From Bacillota bacterium (GTDB taxonomy: Bacteria; Bacillota_I; Bacilli_A; RF39; UBA660), in the NCBI GenBank assembly GCA_015059485.1, contig SVAH01000010.1, positions 1 through 47,303 of the forward strand: 47,303 nt of DNA. The letters run 5' to 3'. The position numbers were made by a program, and so were the translations under genes. The notes beneath the pieces are model-generated. The model searched no databases. It had not been told where the DNA came from and was given only the letters and a program-made list of their open reading frames with translations. Below, piece by piece: positions 1 through 47,303 of this stretch. How positions within the stretch are numbered: the stretch's first letter is position 1; the number at the start of each line of letters is the position of its first letter.

Positions 1-39
1 TAAGTCTATCTCGTAACTTAATTATAATACAATTTTATA

Positions 40-75
40 AAAAAGAAAAGACTGTTTTTATTTGTCAACAGTCTG
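40..75 (-). terminator. Rho-independent terminator of the helicase operon
   Basis: An 8-bp stem (AGACTGTT at 49-56 against AACAGTCT at 67-74) with a 10-nt loop is followed on the minus strand by a T-rich run (complement of 40-48). It lies 30 nt past the stop of the 70-residue gene and so ends the transcript of the two genes to its right. Confidence 0.8.
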
Positions 76-105
76 AAGATAAGATTATTCTTATCTTTTA
101 TTTAA

Positions 106-318
106 TTATGACATTGTAGTTTCTTCTAAAAATATTTCATACTCTAATTCTTGTTTTCTATTATCCAGTTTATTATTTTTTTCTTTTATGATTTTCAATA
201 AAGTATTTAGACTTATATTCATTTGTTTTAAATATATTTCTAATTTTATTAAATCAGTCGGTGATAAATATTTAATATTTATTTCTCCACTTATTATTTT
301 TTTATATATTTCTTCCAC
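106..318 (-). CDS. Small coiled-coil-like protein, partner of the giant helicase gene
   Basis: This is a 70-residue charged protein with no recognisable family. It is rich in Lys, Glu, Ile and Asn and probably all helical; there is no signal peptide or membrane segment. The start is GTG at 316-318, preceded by a good ribosome binding site (AGGTGG, 5-nt spacer). The gene overlaps the last 17 bases of the 2230-residue helicase gene in another frame, so translation is probably coupled, and a terminator follows directly. The tight coupling suggests a partner or accessory subunit of the helicase protein; that is inference. The HD-domain giant at 12.3-16.1 kb is likewise followed by a small helical protein gene. 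Confidence 0.7.
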   Translation of the reverse strand: MEEIYKKIISGEINIKYLSPTDLIKLEIYLKQMNISLNTLLKIIKEKNNKLDNRKQELEYEIFLEETTMS

Positions 319-3300
319 TCATACCACCTATTTCAATTTTTGACTTCATTTCTTTATAACTTTCTATTTTTTTATCATAGTCTTTAATTAGAGTCATATT
401 TTTATTTGCTTTTGACATTTCATTTTCTAATTCAATAGATAATTTTCTTATTTCTTCAACCAATTTTAATAAATAATCAGTAAGCATTTCTTTAACATCT
501 TGATCAATAGCTGCAGCTACTACTATGTATTTATATAGTCTTTCATTTAAAGTTTTTTCGCCCAAAACATATTTTTGCATATATTTTTTCTTATCATTTT
601 TAAAAGATTCTTTTAAAGCCATACTCCTTTTTTCAAATGGAAGCTTTAGTGCTCTTTTTGCAATACTTACACACTCTAATTCTTCTTTATCTTCACTATA
701 TACATATTTAGAAAGATAACGAGATACTTTACGAGGACTATAATTTCCATTTATATCAAATCCTCTTAAAGAATAACTAGTTGTAGTAATTACATTTAAA
801 CCATCTTTTCTAAAATAATTTTCATCATATTCTAGTTTTGTTACTACGTGTATTCCATTTTGATCAAAACCATTAGAATCTATACCTTCAGGACTAATCT
901 TATTTTCAGTTTTAACCCTTGTACCATCTTTTTGTAACTCATAATAGTATCCATCTCGATTAAAATAGTTTTTATCATATTTTTTATCAGTTTTAACATA
1001 TGTACCATCAGGCATTAATTCATAATAATATCCATCTACATCAAATTGTTTTATATCATATGGTGTATTTTCTCCATTTAGATTTAAAACAAATATTCCG
1101 TCAATATTAAACCCTCTTGAATCTACATATGAATCATAAACTGGTAAATTATCAGCAAATACACCATAATATAATCCATCATATGAAAAATTTCTTGAAT
1201 CAAGTTTACCTGATGCTTTTTCATCTCTAGTACCATCTTTCAATAATTGATGATACATATGATCTCGATCAAATCCATGCTTATCAGTTTTACCAATTAT
1301 CTTACCGTTTTCATCATGATAATTTCCGTCAATATCAAATGTACATATTAAATCTTCTTCTATAAAATTTCCATTTTTATAATCATAATAATCTTTTTGG
1401 GTATATCCATATATATCTCTCTTATATTTATTACAATCTTCATATCCATAAACATGTGTCTTTACATATTCAAGATTTGTATATGTACAATAATCTCCAT
1501 CAATATCAAAATTATGTGGATCTACTTTACTAATTGCTTTGTAAGTTCCATCTGGTTGTAACTCACAATAATCTCCGTCAATATCAAACCCATATGGATT
1601 ATATTTACTATTAGTGACAATCAATTCTCCATCAATCATCTCACAATAAAATCCTTTGCAGTTAAATCCATGTTCATTAATTAAACTAGGTGGATCTGTT
1701 TTTTTTCTTTTTTTAGAAATAACTCTTGAACTTCCATTACTATATGTTATTCTTTGTACATCATAGTACACACCATCAGCATCAAAATAATTTTTATCAT
1801 ATGGTGAAGGATTTTTATATACATATTCATTAGTTGCTTTATTCATATAAACATCATAATGTGTACCAGAAAGATCAAATCCTCTTGCATCAACTTTTTT
1901 TTGAGTTTTAACTCTAACATATTTGCCATCTTCTTTTTGAACTCTTTTACAATAATAACCATCTATTGTCAAGAATCTTTCATTATAAGGTCTTAATATA
2001 GTTTTTCCATCAGGTAACTTATGTTCAAACATACCATCTCTATTAAAACCATGTTCATCTTTTCTTGAATTAGTTTCTTTATAAAAACCAGCCTGATTAA
2101 AACCATATTTATCATATTTTGAATTTTTTCCATTTACTTGGCAAATGCCAAGCTCATCAAAACCATAAGGATCTCTTCTTAGCTTAGATGCTATTTCATT
2201 TCTAGTACCATCTTCTAATAATTCATGGTAATACCCATTCTTATCAAAACCATATTTTGAAATCTTTGTTTTTGGTTCAACTCTAACAAAATTTCCATTT
2301 ATATATTCATAACAATAGCCTTCTTTATCAAAAGCCATATATACTATTTTTCTTTTATCTATTTCTGCACCAATCGTATATTTAACAATAAGCCCTAGGT
2401 AATTCGCACCTATATTATTTATTAATCTATCAGTCTTCTTTCTAGTTCCATCTGGTTGTAATTCATAGTAATAGCCATCCAAATCATAATAATTATCATC
2501 ATATTTTCTATCAGTTTTTATTCTAGTTCCATCTGGTTGCAATTCGTAATAATTACTATTAACATCTAAATATCTTTCATTATATTTTAAATTAGATTTT
2601 ACACGACTTTTCTTTTCATCTAAAATGTAATAATAACCATCTTGATCAAAGTAATTTATATCATATGGTAATTCAGTAAAGAATTTTGAATATGCGTTAA
2701 AACGACTTCCAGTAGTAGTATAAGATACATTTTCAAAAACTCTTGTTACACCATCTACATATTCAATTATTTTAGTTCTATTTCCTATAGTATCTCCAGC
2801 ACTACAATATATTCCTCTTCTATCAAAGAATCTATCATCATAAATATTTTTAGTTTTAACATATTCTTTTGTTATATTATTATATTTATAAAAAAATCCA
2901 TCTATGTCAAATCCATGAGTATCAATTTTTCCAAGGTTTTTATATGTTCCATCTTTTTGTAATTCGTAATAATTTCCTTTAATATCAAACCCATATGGAT
3001 TATAAATACTATCTGTTTTAACATGCTCTCCATCTTCAGTTACTTCATAATAATAACCATCTCTACCAAAATTATACTTATTAAAGAATCCATCTTCACT
3101 AGTGAAATTTTGTTCATCTAATCCATTAATATCTAAACCTTTTGGATCAAAATATGTACATGTATATATATTTAAATTTATAAATTTACTTGGTCCATGT
3201 ATTATGAATCCATTCTTATCAAGTATATCTATATTTTTAAAGCCTTCATAAATATTACATGGTTCAAATATTCCCATTTTTCTTAATGTTTTTATATCAT

Positions 3301-6300
3301 AGTCTAAAAATACTGAATTTTTCTTATAAAATTGTTTTTTCACTTCATTGTATTCTTTACCTATTTCATATCCTATATCTACAGTTATTTCTTCCTTTAT
3401 CATTTTAAGAATATCTTCAGGTATCTTAGAATAAATATTTTGTAAAATATAGCCAATTGGAATTGTTTTATTGTTAATATCAATATCATATTCAGCAAGT
3501 ATATCTAATACATTTAATGTATCAATTAATCTTAATTGTCCACTCTTCTTAGATGTAGCAGTTGTAATTTTTGATGCATTTCTAAATAAATCAACAAATA
3601 TTTTTTGTTCACCTTTTAATTTAAATGTTGAAAATTGCTCTATATCATGTTCTTTTGGATCAATAGTTCTTTGTGGTATTTCTACATTCCATAAATCAAT
3701 ACTCAAACCAACTTTAACTATTTCTTCTATTTCATATATTTCTGTATCAGTTAAATTAGAACTATAAACCGGATTATCTAAATATTTAAAATATTTCTTT
3801 TGAATTCTTTTTAAAGTTATAGCTTTTCTAGCTTCTTCTATTGACTGACTATTAATATCTGGATATCTAAAATGTTTTCTAATCCACTCTTTTATAATAT
3901 ATAATTTTTGTAAATCTGATGTAGCTGTATGTCTATTTACTTGCCTATCCATATTTTGTTCTAAATAATTATTATAAACATCAAATATTATAGGGAAATC
4001 TGATGGTTCTAGTTCATAATTTGGATCAAGTGAATAAATACATCTACCTATTTGTTGATAATATAATATTTTATTACCTGCACTTAAAGGCCTTAACATT
4101 ATAACACCATCAATACCATCTACATGAACTCCTTCATTTAACATATTAATAGCAAATATTAATTTTAGATGTTCGCTATCATTTTCAAATCTACTAATGG
4201 CAGTTGCATTTTCAGATTTCAATTTTCTATTACTTAATAGATACTCTATTTCAGGATTAGAATCAATCTCTTTAAAATACTCTTTGACTTTTTCTATTTC
4301 TTGTAACATATATTCTTCAGTTGAAATTTTACTATTATAATTTGTTGGTAAGAACACTATATATCTTCCATTTAAAGGCTTATGATTTTTTTCAAATCCT
4401 TCTTTTATAATATTAGCCATTCCTTTTTTTTGTGAAACTTCTATAATTTTTCTCATTTCATCATATATTTTTTTTAGTTCTTCTTTTTTATATTGATTTG
4501 TTTCACTTTCATACATTCTTTTTACTTCTTTATATTGTTCACTATTTTCTAATGAATAATCAAAAGTTACAATATTAGGAGTTACAACAATACTTTCTTG
4601 CATTGCATCGACTAAATACATTTCAGCAGCCATATACTTTTTACGTTTTATTTCATCTTCAGTATATTCACCACTAAATTCAGCTAACTTTTCAACCATA
4701 TTTTGATTATCTACATCACGTATTGGAGTAGCAGTTATTCCTAAAATTTTAGCATTAGGATTATTATTTATTAAAACTTTTAATTTTTCATTCCATTCTT
4801 TAGCACCTGTTCTATGAACTTCATCTAATACTATTAGACCTGCATTTTTTGTTTCAAAAAATTCTTCATCTTTTGTTATTAATCCTTGATAACAATACAT
4901 ATTTAACTGTGGAAAAGCAACTTTGATCATTTCTCCCATATTTTTTTGAAAAATATAATTTTCTGGTATTTTATCAAGATGTCCAAGATAATATACCTCA
5001 TGTGCTTCAGGTATTATATTAATATTTAAGACATGCTTTAAAATATGTTTTTGTAATTGTCTTAGTATTTCTTTATTTGGTGCATAATATATTATATTTT
5101 GATCTCTATACTTTAGCATTTCAGTAATTGCAACAAATGATTTACCTGCACCAGTTGGTAATACAACACCAGCAAATTTTTTAGTTTCAAATATTTCATC
5201 AACTCTATCAACAGCTAATTTTTGATAATCTCTTAAATTGATATTTGAAGTTGGTACATAATTATTATTATCTTTTATACCTAATAAATAATCTAAACGA
5301 AGTGCAGAAACTTTTGAATTAACATTTTCTAAATTATCAGAAATTATTTGTTTAAAGTTTTCACTATTTGATAAATCAATAAAATTTATTCCTTGATAAC
5401 CATTATTTAATAATAAATTAAAAATAATATTAGAAATATTTGAAGACTCTATTCCTAATTCACTTAAAGAATCAAACATATTTATACAATTTGCTTTTTC
5501 TAAATATGATAATATTCTATTTTTTTCAGCATCACTTAATGTTTTTTGTAAATAACTTGCATTATATATATCATCTAAATTTAAATAATCTAATATTGTT
5601 TCAGCATAATATTTATTTAAGCTTTTTTCTTGATATGAAGATTTTAATAAATCACATAATAGTTTTTCATTATCATAACCATTTTTTTGAATAAAACTTA
5701 TTTTTTCTTCTTCATTTAATGAATTAATATAATTCATTAGTTTTTCTTGTTCTTTAAACGAAAAAACTTGTTTTCTATCTTCATTAACACTTAAACAAAC
5801 AGAATCACTCAATGTAAGACCAAGTTGAAAGTTTCTAGATATAAATGAGGGATTAATAACATAGCACTTTTCTCTTATTTCTTCGATAATATTATTTAAC
5901 TCTTGGTCATTTGCAATTTCTTTTAATAAGTTACATAAATCACTAGTAATTAATTTTGAATTAGCAATATCTTTGCTAAACATTAATGCTCTTAATGCTT
6001 TTATATATGGAATTTTTCCTTTAGTTAGCCCATGTATGTCAGATATTTTAATATCATTATCTGAAGTGATATAATTTCTAATATTTGTATCATAATTTCC
6101 ATATTTTCCGTTTTCTAATTGTAAATTATCTTTTGCGCATTCAATTACTTTTAATTCTAATTTTTTTATTTTATTCTTATCTAATCCCATGCTTAATCCT
6201 TGTTGTAATAAAGAAAACAAATCAATTGTTAGTGGAGATACTACACTAAAATTTTCTGTTATATTTTTATAATGAAGTACTTCTGATGATGTAAAAGAAA

Positions 6301-6994
6301 ATTTAAGTGACTCTAATAATAATCTATTACTACATCTAGAAACTAATCTTCTATCAACTATATCTAATATAGCAATTATCTTATTTTTTTCTAAGTTCTG
6401 AATTCTATTTAAAGTATAAATATCATAAAATTTATTTTGATTAAATTTATAATTATTTGATGATATATTTGAATATTGCTCAAGAATACTAAATAACTCT
6501 TCATTTGTAGTGGCATTATTCACTAAATCTATATATTTAACTTTTTCTTCATTTAAATATTGTCCATCAATTAATTTTTGAATTCTCTTCTTAATCTCTT
6601 CAATTAAGAATTTACCTGCTATATAAAATTGACTTTCATTTAATTTATTTTTTGGAATAGTTACCATTGCATATTGATTATGATAATCAGCTCTACCATA
6701 TGTTAAAACAACATTTGCATTAGTTGATAGTGAAATACAATTTGTATCTTTTCTATGTCTCCATTTAACATGATCATGAACTTCTTCTAATGATATTTCA
6801 TCATCTTTACCATATAATGGTATTTCTTGAAATCTTTCTAAATCAGTTCTAATAACTTTTAATATTCCATCTTCAAACGTAATACCACTTATAATATCAT
6901 TATAATCTCCATTATTTAAAGCTCTAAAAAAATAATAATTATTATCATCTTCTATAATATTAAAATTTTCAATATCAAATACTTCATCTACCAT
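302..6994 (-). CDS. Giant DEAD/DEAH-type SF2 helicase with N-terminal ART-like domain and FD-x-DG repeats
   Basis: A 2230-residue cytoplasmic protein without signal peptide. Residues 1-115 resemble an ADP-ribosyltransferase fold: an FFRAL strand with R24, then an ISLSTNANVVLTYG segment (S88, S90, T91) and a YAMVTIP strand. This match is tentative and the catalytic Glu is not placed. Residues 120-590 look helical and unknown. A superfamily 2 helicase core follows: LPTGAGKS Walker A near 613, DEVH near 723, ITATP near 755, and the motif VI-like QIGRCI near 981, as in restriction-type (ResIII) helicases. Residues about 1275-2085 hold some 28 units of 20-30 residues, consensus Y-D-x-x-x-FD-x-DG-YYYEL-x-x-DGT-x-x-KTD. 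The tail (2090-2230) is helical. It has its own promoter just after the rpmA terminator and an SD of GGAGTG. Function is unknown; defence or nucleic-acid remodelling is possible. Confidence 0.85.
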   Translation of the reverse strand: MVDEVFDIENFNIIEDDNNYYFFRALNNGDYNDIISGITFEDGILKVIRTDLERFQEIPLYGKDDEISLEEVHDHVKWRHRKDTNCISLSTNANVVLTYGRADYHNQYAMVTIPKNKLNESQFYIAGKFLIEEIKKRIQKLIDGQYLNEEKVKYIDLVNNATTNEELFSILEQYSNISSNNYKFNQNKFYDIYTLNRIQNLEKNKIIAILDIVDRRLVSRCSNRLLLESLKFSFTSSEVLHYKNITENFSVVSPLTIDLFSLLQQGLSMGLDKNKIKKLELKVIECAKDNLQLENGKYGNYDTNIRNYITSDNDIKISDIHGLTKGKIPYIKALRALMFSKDIANSKLITSDLCNLLKEIANDQELNNIIEEIREKCYVINPSFISRNFQLGLTLSDSVCLSVNEDRKQVFSFKEQEKLMNYINSLNEEEKISFIQKNGYDNEKLLCDLLKSSYQEKSLNKYYAETILDYLNLDDIYNASYLQKTLSDAEKNRILSYLEKANCINMFDSLSELGIESSNISNIIFNLLLNNGYQGINFIDLSNSENFKQIISDNLENVNSKVSALRLDYLLGIKDNNNYVPTSNINLRDYQKLAVDRVDEIFETKKFAGVVLPTGAGKSFVAITEMLKYRDQNIIYYAPNKEILRQLQKHILKHVLNINIIPEAHEVYYLGHLDKIPENYIFQKNMGEMIKVAFPQLNMYCYQGLITKDEEFFETKNAGLIVLDEVHRTGAKEWNEKLKVLINNNPNAKILGITATPIRDVDNQNMVEKLAEFSGEYTEDEIKRKKYMAAEMYLVDAMQESIVVTPNIVTFDYSLENSEQYKEVKRMYESETNQYKKEELKKIYDEMRKIIEVSQKKGMANIIKEGFEKNHKPLNGRYIVFLPTNYNSKISTEEYMLQEIEKVKEYFKEIDSNPEIEYLLSNRKLKSENATAISRFENDSEHLKLIFAINMLNEGVHVDGIDGVIMLRPLSAGNKILYYQQIGRCIYSLDPNYELEPSDFPIIFDVYNNYLEQNMDRQVNRHTATSDLQKLYIIKEWIRKHFRYPDINSQSIEEARKAITLKRIQKKYFKYLDNPVYSSNLTDTEIYEIEEIVKVGLSIDLWNVEIPQRTIDPKEHDIEQFSTFKLKGEQKIFVDLFRNASKITTATSKKSGQLRLIDTLNVLDILAEYDIDINNKTIPIGYILQNIYSKIPEDILKMIKEEITVDIGYEIGKEYNEVKKQFYKKNSVFLDYDIKTLRKMGIFEPCNIYEGFKNIDILDKNGFIIHGPSKFINLNIYTCTYFDPKGLDINGLDEQNFTSEDGFFNKYNFGRDGYYYEVTEDGEHVKTDSIYNPYGFDIKGNYYELQKDGTYKNLGKIDTHGFDIDGFFYKYNNITKEYVKTKNIYDDRFFDRRGIYCSAGDTIGNRTKIIEYVDGVTRVFENVSYTTTGSRFNAYSKFFTELPYDINYFDQDGYYYILDEKKSRVKSNLKYNERYLDVNSNYYELQPDGTRIKTDRKYDDNYYDLDGYYYELQPDGTRKKTDRLINNIGANYLGLIVKYTIGAEIDKRKIVYMAFDKEGYCYEYINGNFVRVEPKTKISKYGFDKNGYYHELLEDGTRNEIASKLRRDPYGFDELGICQVNGKNSKYDKYGFNQAGFYKETNSRKDEHGFNRDGMFEHKLPDGKTILRPYNERFLTIDGYYCKRVQKEDGKYVRVKTQKKVDARGFDLSGTHYDVYMNKATNEYVYKNPSPYDKNYFDADGVYYDVQRITYSNGSSRVISKKRKKTDPPSLINEHGFNCKGFYCEMIDGELIVTNSKYNPYGFDIDGDYCELQPDGTYKAISKVDPHNFDIDGDYCTYTNLEYVKTHVYGYEDCNKYKRDIYGYTQKDYYDYKNGNFIEEDLICTFDIDGNYHDENGKIIGKTDKHGFDRDHMYHQLLKDGTRDEKASGKLDSRNFSYDGLYYGVFADNLPVYDSYVDSRGFNIDGIFVLNLNGENTPYDIKQFDVDGYYYELMPDGTYVKTDKKYDKNYFNRDGYYYELQKDGTRVKTENKISPEGIDSNGFDQNGIHVVTKLEYDENYFRKDGLNVITTTSYSLRGFDINGNYSPRKVSRYLSKYVYSEDKEELECVSIAKRALKLPFEKRSMALKESFKNDKKKYMQKYVLGEKTLNERLYKYIVVAAAIDQDVKEMLTDYLLKLVEEIRKLSIELENEMSKANKNMTLIKDYDKKIESYKEMKSKIEIGGMSGRNI
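730..3190 (-). repeat. Protein-level repeat region, about 28 FD-x-DG-YYYEL units
   Basis: The 3' part of the helicase gene encodes degenerate units of about 20-30 residues. The best copies read YDxxYFDxDGYYYELQPDGT followed by (K/R)xKTD, for example near 900-1060, 2440-2560 and 2930-3050. Many units are eroded or carry inserts (one of about 30 residues near 2670-2800). At DNA level the copies are divergent, so this is an old array kept by selection rather than a recent expansion. The units look loosely like Tyr/Gly-rich binding repeats, but no family is assigned. Confidence 0.75.
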
Positions 6995-7017
6995 CTTATA
7001 TCACTCCATATGTTCAC

Positions 7018-7046
7018 ATTATATCATTATTTTTAATGTATTTAAA
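7018..7046 (-). promoter_or_regulatory. Promoter of the giant helicase operon
   Basis: TTTAAA (7041-7046), a 17-nt spacer and TATAAT (7018-7023) with an extended -10 TG on the minus strand. It sits between the rpmA terminator and the helicase start. Confidence 0.6.
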
Positions 7047-7062
7047 CTAATATTCTTCATAA

Positions 7063-7097
7063 ATAAAAAAGCATTTACTACTTAACTTCGTAAACGC
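7063..7097 (-). terminator. Terminator after rpmA
   Basis: An 8-bp stem with one G-U pair (7071-7078 against 7090-7097) is followed on the minus strand by TTTTTTATTT. The hairpin overlaps the stop codon of rpmA. Confidence 0.75.
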
Positions 7098-7365
7098 TAA
7101 CTTTCTTCTTATCTCTGCCTAATCTTTCGAATTTAACTACTCCTTCGATTTTGGCAAATAATGTATGATCTTTTCCCATTCCAACATTTGTACCAGGATA
7201 AATCTTTGTTCCTCTTTGACGGTAAATAATTGAACCAGCTGTTACAGTTTGTCCATCAGCAGCTTTTGCTCCTAATCTACGACCAGCTGAATCTCTTCCG
7301 TTCTTAGTAGAACCTTGAGCTTTAACATGGGCAAATAATTGGATGTTAAGTAACATATTCTTCAT
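7078..7365 (-). CDS. rpmA: 50S ribosomal protein bL27 with Prp-cleaved N-terminal extension
   Basis: Ribosomal protein bL27 sits near the peptidyl-transferase centre of the large subunit. The protein carries the Firmicute-type leader MLLNIQLFA, then [14 protein letters not shown] and the conserved core with [15 protein letters not shown]. In Firmicutes the leader is removed after the FA motif by the cysteine protease Prp, and prp lies directly upstream here. Three in-frame ATGs exist at 7377, 7365 and 7356. The one at 7365 is preferred because GAGAGG is about 12 nt upstream; the ATG at 7377 abuts that SD. The prp stop overlaps this start region, so translation is probably coupled. Length (95 residues) is normal. 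Confidence 0.95.
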
Positions 7366-7369
7366 ATTA

Positions 7370-7665
7370 TTATTCATCCTCTCTTATTTTTATATTTTTA
7401 GGATAATTTTCACTTAATTCATAAAGTAAATTCATCATATTATTAATAAGTATATTAATAATTTTATCCTCTTTTAAAACTTCTATTGTAAGTTTATCTT
7501 TTTTTGTTCATATTTTAAAGAATCTCTATTTATTTCTAGTATACCATTAACAGTTGTAATAACTATTGATGATACACTTGCACAAACTATATCCTTACCA
7601 TAATCATCGAAATTAGCATGTCCTGTAATTTCAATTATATTTTTATTCTTTACTACATTTATCAT
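7370..7665 (-). CDS. prp: Ribosomal-processing cysteine protease Prp, split by a -1 frame change
   Basis: Prp removes the N-terminal leader of bL27. The zero frame starts with ATG at 7665, two bases after the rplU stop, and encodes only 60 residues (7483-7665). It includes the catalytic pair, H16 in GHANFDDYG and C28 in DIVCASVSS. The rest of the protein is in the -1 frame and reads [17 protein letters not shown], then an [18 protein letters not shown] segment typical of the Prp C-terminus, stopping at 7370-7372. Joining the frames at the run of seven A (7499-7505) gives 98 residues, the usual family length. The junction codons are CAA AAA AAG, so the heptamer A AAA AAG allows -1 slippage that restores the frame exactly. 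Programmed frameshifting, polymerase slippage, a real mutation and a sequencing error are all possible. Confidence 0.75.
7498..7506 (-). promoter_or_regulatory. A AAA AAG slippery heptamer in prp
   Basis: The minus strand reads C AAA AAA AG in the zero frame of prp. This is the same heptamer as the E. coli dnaX frameshift site. After a -1 slip the next codon is GAT and the intact Prp C-terminus follows. A weak AT-rich stem (AAACTT/AAGTTT) lies just downstream and the zero-frame TAG stop is in its loop. No strong internal SD is seen upstream. Confidence 0.5.
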
Positions 7666-7667
7666 AG

Positions 7668-7916
7668 TTATTTAACTTCAATTTTCTTAATAGTAAGTTT
7701 TGTGTAAGGTTGTCTGTGACCTTGTTTTAAACGATATTTCTTTTTAGGTTTATATTTGAAAACAATAACTTTCTTTTGTTTACCATGTTTTTCAACTGTA
7801 GCTACTACTTTAGCTCCTTTAACAGTTGGATTACCAACTTTATCATCAACCATTAAAACATCATCAAATGTTACTTTGCTTCCAGCTTCAACGTCTAATT
7901 TTTCAACAAATAAACC
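7668..7916 (-). pseudogene. rplU: 50S ribosomal protein bL21, 5' end missing
   Basis: The frame encodes the bL21 residues from [11 protein letters not shown] onward, through [11 protein letters not shown], to the characteristic end [17 protein letters not shown]-like (here [20 protein letters not shown]). The usual first 18-20 residues (MYAIIKTGGKQY-type) are absent. In-frame TAA at 7917-7919 precedes the homologous part, no start codon lies between, and I found no missing N-terminus in any frame upstream to 8150. The first ATG (7853) would give 61 residues without an SD. This is a truncated gene, a rearrangement breakpoint, or a misassembly; a complete rplU would be expected elsewhere if the cell is viable with this sequence. 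Confidence 0.75.
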
Positions 7917-8097
7917 TTATTGAGAATAAAAACTTTCAATTAAGATTTTACAATTTAATCATATAATACTTTTATTTTTGGTTTTGGGGTGTTTTGCAGT
8001 TTTTTACTATGTCCTCTATTTCAAACTTTTGTGAAAAACTTTTTTTATTTTTTCACTAAAAAAAAATGAACTATCGATTTTCACGCTTTATTATTGG
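7917..8097. other. Intergenic stretch upstream of the truncated rplU
   Basis: AT-rich sequence with a small G-rich patch (GGTTTTGGGGTG near 7980) and an inverted repeat of GTGAAAA/TTTTCAC near 8030-8056. No coding sequence or RNA gene is recognised. Normally this strand position would hold the rplU leader, start and SD, which are not seen. Confidence 0.4.
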
Positions 8098-8126
8098 TTG
8101 ATTTTGTTATTAGTTTATATTAAAAT
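8098..8126 (+). promoter_or_regulatory. Promoter of the 164-residue membrane protein gene
   Basis: TTGATT (8098-8103), 17-nt spacer, TAAAAT (8121-8126) on the plus strand, 27 nt ahead of the ATG. Confidence 0.6.
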
Positions 8127-8153
8127 ATTAACCACAAAAAAGGAGTCTTAGAT

Positions 8154-8648
8154 ATGGAAAATAGAGAGCTTATTATTAGAAATATTACAACTTATGAAAA
8201 TGAATTAAAAGATTATATAAGAGAGATAATAAAAAAAGAAGTTGAATTAAATAATTTAACTATTAAAACAAAAAAAATTAACAAATTAGTTGATAGAATT
8301 AATATTGGTCTTTTAGTTGTTGAACTACTTTTACCTGGTAAAAGCTTATCTATTATATTGTATTTTATTGCTATCATCATAATTAATAGATTACTTAATA
8401 ATGCTCGTGTTAACAGAAATAATTATATATGTAATATCTTAAAAATTGAAAAAAATGATGCAAGTAATAAAATTGATTCTATTGAATTATTAAAAAGTTA
8501 TTTAAGAAATAAAGAAATAACTATTGAAGAAAAGTTAAGTATCATCGAAAATCTTTACTTAACTTATCCTGAATATATAGATCCTATGATTAAAGAAATT
8601 GAAAGTAATAATATAAGATTAAATCTTATTCATTCAAACCAAATGTAA
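8154..8648 (+). CDS. Uncharacterised small membrane protein
   Basis: 164 residues, no family recognised. The first 50 residues are charged and helical. Residues about 52-82 form a hydrophobic hairpin or one long membrane segment (INIGLLVVELLLPG, then LSIILYFIAIIIIN). The remaining 80 residues are a soluble helical domain rich in Ile, Asn and Lys. An AAAAGGAG ribosome binding site lies 8 nt ahead of the ATG, and the gene has its own promoter and terminator, so it is monocistronic. It is oriented against its neighbours. The only guess possible is a membrane-anchored cytoplasmic protein. Confidence 0.7.
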   Translation: MENRELIIRNITTYENELKDYIREIIKKEVELNNLTIKTKKINKLVDRINIGLLVVELLLPGKSLSIILYFIAIIIINRLLNNARVNRNNYICNILKIEKNDASNKIDSIELLKSYLRNKEITIEEKLSIIENLYLTYPEYIDPMIKEIESNNIRLNLIHSNQM

Positions 8649-8674
8649 AAAAAGACCAAATGGTCTATTTTTTA
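8647..8674. terminator. Bidirectional terminator
   Basis: AGACC-AAAT-GGTCT (8653-8666) is flanked by an A-run on the left and a long T-run on the right. It serves the plus-strand gene ending at 8648 and overlaps the stop codon of the minus-strand gene ending at 8665. Confidence 0.7.
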
Positions 8675-9708
8675 TTTTTTTTACTTACATCTTTATTAAT
8701 AAAACATTTCATAAAAACTGAAGGATGTATTAAAAAGTCTAAGCTATCTGTTTTATCTACAAAAACTATTAACCAACCTATTTTATATTTAGGCGGTATT
8801 TTATTTAGAGGAAACATGTGCCTTTCAATACTATTTTCTATAACATCATTTAAATGATTATTAAAAAACTTTCTAGAATTTAATAATGCTTCGTGTGCAT
8901 GTACAAAACCATGTTTTTGTAAAAGTGGTCCTTTTTTTATATTATCTTGCCAAGGTTTATAATAAAAATCATGTAAAATACCTGCTATTGCAGCTGATTG
9001 ATAATCCCAATTATGTTTTTTTGCAATACAAAATGCATCGAAACTAACTCTATAACAATGTTCATAAACTGATTCATTATAGTGATGAGCATATGTTTTT
9101 CTTTTTTGAAATTCTTCATGTTCTACTATATCTTTTACTATGTTATAATGTTCTTCTTTTAATTGCTCAATAGGTGTCTTTTTTTTTTGACCAAATTCAT
9201 CTAATAAATTTTGAAAATATAATACTGATGTTATAATTTGAAAAAATAAAGTTATGTATATAGATATTTTTGTTAATGTATTAATTTTTGGATAAAATAA
9301 ACTAATAACGCCCATTATTACAGTAATATATAATAACCAGGTTTTAAATTTACCAATCAATATTGATTTAGTAACTCTACTTTTTGCAAATACTATTAAA
9401 TTTATAATTGAAATTATTCCTTCTAAAATAAGCAAATATATAAATAATTTATTTTTAAATATCAATACAATTAATAATGACATAGCTAGTAATTTATCAC
9501 TACCTGCATCTAATCTTGCACCAAATTCACTACATACATTCCATTTTCTTGCTAGTTTGCCATCAAAATAATCTGTTAAAGCCACTATTATTCCAACTAT
9601 TGCTAAGAATTTATATTTATCATAAATTCCAAGTAAAATAATAAATGGGATAACTACTAATCTCATCGAGGTTAATATATTTGGAATTATTCTTTTAAAC
9701 TTATCCAT
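8665..9708 (-). CDS. CDP-alcohol phosphatidyltransferase fused to an HD hydrolase domain
   Basis: The N-terminal half (residues 1 to about 185) is a multi-pass CDP-alcohol phosphatidyltransferase. The full motif D-x2-DG-x2-AR-x8-G-x3-D-x3-D is present as DYFDGKLARKW and then GARLDAGSD. The nearest functional relative is PgsA-type phosphatidylglycerophosphate synthesis, but the substrate is not certain. Residues about 205-335 form an HD-type metal-dependent phosphohydrolase domain (YEHCYRVS, ILHDFYY, then HAHEAL and a late D in VDKTDS). The length of 347 is about twice that of a plain PgsA, so this is a real two-domain fusion. SD AGGAGAG precedes the start by 6 nt. Membrane location is expected with the HD domain in the cytoplasm. 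What the HD domain hydrolyses is unknown. Confidence 0.85.
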   Translation of the reverse strand: MDKFKRIIPNILTSMRLVVIPFIILLGIYDKYKFLAIVGIIVALTDYFDGKLARKWNVCSEFGARLDAGSDKLLAMSLLIVLIFKNKLFIYLLILEGIISIINLIVFAKSRVTKSILIGKFKTWLLYITVIMGVISLFYPKINTLTKISIYITLFFQIITSVLYFQNLLDEFGQKKKTPIEQLKEEHYNIVKDIVEHEEFQKRKTYAHHYNESVYEHCYRVSFDAFCIAKKHNWDYQSAAIAGILHDFYYKPWQDNIKKGPLLQKHGFVHAHEALLNSRKFFNNHLNDVIENSIERHMFPLNKIPPKYKIGWLIVFVDKTDSLDFLIHPSVFMKCFINKDVSKKNKK

Positions 9709-9727
9709 TATAATCTCTCCTGGTTAT

Positions 9728-9756
9728 ATTATAGCATGAAAAAAACATTAAATAAA
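9728..9756 (-). promoter_or_regulatory. Promoter of the phosphatidyltransferase/HD gene
   Basis: Extended -10 TGCTATAAT (TATAAT at 9728-9733) with a weak -35 TTTATT at 9751-9756, 17-nt spacer, minus strand. The -35 lies in the loop of the preceding terminator. Confidence 0.5.
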
Positions 9757-9767
9757 TAATGTTTTTA
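9738..9767 (-). terminator. Terminator after the ferritin-like gene
   Basis: A perfect 10-bp stem (9741-9750 against 9757-9766) with a 6-nt loop; on the minus strand the second arm runs into seven T. It overlaps the stop codon of the ferritin-like gene. Confidence 0.7.
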
Positions 9768-10193
9768 TAAGTATATTTTTAACTCTTCAATATTATGCTC
9801 TTCAGTTGCAAGTAGTTTCTTTGCTAGTTTAATTATTTTAGGATTTACATTAGTATAACTATTTATCTTTTCAGTTATTTGAATAACACCTTTGTTACTT
9901 CCTTCAATCATTAATTTAGCTATATTTGATTCTGAATCATCTTTTAGCATTTTCATATTTACCATCATATAACTCATTGCTTTAGATAACGCACTAATAT
10001 CATCTTCATGTGCTCCTGATTTATTAAGTAATAATATTGCATCGTTAGCTATGCTCTCATATTCGCTTTTTTGTCTTGCTATTAATTCTTTAAGTTCATC
10101 GGTTTCTATATGCTTCTTTATATCATCAATACCTTCAATTCCCATTTTTGCATTTTGATATATATATTTTAAAAATTCAACCTCTTTATCCAT
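9765..10193 (-). CDS. Ferritin-like four-helix protein
   Basis: 142 residues, predicted as four helices, beginning MDKEVEFLKYIYQNAKMG and ending TEEHNIEELKIYL. The pattern fits the DUF2383/ferritin-like groups common in Firmicutes: EF near the start, an E in the second helix and an EEH near the end. Whether metal is bound cannot be decided, because a complete E-ExxH set is not obvious. The start ATG at 10193 directly follows the T-run of the RNase J homologue terminator, and the only SD-like bases (GGGTGA) are part of that hairpin. Expression may therefore depend on read-through or on hairpin folding. Confidence 0.65.
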   Translation of the reverse strand: MDKEVEFLKYIYQNAKMGIEGIDDIKKHIETDELKELIARQKSEYESIANDAILLLNKSGAHEDDISALSKAMSYMMVNMKMLKDDSESNIAKLMIEGSNKGVIQITEKINSYTNVNPKIIKLAKKLLATEEHNIEELKIYL

Positions 10194-10226
10194 AAAAAAT
10201 CACCCATTATTATTATGGATGATTTT
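10194..10226 (-). terminator. Terminator of the RNase J homologue, overlapping the next gene's leader
   Basis: A 10-bp stem with one G-U pair (10198-10207 against 10215-10224), 7-nt loop, followed on the minus strand by TTTTTT and then immediately by the ATG of the ferritin-like gene. Confidence 0.75.
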
Positions 10227-10233
10227 TTTTATA

Positions 10234-11868
10234 TTATACTTCTTGAACTACAGCTATAATCATTGGCTTACAACCGGTTTCATCGAATAAATATTTTGAT
10301 AATTCAAATCTAATTTCAGTTTTAATCTTATTATAGTCTACATAATTAGATGTTATATTTCTTTCAATGATTCCTTCAGAAATCTTTTTAATTTCTACTA
10401 TCATTTCTTTAGAATCTTTAACATAAATAAAACCACGTGTTGTTACCTCAGGTCCAACAAGTAACTTTTTGTTTTCTTTTGATAATGTAGCACTAATTAA
10501 TACTATACCATTTTCAGATAACATTTCACGATCTTTGATAACTAATTCTCCAACATCATCACTACTCTTACCATCAATTAATACATCATTAACTTTTATA
10601 GTTTCTATTTTGTCTATTAAATTACCATCTTCTATATTAACAACATCACCATTTTGTTTAAGTAGAATATTTGCTGGATCCATTCCAAGTTCTGATGCTA
10701 AGTTAGCATTACCTACCATATATCTATATTCACCTTTAACTGGCATATAATATTTTGGATTAATAAGTTTAATCATTAGCATCAAATCTTCACTTGATGC
10801 ATGAAGTAATATATTTTTATCTTTAGGAAGTGATACTATTTTACATCCAGCCATTGCCAAATCATTTTCAATTTTAACAAGTACTTTTTCTGTACTGTCA
10901 TATCTAGGTTCTGCAAATACAACTGTATCATTATTACGTAATTTAATAAATTTATCATATCCACTCATTATTTTGTTAATTGATGCGTATGGATTTTCAC
11001 GATCATCACATATAAGTAATATTGAATTATTATCTTCAACGTTAGACAAATCTCCTAAAATATTATCTTCAATTTCAAGATATCCTTCTTTTCTACAAAA
11101 ATTAATAACACTTTGCATTTTTTTACCCATAATAACTACTTTTCTATGCATATTTTTAGCGCCAGTAAATATATCTTGTAATGTATAAATATGAGTTGGA
11201 AGTGCTAAAAACATTATTCTTCCTTCTGCTTTATTAATTGCATCTTTAAAATAACTTGATAATTTATGTGATGGTGAAGTGTGGCCTATATTTTCTGAAA
11301 AAGATGATTCAGATAAAAGTGCAAGAACGCCTTTTTTTCCAACATAAGCTATTTTTCCTAAATCCATATCAAAGGCGTTTTTCATACTAGGATCTATTAT
11401 AAAGTCTCCAGTATAACATATTGCACCATCTTTAGTATTCATTACATACATAACAGAATCTGGACAAGAATGAGATACAGATATTGGAAAAATTGATACT
11501 TCTTTAAAGTTTATTTTCTTATGAGCTGTTATTTCAATAATATTTTTTTCAGGTACTCCATCTTCAATCAACATATATTTAGTAAATTTAGTTGCAAATA
11601 TTTTTAAATTTTTAATTGAAGATACAAGATCATATACCGCACCCATATTTTCATAATGACCATGAGTTAAAAATAAACCTCTAATCCTTTTTTGATTTTT
11701 TACCAAATAATCAAAATCTGGGATAATGTAATCTATTCCTAACATATTACCTGTTGCGTATTTAAGTCCACAATCAAATATATAAATATCATTATTAACT
11801 TCTACTACATAAGTATTTTTTCCGTTTTCATTTAGTCCACCCAAACTAAAAATCTTAATTTTTGCCAT
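10234..11868 (-). CDS. RNase J-family protein with degenerate active site (J2-like)
   Basis: A 544-residue metallo-beta-lactamase/beta-CASP protein of RNase J length and order. RNase J enzymes are 5' exonucleases and endonucleases in Firmicute mRNA and rRNA turnover. The N-terminus (IFSLGGLNENGKN) and the GDF motif (YTGDFIIDPS) are kept, as is the His of VSHSCPDS. Key metal ligands are altered: HxHxDH reads HGHYEN (H69, H71, E73, N74), the HASGH motif reads HASSED (near residue 358), and the PVHGE motif reads PVKGE (near 377), replacing a ligand His by Lys. It is probably a weakly active or inactive partner, like the RNase J2 role in Bacillus, with an active J1 expected elsewhere. SD AGAAGGA precedes the start by 5 nt; promoter and terminator are its own. 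Confidence 0.85.
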   Translation of the reverse strand: MAKIKIFSLGGLNENGKNTYVVEVNNDIYIFDCGLKYATGNMLGIDYIIPDFDYLVKNQKRIRGLFLTHGHYENMGAVYDLVSSIKNLKIFATKFTKYMLIEDGVPEKNIIEITAHKKINFKEVSIFPISVSHSCPDSVMYVMNTKDGAICYTGDFIIDPSMKNAFDMDLGKIAYVGKKGVLALLSESSFSENIGHTSPSHKLSSYFKDAINKAEGRIMFLALPTHIYTLQDIFTGAKNMHRKVVIMGKKMQSVINFCRKEGYLEIEDNILGDLSNVEDNNSILLICDDRENPYASINKIMSGYDKFIKLRNNDTVVFAEPRYDSTEKVLVKIENDLAMAGCKIVSLPKDKNILLHASSEDLMLMIKLINPKYYMPVKGEYRYMVGNANLASELGMDPANILLKQNGDVVNIEDGNLIDKIETIKVNDVLIDGKSSDDVGELVIKDREMLSENGIVLISATLSKENKKLLVGPEVTTRGFIYVKDSKEMIVEIKKISEGIIERNITSNYVDYNKIKTEIRFELSKYLFDETGCKPMIIAVVQEV

Positions 11869-11925
11869 AAAAATCCTTCTTTCTAAAACTTAAAATATAA
11901 TATAACAAGTTAAATGACTAGAAGA

Positions 11926-11954
11926 ATTATAACAAATAATAATATTTTTTTCAA
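11926..11954 (-). promoter_or_regulatory. Promoter of the RNase J homologue
   Basis: TTGAAA (11949-11954), 17-nt spacer, TATAAT (11926-11931) with extended -10 TG, minus strand; among the best sigma-A-like promoters in the window. Confidence 0.7.
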
Positions 11955-11981
11955 CACTTTATACTTTTTCTAGTAAAATGA

Positions 11982-12004
11982 TTTACAGATTGTAATTTAT
12001 ATTA
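11982..12004. repeat. 23-bp operator-like repeat, copy 1
   Basis: Identical over 23 bp to 16300-16322. It contains the dyad TTACA-N3-TGTAA. Similarity continues loosely to the right (a TGTTATTAT-like -10 in both). It lies between the RNase J homologue promoter and the end of the HD-giant operon; copy 2 lies on the other side of that operon. Confidence 0.65.
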
Positions 12005-12056
12005 ATTAAAATGTGTTATTATCATGTTTTAATATATTAAATTTAATAAGTTAATA

Positions 12057-12230
12057 TTATTTTCTTATACTATTATTTTCTTTTTCAACCTCTTTTTTTA
12101 ATTGCTCTATATATGCTTTTTTTTCTTCTTCTGTCATGTTTTGCATTTTTTCTAGCAATTCAATATCCTTTTTAGCTATTTCATATAAATCATTTATTAC
12201 ATCAGACGTTTTTGTTGTTACATCTACCAT
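12057..12230 (-). CDS. 57-residue helical protein downstream of the HD giant
   Basis: The open frame encodes MVDVTTKTSDVINDLYEIAK, then a Lys/Glu-rich helix containing MQNMTEEEKKAYIEQLKKE, and ends SIRK. No family is recognised; it looks like one or two amphipathic helices. The ATG at 12230 follows AAAGGA by about 12 nt. It begins 24 nt after the stop of the 1277-residue gene, so it is co-transcribed. This repeats the pattern at 106-318, where a small helical protein follows a giant gene. No clear terminator is visible after it. Confidence 0.65.
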   Translation of the reverse strand: MVDVTTKTSDVINDLYEIAKKDIELLEKMQNMTEEEKKAYIEQLKKEVEKENNSIRK

Positions 12231-12254
12231 AGTTTTATTTTTCCTTTCTTTATA

Positions 12255-15200
12255 TTACCTAGACAAAAATGAATTTAATACTTCTGGATTGTGTCTTATA
12301 AATCTCATTAATTCTTTATTATTCTTTATTGTATATGGCACAGGTTTTCCTAATACAACTCCTGGATCTTGCATTATTTTTATAATTAATTCATCATCTA
12401 TTTTTCCTTCTACTTTCATTTTTTCTAAATCTTTTGTTGCATAATACTCTGCTTGTGCATATGAATAATCTACAAATTTCTTTGCTTCTTCACTTAAATA
12501 TTCTTGTTTCAAACTTGCACCTTTACCATCTACAAATCTTGTTCTATCTAAAGCATCTGCATCTCTTACTAAATTCACAACTTGATTTACATCTTCAAAG
12601 ATATTTGAAGTATTCATATCTCCAATAAATTTTTTATTACAAATAGCCTCAATTAATTCTCCTCTTGTATATGTAATATTTGAATTAGGAGTTCCTGTTT
12701 TTATTATACTCATAAATGTATCTTTTAATAATCGATTTGAAGAATCTTTTAATTTTTCTTTTAATTCTTCAACACTTACATTCTTAATGTTAAATTCATG
12801 ATTATATATAGCTATGTATATTATTGCTAATTCAAGTGCATTATACTTTCCTTGTTTAGATAGAATTTCATACGCTTTTAAAGCTCCAGGTTCTGCATGT
12901 CTCGATTCGTTATCACTAACTCTTCCACAATCATGATATTTACTTGCTTCCATTGATAATTCTAATAATTTAGTTCGATTATTACCTTTTAAGCTTTCTT
13001 GACCAACTAAAGCTGTAAATAATATTACATCTTCTATATGTCTTGTGCCATGTATTTTACTATAATTATATGAAGCCTTACATATTTTATCGTTTATAGA
13101 TAAATCTACTAGCTCAGATACTATACCATACTTTTCTTTTATTTCATTTAATGAATATTGTTTAACTTGTGCTCTACTTTGTTTTAAATAATCATTATTA
13201 CCTAGTTCTTCAATTATCGCACTGTAATGACAATTATACTCATTATTTTTGACATCATTTCTTTTAATGCTACTGTATAATTTCATTTTTTGCTCAAAAT
13301 CGTATATATCGAACCCAAGACTTTTATCTACATTTGTTACATTAGCACCAGCATTATTTTTAGTCTTTTGTTCTTCAATTTTAAACCAATCTTTTAAACT
13401 GTAAATACACACTTGTGCTTTATCATATTCGTCACTATATAGCATACTCTCTATTTCAACATATATTTGATTTATTAATTCCTGTGCAGACTCTTTATCA
13501 AATCCATCTTCTACATAATATTCTCTACAACCCGCTCTGTTATTAGCAAATCTTACAAGCATATTTACTAATATTTCTGAATCATGTGTATTTTTAAACT
13601 CTTCTAACATTTCATTTATTACTTGTACTTCATGTTCTCTTATCTTTTTTCTTTCTATTACTACAATTGGAATTTCAAAATCATTTGCTGCTTGTACTGT
13701 ATTTACCCAATATTGGCATTCCTGTGCTTTTACTTCTATCTCTTCATCACTATTTAAATTTGTTATTCCAACTTTTTCTAAAGTACTTTTTACTTCGTTA
13801 AAATAATTTGAATTTCCTTTTAAATATTCTTCTAATATTTTTAAATTTTCTTTTGAAATTTTTTCATATTTTTTTAATTCTTCTGTATTACATTCTTCTG
13901 TCATAAAAATTGTATAGTCTGGAAGTAACTTTCCTTCAGCAGTTAATCTTTCTATTACAAGTTCATTATGCGTATGTCTTGTATTATCTGTCATTGATTT
14001 TGAAGATAAATAAATTGATTTTTTATATGCCACACTATCAGTTACGTCAAATTGTTGATTTGCTCCACTAGAAACTAAATCATATGGCCCTTGAAGTAAT
14101 AATGAGCCATCTGGTATTTTACTAAAACCTAAACATGCATATTTTATTCTTGCTGTTCCCATCATTTCATTACTAATTAAACTTGCACAAAATCCATGTG
14201 ATCCGAGTTTTGGCCTTAACCAGTCATCTTTATAATTAGATGGTTTTTCAAAGCCGCTATAAGCTCCAAGTGAAGTTAAAAGAATATTAAACTCATTCAT
14301 CTTATCATAATCAAATACCATATATATATCTTGTGTTGATGCACTTGATTGATTATCCATTTTTTTCATGTCTTCAATTGAAATTAGTTCATTAGATATC
14401 TGATTCCCATACATTTTCCTACATGTTGCTTCTATTCCAGCAGTAAATTTATGTTCTTCTTTTACTGTTTGATTAAATAATGCTTCCAATTTATCTTTGT
14501 CATTTGTATTAAAAACTTCTCTTATACCATATAAAATTACTTTTAATTGATAATATTCTATATTACCATAAGTATTTAATGTTTCTAAGTTTTTACCAAA
14601 TCTATTTATTAATTCTTCGGCTGTAATCAAATCTATTCCATACTGCTTTAGTAATACAGCTTCCTTTTTTTCTGCAATATTATTAGATTTTATTTTATCA
14701 TTTGTAGTTTCAATTATTATTTTTTGAACATTTAAAATGTTATCACTATCTAATGGCATAATTAGTTGAAACTTAGATAAGTTAGATGATATAAATATAA
14801 AATTATTTACAATTTGATTTAATTCATCTTCAGAATATTTAACTACTGGTATAGGAGGTACTAATTTTAATGCATTACTAAGTATTTTTGTATAATCAAA
14901 GTCAAAATTAATTATAGTTTTAATTAGTTTTGTACAAATATCATAATTATTATTAGCCAATCTTATTATCATTTCTTGTATTTCCGGATAACGCCCAATT
15001 ACTCTTAATGAAGAATATTGTCCATTTTTATCTTTAAATATATTTAAATATTTTTCTTCAAATAGTGTAAAATTTAAAGTTGTAAATATCTCATCATTTG
15101 TTTCACATAAATATTTTGCTATATTTAAATATTTTTCATTTTTACTTTTATCATATCTTTTTACTTTTGTCTCTATTTCTTTTAAATATACTTTTTTAAA

Positions 15201-16088
15201 AAATTCACTTTGAATAATATTTTTATCTAAAAACAAATATTTTAATGATAATTTTCTTATATTTAATGTTTCTAATTTTAAGCTATATTCTTTTATATCA
15301 TTTACTATATTCATAAAGCATTTTTCATTTAGTTGCTCATAGTATCTTTCTAACATTTCTAATTTTATTTTATCATTAGAGCAACTTTGAATAATATTAT
15401 AAATAGAAACACTTGATAATACTGTATTATATTCTTCGAGCATTTTTATTTTTAACTCTTCATTAGAAGTTTTTGTAATTAAAAAACCAATTGCACCATA
15501 ATTTTTTTTTTCAAAATATTTCTTTACAATGTCCAAAGTTATTTCCTCATTTGGTATTTTTTTTAATTCTTCAATATCTTTTTTTATTTGATTAAATCTT
15601 TCTATTCCATCATTTTCAGTTAATGTTACGTTATTGATTGATAAATTCACCCCAATTTTATTAAAAAATTCTATTCGTAAATCTTTATCAACGTTGTTAA
15701 GTATTTCTAAAATATCACCAGTCGCCAAATCAAAAAAATATTGGTCACAAATACGTAATCTCAAACTTTCATCTGATATACTTTTTATTATATCTGCTAA
15801 ATAATAATATTTTAAATTATTATTACTCAAATATTCTATTTTATCCCTATCTGATAAATAATGAATAATTCGCCATATATCTTTAGATGATAAAGAATCT
15901 TTATAATAATCAAAAATTTGCTTTTTTACATTATAGTTTTCTATTTTTTGAAAATAATTAACTATAAATACTTTCGAAACATTAAGACTTATTATTTTTC
16001 TAGCACTTATATCATTTATATGTTTTTTAAAAAACTTTAAAGCATCTTTCTGTTTAACAGGCATCATTTCATATATTATATTAGTCAT
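12255..16088 (-). CDS. Large multidomain protein with helical repeats and C-terminal HD domain
   Basis: 1277 residues, no signal peptide. Residues about 10-330 form short helical repeats of roughly 35 residues (units such as DIIKSISDESLRLRICDQYF and DILEILNNVDKDLRIEFFNK), a scaffold-like solenoid. Residues about 580-740 hold an unrecognised globular domain with GSHGFCASL, KYACLGFSKIPDGSLLLQG and THNELVIER-x5-GKLLPDYTIF. Near 800-830 IPIVVIERKKI looks like its closing strand. Residues about 1010-1190 are an HD-type phosphohydrolase: H in TRHIED, HD in YHDCGR (near 1050), H in YNHEF, and D in VRDADALD (near 1178), so the metal ligands look complete. The start follows GAGGTGA. The substrate is unknown; a nucleotide or phosphoester is likely. 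It heads an operon with the 57-residue gene. Confidence 0.8.
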   Translation of the reverse strand: MTNIIYEMMPVKQKDALKFFKKHINDISARKIISLNVSKVFIVNYFQKIENYNVKKQIFDYYKDSLSSKDIWRIIHYLSDRDKIEYLSNNNLKYYYLADIIKSISDESLRLRICDQYFFDLATGDILEILNNVDKDLRIEFFNKIGVNLSINNVTLTENDGIERFNQIKKDIEELKKIPNEEITLDIVKKYFEKKNYGAIGFLITKTSNEELKIKMLEEYNTVLSSVSIYNIIQSCSNDKIKLEMLERYYEQLNEKCFMNIVNDIKEYSLKLETLNIRKLSLKYLFLDKNIIQSEFFKKVYLKEIETKVKRYDKSKNEKYLNIAKYLCETNDEIFTTLNFTLFEEKYLNIFKDKNGQYSSLRVIGRYPEIQEMIIRLANNNYDICTKLIKTIINFDFDYTKILSNALKLVPPIPVVKYSEDELNQIVNNFIFISSNLSKFQLIMPLDSDNILNVQKIIIETTNDKIKSNNIAEKKEAVLLKQYGIDLITAEELINRFGKNLETLNTYGNIEYYQLKVILYGIREVFNTNDKDKLEALFNQTVKEEHKFTAGIEATCRKMYGNQISNELISIEDMKKMDNQSSASTQDIYMVFDYDKMNEFNILLTSLGAYSGFEKPSNYKDDWLRPKLGSHGFCASLISNEMMGTARIKYACLGFSKIPDGSLLLQGPYDLVSSGANQQFDVTDSVAYKKSIYLSSKSMTDNTRHTHNELVIERLTAEGKLLPDYTIFMTEECNTEELKKYEKISKENLKILEEYLKGNSNYFNEVKSTLEKVGITNLNSDEEIEVKAQECQYWVNTVQAANDFEIPIVVIERKKIREHEVQVINEMLEEFKNTHDSEILVNMLVRFANNRAGCREYYVEDGFDKESAQELINQIYVEIESMLYSDEYDKAQVCIYSLKDWFKIEEQKTKNNAGANVTNVDKSLGFDIYDFEQKMKLYSSIKRNDVKNNEYNCHYSAIIEELGNNDYLKQSRAQVKQYSLNEIKEKYGIVSELVDLSINDKICKASYNYSKIHGTRHIEDVILFTALVGQESLKGNNRTKLLELSMEASKYHDCGRVSDNESRHAEPGALKAYEILSKQGKYNALELAIIYIAIYNHEFNIKNVSVEELKEKLKDSSNRLLKDTFMSIIKTGTPNSNITYTRGELIEAICNKKFIGDMNTSNIFEDVNQVVNLVRDADALDRTRFVDGKGASLKQEYLSEEAKKFVDYSYAQAEYYATKDLEKMKVEGKIDDELIIKIMQDPGVVLGKPVPYTIKNNKELMRFIRHNPEVLNSFLSR

Positions 16089-16114
16089 ATCAAATCACCT
16101 CTATTATAAACAGC

Positions 16115-16143
16115 ATTATAATAAATTATGGTTATATTTTCTA
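16115..16143 (-). promoter_or_regulatory. Likely promoter of the HD-giant operon
   Basis: TAGAAA (16138-16143), 17-nt spacer, TATAAT (16115-16120), minus strand. A second TATAAT at 16103-16108 lacks a matching -35. Confidence 0.45.
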
Positions 16144-16179
16144 TATATCACACAAAAAATGTACAGTCATTTTACATTT

Positions 16180-16199
16180 TCAATTTTTTCAAAAATTGA
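16180..16199. repeat. AT-rich inverted repeat upstream of the HD-giant promoter
   Basis: A 9-bp perfect inverted repeat (TCAATTTTT against AAAAATTGA) with a 2-bp centre. It lies about 40 bp upstream of the -35 and is not followed by a T-run, so it is a possible protein-binding site rather than a terminator. Confidence 0.3.
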
Positions 16200-16299
16200 G
16201 AATTGTATAAATATTCATAGAAATCTCATCTTTAATAGTTTTTACTTTTTTCAATCTTAATTATAAAAGTCAAAAACATTAATGTATAATATACATTAT

Positions 16300-16322
16300 T
16301 TTACAGATTGTAATTTATATTA
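16300..16322. repeat. 23-bp operator-like repeat, copy 2
   Basis: Identical to 11982-12004 and includes the dyad TTACA-N3-TGTAA. Here it overlaps the -35 of a plus-strand promoter, which makes it a plausible repressor site. Confidence 0.65.
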
Positions 16323-16336
16323 AACTATGTTATTAT
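16308..16336 (+). promoter_or_regulatory. Promoter of the small RNA
   Basis: TTGTAA (16308-16313), 17-nt spacer, extended -10 TG-T-TATTAT (16331-16336), plus strand; the predicted start is near 16343. Confidence 0.55.
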
Positions 16337-16342
16337 TTATTT

Positions 16343-16430
16343 AAGTGAGAAGCAGATATCCTTAGGGCTAGATGCTTACCACGTTGTGGATAGCATCTTT
16401 ATTCACTTTGAATAAGATGCTTTTTATTTT
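16343..16430 (+). ncRNA. Candidate small RNA, possible antisense antitoxin
   Basis: There is no open frame here, but a promoter, a structured body and a strong terminator are present. The terminator is a 13-14-bp stem with one bulge (16392-16405 against 16409-16421) followed by TTTTTATTTT. GATGC at 16371-16375 can pair with GCATC at 16393-16397, which is also the left arm of the terminator, so two exclusive folds exist. The RNA ends facing the 28-residue gene on the opposite strand, and a read-through transcript of that gene would be complementary to all of it. No known family is recognised. A type I antitoxin or a stand-alone regulatory RNA are the options. Confidence 0.45.
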
Positions 16431-16515
16431 ACATTAAATATAGCAAGTAGCCAATAATAAGCAGTAAAATAAAAATTATTATATTTTGCAAAAATAATCT
16501 TGTATCCTCGTTCAT
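16429..16515 (-). CDS. 28-residue single-pass membrane peptide, candidate type I toxin
   Basis: The peptide begins MNEDTRLFLQN and continues with an almost unbroken hydrophobic helix (IIIFILLLIIGYLLYLM). The SD (AAGGAGGT, 8 nt before ATG) is one of the strongest in the window and the promoter at 16615-16642 is near consensus. The leader of about 95 nt contains ACCTCC (16577-16582), which can pair with the SD (UUACCUCC with GGAGGUAG) and hide it, a known feature of type I toxin mRNAs. A small RNA is encoded convergently at its 3' end, as in Fst/par-type systems. There is no sequence match to a named toxin family. A small membrane regulator is the alternative. Confidence 0.5.
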   Translation of the reverse strand: MNEDTRLFLQNIIIFILLLIIGYLLYLM

Positions 16516-16614
16516 TTATAACTACCTCCTTATGATTATTAACCAAAACCCACCTGAATAATTCGCACAGATAGTTGGAGGTAAACATCAGAAACTCTGA
16601 CCATCAAGGACTCT

Positions 16615-16642
16615 ATTATAGAGATTCTTTTTTTATTTTCAA
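16615..16642 (-). promoter_or_regulatory. Promoter of the 28-residue membrane peptide gene
   Basis: TTGAAA (16637-16642), 16-nt spacer, TATAAT (16615-16620), minus strand. The predicted leader runs about 95 nt to the ATG at 16515. Confidence 0.6.
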
Positions 16643-16691
16643 TGCTTTCGACAAATATAGCCAAAACTAGAACTTTTATGACATAAAAAAA
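16628..16691. repeat. Dispersed intergenic element with TGTCGAA motif, copy 1
   Basis: The core at 16647-16669 matches 20498-20520 at 18 of 23 positions (TTCGACAAA-N4-G-N-CAAAACTA). Similarity extends over about 60 bp, including the T-run on the left and A-run on the right. The minus strand carries TGTCGAA, which is the Spo0A-box heptamer; binding is unproven. Confidence 0.5.
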
Positions 16692-16707
16692 GGCTTAAAT
16701 AAGCCTA
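16683..16707 (-). terminator. Terminator after ymfH
   Basis: AGGCTT-AAAT-AAGCCT (16691-16706) followed on the minus strand by TTTTTTATGT; it overlaps the end of the ymfH-like gene. Confidence 0.75.
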
Positions 16708-17985
16708 TTTTGTCTTTGGTTTCATAATAAGTACTGAAATATTATCTAAAGAAATATTTGAAAGTAATTCTTTTGCTTCCTCATATTCTAAATTGTCATA
16801 TATATCTTTTATATCACTAATAATTTTATGATCTTTACTATATATAATGTCATCTTGTATATTCATATTAACTTCTTCTGCATCGTCATATAGAAATACT
16901 AAACTTGCAATAGATGCTCTTTTTTTTCTTTCAAAGTCTTCCTTTGTTATTTCTAAATTATTGAGTTTTTCTCTTATTAATTTAACAACTTCTTCAGGAT
17001 ATTTAGTACTTGCATCTATATTGATTATTAAATTATCAGTTACTATATTTCTTGAAAAACTAAGATTTGTTACCAATTTCTTTTCAATTAAATCATTTTT
17101 AAATTCAGATGATGCTCCAAAATTAGATTTTAATATTGTTGAAAGTAAAATATTGTTTTTAGTCTTTTCTGGTATTTTTTTCTTTGGTATTTTTATACAT
17201 ACAGATACTAAAGGTATTTCTACATTTCCCTCTATTTCTTCAAATTCTTTTACAACTTTATTTGGTTCTTTAATTTTCATTACTTCTGGATGTTTATATT
17301 TTTTAAATTCTTTAGAATTCATTTGTTCTTTTATATATAGCAAAGATTTATATGCATCTATATTACCTGTTACTACCATAAACATATTTTCTGGATGATA
17401 AAAGTTTTCATATACTAGTTTTATATCATCAATAGCTATATTTTTTATATCATCTAAAGAACCTATTATTCTATTATTTCTTTTATCTTTAAATAAAGTA
17501 TTTTCATATTTTTTATAAAAGAATACATTGCCTGGATTATCAAGCCCCATTTTTGCTTCTTCTAAAATAATACCTCTTTCATTATTAACTAATTTTTTAG
17601 TAAAGTATGGAGTATATACATAATCTAATAAATATTTTATATTTTCTTCTAAATTATTTGTACCTGTTAAATGATATGATGTATATTCAAAAGTTGTAAA
17701 TGCATTTATATCAGTACCTAGTTTATCAAATAAATCATAGGCAGAACCACCACCTTTTAAATTAAAATTTAAATGTTCTAAAAAATGTGCTATACCATTT
17801 GGAACACTATATTTCTTTTTATTACCTTCGAGTTTAAAATCAGTATGTATAGAACCATATTTAACATTTAATGATACAAAGAAACTACTTGATTTTTCAT
17901 TTTCCCATAAATATACATCTAATCCGGATGGTAATTTTTCATAATATACTTTTTCTTTAAGACCTTTAATTTCTATAGTTTCCAT
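16705..17985 (-). CDS. ymfH: M16-family peptidase homologue YmfH
   Basis: 426 residues of the insulinase-like M16 family. The inverted zinc motif HFLEH is present (IAHFLEHLNF, near residue 72), with the third ligand Glu about 75 residues later in ERGIILEEAKMG, so the catalytic site looks intact. In Bacillus subtilis YmfF and YmfH are linked to the 5-aminopentanol modification of elongation factor P, and databases name this pair accordingly. The exact peptidase substrate is not established. The start overlaps the ymfF stop by one base (TAATG), which indicates translational coupling and probably a heterodimer. SD GGAGGAA precedes it. Confidence 0.85.
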   Translation of the reverse strand: METIEIKGLKEKVYYEKLPSGLDVYLWENEKSSSFFVSLNVKYGSIHTDFKLEGNKKKYSVPNGIAHFLEHLNFNLKGGGSAYDLFDKLGTDINAFTTFEYTSYHLTGTNNLEENIKYLLDYVYTPYFTKKLVNNERGIILEEAKMGLDNPGNVFFYKKYENTLFKDKRNNRIIGSLDDIKNIAIDDIKLVYENFYHPENMFMVVTGNIDAYKSLLYIKEQMNSKEFKKYKHPEVMKIKEPNKVVKEFEEIEGNVEIPLVSVCIKIPKKKIPEKTKNNILLSTILKSNFGASSEFKNDLIEKKLVTNLSFSRNIVTDNLIINIDASTKYPEEVVKLIREKLNNLEITKEDFERKKRASIASLVFLYDDAEEVNMNIQDDIIYSKDHKIISDIKDIYDNLEYEEAKELLSNISLDNISVLIMKPKTK

Positions 17986-19241
17986 TATTTTTCCTCCTTA
18001 CCTAATAAATATACAAAGTTTGGAGTAATCTTACTTGCAATTTTTATAACATCTTCTAATTTTACATCTAATATTTCTTTTTCTAAATCTTCTAAAAGTG
18101 ATACTTCTCCTAAATTATGAAAAATATAATTATCAAGAATACTGTTTATACTATCTTTTGCAACTTTAGCTGAAAATTGTAAAGATTTTTTTGCTCTATC
18201 AAATTCTTCTTCTGTTATTTTTCCACTTATTACTTCTTTTATTGTCATATTTATTAATTTAACTACTTTATCATAATTAGACTCATCAAATGATACATGG
18301 AAAAATAGTAATTTATCATACTTAAAATAAACTGGTGCTAAAGAATAACAAAGTGAATTTTCAACTCTTAATTTTTGATATAATTTCGAATTCATTCCAC
18401 CAGATAATATTTCAAGGAAAATTTTAAAGACAGTTTTTTCATAATTTGTTAATGTATCTACATTAAATCCATAAACTAAGTTAGCCTGTACAAAATGATC
18501 TTGTTCTTTAAATTCTCTTATTTTCTTATATTTTTTGTTTTCAATAAATAAATCAAGTTCATGATTTTTAATCATTTTTAAATTGAATCTATTTTTTATT
18601 TTTGATACAACTTGATCCATGTCCATATCTCCAATAACATATATATCGCAAACGGATTTATTAATAATATTTTTATATGTTTTATATAAAGATGTTGGTG
18701 TTACTTTTTCAATATCTTCTTTTTCAAAATAATAAGAAGATATTGATTCATTATCCATATTCTGTAATGCTCTCTTTATAGAATATTTTGGCCCACTTTC
18801 ATGTAATCTTTCACGAGAAATTATTAATTTTTCTTTTACTACATTAAATGTTTTTAAATCAAATTCATCATTTTCTACATTTGGATTTAATATCATATCA
18901 AAATTAAAATTAATTATATCATCTAAATATTCTTTTTCTTTAACATAACAAGGATTAATAAACTCTGTTCCTAATTCTAATTCATATGTATTTCCAACTC
19001 TATGATTAGATGTATAAAATGATGCATTATATAGTTCTTCAGTTTTTATAACTAAATCTCTATGTTTTTTATAATTTTTATTATTTTGACATAAGATATT
19101 TGTTAACATTGATAAGTCCACTAGTACATTTCTATCTTTTAAATTGTCTCTAAATATAGTACTTATAATGCAGCTTTTAAATCTATTAGTTTTTATAGTG
19201 TATATGTTATATGTATCACATTCATATTTTTTATATTGCAT
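17985..19241 (-). CDS. ymfF: M16-family peptidase homologue YmfF (non-catalytic partner)
   Basis: 418 residues with M16-type fold features: the middle segment SGGMNSKLYQKLRVENSLCYS is the typical R/Y-bearing C-domain motif. The N-terminal domain has no HxxEH, so it should be the non-catalytic subunit that completes the clamshell with YmfH. The order ymfF-ymfH and one-base overlap match Firmicute genomes. It is divergently oriented from tmcAL, sharing a short intergenic region. SD AGGAAGAG lies about 10 nt ahead of the ATG. Confidence 0.85.
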   Translation of the reverse strand: MQYKKYECDTYNIYTIKTNRFKSCIISTIFRDNLKDRNVLVDLSMLTNILCQNNKNYKKHRDLVIKTEELYNASFYTSNHRVGNTYELELGTEFINPCYVKEKEYLDDIINFNFDMILNPNVENDEFDLKTFNVVKEKLIISRERLHESGPKYSIKRALQNMDNESISSYYFEKEDIEKVTPTSLYKTYKNIINKSVCDIYVIGDMDMDQVVSKIKNRFNLKMIKNHELDLFIENKKYKKIREFKEQDHFVQANLVYGFNVDTLTNYEKTVFKIFLEILSGGMNSKLYQKLRVENSLCYSLAPVYFKYDKLLFFHVSFDESNYDKVVKLINMTIKEVISGKITEEEFDRAKKSLQFSAKVAKDSINSILDNYIFHNLGEVSLLEDLEKEILDVKLEDVIKIASKITPNFVYLLGKEEK

Positions 19242-19311
19242 AGATAGATCACTCTTCCTGTTTTTATTATATACTATTTCTTTACTTTTATAAAGAAAAG
19301 TATTACTAAAA

Positions 19312-19340
19312 TTGATAAATTTATCCTACTATGATATATT
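19312..19340 (+). promoter_or_regulatory. Promoter of tmcAL
   Basis: TTGATA (19312-19317), 17-nt spacer, extended -10 TGATATATT (TATATT at 19335-19340). The transcript would start near 19347, giving a leader of only about 10 nt that still carries GGTGA. Confidence 0.65.
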
Positions 19341-19356
19341 ATTAACGGTGATTTTA

Positions 19357-20469
19357 ATGGAAGTAATTGGAATTATTTGTGAATATAATCCTTTTCATAA
19401 TGGGCATTTATATCATATTAATAAGATTAAAGAAATGTATGAAAACTCTTTAATAGTTTTAATTATAAGTGGTTATTTTACTCAAAGAGGTAATATAAGT
19501 ATTCTTTCAAAAGAAGATAAAACTAAAATTTCTCTTTTAAATAATGTTGATATTGTATTAGAACTTCCATTTATTTATTCTACGCAAAGTGCTGATGTTT
19601 TTGCTGAAAGTTCCATAAAAATATTAAATGAATTAAAAATTACAAAGTTAGTATTTGGTAGTGAATGTGATAATATTAATACTTTAAAAAATATTGTTAA
19701 TATTCAATTAAATAATGATACTTATGATAATAAGGTAAAAGAATATTTAGATAAAGGTGAAAACTATCCTACTGCTATGGCTAAAGCACTAAATATTAAT
19801 AAAGATATTTTTTTTCCAAATAATTTACTTGGAATATCGTATATTAAAGCTATTATAAAAAATAATTATAATATTGAACCTATAGTTATAAAAAGAACCA
19901 ATGATTTTCATGATTTATCATCTAATGACAATATAATAAGTGCTAGTAATATAAGAAATAAGATTAATAATGGTATACCTATAGAAAACTATGTTCCAAA
20001 TAATGTTACTAAGTTTATTAAAAATGTTAATTATGATAAATTGTTTGAATTATTAAAATCTAAAATTATAACAGAAGATAATTTATCAAAATTTTTGACA
20101 GTTGATGAGGGTATTGATAATAAATTAAAAAAAGTAATTAATAATTGTAATTCTGTAGAAGAATTAATTCAAGAAATAAAGACTAAAAGATATACTTATA
20201 ATAAACTAAACAGAATGTTTATTCATATACTAATTGGCGTTTTAAAAGAAGATAATAAAATTCCAATTGATTATATTAAAGTTTTAGGATTTAATAGTAC
20301 TGGTAAAAAATATTTAAATAAAATAAAAAAAGAAATGAATATTTCACTTCTTTTAAATCATAAATCTAAATTATATAACTATGAACTTAGAGCTTCACTT
20401 ATATATGATATGTTAACTAACTCAAATAGTTATAAGTTTGAATTAGAAAATAAGCCTATCATAATATGA
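19357..20469 (+). CDS. tmcAL: tRNA(Met) cytidine acetate ligase TmcAL
   Basis: TmcAL makes N4-acetylcytidine at the wobble base of elongator tRNA-Met using acetate and ATP. The protein begins MEVIGIICEYNPFHNGH, with the nucleotidyltransferase HxGH signature (HNGH), followed by SGYFTQRG and the FGSECDN segment typical of the family (YlbM in Bacillus). Length of 370 residues is slightly shorter than the usual near-400. An upstream in-frame ATG at 19312 is rejected because it lies in the -35 box; the start at 19357 has GGTGA 5 nt before it. The gene stops at TGA, evidence that TGA is not read as Trp in this organism. Confidence 0.92.
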   Translation: MEVIGIICEYNPFHNGHLYHINKIKEMYENSLIVLIISGYFTQRGNISILSKEDKTKISLLNNVDIVLELPFIYSTQSADVFAESSIKILNELKITKLVFGSECDNINTLKNIVNIQLNNDTYDNKVKEYLDKGENYPTAMAKALNINKDIFFPNNLLGISYIKAIIKNNYNIEPIVIKRTNDFHDLSSNDNIISASNIRNKINNGIPIENYVPNNVTKFIKNVNYDKLFELLKSKIITEDNLSKFLTVDEGIDNKLKKVINNCNSVEELIQEIKTKRYTYNKLNRMFIHILIGVLKEDNKIPIDYIKVLGFNSTGKKYLNKIKKEMNISLLLNHKSKLYNYELRASLIYDMLTNSNSYKFELENKPIII

Positions 20470-20478
20470 TTAAAGCTC

Positions 20479-20540
20479 TTTTTTTATTTTTAAGTCATTC
20501 GACAAAACATGGCAAAACTATAATTTTTTTAACAAAAAAA
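20479..20540. repeat. Dispersed intergenic element with TGTCGAA motif, copy 2
   Basis: Core 20498-20520; see the copy at 16628-16691. It lies directly after tmcAL and ahead of the divIVA terminator. Confidence 0.5.
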
Positions 20541-20557
20541 TAACACTAACGTGTTAA
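20530..20557 (-). terminator. Terminator after divIVA
   Basis: TAACAC-TAAC-GTGTTA (20541-20556) followed on the minus strand by TTTTTTTGTT; it overlaps the divIVA stop codon. Confidence 0.7.
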
Positions 20558-20976
20558 TTTTCTCCAATGTCTTCAATAGATTCTAAACTTGCTTCTATTT
20601 CTTGACGAAGTCTTCTTTTTAATATAATTGTTTTTCTTCTTAGTTCTTCTGAGTCACGTTCAATTTTTTCTGCCCTAAGCAATGCATCATTTACTATTCT
20701 AGAAGCATTCTTTTTAGCATCTTCTACAATTGTTTTATATTCATCTTTAGCCATTTTTTTAATTTGAGTTGATGCATCTTGTGCAACTAATATTGCTTTA
20801 TTAAATGAGCCTTGCATGTCTTTATAGTGTTCTATTTCATTAATTAATTTTTTATTTTCTTCATTTGCAGATTTTAAATTATTTAACATAGATTCATATT
20901 CTTTTATTACTTCTGCTACAAAATTATTTACATCTTCTTTATTATATCCATAAAGACTTGTACCAAACTTTTTCAT
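20554..20976 (-). CDS. divIVA: DivIVA-domain cell division protein
   Basis: DivIVA binds negatively curved membrane at poles and septa and recruits division or wall-growth factors. The protein is short (140 residues). It opens with the membrane-binding N-domain, KKFGTSLYGYNKEDVNNFVAEV, the counterpart of the usual F-x-RGYD-x-DEV-x-x-F motif. A long coiled coil follows (residues 30 to about 130) rich in Lys and Glu. It follows sepF with a 36-nt gap, the order found in the Firmicute ylm-divIVA cluster, though the ylmE/G/H genes are absent here. SD GGTGGTGAG precedes the ATG. Confidence 0.88.
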   Translation of the reverse strand: MKKFGTSLYGYNKEDVNNFVAEVIKEYESMLNNLKSANEENKKLINEIEHYKDMQGSFNKAILVAQDASTQIKKMAKDEYKTIVEDAKKNASRIVNDALLRAEKIERDSEELRRKTIILKRRLRQEIEASLESIEDIGEN

Positions 20977-21012
20977 GACTCACCACCTACATTATATATT
21001 TATTTAACCAAA

Positions 21013-21426
21013 CTACCAATCTATATTATCACTTTTACTTGATTTTCCTTTTTCACTATCATCAGTAATTTTACCTTGAATATTAACATTCTTTGGTGTA
21101 CATAAATAAATACCAACACCTATTTTTTGCATTTTACCACCAATTGAATAAATACATCCGCTTAAAAAATCAATAATTCTTTTAGCTTGATCTGAAGTTA
21201 CTCTTTTAAGATTTACAACAACACTATTTCTATTTTTTAAATGATCAGCAATTTGTTGTGCTTCAGAATAAGCACGTGGTTCTAATAAAATCATTTTATT
21301 TCCAGTCTTATCTGCTTCTTTTAAAGCTTCAGATTCACTTATATCATAAAATTCATCTTCTGTACCAATTAAATTTTCTTCTTCTGATTCATCTTTAAAG
21401 ATATTTTTTAACTTTTCAAATGCCAT
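21013..21426 (-). CDS. sepF: Cell division protein SepF
   Basis: SepF links FtsZ filaments to the membrane during septum formation. The 137-residue protein has the N-terminal amphipathic helix (MAFEKLKNIF), an acidic linker, and the C-terminal core: MILLEPRAYSEAQQIADHL, then NSVVVNLKRVTSDQAKRIIDFLSG and the GGKMQKIGVGIYLCTP strand-turn region. All conserved SepF blocks are present at normal spacing. SD GGAGGG lies 6 nt before the start. It is probably co-transcribed with divIVA. Confidence 0.95.
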   Translation of the reverse strand: MAFEKLKNIFKDESEEENLIGTEDEFYDISESEALKEADKTGNKMILLEPRAYSEAQQIADHLKNRNSVVVNLKRVTSDQAKRIIDFLSGCIYSIGGKMQKIGVGIYLCTPKNVNIQGKITDDSEKGKSSKSDNIDW

Positions 21427-21494
21427 AATATCCCTCCAAATTATTTCCTATTCTTAACTAATTTTATCAAAAACTTTAATACTTTTCAACATCA

Positions 21495-21530
21495 AAAAGA
21501 AAAACAATACTGCACTTTACACAGTATTGT
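21495..21530 (-). terminator. Terminator after rny
   Basis: CAATACTG at 21505-21512 pairs with CAGTATTG at 21522-21529, followed on the minus strand by TTTTTC. Confidence 0.8.
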
Positions 21531-21538
21531 AAACTTTA

Positions 21539-23092
21539 TTATTTTGCTTCTTCTTGAGCTCTTGTTTCACGAGTTACAGTGATTTTAATTGTACCAGGAT
21601 ATTGCATATCATGTTCAATTTTTTCTTTAATTTGACGAGCTAATTTAAAACTTTCTTCATCTGTTACTTCGTTTGGTTTAACAATAACTCTTAACTCTCT
21701 ACCTGCTTGTAATGCATATGCTTTATCTACTCCATCATATTCATTACCGATAGATTCAAGTTGTTCTAATCTCTTAATATAGTTTTCAAATGAATCATTT
21801 CTTGCACCAGGTCTTGCAGCTGATAACGTATCTGCTACCTCAACTAAAACTGATATTACTGATTCTTGTGGATGATCTCCATGATGTGATGCAATGGCAT
21901 TACAAACAATTTCATCTTCTCCATATTTCTTTGCTAAATCAAGACCTAATTCAACATGTGATCCTTCAATTTCAAAATCTATAGCTTTTCCAATATCATG
22001 TAATAATCCTGCACGTTTTGCAAGAGCAACATTTTCCCCAAGTTCTTGTGCCATTAAACCACAAAGATTTGCAACTTCAATGGAATGTTTCAAACAATTT
22101 TGTCCATAACTAGTTCTAAAGTTTAACTTACCAATTATTGTAACTAATTCTGGATCCATTCTTGATAACCCTAATGAAACTATTGCATTATTACCCATTT
22201 CAGTAATCTTAGTATTCATATCTTTACATACCTTATCATATACTTCTTCAATACGAGTTGGATGTATTCTTCCATCTTTAATAAGTGTTTCAATAGTAAT
22301 CTTAGCAATTTCTCTTCTAAGTGGATCAAATGATGAAATTACTATTGCTTCTGGCGTATCATCAATAATTAAGTCAACACCGGTTACAGCTTCAATAGTT
22401 CTTATGTTTCTTCCTTCTCTACCAATTAATCTACCTTTCATTTCATCACTTGGTAAACTAATAGTGGATACAGTTTGATCTGTTGCAACATCCTCTGAAT
22501 AACGAGCCATTGATTCAACTATTAAATTTTTAGCTTTATCATGTGCTATTAATTTAGCTTCTGATTCTTTTTCTTTAATATACTCATTAATTTCAACAGT
22601 CATTTCTTCTTCTACACGTTTCATAATTTGTTCACGTGCTTTTTCTTTAGAAAATTTAGCAATTTTTTCTAAGATAGTTATTTCTTCTTTAATTAATTCT
22701 TCCATCTTAGCATCTTTTTCTTGTAATTCTTTTTGTTTATTTAATAAATTATTATCTCTTTCATCAAGATTAGCTTCTCTTTTTTGTAACATTTCATCTC
22801 TTTTATCTAAAGAACTTTCTCTTTGTAATAATCTTGACTCTGCATCTTTTGCTTCTTCTTTTTTAGCTTTTATTTCTTTATCTAATTCTTGCTTTAATCT
22901 ATATGATTCTTCTTTTATTTCAGCAAGAGAATCTCTTTTATGTTTATCTGCTTCTTTTTTTGCATCTTCTAATAATTTATTAGCTTTAGAACTAGTGTTT
23001 TTATTTTTTATAAAAACTACTGCTACACTAGAACCTATTCCTCCAAAAATTCCAATAAAAAGGGCTAAAATGGTACTTGCATTAAATACCAT
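21539..23092 (-). CDS. rny: Ribonuclease Y
   Basis: RNase Y is the membrane-anchored endoribonuclease that starts mRNA decay in many Firmicutes. Order: an N-terminal membrane helix (residues about 5-28), a long charged coiled coil (30 to about 190), a KH domain with GRLIGREGRNIRTIEAVTGVD (near 215-240), then the HD domain with HSIEVANLC, LLHDIGKA and SHVELG/SHHGDH (330-410). Length of 517 residues equals the family norm. SD GGAGGAAC precedes the ATG. A 9-bp palindrome lies in the first bases of the predicted leader, close to the promoter, and may be a control site. Confidence 0.96.
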   Translation of the reverse strand: MVFNASTILALFIGIFGGIGSSVAVVFIKNKNTSSKANKLLEDAKKEADKHKRDSLAEIKEESYRLKQELDKEIKAKKEEAKDAESRLLQRESSLDKRDEMLQKREANLDERDNNLLNKQKELQEKDAKMEELIKEEITILEKIAKFSKEKAREQIMKRVEEEMTVEINEYIKEKESEAKLIAHDKAKNLIVESMARYSEDVATDQTVSTISLPSDEMKGRLIGREGRNIRTIEAVTGVDLIIDDTPEAIVISSFDPLRREIAKITIETLIKDGRIHPTRIEEVYDKVCKDMNTKITEMGNNAIVSLGLSRMDPELVTIIGKLNFRTSYGQNCLKHSIEVANLCGLMAQELGENVALAKRAGLLHDIGKAIDFEIEGSHVELGLDLAKKYGEDEIVCNAIASHHGDHPQESVISVLVEVADTLSAARPGARNDSFENYIKRLEQLESIGNEYDGVDKAYALQAGRELRVIVKPNEVTDEESFKLARQIKEKIEHDMQYPGTIKITVTRETRAQEEAK

Positions 23093-23109
23093 ATTTGTTC
23101 CTCCAATTA

Positions 23110-23131
23110 ATATAGATTTATTAATCTATAT
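23110..23131. promoter_or_regulatory. Palindrome at the rny transcription start
   Basis: ATATAGATT-TATT-AATCTATAT: 9-bp arms at 23110-23118 and 23123-23131. The predicted start site of rny (near 23129) falls inside it, so it can act as an operator or as a 5' stem-loop on the mRNA. Confidence 0.4.
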
Positions 23132-23135
23132 ATCC

Positions 23136-23164
23136 ATTATAAATTGATTTTTATTTTTTATCAA
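23136..23164 (-). promoter_or_regulatory. Promoter of rny
   Basis: TTGATA (23159-23164), 17-nt spacer, TATAAT (23136-23141) on the minus strand. Confidence 0.65.
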
Positions 23165-23178
23165 GTTTAAATATTTTA

Positions 23179-23187
23179 TGATATAAT
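23179..23187 (+). promoter_or_regulatory. Extended -10 of the vanY-type gene
   Basis: TGATATAAT on the plus strand. Its -35 position coincides with the -35 of the divergent rny promoter, so polymerases would compete for one site. Confidence 0.5.
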
Positions 23188-23213
23188 TATGAAAATAAGG
23201 AGTGATGTTTTAA

Positions 23214-24173
23214 ATGGCTAAAAAGAAAAAAATGAAACTTAAAAAAAGTGTTATTTATACTTTTCTAATTATTGTTGTTATTGGGGTTATTGGTACAATA
23301 TATGGTAAACAGAAATATGATGAATATAAGTATAAAAAGACTATTGAATATAAACTTATAGAAAAAGGTTGGACTAAAGAGCAAGCATTAGAACTTCAAA
23401 AGTTATATAAAGATCATATTAATGATATTTTAAAAAGAAGAACTAATGAAAATTTAATTAAAATTGCTAAAGAAAAATATTTTTTATATAAAAATTTAGA
23501 TGATTATTTAGAATATATAAAAGAAAATGATGATAAATCTTTGACTGATGTTGTTGCTATTATTAATACACATGCTAATAATGACTGGTATAGTTTAGAT
23601 TATGATACAGATACTTCATTAAATGAAAGGTTAATTGTTAATAAGTTTTATCATCTAAATGAAGACTATGCTCCTGATGATATTGTTAATATTTCCAATA
23701 AATATGCTTATGATAATAATAAAATGAGACAAATTGCATATGATGCATTTAAAGATTTATGGGATAATGCTTATAGTGATGGTATAAAGCTTATTATTAA
23801 TTCTTCTTATCGTGATTATGATAAACAATTAAAAATTTATGAAGATTATAAAAATTGGTATGGTCAAATAAAAGCTGATCAACAAGCAGCAAGACCTGGA
23901 TATTCGGAACACCAAACAGGACTTGCTATAGATGTATTTTCTACTGATAATCAATTAACTGGTTCTTTTCAAGAATCTGAAGGATATAAATGGTTAAAAG
24001 ATAATGCATATAAATATGGTTTTATTGAACGATATCCTGAAGGAAAACAATATATTACTGGATATGAATTTGAATCATGGCATTGGAGATATGTCGGTAT
24101 TGAAGCTGCTAGTGTTATTCATAATGAAAATATAACATACGATGAATATTATGCATATTACATAGAAAAATAA
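23214..24173 (+). CDS. VanY-type D-Ala-D-Ala/LD-carboxypeptidase, membrane anchored
   Basis: 319 residues of peptidase family M15B, which trims stem peptides of peptidoglycan outside the cell. A lysine-rich start and one membrane helix (residues about 13-29) anchor it. The catalytic domain lies in the C-terminal half: NSSYRDYDKQ, the zinc motif SEHQTGLAIDVF (H and D ligands), YGFIERYP and the final ligand in ESWHWRYVG. All key residues are present. It may be DacB/LdcB-like or VanY-like; sequence alone does not separate them. SD AAGGAG, 10-11 nt before ATG. It is single and ends at a shared bidirectional terminator. Confidence 0.88.
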   Translation: MAKKKKMKLKKSVIYTFLIIVVIGVIGTIYGKQKYDEYKYKKTIEYKLIEKGWTKEQALELQKLYKDHINDILKRRTNENLIKIAKEKYFLYKNLDDYLEYIKENDDKSLTDVVAIINTHANNDWYSLDYDTDTSLNERLIVNKFYHLNEDYAPDDIVNISNKYAYDNNKMRQIAYDAFKDLWDNAYSDGIKLIINSSYRDYDKQLKIYEDYKNWYGQIKADQQAARPGYSEHQTGLAIDVFSTDNQLTGSFQESEGYKWLKDNAYKYGFIERYPEGKQYITGYEFESWHWRYVGIEAASVIHNENITYDEYYAYYIEK

Positions 24174-24191
24174 TTTTCTATGTTTTTTTAT

Positions 24192-24227
24192 GAAAAAAAA
24201 TAGATTACTTTTTATTAGTAATCTATT
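24192..24227. terminator. Bidirectional terminator between vanY-type gene and giant surface gene
   Basis: An 11-bp perfect stem (24199-24209 against 24217-24227), 7-nt loop, A-run on the left and T-rich sequence on the right. It overlaps the stop codon of the giant gene. Confidence 0.8.
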
Positions 24228-27200
24228 TTAATTCACCGTATAAGTAATCTAGTGCTTGTTTAACATTTGATGCACCTGCTGTTGCATTTGAATAAGTTAC
24301 ATCAGATGCTTGATAATATAATTTAGAAATTGTTGCATTTGCTGTCGTTGAATTACCAAGTGAGTCACTACATGTTACTGTATACGTATCATTTTCAGTT
24401 TGACCGCTTAATGTTGCAGTTGATGCAAGAGTGCTACTAGATCCTGCTCTCTTCCATGAATATGTTACTCCACCTACATTTCCATCTGTTGCTGATGCAG
24501 TTAATGAAACACTATTGGCATAAGTTGTTCCAGAAGGAGTATATGCAATAGTAGGTATTGTACATGATGGTGGTGTATTATCAAGATACATATTGGCTGA
24601 TGTTATAGTTCCTGCTGCTAAACTGTTATTTGCTATGTCAGTTATAGCTGATGCATTACAAATATATAGTTTTCCAGCTCCAGTACCACTATTTATGGTA
24701 ATATTTGCTTCTCCATAGCCTCCACCACCTGGAGTTACTGTTGTTGTATTTGGCATTGATGTTGAATTACATGTTGTAACATTACTTGTACTCCATACAT
24801 ATCTAATTGTATATGATGATTCTGAATAGCCAGTAGATCCTAAGTTTTCATATAAAGTTACTTTTCCTGTATGACTTTTTCTGTATGTAGTTCCAGCATA
24901 AGTATCTGTTGAACCATCTGGTACAGTTAATGTCATTGTTGGTTTTGTATTATCTAAATAAGCAGTTGTACTAGCTGATGAATTAGCTGCTAGTGAATTT
25001 CCTGATCTATCAGATATTGCAACTTTTGTACAAATATACAAGCTACCTGCTCCAGTTTGAGAACTAATTGTTACATTTTGAGCAGTTCCTGATGATGCTC
25101 CAGCATTTACTGGTACAGTTACTTTTGAAGTCATTCCACTACATGCTTGAGTACTTGTACCCCATGCATAATAGATATCATAGCTTCCAGCTACTAATCC
25201 AGAACCACCACTATCATTTACATTGATAGAAGCTGTTTTAGATTGAGTATATGTTGTACCATTATTTGCTGGTATTGAAACACTTATTGTTGGCGCATTT
25301 CCATCTACTACTAATGTTCCACTTGTTTTACTTGTCATTGCATTACCTGCTGAATCAGTTAATGCCGATGCTGTTAAAGTTCCTGATGTATTACTTGCTG
25401 GTGCCGTTACAGTATATGTAAATACTCTTGATGCAGAAGTTCCAGAAGCTGTTGGTGTTCCTACTGTTGCAGTAAAGTTTGTTGATTTTGTAATAGTTGG
25501 GGCTGTTGTTGGAACTCCAGAATGTGAATCAGTACATGTCAATGTTATTGTTGATGTATTAGATGTTCCAGATTTTATAAATGCTGGTGTAAAGCTACCC
25601 CATGTACATACAGGTGCTGTATTATCAAGTTTAAATACATTTGAATGAGTATTTGTTACATTTCCAAGTGCATCTGTTGCATATATATGTAAGTAGTAAT
25701 CTCCTGTTGGTGTTGTTCCACTCTTACTTGGAGTACTTATTGTTGCTCCACTTGTAAATGCTGTTCCTGATGTTGCTATATTACTTGGTGTTGTAGCACT
25801 TGTTGACCACATATATTTTAATGTACTTACTGTTGAACATCCTACATCTGCTACAGTTACTGTTGTTGATCTTGATGTTGCATATGTACTATTTCCATTT
25901 GTTCCAAATGTTACATTTGGACCAGATCTATCAATATTTGTTACACTTGCACTACAACTTGTACTATTTTCAAGTCCATCTTTTACATATAGAGTATATG
26001 TCCCATTTTCTGTTATATCAGATACTGTTGGTTTTGTTGTTGCATAAGAACCTGATCCCCATTTATAGTATACTGTTCCATTATGTTCATCTGTTGCTGT
26101 TCCTATTGTTATTGATTTTGATGTTGAACATGTTGATGGCGATGCTGATACAGAACAATTTATTGGTGCCTTATTATCAAATTTATATGTTCCAGTTGAT
26201 ACAACATTTGTTGTTTGACTATTTTGTAGTGTATCTTTTAATGTTACTGGATGTATCCATAAGTAATAACTTCCTGTTAATTCACTTCCTGATACTGTTA
26301 CCTTTGCAGTTGATGCTCCAGCACTATAACTACTTACTGTTCCAGCTGTCCAACTTGTTGGTGTATGAGCAGTATCATTGTATTGACTCCATGCATATTG
26401 GACTGATGCTCCTGTTGCTAAGCCTGATTGTGTATCTCCTATTGTTACTTCTACTGATTTAGTTTTTGCATACGTACTATCTCCTGCTGGCGCTGTTATA
26501 TATGGTGCTGTTCTATCTATTTTTGATATTGTTGCATTTGCTGTTGTTGAATTACCAAGTGAATCACTACATGTTACTGTATATGTATTATTTGCTGTAA
26601 CACTTATTGAGGCTGTTGTTTCTGTTGTATTCCATAAGTAAGTTACTCCTCCAGCACCCCAACTATCATCTGATCCACTAGCTGTTAGTGTTGCACTTGT
26701 TACCCATGAACTTGGTGCTCCACTTATACTACAACTTGGCGCTGTATTATCAAATTTGTATACACCACTTACTACATTTGTTGTTTGACTATTTTGTAAT
26801 GTATCTTTTAATGTTACTGGATGTATCCATAAATACCAAGAACCATTTTTTCCACTTCCTGATGGTACACTCATTGTTGCAGTAGCGGCTCCAGCATTAT
26901 AACTACTTATTGTTCCATCTGTCCAACTTGTTGGTGTATGAGCAGTATCATTGTATTGACTCCATGCATATTGAACTGATGCTCCTGTTGCTAATCCTGA
27001 TTGTGTATCTCCTATTGTTACACTTACAGTTCTATCTTTCTTAGGAGTATTATCTCCTGCTGGTTGAGTTATATATGGTTTTGTTGTATCTATTTTTGAT
27101 ACTGTTACAGATGATGATGTTTGTGAGTTTCCAACTGCATCACTACATGTTACTGTATATGATGTATTTGATGCACTTATTGATGCTGTTGTTGCTCCTG

Positions 27201-30200
27201 TACTCCATAAGTATGTTATTCCTTTTGAATGATCATCTGATGCACTTGCTGTTAATGTTGCACTTGTTACCCATGATGATGGGTTTCCTGTTATGCTACA
27301 ACTTGGCGCTGTATTATCAAATTTATATGTTCCAGTTGATACAACATTTGCTGTTTGACTATTTTGTAATGTATCTTTCAATGTTACTGGATGTATCCAT
27401 AAGTAATAACTTCCTGTTAAATCACTTCCTGATACTGTTACCTTTGCAGTTGAAGCTCCAGCACTATAACTACTTATTGTTCCAGCTGTCCAACTTGTTG
27501 GTGTATGAGCAGTATCATTGTATTGACTCCATGCATATTGGACTGATGCTCCTGTTGCTAAGCCTGATTGTGTATCTCCTATTGTTACTTCTACTGATTT
27601 AGTTTTTGAATAAGTACTATCTCCTGCTGGTGCTGTTATATATGGTTTTGTTGTATCTATCTTTGATACTGTTACAGATGATGATGTTTGTGAGTTTCCA
27701 GCTGCATCACTACATGTTACTGTATATGATGTATTTGATGCACTTATTGATGCTGTTGTTGCTCCTGTACTCCATAAGTATGTTATTCCATTAGCTCCAC
27801 CAGTATCTGTTGATGATGCTGTTAGTGTTGCACTTGTTACCCATGATGATGGGTTTCCTGTTATGCTACAACTTGGTGGTGTATTATCTATTACAAATGC
27901 TCCAGATGTAAATACATCACTATTTCCTACATTATCCTCTGCATATACCCATAAATAACGTGTTCCAGTTACTCCTGATGGTGTAGATACCGATGCTCCA
28001 TTTGATGATAGAGAGTTATTTATTGTTGGCTGAGTTGTTGAACTATCACTCCATGCATATTTTATACTTGATGCTTTTATTCCTGATCCTGTATCACCAA
28101 GTGTTACTGTTGTTGAGTGAGACTGTTTTGCTGTACTATTACCATTAGTTCCAAATGAAATTGTTGGTTTACTAGAATCTACATAACTTACTGTTGCTGA
28201 TGCTTTATTTGCATTTCCAACTGCATCTTTATACCAAGCATAGTATGTACCATTTGCAGATACTTCACTTACTTTTGATGCATAGTCTACTCCAGTAAAT
28301 GTTGTATATGTTGGAGCAGTTGTAGAACTTTGATTTAATCCATATCCAGCTACTCCTGATTGACTATCAGATGCTGCTGAAATTACATAATTCTTTTTAT
28401 CCCATTTAGTAGTATCAAATACAGTTGCATAAGCTAAATCCCATTCAACTGATGTTGTAGAATATCCTGATAATGCAGTTAAATTAAAGAAGTTTGTTGA
28501 TGAGAATGTTCCACTACTTCCGCATTTTGCTTCAAGTAAATATTCTTTCCATTGACCAGTTCCTAAGTTTGATGTAATCCAATTAGCTGAAGCTCCATTT
28601 CCAAACGCATTTGATTGGAAATCTATTTTATATCCAACTGGAATTTTTGCAACTATTCTCGTAACAAATACTTTACTTGCTGCTGATGGTGTTCCAAAAT
28701 AGAATCCTCCAAGTCCTGGTGATGCAGAACCAGCAGTTTTTATATGAATATAATTTGAACCTTCTGGAGTTGTACCACTTAATCTTTGATGTGTTACTAC
28801 TCCGTTTCCATTATTATTATAAACTGCTACACTATTGCTTCCACTTGCAAATGTTGGATCTTTATATAACATTGCTCCAGCATATGTAGAAACTGTTGGA
28901 TTTGTTCTATCTATTTTTGATACTGTTACACTACAACTTGTTTCATTTTCTAGTCCATCTTTTAAATATAATGTATAAGTTCCATTTTCAGTTATTGTTT
29001 GATCTGCTGGTTTTGTTGATGAATAGTTTGACATTACTGTTGTAGTTCCACTAATAGTTTTTGTTAATTTATAATTAACACCATTAGTATCTGTTGCTGC
29101 TGTTACACTCAATGTTTTTGATGTTGTCCAACTATTATTACCAGCTGTTATTGTACATGGACTTGGTGCTGTATTATCAAATTTATATGTTCCACTTGAT
29201 TTATAAATTGATGATGTTGTTGTAGCGGTTCCTAATGTATCTTTAAATGACGTATCTGTTTTTGGTGTTATCCATAAGTAATAACTTCCTGTTAAACCAC
29301 TTCCAGATGCTGTAAATGTTGCTGTTTTTGATCCTGCCGTTGTACTTACTGTTGCTTCTGTCCAACTTGTTGGGGCTGTTGTAGTACTTGTTGACCAACC
29401 ATATTTTAATATATTTCCATTTGCTAATCCAGCATGATCATCTTTTATTGTTACTGTTATGCTCTTAGTTTTTTGATATGTACTATCTCCTGTTAAAGCA
29501 CTTGTATCTACATATGGTCCAGTATTATCTATATAGAATGCATTTGATCTTGATGATGTACTATTTCCTAGTGCATCCTTTCTATATACCCATAAGTAAT
29601 ATGTTCCTGTTTCTGTTGCTTTTGTTATTGTTCCTCCACTTGTGAATGTTGTTCCTGATGTTGCTATATTACTTGGTTCTGATGTACTTGTTGACCACAT
29701 ATATCTATTTTCACTTACTGATGAACATCCATATCCTGAATCTGTTGTTGTTGCTGTTGTTGATACACTCTTTGCATATGCACTATTTCCATTTGTTCCG
29801 AATGTTACTCCTGGGGCTGTTTTATCTAGTGCAAATCCATTTGATTTTGTTGTTGTTGGATTTCCTAAACTATCTTCTGCATATATCCATAAGTAATATG
29901 TTCCTGTTACGTTTGATGGTGTTGATATTGTATCTCCACTTGCAAATGTTGTACTAAATGTTGGTGTTGTTGTATTTGATGTTGACCATGCATATTTTAA
30001 ATTCTTAACTGGTGAACATCCATCTGTTACTGTTACTGTTGTTGATTTTGATGTTGCACATGTTGCTCCATTTGTTCCAAATGTTACACTTGGTCCTGTC
30101 TTATCTATTGTAAATCCGTTTGTATGAGAGTTTGTTACATTTCCTAAACCATCTGTTGTATATATATGTAAGTAATATGTTCCTGATGTTGAATCTGATG

Positions 30201-33200
30201 GTGTACTTATTGTACTTCCACTTGTGAAGTTTGTTCCTGATGTTGCTATATTACTTGGTGTTGAGGTACTTGTTGACCACATATATTTTCTTACACTTAC
30301 TGTTGCATTATGTGAATCTGCTACGGTTACTGTTGTTGATTTGCTTGCTCCACATGATGTACTTCCATTTGTTCCATATGTTACACTTGGACCTGTTTTA
30401 TCAAGTTTAAATACGTTTGTATGAGAATTTGTTACATTTCCTAGTCCATCTGTTGCATATACATGTAAGTAATAATTTCCTGTTGTTGAATCTGATGGTG
30501 TACTTATTGTACTTCCACTTGTAAATGCTGTTCCTGATGTTGCTATATTACTTGGTGTTGAATCGCTTGTTGACCACATATATTTTAATGTACTTACTGT
30601 TGAACATCCTACATCTGCTACAGTTACTGTTGTTGAGTGAGATGTTGCATATGTACTATTTCCATTTGTTCCATATGTTACGCCTGGTCCTGTTTTATCA
30701 ATTGTTGTAACACTTGTACTGCAACTTGTATTATTTCCAAGACCATCTTTTACATATAATGTATATGTTCCATTTTCTGTTACAGATTTATCAGATTTCG
30801 TTGCTGACCAGCTTGAATTATTCCATGAATAATTTACTGTTCCATTATGTGAATCTGTTGCTGTTCCCATCGTCAATGTTTTTGATGTTGAACATGTACT
30901 TGTATTTCCACCTATTGAACATCCTTCTGGTGCTGTATTATCAAATTTATATGTTCCAGTTGATACAACATTTGTTGTTTGACTATTTTGTAGTGTATCT
31001 TTTAATGTTACTGGATGTATCCATAAGTAATAACTTCCTGTTAATTCACTTCCTGATACTGTTACCTTTGCAGTTGATGCTCCAGCACTATAACTACTTA
31101 CTGTTCCAGCTGTCCAACTTGTTGGGGCTGTTGTATTACTTGTACTCCATGCATATTGTACTGATGATCCTGTTGCTAATCCTGATTGTGTATCTCCTAT
31201 TGTTACTTCTACTGATTTAGTTTTTGAATAAGTACTATCTCCTGCTGGCGCTGTTATGTATGGTGCTGTTCTATCTATTTTTGATACTGTTACACTACAA
31301 CTTGTAGAATTTCCTGTTCCAACATTATCTTTTAAGTATAGAGTATATGTTCCATTTTCAGTTATTGTTCTATCTGCTGGTTTTGTTGATGTATAATCTA
31401 CTACTGTTGTAGTTGTTCCACCAATAGTTTTTGTTATTTTGTAATTTACACCATTAGTGTCTGTTGCAGTGCCAACACTCAATGTTTTTGATGCTGCCCA
31501 ACTATCATTTCCTGCTGTTATTGAGCAAGGACTTGGTGGTGTATTATCAAAATAATATGGTCCAAATTTTTGAGTTGTTGTTTTGTTTCCAACAGTATCC
31601 TTCATCGTATTTGAAGTTTTTTCTGTTACCCATAAGTAATATGTTCCAGTAAGTCCACTTGCACTTGCGTCAAATATTTTTGTGTTTGATGTTGTTCCTG
31701 CTGTATAACTTGCTACTGTTGCATTTGTATAACTTGTAGGTTCTGTTGTATTTGATGTTGACCATCCATATTTAGCAGTTATTCCTGATGCTAAACCACT
31801 TGCACTATCTTGTAAGCTTACTTCAACTGTTTGTGATTTAACATATGATGATAAGTTAGCAGGTGATGCTGTCATTGTTGGTGCATCTAAATCATATCTA
31901 ATATTAAATGCATCTGATGATTCTGACTTATTACCAGCTGCATCTACAGCTCTAAAATAATATGTCTGATTTCTATTTCTCAATGTCCATGGTTCTGAAC
32001 CTGAATATGTATTTCCACTTTTTGATATTCCATTACCCCATAAAGACAAGTCTCCCCAACTATTTTCATCGTTTGGAGTTTGTGTTTGTTGAATTTTTAC
32101 TACTCCTGATTCTGATTCGTTTACACCACTTGGAACTAAATCTGTAGTTGAAATAATTGTATATACTTGTTTATTTGTATATGTTCCACTTGTATATGCT
32201 GTATCATCACTAGCAAATTTTGCAGCATATGTTGGTTTAGCTGGTTTAGTTCTATCTATTCCATTTATATCAAGTGAACTTCCAGTTTTACTATTTACAC
32301 CATCTGCAGTTTTTGCAACTACTGTTCCATTTGATGTAAATGTTAATGTTGGATTACTTTCTGTACTATACCATGTATTTGCTGTTAATGTTGTTCCTGC
32401 AGCTACTGATGTACTACAAGTATATGAAGAAGTAGTATTTTGTGTACAAGATTTTACTGCTACATTCGATGTTGCTGTTCCTGTAACTTTAAATAATTTA
32501 GTTCCACCTGCACAAGAATTTGAAGATGCATAGTTTATTGTTGTTGTTTTACTTTGAGCATATCCACTAGCTACACTATAATCTGGTGTACATAGTGTTA
32601 AAGGTGATGCTGTTATTACGTCTTCATCAGTATTTTGTGCTCCATTTTTACAAACTAATTTTAAACTATGATTTCCTTCAGTTACTTGTCCAGCAGTATC
32701 TGTATAAGTATGAGTTTGTGTTGCTGCTGATGTTGTATATTTTTTATCTAAGTCTCCATCATAGTAGAATTGATATTCTACTACTCCTGATTCTTCATCT
32801 GCACAACTACCTTCTACAGTAATTGATTTAGATGTTTTTCCAGTTTCTGTAATTGAAACTTCAGGCTTTGTTGAATCTATTTTTGTAACATTTACAGAAC
32901 AACTTGCACTATTTTGTAGTGAATCTTTTACTGTTACTGTATATGTTCCATTTGCTGAAATACTTGTTGCAGCTGTTGTTGCTCCAGTATTCCATGAATA
33001 TGTTACACCATTAGCTCCACCAGTATCAGTTGCACTTGCTGTTAGTGTTGCACTTGTTGTCCATGATGATGGATTACCACTAATAGAACAACTTGGTGGT
33101 GTGTTATCTAATTTAAATGCTCCAGATTGTAATGTTTTTGTATTTCCAACATTATCTGCTGCATATATCCATAAATAGAATGTTCCAGTTCCATCTGCTT

Positions 33201-36200
33201 TTGAGATTGTTGCATGATTATTAGCGTCTAATGTAAATGCTGTTCCACCTGTTGTTGCTAAATTTGATGGTGCTGTTGTATTTGATGTTGACCATGCATA
33301 TTTTAGTGTTGTTGCATTTAATCTTGAATTTGTATCTGTTACTGTTACTTGTGTACTTTGAGATTTGCTTACTGTTGTATTTGCATTTGGTGAAAATGAT
33401 ATTTCAGGCTCTGTTTTATCTATTTTAATTTCTATAGATTGTTCTTGTGATGGATTTCCTAGTTTATCTTTTGCTCTATATGTTACTGTTTCATCCATAC
33501 TAGAATCAAATGTTACAACATTTCCTGTGATTTTAGTCCATGTATTTCCATTTTTTACTTCATAATAATCTATACCACTACCAGAACCATCATTTCCAAC
33601 TAATGTTAATGTTACATCATTTTTTGTCCATGTTCCTGATTGGTATGATGTTGATATTGAAAGTGTTGGATCATCAACATCAATTTTTGTAACATCTGCA
33701 TAACAACTTGCACTATTATTTAAAGAATCTTTTACTGTTACTGTATATCTTCCATTTGTTGTTATTCCACTTAATGCAGCTGTTGTTGCTCCAGTATTCC
33801 ATGAATATGTTACTCCACCAGCATGACCATCAGTAGCACTTGCTGTTAGTGTTGCACTTGATGCCCAATCAGATGGATTACCACTAATAGAACAACTTGG
33901 TGCTGTATTATCTAATTTAAATGTTGAACTAGATTTAACAATATCTGTTTTAGAATTTGTTGCAACATCTTTTAATGTTACTGGTTTAACCCATAAGTAA
34001 TATGATCCTGTATAAGTTGGTCCATATTTAAAGTCACTACCAGATGTTGCTGCATTTGGATAGAATGTTCCATTTACTAAATCATATAATCCAGCTCTTC
34101 CAGTTGACTTTTCATAACAAGGTATGAAGTCACGAACTACTACACCATTATCTATTAATCTAAAACTATATAAATCCATTGATGAAATAATTTGAATAGC
34201 TTCATTTGTAGCACCACGTGATGTATTATGATTTGCAAAAATAAATATGTTACCTACTGTATTTGCTACATTACTTGTCAAACTTGCATTTTGTTTTGTC
34301 ATAACTGAACCAGTATATGTTGTACTGAGAGTTTGTACTCCGTCCTTATAGATTTTCAAATTTTTATCTGCTGTCGTTTTTATTTTTAATTGGAAATTTT
34401 GCCCTATTGCTGCATTAAATGAACCTTGACTAGTAGTTCCAATATACATGCCATAACTTCCATTTTGTCCATGCATAACACCTGCAAAATATCTATTGCT
34501 ATCTGAAATATATTCTTCATTTCCGAATAATGATTGCCATGTTGAATTAGTGACTATTTTACCACTAAAGTCTATTTCTATGTTTTCATGTTGCCAATAA
34601 TATCCAGTATCAATATATTGTGTTCCTGTTGATTCAATATATTCTACTTGTTGGTATTCAGATGGTAATAAATTTGTTTTTGCTTCAAATGTTACTGCAT
34701 CTGTTGTACCTGCTGTATATGAAGGATTTACTTCTGTCCATAAATTTGGTTCTGTTGATGTTGAAGTACTCCATCCATATTGTAAGTTTGAACCTGTTGC
34801 TAGTCCACTATCAAGATCTCTTATTGATACATTTACTGTTTTTTCTTTTTCGTATGTATTATCACCATTTGATCCTAAAGTAATAGCTGGATTAGTCTTA
34901 TCTATTTTTAATTCAATAGATCTTTCTTCTGATACATTTCCTAATTTATCTTTTGCTCTATATGTTACTGTTTCATCCATGTTAGAATCATATGTTACTG
35001 AGCTTCCAGTTACTTTTGTCCATGTATTTCCATTTTTTACTTCATAATAATCTACACCAATTCCTGCATCATTTCCATTTAGTGTTAATGTTACATCATC
35101 TTTTGTCCATGTTCCTGATGTATATGATGTTGATATTGAGAAACTTGGTCCTTCTCTATCTATTCCAGATACATTTGCAGTACATCCAACTGTATTTCCA
35201 AGTTTATCTTTTACATATGCTCTATATTCACCGTTTGCTTCAACTGTTAATTTATTATTATTTGAATAGTTTGTTCCATCCCATGAATATGTGATGTCTC
35301 CAGAATGGCTATCTGTTGATGTAATAGTTAATTCTTTGCTTGTTGCATATCCGCTTGGACTTATTGATATATTACATGTTGGGGCTGTGTTATCAAGTTT
35401 AAATGCTCCAGATTGAACTGTTTTATTATTTCCAACGCTATCTTCTGCATATATCCATAAGTAATAATCTCCTGTTAAGTTTGTAGGTGTTTCAATAGTT
35501 GCCTCATTTGTAAATGCTGTTCCTCCAGTTGTTGCTAAATTAGCTGGTGCTGTTTCACCATTAGTACTCCATGCATATTTTAATTTATTTGTAGCTACTC
35601 CTGATGCTGTATCATTTACTGTTACTTGTGTGCTTTGAGTTTTTGCATATGTTGTATTTGCATTTGGATTAAATGTTATTGTTGGTTTTGCTTTATCTAT
35701 TTTTAATGCTATAGATCTTTCTTCTGATACATTTCCTAGTTTATCTTTTGCTCTATATGTTACTGTCTCATCTATACTAGAATCATATGTTACTGAGCTT
35801 CCAGTTACTTTTGTCCATGTATTTCCATTTTTTACTTCATAGTAATCTACACCAATTCCTGCATCATTACCATTTAGTGTTAATATTACATCATCTTTTG
35901 TCCATGTTCCTGATGTATATGATGTTGATATTGAGAAGCTTGGCCCTTCTCTATCTATTTTAGTTATATCTACATAACAACTTGCACTATTATTTAAAGA
36001 ATCTTTTACTGTTACTGTATATCTTCCATTAGTTGTTATTCCACTTAGTTCAGCTGTTGTTGCTCCAGTATTCCATAAGTAAGTTACTCCACCAACATGA
36101 TCATCAGTAGCGCTTGCTGTTAATGTTGCACTTGTTGTCCATGATGATGGATTACCACTAATAGTACAACTTGGTGGTGTGTTATCTAATCTAAATGCTC

Positions 36201-39200
36201 CTGATTTAGTAGTTTTAGAATTTCCAACACTATCTTCTGCATATATCCATAAGTAATATGTTCCTGTTAAATTTGCTGGTGTTTCAATAGTTGCTTCATT
36301 TGTAAATGCTGTTCCACCTGTTGTTGCTAAGTTAGATGGTGCTGTTTCACCATTAGTACTCCATGCATATTTTAATTTATTTGAAGCGACTCCTGATGCT
36401 ATATCTGTTACTGTTACTTGTGTGCTTTGAGTTTTTGCATATGTTGTATTTGCATTTGGATTAAATTCAACAGTTGGTTTTGTTTTATCTATTTTAATTT
36501 CTATAGATCTTTCTTCTGATACATTTCCTAGTTTATCTTTTGCTCTATATGTTACTGTTTCATCCATGCTAGAATCATATGTTACTGAACTTCCAGTTAC
36601 TTTTGTCCATGTATTTCCATTTTTTACTTCATAGTAATCTACACCAATTCCTGCATCATTTCCATTTAGTGTTAATGTTACATCATCTTTTGTCCATGTT
36701 CCTGATGTATATGATGTTGATATTGAGAAGCTTGGTCCTTTTCTATCAACTTTTGTTACATCAACACTACATGTTGAACTATTGTTAAGTGAATCTTTTA
36801 CTGTAACTGTATATGTTCCATTTGATGTTACCTCAATTGATGATGTAGTTTCTGTTGTATTCCATAAGTATGTAATTCCTCCAGCTCCTGCATCTGTTGC
36901 TACTGCAGTTAGTGTTTTAGTTAATTCATAACTATTTGAATTAATTGATACATTACATGTTGGGGCTGTATTGTCTAAATTGAAAGCCCCAGATTGAACT
37001 GTACTTGAATTTCCTAAACTATCTTCTGCATATATCCATAAGTAGTATGTACCATCTAAATTATTTGGAGTTGTTATTGTAGCCTTTGAATCTGTTAATG
37101 TAAATGCAGTACCACCTGTTGTTGCTAAATTAGTTGGTGCTGTTTCACCATTATTACTCCATGCATATTTTAATGTATTTGAAGCAAGTCCAGAATTTGC
37201 ATCTGTTATAGTTACTTCTGTTGATTGAGTTTTTGCATATGTTGTATTTGTATTTGGTGCAAATGTTACGCTAGGGGAAGTTTTATCTATTTTTAATGCT
37301 ATAGATCTTTCTTCTGATACATTTCCTAGTTTATCTTTTGCTCTATATGTTACTGTTTCATCTATTGTAGAATTATATGTTACTGAACTTCCTGTTACTC
37401 TTGTCCATGTATCATTATTTTTTACTTCATAGTAGTCTACTCCAACACCTGTTCCATCATTTCCATTTAGTGTTAGTGTTACATCATTTTTTGTCCATGT
37501 TCCAGCAGTATATGATGTTGTTATTGAGAAGCTTGGTCCTTCTCTATCTATTTTAGTTATATCTACGCTACAACTAGTTGTATTTCCAAGTGCATCTTTA
37601 ACATATCCTACATAAGTTCCATTTGATGTAATTGATTGTGTGTTATCACTTCCATAGTTTGTTCCATCCCATGAATATGATACTCCTCCAACATGTTCAT
37701 CTGACGAATTAATAGTTAATACTTTATTCAATGTATATCCATTTGAATCTATTGATATATTACAACTTGGTGGTGTATTATCTAAATAAAATTCTTTTGA
37801 TGAAAGTATAGCGCTATTTCCAACTGTATCTTCTATATATACCCATAAATACCAGTTATTACCAGAATCATTTGATTTTACAATAGTATCTTCATTTGTG
37901 AAACTAGTTGTAAATGTATTTGCAGCTGGGGCTTCTGAACTTTGAGTCCATTGATATTTAAGTTTATCTGAAGCTACCCCTGATGCTAAATCACTTACTG
38001 TTACTTTTAATGCTTGACTCTTAGCATATATTTTATTTTCATCTGGTTCGAATACAGCAACTGGGGCTGTTTTATCTATTTTTACTTCAAAGCTTCTTTC
38101 TTCTGATATATTTCCTATTCTATCAATCGCTCTAAATGTTAATGTTTCATTCATATTTGAAGTAAAGTTTAGAATATTTTCTGTAGTAGTCCATGTACCA
38201 TTTTCATTTATTTCGTAATGATCTACACCACTACCAGCTCCATCATCACCAACTAATGTTAATGTTACATTATTTTTTGTCCATGTTCCTGATGTTGCAT
38301 TTGATGTTATTGAAAGTGTTGGAGCTGTTTTATCTATTTTATTTACTGAAACATCACATGTATTTGTATTTCCAACAGCATCTTTTACATAAGCAGTATA
38401 TGTTCCATTTGTATCTACTACTAAATCTGCATTAGTTCCATAAGTTGTTCCATCCCATGAATATGGATTATCTGAAAGTCCTGATTCATTATCTGAACCT
38501 GTAACTTTTAAAGTTGCTGATGCAGCAAAACTACTTGGATTTCCACTAATAGTACAGCTAGGAGCTGTTTTATCTACATATACATTAACTTCTCCTACGC
38601 AAGTTCTTTCATTGCCAACTTTATCTTTTATTACATAACTTAAGTCTGTATTTTTGATTGTTTCATTGTATGTATGCACATTATATGTGATTGTTTCATT
38701 AGCAGATGCTGTTTCACATCCACTTTGTGAATCATCACATGTTACTGTAATTGTTCTGTTTTCTTTTGTCCATTCTGTACTTTGTCCACCATAGTTTCCA
38801 CAAGTTGGGGCTGTTTTATCTATTTTTATTTCAAGAGTTCTTTCTTCTGATATATTTCCAACAGCATCTGTAGTTCTAAATGAAACTGTTTCATTCATAT
38901 CACTACTAAATGTTACTTCATCTTCTACTTCTTGCCATTCATTGTTTCTATTTATTTCGTATTTTGCTACACCTGAGTCTGCATCTGTTGAATTAATTGA
39001 AACTGTAACGTTATCTTTTGTCCAAGAACCAGCAGTGTAATCAGTTGAAATATTAATTGTTGGTGCTGTCCTATCAATTCCTAATATATCTCTTGCTGAT
39101 GCTGCTTCTTCATTTGTTCCATCGTTAACTTTTGCTATAACTGTTCCATTTGATGTAAATGTTAATGTTATATCATTATTTGTTTTATACCAAGTATTAG

Positions 39201-41100
39201 CTATAATTTGATTTGCTGCTGTATCTGAGCATGTATAATTTCCATTATTTTCACTACATGGGTATATAGTTGTTTCAGTAGAAACTTCTCCAGTAGTTTT
39301 AAATAAGTAATTTCCTTCTCCACTATAATCAATTGTTACATTTTTGCTTTGTGCATAACCGCTTGGAGAACTATATGTTGGTACTACTAAGCTTTCTGTT
39401 TCAATTTGTTTTTCATCAGTTCCAGTAAGTCCTGCTTCATTTGTACAAACTAATTTATATGTATGATTACCAGTTGTTAGGCCATTTAATGTATATTCTC
39501 TTGTAATATCGCTTGTTTCAATAGTTTCCTTTAATGTGTTATCTAAATATATTTGATATTTAGATATTGGTGATTCTAAATCACTACATCCTAAAGTAAG
39601 TGTTGTAGAATTACTTGTTTTTGATTTTAATGTTACTGATGAATTAGGATCAGTAGTATCTACTGTATCAATTGTTATGACATCTAATCTCTTAGTATTA
39701 ACTCCATCTGTAACTAATGATTCAAGAGTTCCGTTTGTTCTATAACTTAATTTAACTGGTGATGATAATAATTTATAATATGTACCTTCAGTTAAACTTG
39801 TTGTTGTTATGCTATCATCGCAATCAAAGCATTCATTTACAAGGGTACATGTTGCTACTTCATTATCTGCATCAGCTACCCCTGATACTCTAAATATGTA
39901 ATCGCCAGCAGTATTATGACTTAATGTTATTTCTTCTGTTGTATCATAGCTTTCATCAACTTCTATACTATCAATTACTAAAACATTTGGTGAATTTGTA
40001 TCAGAACTTGACGCTCTATATCCAAACGCATTTGAACAAGACATTGTAAACTGATGGTTTCCTTCAGTTACATGTTCATAAGTATATTCAATTTCATTTT
40101 CTGATGAATTTCTACTAGCAATTAAAGTTCCATCTTTATAGAAATAGTATTGACTAATTCCTGAATCTGTATCACTACATCTAACTTTATATGTTAAAGA
40201 ATTAGTTGTTTTAGACATAAATTCTATACTATTTTGAGGAGCTGTTGCATCTACATCTAGACTATCCCATCCAGCTATTGCACTAAAATTATGACTTCCA
40301 TCTGCTGTAACTTCTAGTATATATTTGTCAACTTTCCCTATGCCTATTGATTGATTTGTTAAAAGATATAGTAAATCTCCACCACTTGGAATTGTTCCGC
40401 TTTGAACTACAACCCCATTCTTTTTAAGAGTATAGTTCAATCCTTCATATTCATTAACAACATTTTGTAGTTTAACATTATATCTTGAATTTGTTGTTGA
40501 AGAAATATTTTTCACTTCAAATTTTAATCTTTTATTTGTATTAGATACTATTGCATAATCTTCATAAGTATATACTAACGCATCTACATTATTCACTAGA
40601 TCAATATTAACTGTTCCAGCAAATTCATTAGAACTATTAAAAGTTTGCTTTTCATCTGTCGTTACATATTCAAGTTTTAAAGTATAGTTTTTTGTTTCTC
40701 CAGGATTAATTGTTAAATTTGTAAAAATATATGCATCATCACTTGTTTTAGGTAATCTTGCTTGATCTGTAAGTTTTTGACCATCACAATATAAAGTATA
40801 TAAAACATCATCAGAAAAAGTATTAGTTATATCACTAATTCTAATATTATAAGTTAATACATCATCTGAATCACTTTTTACAGAGAAAGTTTTTTCAACT
40901 GATGTTCCAGGTAAAAAATTTGATACATTAACTTCTTTTGTATCTTCAAATATTAAAGCTAATTTCTTAGTTTTTAAATCTGTCTCTGTTTCATTAATTT
41001 TTTCTACATTTCCTTTATAATAAGCAAATGATAAGCTAAAAGCAATTATTACTACAATTAAAAGACAACCTAAAGCTGCCAATTTTCTTATTTTTTTCAT
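24223..41100 (-). CDS. Giant secreted surface protein with tandem Ig-like repeats and LamG-like insert
   Basis: 5625 residues in one unbroken frame of 16.9 kb. It starts with a signal sequence (MKKIRKLAALG, then LLIVVIIAFSLSFAYYK). Next comes a TasA/camelysin-like beta domain (to about 160). A long series of bacterial Ig-like domains follows, marked by recurring IDKTAPT, LDNTPPSC and YYLWIYAEDSVGN. In the N-terminal half they form 240-260-residue super-units: DYYEVKNGNTWT, then KYAWSTNGETAP, then SCTISGNPSSW. Inserts are a LamG-like domain (about 2135-2360, EYIESTGTQYIDTGYYW) and a jelly-roll-like segment (about 4070-4240). It ends with SNVKQALDYLYGELK, a motif seen in phage tail and prepilin-like surface proteins. 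No LPXTG or S-layer anchor is seen. Promoter and SD (GAGGTG) are its own. Likely an adhesin or stalk. Confidence 0.88.
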   Translation of the reverse strand: MKKIRKLAALGCLLIVVIIAFSLSFAYYKGNVEKINETETDLKTKKLALIFEDTKEVNVSNFLPGTSVEKTFSVKSDSDDVLTYNIRISDITNTFSDDVLYTLYCDGQKLTDQARLPKTSDDAYIFTNLTINPGETKNYTLKLEYVTTDEKQTFNSSNEFAGTVNIDLVNNVDALVYTYEDYAIVSNTNKRLKFEVKNISSTTNSRYNVKLQNVVNEYEGLNYTLKKNGVVVQSGTIPSGGDLLYLLTNQSIGIGKVDKYILEVTADGSHNFSAIAGWDSLDVDATAPQNSIEFMSKTTNSLTYKVRCSDTDSGISQYYFYKDGTLIASRNSSENEIEYTYEHVTEGNHQFTMSCSNAFGYRASSSDTNSPNVLVIDSIEVDESYDTTEEITLSHNTAGDYIFRVSGVADADNEVATCTLVNECFDCDDSITTTSLTEGTYYKLLSSPVKLSYRTNGTLESLVTDGVNTKRLDVITIDTVDTTDPNSSVTLKSKTSNSTTLTLGCSDLESPISKYQIYLDNTLKETIETSDITREYTLNGLTTGNHTYKLVCTNEAGLTGTDEKQIETESLVVPTYSSPSGYAQSKNVTIDYSGEGNYLFKTTGEVSTETTIYPCSENNGNYTCSDTAANQIIANTWYKTNNDITLTFTSNGTVIAKVNDGTNEEAASARDILGIDRTAPTINISTDYTAGSWTKDNVTVSINSTDADSGVAKYEINRNNEWQEVEDEVTFSSDMNETVSFRTTDAVGNISEERTLEIKIDKTAPTCGNYGGQSTEWTKENRTITVTCDDSQSGCETASANETITYNVHTYNETIKNTDLSYVIKDKVGNERTCVGEVNVYVDKTAPSCTISGNPSSFAASATLKVTGSDNESGLSDNPYSWDGTTYGTNADLVVDTNGTYTAYVKDAVGNTNTCDVSVNKIDKTAPTLSITSNATSGTWTKNNVTLTLVGDDGAGSGVDHYEINENGTWTTTENILNFTSNMNETLTFRAIDRIGNISEERSFEVKIDKTAPVAVFEPDENKIYAKSQALKVTVSDLASGVASDKLKYQWTQSSEAPAANTFTTSFTNEDTIVKSNDSGNNWYLWVYIEDTVGNSAILSSKEFYLDNTPPSCNISIDSNGYTLNKVLTINSSDEHVGGVSYSWDGTNYGSDNTQSITSNGTYVGYVKDALGNTTSCSVDITKIDREGPSFSITTSYTAGTWTKNDVTLTLNGNDGTGVGVDYYEVKNNDTWTRVTGSSVTYNSTIDETVTYRAKDKLGNVSEERSIALKIDKTSPSVTFAPNTNTTYAKTQSTEVTITDANSGLASNTLKYAWSNNGETAPTNLATTGGTAFTLTDSKATITTPNNLDGTYYLWIYAEDSLGNSSTVQSGAFNLDNTAPTCNVSINSNSYELTKTLTAVATDAGAGGITYLWNTTETTSSIEVTSNGTYTVTVKDSLNNSSTCSVDVTKVDRKGPSFSISTSYTSGTWTKDDVTLTLNGNDAGIGVDYYEVKNGNTWTKVTGSSVTYDSSMDETVTYRAKDKLGNVSEERSIEIKIDKTKPTVEFNPNANTTYAKTQSTQVTVTDIASGVASNKLKYAWSTNGETAPSNLATTGGTAFTNEATIETPANLTGTYYLWIYAEDSVGNSKTTKSGAFRLDNTPPSCTISGNPSSWTTSATLTASATDDHVGGVTYLWNTGATTAELSGITTNGRYTVTVKDSLNNSASCYVDITKIDREGPSFSISTSYTSGTWTKDDVILTLNGNDAGIGVDYYEVKNGNTWTKVTGSSVTYDSSIDETVTYRAKDKLGNVSEERSIALKIDKAKPTITFNPNANTTYAKTQSTQVTVNDTASGVATNKLKYAWSTNGETAPANLATTGGTAFTNEATIETPTNLTGDYYLWIYAEDSVGNNKTVQSGAFKLDNTAPTCNISISPSGYATSKELTITSTDSHSGDITYSWDGTNYSNNNKLTVEANGEYRAYVKDKLGNTVGCTANVSGIDREGPSFSISTSYTSGTWTKDDVTLTLNGNDAGIGVDYYEVKNGNTWTKVTGSSVTYDSNMDETVTYRAKDKLGNVSEERSIELKIDKTNPAITLGSNGDNTYEKEKTVNVSIRDLDSGLATGSNLQYGWSTSTSTEPNLWTEVNPSYTAGTTDAVTFEAKTNLLPSEYQQVEYIESTGTQYIDTGYYWQHENIEIDFSGKIVTNSTWQSLFGNEEYISDSNRYFAGVMHGQNGSYGMYIGTTSQGSFNAAIGQNFQLKIKTTADKNLKIYKDGVQTLSTTYTGSVMTKQNASLTSNVANTVGNIFIFANHNTSRGATNEAIQIISSMDLYSFRLIDNGVVVRDFIPCYEKSTGRAGLYDLVNGTFYPNAATSGSDFKYGPTYTGSYYLWVKPVTLKDVATNSKTDIVKSSSTFKLDNTAPSCSISGNPSDWASSATLTASATDGHAGGVTYSWNTGATTAALSGITTNGRYTVTVKDSLNNSASCYADVTKIDVDDPTLSISTSYQSGTWTKNDVTLTLVGNDGSGSGIDYYEVKNGNTWTKITGNVVTFDSSMDETVTYRAKDKLGNPSQEQSIEIKIDKTEPEISFSPNANTTVSKSQSTQVTVTDTNSRLNATTLKYAWSTSNTTAPSNLATTGGTAFTLDANNHATISKADGTGTFYLWIYAADNVGNTKTLQSGAFKLDNTPPSCSISGNPSSWTTSATLTASATDTGGANGVTYSWNTGATTAATSISANGTYTVTVKDSLQNSASCSVNVTKIDSTKPEVSITETGKTSKSITVEGSCADEESGVVEYQFYYDGDLDKKYTTSAATQTHTYTDTAGQVTEGNHSLKLVCKNGAQNTDEDVITASPLTLCTPDYSVASGYAQSKTTTINYASSNSCAGGTKLFKVTGTATSNVAVKSCTQNTTSSYTCSTSVAAGTTLTANTWYSTESNPTLTFTSNGTVVAKTADGVNSKTGSSLDINGIDRTKPAKPTYAAKFASDDTAYTSGTYTNKQVYTIISTTDLVPSGVNESESGVVKIQQTQTPNDENSWGDLSLWGNGISKSGNTYSGSEPWTLRNRNQTYYFRAVDAAGNKSESSDAFNIRYDLDAPTMTASPANLSSYVKSQTVEVSLQDSASGLASGITAKYGWSTSNTTEPTSYTNATVASYTAGTTSNTKIFDASASGLTGTYYLWVTEKTSNTMKDTVGNKTTTQKFGPYYFDNTPPSPCSITAGNDSWAASKTLSVGTATDTNGVNYKITKTIGGTTTTVVDYTSTKPADRTITENGTYTLYLKDNVGTGNSTSCSVTVSKIDRTAPYITAPAGDSTYSKTKSVEVTIGDTQSGLATGSSVQYAWSTSNTTAPTSWTAGTVSSYSAGASTAKVTVSGSELTGSYYLWIHPVTLKDTLQNSQTTNVVSTGTYKFDNTAPEGCSIGGNTSTCSTSKTLTMGTATDSHNGTVNYSWNNSSWSATKSDKSVTENGTYTLYVKDGLGNNTSCSTSVTTIDKTGPGVTYGTNGNSTYATSHSTTVTVADVGCSTVSTLKYMWSTSDSTPSNIATSGTAFTSGSTISTPSDSTTGNYYLHVYATDGLGNVTNSHTNVFKLDKTGPSVTYGTNGSTSCGASKSTTVTVADSHNATVSVRKYMWSTSTSTPSNIATSGTNFTSGSTISTPSDSTSGTYYLHIYTTDGLGNVTNSHTNGFTIDKTGPSVTFGTNGATCATSKSTTVTVTDGCSPVKNLKYAWSTSNTTTPTFSTTFASGDTISTPSNVTGTYYLWIYAEDSLGNPTTTKSNGFALDKTAPGVTFGTNGNSAYAKSVSTTATTTDSGYGCSSVSENRYMWSTSTSEPSNIATSGTTFTSGGTITKATETGTYYLWVYRKDALGNSTSSRSNAFYIDNTGPYVDTSALTGDSTYQKTKSITVTIKDDHAGLANGNILKYGWSTSTTTAPTSWTEATVSTTAGSKTATFTASGSGLTGSYYLWITPKTDTSFKDTLGTATTTSSIYKSSGTYKFDNTAPSPCTITAGNNSWTTSKTLSVTAATDTNGVNYKLTKTISGTTTVMSNYSSTKPADQTITENGTYTLYLKDGLENETSCSVTVSKIDRTNPTVSTYAGAMLYKDPTFASGSNSVAVYNNNGNGVVTHQRLSGTTPEGSNYIHIKTAGSASPGLGGFYFGTPSAASKVFVTRIVAKIPVGYKIDFQSNAFGNGASANWITSNLGTGQWKEYLLEAKCGSSGTFSSTNFFNLTALSGYSTTSVEWDLAYATVFDTTKWDKKNYVISAASDSQSGVAGYGLNQSSTTAPTYTTFTGVDYASKVSEVSANGTYYAWYKDAVGNANKASATVSYVDSSKPTISFGTNGNSTAKQSHSTTVTLGDTGSGIKASSIKYAWSDSSTTQPTINNSLSSNGASVSTPSGVTGTRYLWVYAEDNVGNSDVFTSGAFVIDNTPPSCSITGNPSSWVTSATLTASSTDTGGANGITYLWSTGATTASISASNTSYTVTCSDAAGNSQTSSSVTVSKIDTTKPYITAPAGDSTYSKTKSVEVTIGDTQSGLATGASVQYAWSQYNDTAHTPTSWTAGTISSYSAGASTAKVTVSGSDLTGSYYLWIHPVTLKDTLQNSQTANVVSTGTYKFDNTAPSCSITGNPSSWVTSATLTASASDDHSKGITYLWSTGATTASISASNTSYTVTCSDAVGNSQTSSSVTVSKIDTTKPYITQPAGDNTPKKDRTVSVTIGDTQSGLATGASVQYAWSQYNDTAHTPTSWTDGTISSYNAGAATATMSVPSGSGKNGSWYLWIHPVTLKDTLQNSQTTNVVSGVYKFDNTAPSCSISGAPSSWVTSATLTASGSDDSWGAGGVTYLWNTTETTASISVTANNTYTVTCSDSLGNSTTANATISKIDRTAPYITAPAGDSTYAKTKSVEVTIGDTQSGLATGASVQYAWSQYNDTAHTPTSWTAGTVSSYSAGASTAKVTVSGSELTGSYYLWIHPVTLKDTLQNSQTTNVVSTGTYKFDNKAPINCSVSASPSTCSTSKSITIGTATDEHNGTVYYKWGSGSYATTKPTVSDITENGTYTLYVKDGLENSTSCSASVTNIDRSGPNVTFGTNGNSTYATSRSTTVTVADVGCSTVSTLKYMWSTSATTPSNIATSGTAFTSGATISTPSKSGTTPTGDYYLHIYATDALGNVTNTHSNVFKLDNTAPVCTWGSFTPAFIKSGTSNTSTITLTCTDSHSGVPTTAPTITKSTNFTATVGTPTASGTSASRVFTYTVTAPASNTSGTLTASALTDSAGNAMTSKTSGTLVVDGNAPTISVSIPANNGTTYTQSKTASINVNDSGGSGLVAGSYDIYYAWGTSTQACSGMTSKVTVPVNAGASSGTAQNVTISSQTGAGSLYICTKVAISDRSGNSLAANSSASTTAYLDNTKPTMTLTVPDGSTDTYAGTTYRKSHTGKVTLYENLGSTGYSESSYTIRYVWSTSNVTTCNSTSMPNTTTVTPGGGGYGEANITINSGTGAGKLYICNASAITDIANNSLAAGTITSANMYLDNTPPSCTIPTIAYTPSGTTYANSVSLTASATDGNVGGVTYSWKRAGSSSTLASTATLSGQTENDTYTVTCSDSLGNSTTANATISKLYYQASDVTYSNATAGASNVKQALDYLYGELK
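26190..27660 (-). repeat. Second repeat group in the giant surface gene
   Basis: A different Ig-like super-unit (containing GDTQSGLATGASVQYAWSQY and YLWIHPVTLKDTLQNSQT) is present in three adjacent near-identical copies here. A further copy lies near 30940-31260. DNA identity between copies is very high over several hundred bases. Confidence 0.75.
33420..38890 (-). repeat. Tandem repeats of about 790 bp in the giant surface gene
   Basis: The same block (ending CTTTCTTCTGATACATTTCC on the plus strand) recurs near 34920, 35710, 36500, 37300 and 38090, about 790 bp apart, with related copies near 33430 and 38830. Each unit encodes three Ig-like domains. The gap between the copies at 33430 and 34920 is larger because it holds the LamG-like insert. 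Some adjacent copies are nearly identical in DNA, so recombination and copy-number change are likely. Confidence 0.8.
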
Positions 41101-41140
41101 CGCAACACCTCAAACAATAACTCTTACTCTACATACATAC

Positions 41141-41169
41141 ATTTTACTACAAATGCAATTTTTATACAA
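41141..41169 (-). promoter_or_regulatory. Promoter of the giant surface gene
   Basis: TTGTAT (41164-41169), 17-nt spacer, TAAAAT (41141-41146), minus strand; about 40 nt of leader to the ATG at 41100. Confidence 0.6.
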
Positions 41170-41187
41170 CAATAATCACACTAAAAT

Positions 41188-41219
41188 TAATAAAAAAATA
41201 GGTCAATTTATAACCTATC
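41188..41219 (-). terminator. Terminator after the FtsK/SpoIIIE gene
   Basis: ATAGGT (41198-41203) pairs with ACCTAT (41213-41218); followed on the minus strand by TTTTTTTA. Confidence 0.7.
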
Positions 41220-41220
41220 T

Positions 41221-43479
41221 TTATTCATCATCTTTATTTTCTAATTTAACTAATACTTCTCTTGGTTTAGAACCATTTTGAGGTCCAATAATTCCTCTAT
41301 CTTCAAGCAAATCCACTATTCTTGCAGCTCTATTATAACCAAGCCTAAATCTTCTTTGCAATAGTGATGCACTTACCTTTCCAGTTTCAATTGCAAACTG
41401 TACTATTTCATTGTATAAAGGATCATCATATTCATCTGAGCCAGAACCTCCGCCAGCAGAACCACTTGATGCGACAGGAGTATCCAAATTCATTGATTCA
41501 TCGTATGAAGCTACTTGTTCTTTACATACATATTCAATCACTTTTCTTATTTCATCATCTGATATGAAACATCCTTGAATACGAACTGGAACATTTTCAC
41601 CCATTGGTAAATATAACATATCACCTTTACCAAGTAATTTTTCTGCTCCTCCCATATCAAGTATTGTTCTTGAATCAATTTGAGATGCAACAGCAAATGC
41701 TATACGAGATGGTATATTTGCTTTAACAACACCAGTGATAACATCAGTAGATGGTCTTTGAGTAGCTACTATTAAATGAATACCAGCTGCACGTGCCATT
41801 TGTGTAATACGCATAATTGAATCTTCAACATCTTTTGCAGCTACTAACATAAGATCTGCAAGTTCGTCTATGATTGTTACTAGATAATGCATTTTCTTTT
41901 TAGGATTATCTGGATTTTTTTCATTTTCTTTATCTATCCAATTATTATAACTTTCAATATTTTTAACACCAGTTTCACTAAACAAGTCATATCTTCTTTC
42001 CATTTCCACTACTACTTTTTGAAGTGCAAGTGATGCTTTCTTGGCATCAGTAATAACTGGTATAAGTAGATGTGGAACTCCATTATAATTTGATAATTCT
42101 ACTTTTTTAGGATCGACTAAAACAAGTTTACATTCATCAGGTCTATATTTCATTAATATTGATGCAATAATACTATTAGTACAAACGGATTTACCACTAC
42201 CTGTAGAACCAGCTATAAGTAAATGTGGCATTCTTGCTAAATCTGCAAGAATTGATGCTCCCATTATATTTTTACCTAAAGCTACATCAATTTTACCAGA
42301 TGATTTATTGATTAATATTTCTTTAATTTTAACTGGTGATACAGATGCATTTGGTATTTCAATACCAATTGTACTCTTTCCTGGTATTGGTGCTTGAATT
42401 CTAACATCTTTGGCAGCAAGTGCAAGTGCTATTTCTTTATTAATTGCAGATATTCTTGATAATTTAGTTCCTGCTGGTACAGTTAATTCATATTGGGTAA
42501 CTGCTGGTCCAACATGTATTTCTACAACTTTACCTTGAATTTGGAAATCTTTTAAAACTCTTTCAAGTGTATCTTTATTTGCTTTAATAGTTTCTGTAGA
42601 ATTAACTTTCTTAGGTTTTTCTGGATCATCAAGTAAACTAAGTGGCGGTAATTTATAATTAGAATTAACTGAAGATGCATTATCTGCTGAGATGGAAGCT
42701 AAATTTTCAGGCATTTGAGTACTAGTAGATTGATTTTTTAATTCTTCAACACTAGAAATAATGATTTTGTCATCTTTCTTATCATTATTTTGATGAATTT
42801 TAACTTCATCTTCCTCCTCATCATCATCTTCGTAATCATCATCTTCGTAATCATCGTCTTCATCATCATCTTCAGACTTATCCCTATTAAATTTAAATAT
42901 TCCAAATATTTTTTTGAATATATCTACTAATGTTATTTCAAATAACATTATAACACCAAATAGTGATAATACTCCCATCACAATATATGTTCCAACTTCT
43001 CCAAAACATGACGCAAAAATAAATGAGAAAAAACCTCCAATTATTCCCCCACCAACAGAAATAGATGTATTACCTGTAGAACCTAAATTTGAAGTAGCTA
43101 CTATTGTTTCACTTCTTTTCATATAATTATCAACAGTTGTTTTCATTATTTGTGATGGTTTAGGACATTCCTTAATAAATGGAACATGACTCCACACAAG
43201 TAACACTATTATTAATATATATACTCCTACTAATCTCGGAGTAAAGAAATTTGGCATTTTTCTTTTAAATAACATATAAGCTCCCAAAAAAAGAACTAAC
43301 ATTAATATTAAAATCCACCAATTTCCAAGTAAAAACATAGCAAATTTTTTTATTAAATTTCCAACTGGACCAAATCCAACCCCAATTATACCAATTAGAA
43401 TTAATATTAGACCTGTTAATTCAACACTATATGAAAATGATTCTTTTTTTGAACTTTTTGATTTTTTTCTTTTTGCCAT
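41221..43479 (-). CDS. ftsK: DNA translocase FtsK/SpoIIIE
   Basis: FtsK/SpoIIIE pumps chromosomal DNA through the closing septum. The 752-residue protein has an N-terminal membrane domain (about four helices, residues 20-200) and a short, very acidic linker (Asp/Glu-rich near 205-225). The motor follows: an alpha domain (DFQIQGKVVEIHVGPAVTQYE), Walker A GSTGSGKS near 426, Walker B VTIIDELADLM near 537, and a QIDSRTILDMGGAEKLLG block. The C-terminal gamma winged helix (ASLLQRRFRLGYNRAARIVD) reads oriented DNA sequences. Length and order are typical. The gene could equally be called spoIIIE; nothing here shows sporulation. SD AAGGTGA and a near-consensus promoter precede it. Confidence 0.95.
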   Translation of the reverse strand: MAKRKKSKSSKKESFSYSVELTGLILILIGIIGVGFGPVGNLIKKFAMFLLGNWWILILMLVLFLGAYMLFKRKMPNFFTPRLVGVYILIIVLLVWSHVPFIKECPKPSQIMKTTVDNYMKRSETIVATSNLGSTGNTSISVGGGIIGGFFSFIFASCFGEVGTYIVMGVLSLFGVIMLFEITLVDIFKKIFGIFKFNRDKSEDDDEDDDYEDDDYEDDDEEEDEVKIHQNNDKKDDKIIISSVEELKNQSTSTQMPENLASISADNASSVNSNYKLPPLSLLDDPEKPKKVNSTETIKANKDTLERVLKDFQIQGKVVEIHVGPAVTQYELTVPAGTKLSRISAINKEIALALAAKDVRIQAPIPGKSTIGIEIPNASVSPVKIKEILINKSSGKIDVALGKNIMGASILADLARMPHLLIAGSTGSGKSVCTNSIIASILMKYRPDECKLVLVDPKKVELSNYNGVPHLLIPVITDAKKASLALQKVVVEMERRYDLFSETGVKNIESYNNWIDKENEKNPDNPKKKMHYLVTIIDELADLMLVAAKDVEDSIMRITQMARAAGIHLIVATQRPSTDVITGVVKANIPSRIAFAVASQIDSRTILDMGGAEKLLGKGDMLYLPMGENVPVRIQGCFISDDEIRKVIEYVCKEQVASYDESMNLDTPVASSGSAGGGSGSDEYDDPLYNEIVQFAIETGKVSASLLQRRFRLGYNRAARIVDLLEDRGIIGPQNGSKPREVLVKLENKDDE

Positions 43480-43503
43480 AACTAATCACCTTATCATAAT
43501 TAA

Positions 43504-43532
43504 ATTATATACTATCATAAGTAGTTTTGCAA
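43504..43532 (-). promoter_or_regulatory. Promoter of ftsK/spoIIIE
   Basis: TTGCAA (43527-43532), 17-nt spacer, TATAAT (43504-43509), minus strand. Confidence 0.7.
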
Positions 43533-43559
43533 AAGTATTTATTAAAATAGACATTAATT

Positions 43560-44399
43560 TTACTTTTTTCTTATCTTTTTTGCTATTAAATTCATATTGT
43601 TTAATACTTTTAATATAAATAATTGAAAATTACTTGCACCATTATAATTCTTTTCATAATACATAAAACTATCTTTTGTTATTTTATACTTATTAACATT
43701 ACTAATATTTTTATTTATACTAACTTCATGATCATGATATATTAAAACATTATTATTTATAATAGTTTTATAACCTTTAACTCTTAATTTTTTAGCAATA
43801 ATATTTTCTTCATAATAAAGAAAAGTATTTTCATCAAAATAATTTACGTTAATTAAAGCTTGGGAATCTATTATGAAAAAACATCCTTTAACAATATCTA
43901 CATAACTAACATCACTTTTATAATGTTCTTCTGGATAAGTCATTAATTTTTTTCTATATTTACGATTTATAAGTGGTATATTTAATTTTATATCTTCTTT
44001 AACACTTGTTAATTTCCAGCCTTTAACTATTTCTTTTGGTTCTTTAATTGTTGGTGCAACTATAGCTATATCATTTTTAAAACTATCTAATAAATCTTTT
44101 AAATCTTTTTCTTTTTTTATTCTAATATCACTATTAGATATAGCTATATATACTTTATCATATTTATCTATTAAATATTTACAACCAATATTTATTGCTT
44201 TAGCAAATCCTAAATTCTCATCATTACATATTAGTGTAATATTTTTATTTTTCTTTAATTCTTCTTTGGAATTATCATTAGAATTATTATCTATTACTAC
44301 TATTTCATCTATTATTTTATAATCCTTAATATTATCAATTAATTTATTAGTTGTTTCGTAATCATTGTAATTTATAATTAAATAACCAAATTTTTTCAT
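43560..44399 (-). CDS. Family 2 glycosyltransferase
   Basis: 279 residues with a GT-A fold of the GT2 type, likely a cytoplasmic-face enzyme for a surface polysaccharide. Visible motifs: the nucleotide-binding start (YLIINYNDYETTNKLI), VVIDNNSNDNS, ENLGFAKAINIGCKY, and ISNSDIRI in the place of the metal-binding DxD. The YVDIVKGCFFIID and FLYYEENIIAKKLRVKGYKT region provides the acceptor-side acidic residues. It looks closest to rhamnosyltransferase-like GT2 enzymes, but donor and acceptor cannot be named. SD AAGGAG. There are no other polysaccharide genes beside it. Confidence 0.85.
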   Translation of the reverse strand: MKKFGYLIINYNDYETTNKLIDNIKDYKIIDEIVVIDNNSNDNSKEELKKNKNITLICNDENLGFAKAINIGCKYLIDKYDKVYIAISNSDIRIKKEKDLKDLLDSFKNDIAIVAPTIKEPKEIVKGWKLTSVKEDIKLNIPLINRKYRKKLMTYPEEHYKSDVSYVDIVKGCFFIIDSQALINVNYFDENTFLYYEENIIAKKLRVKGYKTIINNNVLIYHDHEVSINKNISNVNKYKITKDSFMYYEKNYNGASNFQLFILKVLNNMNLIAKKIRKK

Positions 44400-44439
44400 A
44401 TAGTTCTCCTTAAGATAATTCTATAATGAATAACTAATA

Positions 44440-44476
44440 TTTGCAAAGAAAAATAGTCTATATAAGACTATTTTTA
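44440..44476 (-). terminator. Terminator after the lipoprotein gene
   Basis: A 10-bp perfect stem (44449-44458 against 44466-44475) with a 7-nt loop; the last arm ends in TTTTT and continues CTTTGC on the minus strand. Confidence 0.75.
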
Positions 44477-44490
44477 CATTTTTTTACATA

Positions 44491-45690
44491 TTATTTTTCT
44501 GCATTAACTACTCCTGTATTATTCATTGATGTTGCTATTGATAATAAATCATTTCTTGCTAAATTAGCTCCGGTTATATAATAATTGATATTATTACTTG
44601 TCCACGAAAGTGAATTAGCTGATAATGCCCCTATTGAATCATTAACTATTTCAGGATCTCCATAAACTGGGATTATTTCAAATTCATCAGATATATTTAA
44701 TGTTTCTTCTACTAAAACAAAACTATTTTCCCCAGAGAAAGTAAGTATTACTCTTTCTCCATTTTCTGTACTTATTACATCTTTACTTTTAAGAGATGTA
44801 TTTTCTGGTACATATAATGGATATATAATATCTTGAATAGATGTAGTTGATTTTTCTTCTGTTTTATTTATATCAGTATTTTGACTTTCACTATCTTCAG
44901 TTTCCTCTTCTTGATTTTGTTCATTAATTTCTTCATTTTTTTTATTTTCAATGTCATTTTCTACATTATCATTACTATCCTCATTATTCTCTGCAGTATT
45001 ATTATTTTTTGAATCTTCTTTCTTACTATTTTTCTTGGCATTTTGACATTCCAAATCGCATTCTGGTTCTTTTACTAATTTAGATAATTCAAATTCGTCT
45101 TCATCAACTCCTGCTTTTAAATCTATTTTATTAAATTCAACTTTAATTTTAACAACATCTTTATCATTATATACTTCTACTTTTTTAGGTAACATATCTT
45201 TATCAAGATAAATTTTTTCATAAACAAGCTCTTCATTATTCGGATATTTAACTTTGTTTTTTATAATATAGTATCCATCTTTTTCTTCATAATTACTTTC
45301 ACTATCATTTTTTATATCATTTACAATAGATGATAATAAATATGATTGACTACTATTATTTGGCCAATTACTTTGAAATTTAAAGCTTTTATTAAGTGAT
45401 GGCGTTACTACATAAACTCCCTCTGCATTTTTCAAAATAACTTGTTCATGATTATTAGTTTGATTTTTAAGTACTACTTTATAATAATCATTATCTTTAT
45501 GAAGATATTTTACATTAACATCATATTTAAATACATCTTCATCATTAATAATATCCATAGTACCAACTATTTCATATGATTTTGATTTATTAACTTTATT
45601 CTTAAAATCATTTATTATACTAGATTTACTTTTCTTACCACATCCTGTAATAAGTAAAACTATAACTAAAAATATTCCTATTTTTTTCAC
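44491..45690 (-). CDS. LolA-like lipoprotein with C-terminal DUF4367-like domain
   Basis: A 399-residue exported lipoprotein: the signal ends in the lipobox LITGC (Cys 17). Residues about 25-210 form a LolA/GerS-type half-barrel (KSYEIVGTMDI, YYKVVLKNQTNNHEQVILKN, IYLDKDMLPKKVEVY). A low-complexity Asn/Glu/Asp linker follows (about 220-280), with a CDLEC pair just before it. The C-terminal part (YVPENTSLKSKDVI to the end) resembles DUF4367. Firmicute proteins of this type bind or sense envelope components and often accompany sigma factor or spore genes. None of these are adjacent here, so the role is open. Confidence 0.75.
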   Translation of the reverse strand: MKKIGIFLVIVLLITGCGKKSKSSIINDFKNKVNKSKSYEIVGTMDIINDEDVFKYDVNVKYLHKDNDYYKVVLKNQTNNHEQVILKNAEGVYVVTPSLNKSFKFQSNWPNNSSQSYLLSSIVNDIKNDSESNYEEKDGYYIIKNKVKYPNNEELVYEKIYLDKDMLPKKVEVYNDKDVVKIKVEFNKIDLKAGVDEDEFELSKLVKEPECDLECQNAKKNSKKEDSKNNNTAENNEDSNDNVENDIENKKNEEINEQNQEEETEDSESQNTDINKTEEKSTTSIQDIIYPLYVPENTSLKSKDVISTENGERVILTFSGENSFVLVEETLNISDEFEIIPVYGDPEIVNDSIGALSANSLSWTSNNINYYITGANLARNDLLSIATSMNNTGVVNAEK

Positions 45691-45723
45691 TTAATCACAT
45701 TCCTTTTCTAATTTAAATATATT

Positions 45724-45752
45724 TTTATTTATTTAAATTATTCATGTATAAT
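45724..45752 (+). promoter_or_regulatory. Promoter of the DUF378 gene
   Basis: TATAAT at 45747-45752 with a weak -35 TTTATT at 45724-45729, 17-nt spacer. Confidence 0.45.
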
Positions 45753-45795
45753 TAATTATTTTTTGTACATCATAAAAGTAAAGGAAAGTGATTAT

Positions 45796-46011
45796 ATGGA
45801 AACTGTTCAAAAGACATGTTTAATTTTTTCTATTATTGGTGCTATTAACTGGGGATTAATCGGATTTTTCGATTTTAACTTAGTCACTGCATTATTTGGT
45901 GCAGAAAGCGCAATAGTTAGAATAATTTACAGTTTAGTTGGAATATGTGGACTTGTAAACTTAGGCTTACTATTCAATCATTTTACAACTGATCCTGTAG
46001 ATCATAAATAA
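45796..46011 (+). CDS. DUF378 small membrane protein
   Basis: 71 residues with two membrane helices. The family signature is clear: the GAINWGLIGFF motif in the first helix and a second hydrophobic stretch (IVRIIYSLVGICGLVNLGLL). Members are small and widespread in Firmicutes, and their function is unknown. The ATG at 45796 is chosen because AAAGGAAAG lies about 8 nt ahead; an upstream in-frame ATG at 45763 would place the SD inside the gene. It is single, divergent from the lipoprotein gene, and ends in a strong hairpin shared with the template repeat's 3' side. Confidence 0.88.
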   Translation: METVQKTCLIFSIIGAINWGLIGFFDFNLVTALFGAESAIVRIIYSLVGICGLVNLGLLFNHFTTDPVDHK

Positions 46012-46040
46012 AACTTCCAAAATATGGAAGTTTTATTTTT
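46007..46040. terminator. Bidirectional terminator between DUF378 gene and DGR template
   Basis: A 13-bp perfect stem (46007-46019 against 46025-46037), 5-nt loop, A-rich on the left and TTTTTAT on the right. It ends the DUF378 transcript and could also define the 3' end of a minus-strand template RNA. Confidence 0.8.
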
Positions 46041-46046
46041 ATATTA

Positions 46047-46199
46047 AGGTGCTAGTACTAATCTGAAACCGAAGGAGCTAACCGCTCCACCCGTGTTGTT
46101 GTTGAAGTTGAAAGGTCCTGCAAGGACAACGTTGTTGTAATTGCCGCCTCTACCCGCCCAAGGGTTACCGGAGTTCACGAAGTTAGAATTGTCAACATA
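46047..46199 (-). repeat. DGR template repeat (TR)
   Basis: A 153-bp GC-rich, non-coding copy of the last 51 codons of the adjacent target gene, aligned without gaps to 46468-46620. Read in the target frame it is loaded with Asn codons (11 AAT/AAC, e.g. GGNYNN and FNFNNNTGG) and ends in a TAA. Upstream the frame meets TAA within about ten codons and has no start. All 11 Asn codons differ in the target and only at A positions. These are hallmarks of a template repeat of a diversity-generating retroelement, in which template RNA is reverse transcribed with random misreading of adenines. A tandem GTTACTCTT doublet lies just 5' of it. Confidence 0.85.
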
Positions 46200-46276
46200 A
46201 AGAGTAACAAGAGTAACTTTTTATAACAACTTGTAGCCTACATTTATATTAATTAATAAATGCCATATTTTATTTT

Positions 46277-46308
46277 GTACCATTACCACTCAGTCGTGGT
46301 AATGGTAC
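46277..46308. other. 13-bp hairpin between TR and VR
   Basis: GTACCATTACCAC at 46277-46289 pairs perfectly with 46296-46308, loop TCAGTC. It is followed by TTTTTCTTT on the plus strand, so it looks like a plus-strand terminator although no plus-strand gene ends here. It may instead be part of the template RNA structure. Confidence 0.6.
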
Positions 46309-46322
46309 TTTTTCTTTATCCC

Positions 46323-46354
46323 CACTTCCCGCCGAAAAAAGAGTGCGGGAAGTG
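46323..46354. other. GC-rich 10-bp hairpin between TR and VR
   Basis: CACTTCCCGC at 46323-46332 pairs with GCGGGAAGTG at 46345-46354 across a 12-nt A-rich loop. It is unusually GC-rich for this genome. Confidence 0.6.
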
Positions 46355-46414
46355 ATATTTAAGTTCTTTTTTCTATCTATTTTTTATCTGAATTTCATAT
46401 GTTCTTTTTCTATC

Positions 46415-46434
46415 CTTTTGCCCGAAAGCAAAAG
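46415..46434. other. 7-bp hairpin downstream of VR
   Basis: CTTTTGC pairs with GCAAAAG around CCGAAA, the second hairpin after the target gene stop. Confidence 0.5.
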
Positions 46435-46439
46435 AGCTA

Positions 46440-46464
46440 GACTATATGCTAAACGCATATAGTC
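46440..46464. promoter_or_regulatory. DGR homing hairpin directly after VR
   Basis: GACTATATGC (46440-46449) pairs perfectly with GCATATAGTC (46455-46464), 5-nt loop, and the stem starts at the base next to the target stop codon. In the Bordetella phage DGR a hairpin/cruciform a few bases past the VR is needed for efficient retrohoming; position and size match that role. Confidence 0.7.
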
Positions 46465-47303
46465 CTATGGGGCAACCACGAGGCGGAAACCGAGGATGCC
46501 ATACGCTCCACCCGTGACGTCGCCGAAGCTGAAAGGTCCTGCAAGGACACCGTAGCTGTAATCGCCGCCTCGAATGAACCAAGGGTAACCTGAGACCACG
46601 AAGTCAGAATAGTCAGCATACCAATTATTATGATGTCTTACGCTACTATCTCCATCAGCATAATCATAAAACGGTCCCATTTCTCCAGTTGCATCTCCAA
46701 GTATTCTTTTACTATAATCATAATTATTTGCTGATGCACCATATACATCAAAGTATTTTGCATCATAATTTGCAATTGTACTTGCATCAAATCCACTTGA
46801 ACCTAGCGTTGTATCTCTATATGATGCCATATATTCATGGGCACCACCACTCATGTCATATATACCTGTTATGTTTCCTGTTGTACTAGCTTTAACACCA
46901 GTTGTTGTATTATAGCTTAAAGTTTTACTTGAGTCTGTCCCATATGTTCCTGGATACGTACTTTGATCTGTTCCATCCACTGCTGCATATCCAGTTAAAT
47001 AACTTGAATTATTATTTATTCTTATATCTTCACAAGTTCCATTTGTACATCTCCCATATGCTGAGTGATAAAGGTAAGAAACTGCTCCCCATTCAGTATT
47101 CTTCATCATATGGGAATTGTTATCTCTTTTATAGTTATATCCTAATTCAAAGAATGTTTTTACTGTTTGATTTCTAAGTGATGTTTGACTTGGTTTAACT
47201 GTTAAAGCAGAAGTTGATCCTGTTGTTTCAAATTTTGCTACCCATAATCCATTTGTATTCATACTTATGAATGCTGGATGTGTCATATATTTGTTATCTG
47301 CAC
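46465..47303 (-). CDS. DGR target protein, C-type-lectin/FGE-sulfatase-like fold (5' end beyond window)
   Basis: The frame is open through the right edge; the Met at 47286 is internal (ADNKYMTHPAF precedes and spans it), so the true start lies outside. The visible 279 residues resemble FGE-sulfatase/C-type-lectin surface proteins: LNGLWVAKFETTGS-like start, MMKNTEWGAVSYLYHSAYG, ITGIYDMSGGAHEYMA, and the end WFIRGGDYSYGVLAGPF followed by GFRLVVAP. This fold is the known scaffold of DGR variable proteins, which display changed residues on a stable ligand-binding face. The variable residues lie in the last 50 codons. The protein probably sits on the cell surface; the N-terminal anchor is out of view. 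Confidence 0.88.
   Translation of the reverse strand, partial: ADNKYMTHPAFISMNTNGLWVAKFETTGSTSALTVKPSQTSLRNQTVKTFFELGYNYKRDNNSHMMKNTEWGAVSYLYHSAYGRCTNGTCEDIRINNNSSYLTGYAAVDGTDQSTYPGTYGTDSSKTLSYNTTTGVKASTTGNITGIYDMSGGAHEYMASYRDTTLGSSGFDASTIANYDAKYFDVYGASANNYDYSKRILGDATGEMGPFYDYADGDSSVRHHNNWYADYSDFVVSGYPWFIRGGDYSYGVLAGPFSFGDVTGGAYGILGFRLVVAP
46468..46620 (-). other. DGR variable region (VR)
   Basis: The last 51 codons of the target gene. Against the template, the 11 Asn codons have become Tyr, Asp, Val, Tyr, Asp, Ser, Tyr, Ser, Gly, Asp and Val by 14 changes, all at adenines, with every third base kept. AGA to CGA (codon 17) adds one more. Codons 15, 16, 24, 40 and 42 also differ at non-A bases. 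The 3' end is GC-rich (GGTTTCCGCCTCGTG) while the template has GGTTTCAGATTAGTA, as expected for an IMH versus IMH* pair. Confidence 0.85.

Follow-up and report, generated by a model that had tools for sequence, protein, structure and literature searches.

The window analysed here, a stretch of 47,303 bp, is contig C35 of a 1.41-Mb genome that was assembled in 35 contigs and is 74% complete. Its last segment carries, on the minus strand, the C-terminal part of a gene targeted by a diversity-generating retroelement (DGR) and a non-coding repeat of the 3' end of this gene. The target ORF (46465..47301; 278 codons), whose 5' end lies beyond the contig, closes with a variable repeat (VR), hereafter VR35 (46468..46620), inside which an IMH-like block, CGCCTCGTGGTTGCCC (46470..46485, minus strand), is common to VR35 and to the variable and template repeats, VR15 and TR15, of another contig, C15. 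Immediately 3' of the stop codon is found a 25-bp inverted repeat, GACTATATGCGTTTAGCATATAGTC (46440..46464, minus strand), a candidate target hairpin or cruciform, and the stop codon, this hairpin, a spacer and the leader of a template repeat (TR) together form 268 bp (46200..46467, minus strand) leading to the non-coding copy, TR35 (46047..46199, minus strand), which has a TR-like core and differs from TR15 at 24 sites. Within about 12 bp past TR35, a terminator-like inverted repeat, AAAACTTCCAAAATATGGAAGTTTT (46012..46036), occupies the place expected for a 3' spacer and is followed by a convergent DUF378 gene.

The segments 46047-46199 and 46468-46620 align without gaps over 153 bp each, at an offset of 421 bp and both on the minus strand. 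A sequence-only reading of this DNA had described such a pair, and alignment reproduced it, together with the assignment of one copy to the end of an ORF open at the contig end and of the other to non-coding DNA. All 11 AAY codons of the non-coding copy are indeed altered in the gene, through 14 adenine substitutions. By contrast, the statement that substitutions hit only adenines is true solely for the AAY codons counted, since 8 further adenine changes and 16 non-adenine changes lie outside them, the latter including GCGGGT to TTCATT and GTTAGCTCC to TATGGCATC. From TR35 to VR35 over all 153 positions, 22/38 adenines and 16/115 other bases are changed (Fisher p = 3e-7), so that the proposed count of adenine against other changes upholds an enrichment far above chance and not adenine exclusivity. 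Sixteen non-adenine changes make this pair an outlier, as RT-adjacent TR/VR pairs of relatives show 0-2 as a rule, the exceptions being template-template pairs or other repeats. Both hallmarks of a self-contained DGR are thus missing from the window: the local TR leaves these 16 changes, and there is no reverse transcriptase (RT) near TR and VR.

Indeed, an RVT_1 profile search of the genome returned one RT, over the Pfam cut-off and located on C15, and none on the window contig, while DNA and protein searches brought up another TR-like copy, on C15, as well as eight paralogs of the target, distributed over different contigs. The C15 locus is organized as a target gene (C15:16928-18268), the template copy TR15 (C15:16510-16662, minus strand), a MutS domain I protein (MutS-I, MSL; C15:15910-16320), Avd (C15:15553-15909; NF033474 at 83 bits for a cut-off of 80, PF22296 at 73.6 bits for a cut-off of 40), the RT (C15:14537-15580; 347 aa) and then a YhcG-type nuclease. 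Inspection of the RT by eye showed the motif IGNYTSQ, which we take to be a hallmark of DGR RTs; its PADLOC matches were generic only.

TR15 accounts for VR35 in a way that the adjacent copy does not. Between them, 18/38 adenines and 0/113 other bases are changed before the last two bases (p = 4e-13), and over the full length the only non-adenine changes (2/115) are these final two bases; for VR15, the corresponding counts are 17/38 and 3/115. VR35 and VR15 have 7 adenine changes in common and differ at 16 TR-adenine sites plus one other site, a pattern whose natural reading would be common descent followed by independent rewriting. The theoretical coding capacity of TR15 is about 3e19 proteins, and adenine changes can reach no stop codon. 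Given the adenine-only fit of VR35 to the template of a complete DGR that holds the sole RT found in the genome, VR35 was most likely written in trans by TR15, and the window gene is, as judged from its sequence, a genuine DGR target. The earlier proposal of DGR mutagenic homing acting on a putative C-terminal lectin-type domain in a low-GC gut Bacilli genome is thereby corroborated, with the full DGR residing on C15; the wrong template had been picked because the VR was paired with its nearest repeat. No second significant match to the TR15 spacer DNA was obtained in the genome. As the assembly is incomplete, another template or RT may be missing from it; moreover, a target gene is cut off by the contig end in both C35 and C15, so that these loci could be chromosomal neighbours. 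The sequence-only reading had also considered a mobile host element, of which there is no sign, the neighbouring genes being chromosomal (for example, RNase Y, RNase J, FtsK and M16 peptidases). A phage origin was likewise rejected, viral contigs having given just two RT matches, at 30-32% identity.

The eight target paralogs are 78-88% identical, and comparing their VRs with TR15 positions 0-134 showed 17-22 of the 38 adenines changed in each. Non-adenine changes number 0 in VR35 and 1 in VR15, then 5, 10, 11 and 14 in the middle four, where they fall mostly at third codon positions, and finally 31 and 34; the preference for adenines reaches significance in six VRs, the exceptions being VR31 and VR6 (p about 0.07-0.08). 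We read these repeats as targets last written at different times, from fresh to decayed. A profile of the target family had as its sole PDB match 5vf4 (E = 3e-5), over profile residues 8-162 and hence outside the VR; 5vf4 is TaqVP, the DGR variable protein of Thermus aquaticus (PMC6328139), a likeness at the sequence level. As for a putative C-type lectin fold, the FGE-sulfatase match of the target was below cut-off and an AlphaFold prediction from 11 sequences was set aside at a pLDDT of 32. The N-terminus of one paralog known in full length weakly resembles Peptidase_M73/TasA, and that of a relative looks pseudopilin-like by eye; a location of target proteins in surface fibres is weakly suggested.

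How the window gene may have come under the control of a distant DGR is recorded in the sequences that follow it. The spacing between VR and TR is 421 bp at both C35 and C15, and the 268-bp spacer is near-identical at the two loci (3 differing sites, all in its first 16 bp), with the target genes upstream of it being 77-93% identical per 100 bp. TR35 retains every adenine of codons 20-36, as expected of a template. From GGTTTC onward, it reads AGATTAGTACTAGCACCTTAA, an ending of the type seen in VR32, VR9 and VR14; this old target-gene 3' end, kept as the end of TR35 (GGTTTCAGATTAGTACTAGCACCTTAA; 46044..46070, minus strand), is also present after the RT stop on C15, where, reading SFRLVLAP* in another frame, it overlaps the RT stop codon (L034:6500-6580). 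The C15 sequence past the RT matches the region downstream of the C32 target, and it looks as if the C15 cassette had been inserted at the IMH of a target. In both C35 and C15, DGR sequence meets the old target 3' end at GTTTC. TR35 positions 117-126 (GTT AGC TCC TTC), the AGC of which is also present in VR32 and VR11, look like an adenine-mutated old VR. At the window target itself is found CGCCTCGT, a sequence kept at the VR and TR 3' ends of relatives, many of which also have inverted repeats after the VR. In BPP-1, an inverted repeat after the IMH is required, and IMH and hairpin suffice experimentally to redirect homing (PMC3240598).

The sequence that follows the TR, the 3' spacer, serves in BPP-1 both to recruit the RT-Avd complex and to prime cDNA synthesis (PMC12875486), and in relatives of the present DGR the ~130-200 bp after the TR are strongly conserved. 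A covariance model of this spacer (R1), built on only 18 base pairs and giving rough E-values, scored 106 bits for the TR15 spacer, itself part of the training set, and 79 bits for a genus-mate outside the training set, and it found no match in the window. If the spacer acts here as it does in BPP-1, TR35, which lacks it, probably does not function as a template. The adjacent non-coding copy was accordingly discarded as the template on three grounds, namely its 16 non-adenine changes, the missing 3' spacer and the old-target 3' end.

We consider it likely that the window is a remote target of the chromosomal DGR on C15, and that this target was recruited via a 421-bp unit of which TR35 is the remnant. 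RNA from TR15 would be reverse-transcribed with errors at adenines, and the mutated cDNA would then replace in trans the 3' end of the window gene, yielding VR35, whose substitution pattern is directly observed. Beforehand, as the anatomy of the locus suggests, a 421-bp unit comprising IMH, hairpin, spacer, leader and TR would have recombined into the 3' end of the target, which would thereby have gained the IMH and hairpin of the DGR and become addressable. TR35 would be the right-hand junction of this event, i.e., TR sequence running into the old target 3' end; on C15, the whole cassette would have been inserted into a target by a similar joining at GTTTC. We infer the order of these recombination events from the junctions.

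Several other explanations deserve consideration. That 46047-46199 serves as template for the VR beside it would agree with its orientation on the same strand, with a 421-bp spacing like that of the C15 DGR, with 22/38 changed adenines and with a leader identical to that of TR15; as this copy leaves 16 non-adenine changes where TR15 fits far better, has no 3' spacer and shares contig C35 with no RT, we regard this as very improbable. It is improbable, to a lesser degree, that TR35 works as a second template for other targets in trans, its 3' end being matched to AGATTAG-type ends. By adenine changes alone, TR35 accounts for none of the eight VRs compared, at least 15 non-adenine changes being needed in each, and TR35 has no spacer, whereas array units have one and free-standing templates have another form; on the other hand, its 3' end resembles those of VR32, VR9 and VR14, and related genomes possess several templates per enzyme as well as templates away from the RT.

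A deletion offers an unlikely but more credible route to the same arrangement: C35 would have lost MSL, Avd and RT from a full cassette, from the GTTTC in the TR to that following the RT. Since the C15 cassette likewise runs into this old target end, such a deletion would directly yield the structure of TR35, but two events are needed instead of one for the insertion of a 421-bp unit, and TR35 positions 117-126 resemble an adenine-mutated old VR and not TR15. The interpretation of VR35, like that of TR35 as a remnant, is unchanged if this deletion took place. Finally, ordinary paralogs shaped by diversifying selection or gene conversion, with no DGR action at all, would be in line with the oldest paralogs, VR31 and VR6, having no significant adenine bias. 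As 18 adenine and 0 non-adenine changes separate VR35 from a non-coding template over 151 sites, and as Avd and RT are in the genome, we give this last explanation almost no credence.

RT homologs at E <= 1e-60 were present in 33/291 genomes of the family, and 80 loci were named, from MAGs labelled Bacilli, Erysipelotrichaceae, Tenericutes, Clostridia and similar. Tandem arrays of templates occur in these relatives: L114:477-4527 (CANQZD010000005.1) has 11 tandem leader-TR-spacer units between one target VR and MSL-Avd-RT, L095:3315-5145 has 4 template units and L103:581-1226 has 2, while spacer counts suggest ~13 templates in L123, ~10 in L110, ~8-9 in L160 and 4 in L158, the arrays spanning from 2 to about 13 complete templates per enzyme. 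If one template switch is allowed, the VRs of L114, L095 and L115 need 1, 0 and 0 non-adenine changes, respectively, as compared to 6, 5 and 2 if none is allowed, all being best fits obtained on a small number of loci. As controls, array units treated as mosaics of other units required 2-9 non-adenine changes in L114 and 5-8 in L095, the fit of L115, which has two units only, being without control. L095 is a clear mosaic case and L114 beats all its controls by little; some VRs look like adenine-only mosaics of two templates. For the VR of L103, no adenine-only mosaic was resolved, 4-9 non-adenine changes being left, and L167 holds a near-identical, hardly mutated pair. The Rfam RT-14 RNA (RF02921) matches TR 3' spacers in L114, with two units above the gathering score, and its matches at L114:4009-4144 and 1009-1144 coincide with the DGR template 3' spacer, a hint at what this RNA family may do. 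A search of the TR15 spacer gave no RT-14 match at E up to 1, and this spacer is linked to the RT-14-matching spacers solely through covariance model R1. Elsewhere among the relatives, L076 and L077 (G107:C14) are identical 6,959-bp DGR copies, VR included, ~130 kb apart on one contig, perhaps as a result of recent duplication or of an assembly artefact; being identical throughout, they carry no information for a natural comparison of variation in VR and TR.

Templates were also encountered as free-standing units. In G151, RT and Avd are found without adjoining TR or target, and a motif search, which returned nothing when the pattern was reversed, detected 7 template spacers in G151 and 14 in G005, a genome of the same genus. 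A non-coding TR-like sequence stands before every one of these spacers, in two cases cut short. The templates are scattered over many contigs (L186-L193 and L202-L222), with a single RT located elsewhere, and the flanking sequence is common to the copies compared, both upstream and downstream, and closes with a stem and a T-run. A VR on C12 of G151 fits the template on C23 with 15 adenine changes and 1 non-adenine change, the RT being on C37; most other VRs of G151 fit none of the templates compared. A protein search of G005 listed many more candidate short-frame copies. In G005, G021, G160 and G205, up to 36-60 TR/VR-like matches per genome were counted, many corresponding to long-ORF ends, and they point to large paralogous target families.

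The usual picture of a DGR has a single template and a single enzyme acting on one or a few targets close by. Here, template and enzyme are on a different contig from the target, and nearest-repeat pairing of a VR gives the wrong template in such genomes. By itself, the window is a further DGR with an unusual remnant, and it is the architecture of the family that sets it apart. We lean slightly towards poly-template DGRs in this family of gut Bacilli, in which one RT/Avd would serve several complete template RNA genes (leader, TR, spacer), arrayed in tandem or scattered over the chromosome, and many paralogous targets in trans, with recombining templates adding to adenine errors, and of which the window would exemplify target recruitment by a unit bearing IMH and hairpin that leaves a broken template behind. 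The window also documents, at the sequence level, a way in which DGR control over a gene may arise through the gain of an IMH and a hairpin. In relatives, mosaic VRs and the presence of several complete templates for one enzyme would lend combinatorial diversity on top of point mutagenesis.

With the BPP-1 system (Mtd, TR, Avd, bRT), the present DGR shares adenine-only changes from TR to VR, Avd, RT, an IMH-like block followed by an inverted repeat, and a spacer 3' of the TR (PMC3240598, PMC12875486). It differs by being chromosomal, by having its TR before the MutS-I protein and Avd, and by a target located, together with a broken TR copy, on another contig. Remote targets are known from the Treponema denticola DGR, which likewise has several paralogous targets, some of them far from the core DGR (PMC4891356), but here a duplicated spacer-TR piece adjoins the remote target, and the accessory gene is of the MutS-I type and not HRDC. 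DGRs with more than one TR are already known, and more than one TR-like copy per genome is thus a feature in common (PMC6642488), whereas the relatives studied here have tandem leader-TR-spacer arrays, free-standing template genes and VRs that fit mosaics. The open full texts that we searched describe neither tandem template arrays nor free-standing template genes, although this does not prove that no description exists. TaqVP resembles the target family in sequence outside the VR, and the RT-14 RNA matches template spacers of L114, with no match to that of TR15 at E up to 1.

Two further large ORFs of the window, both on the minus strand, were noted: one of 5,625 aa (24223-41100) with weak matches to Ig-like domains, and one of 2,230 aa (302-6994) with ResIII/DEAD helicase domains.
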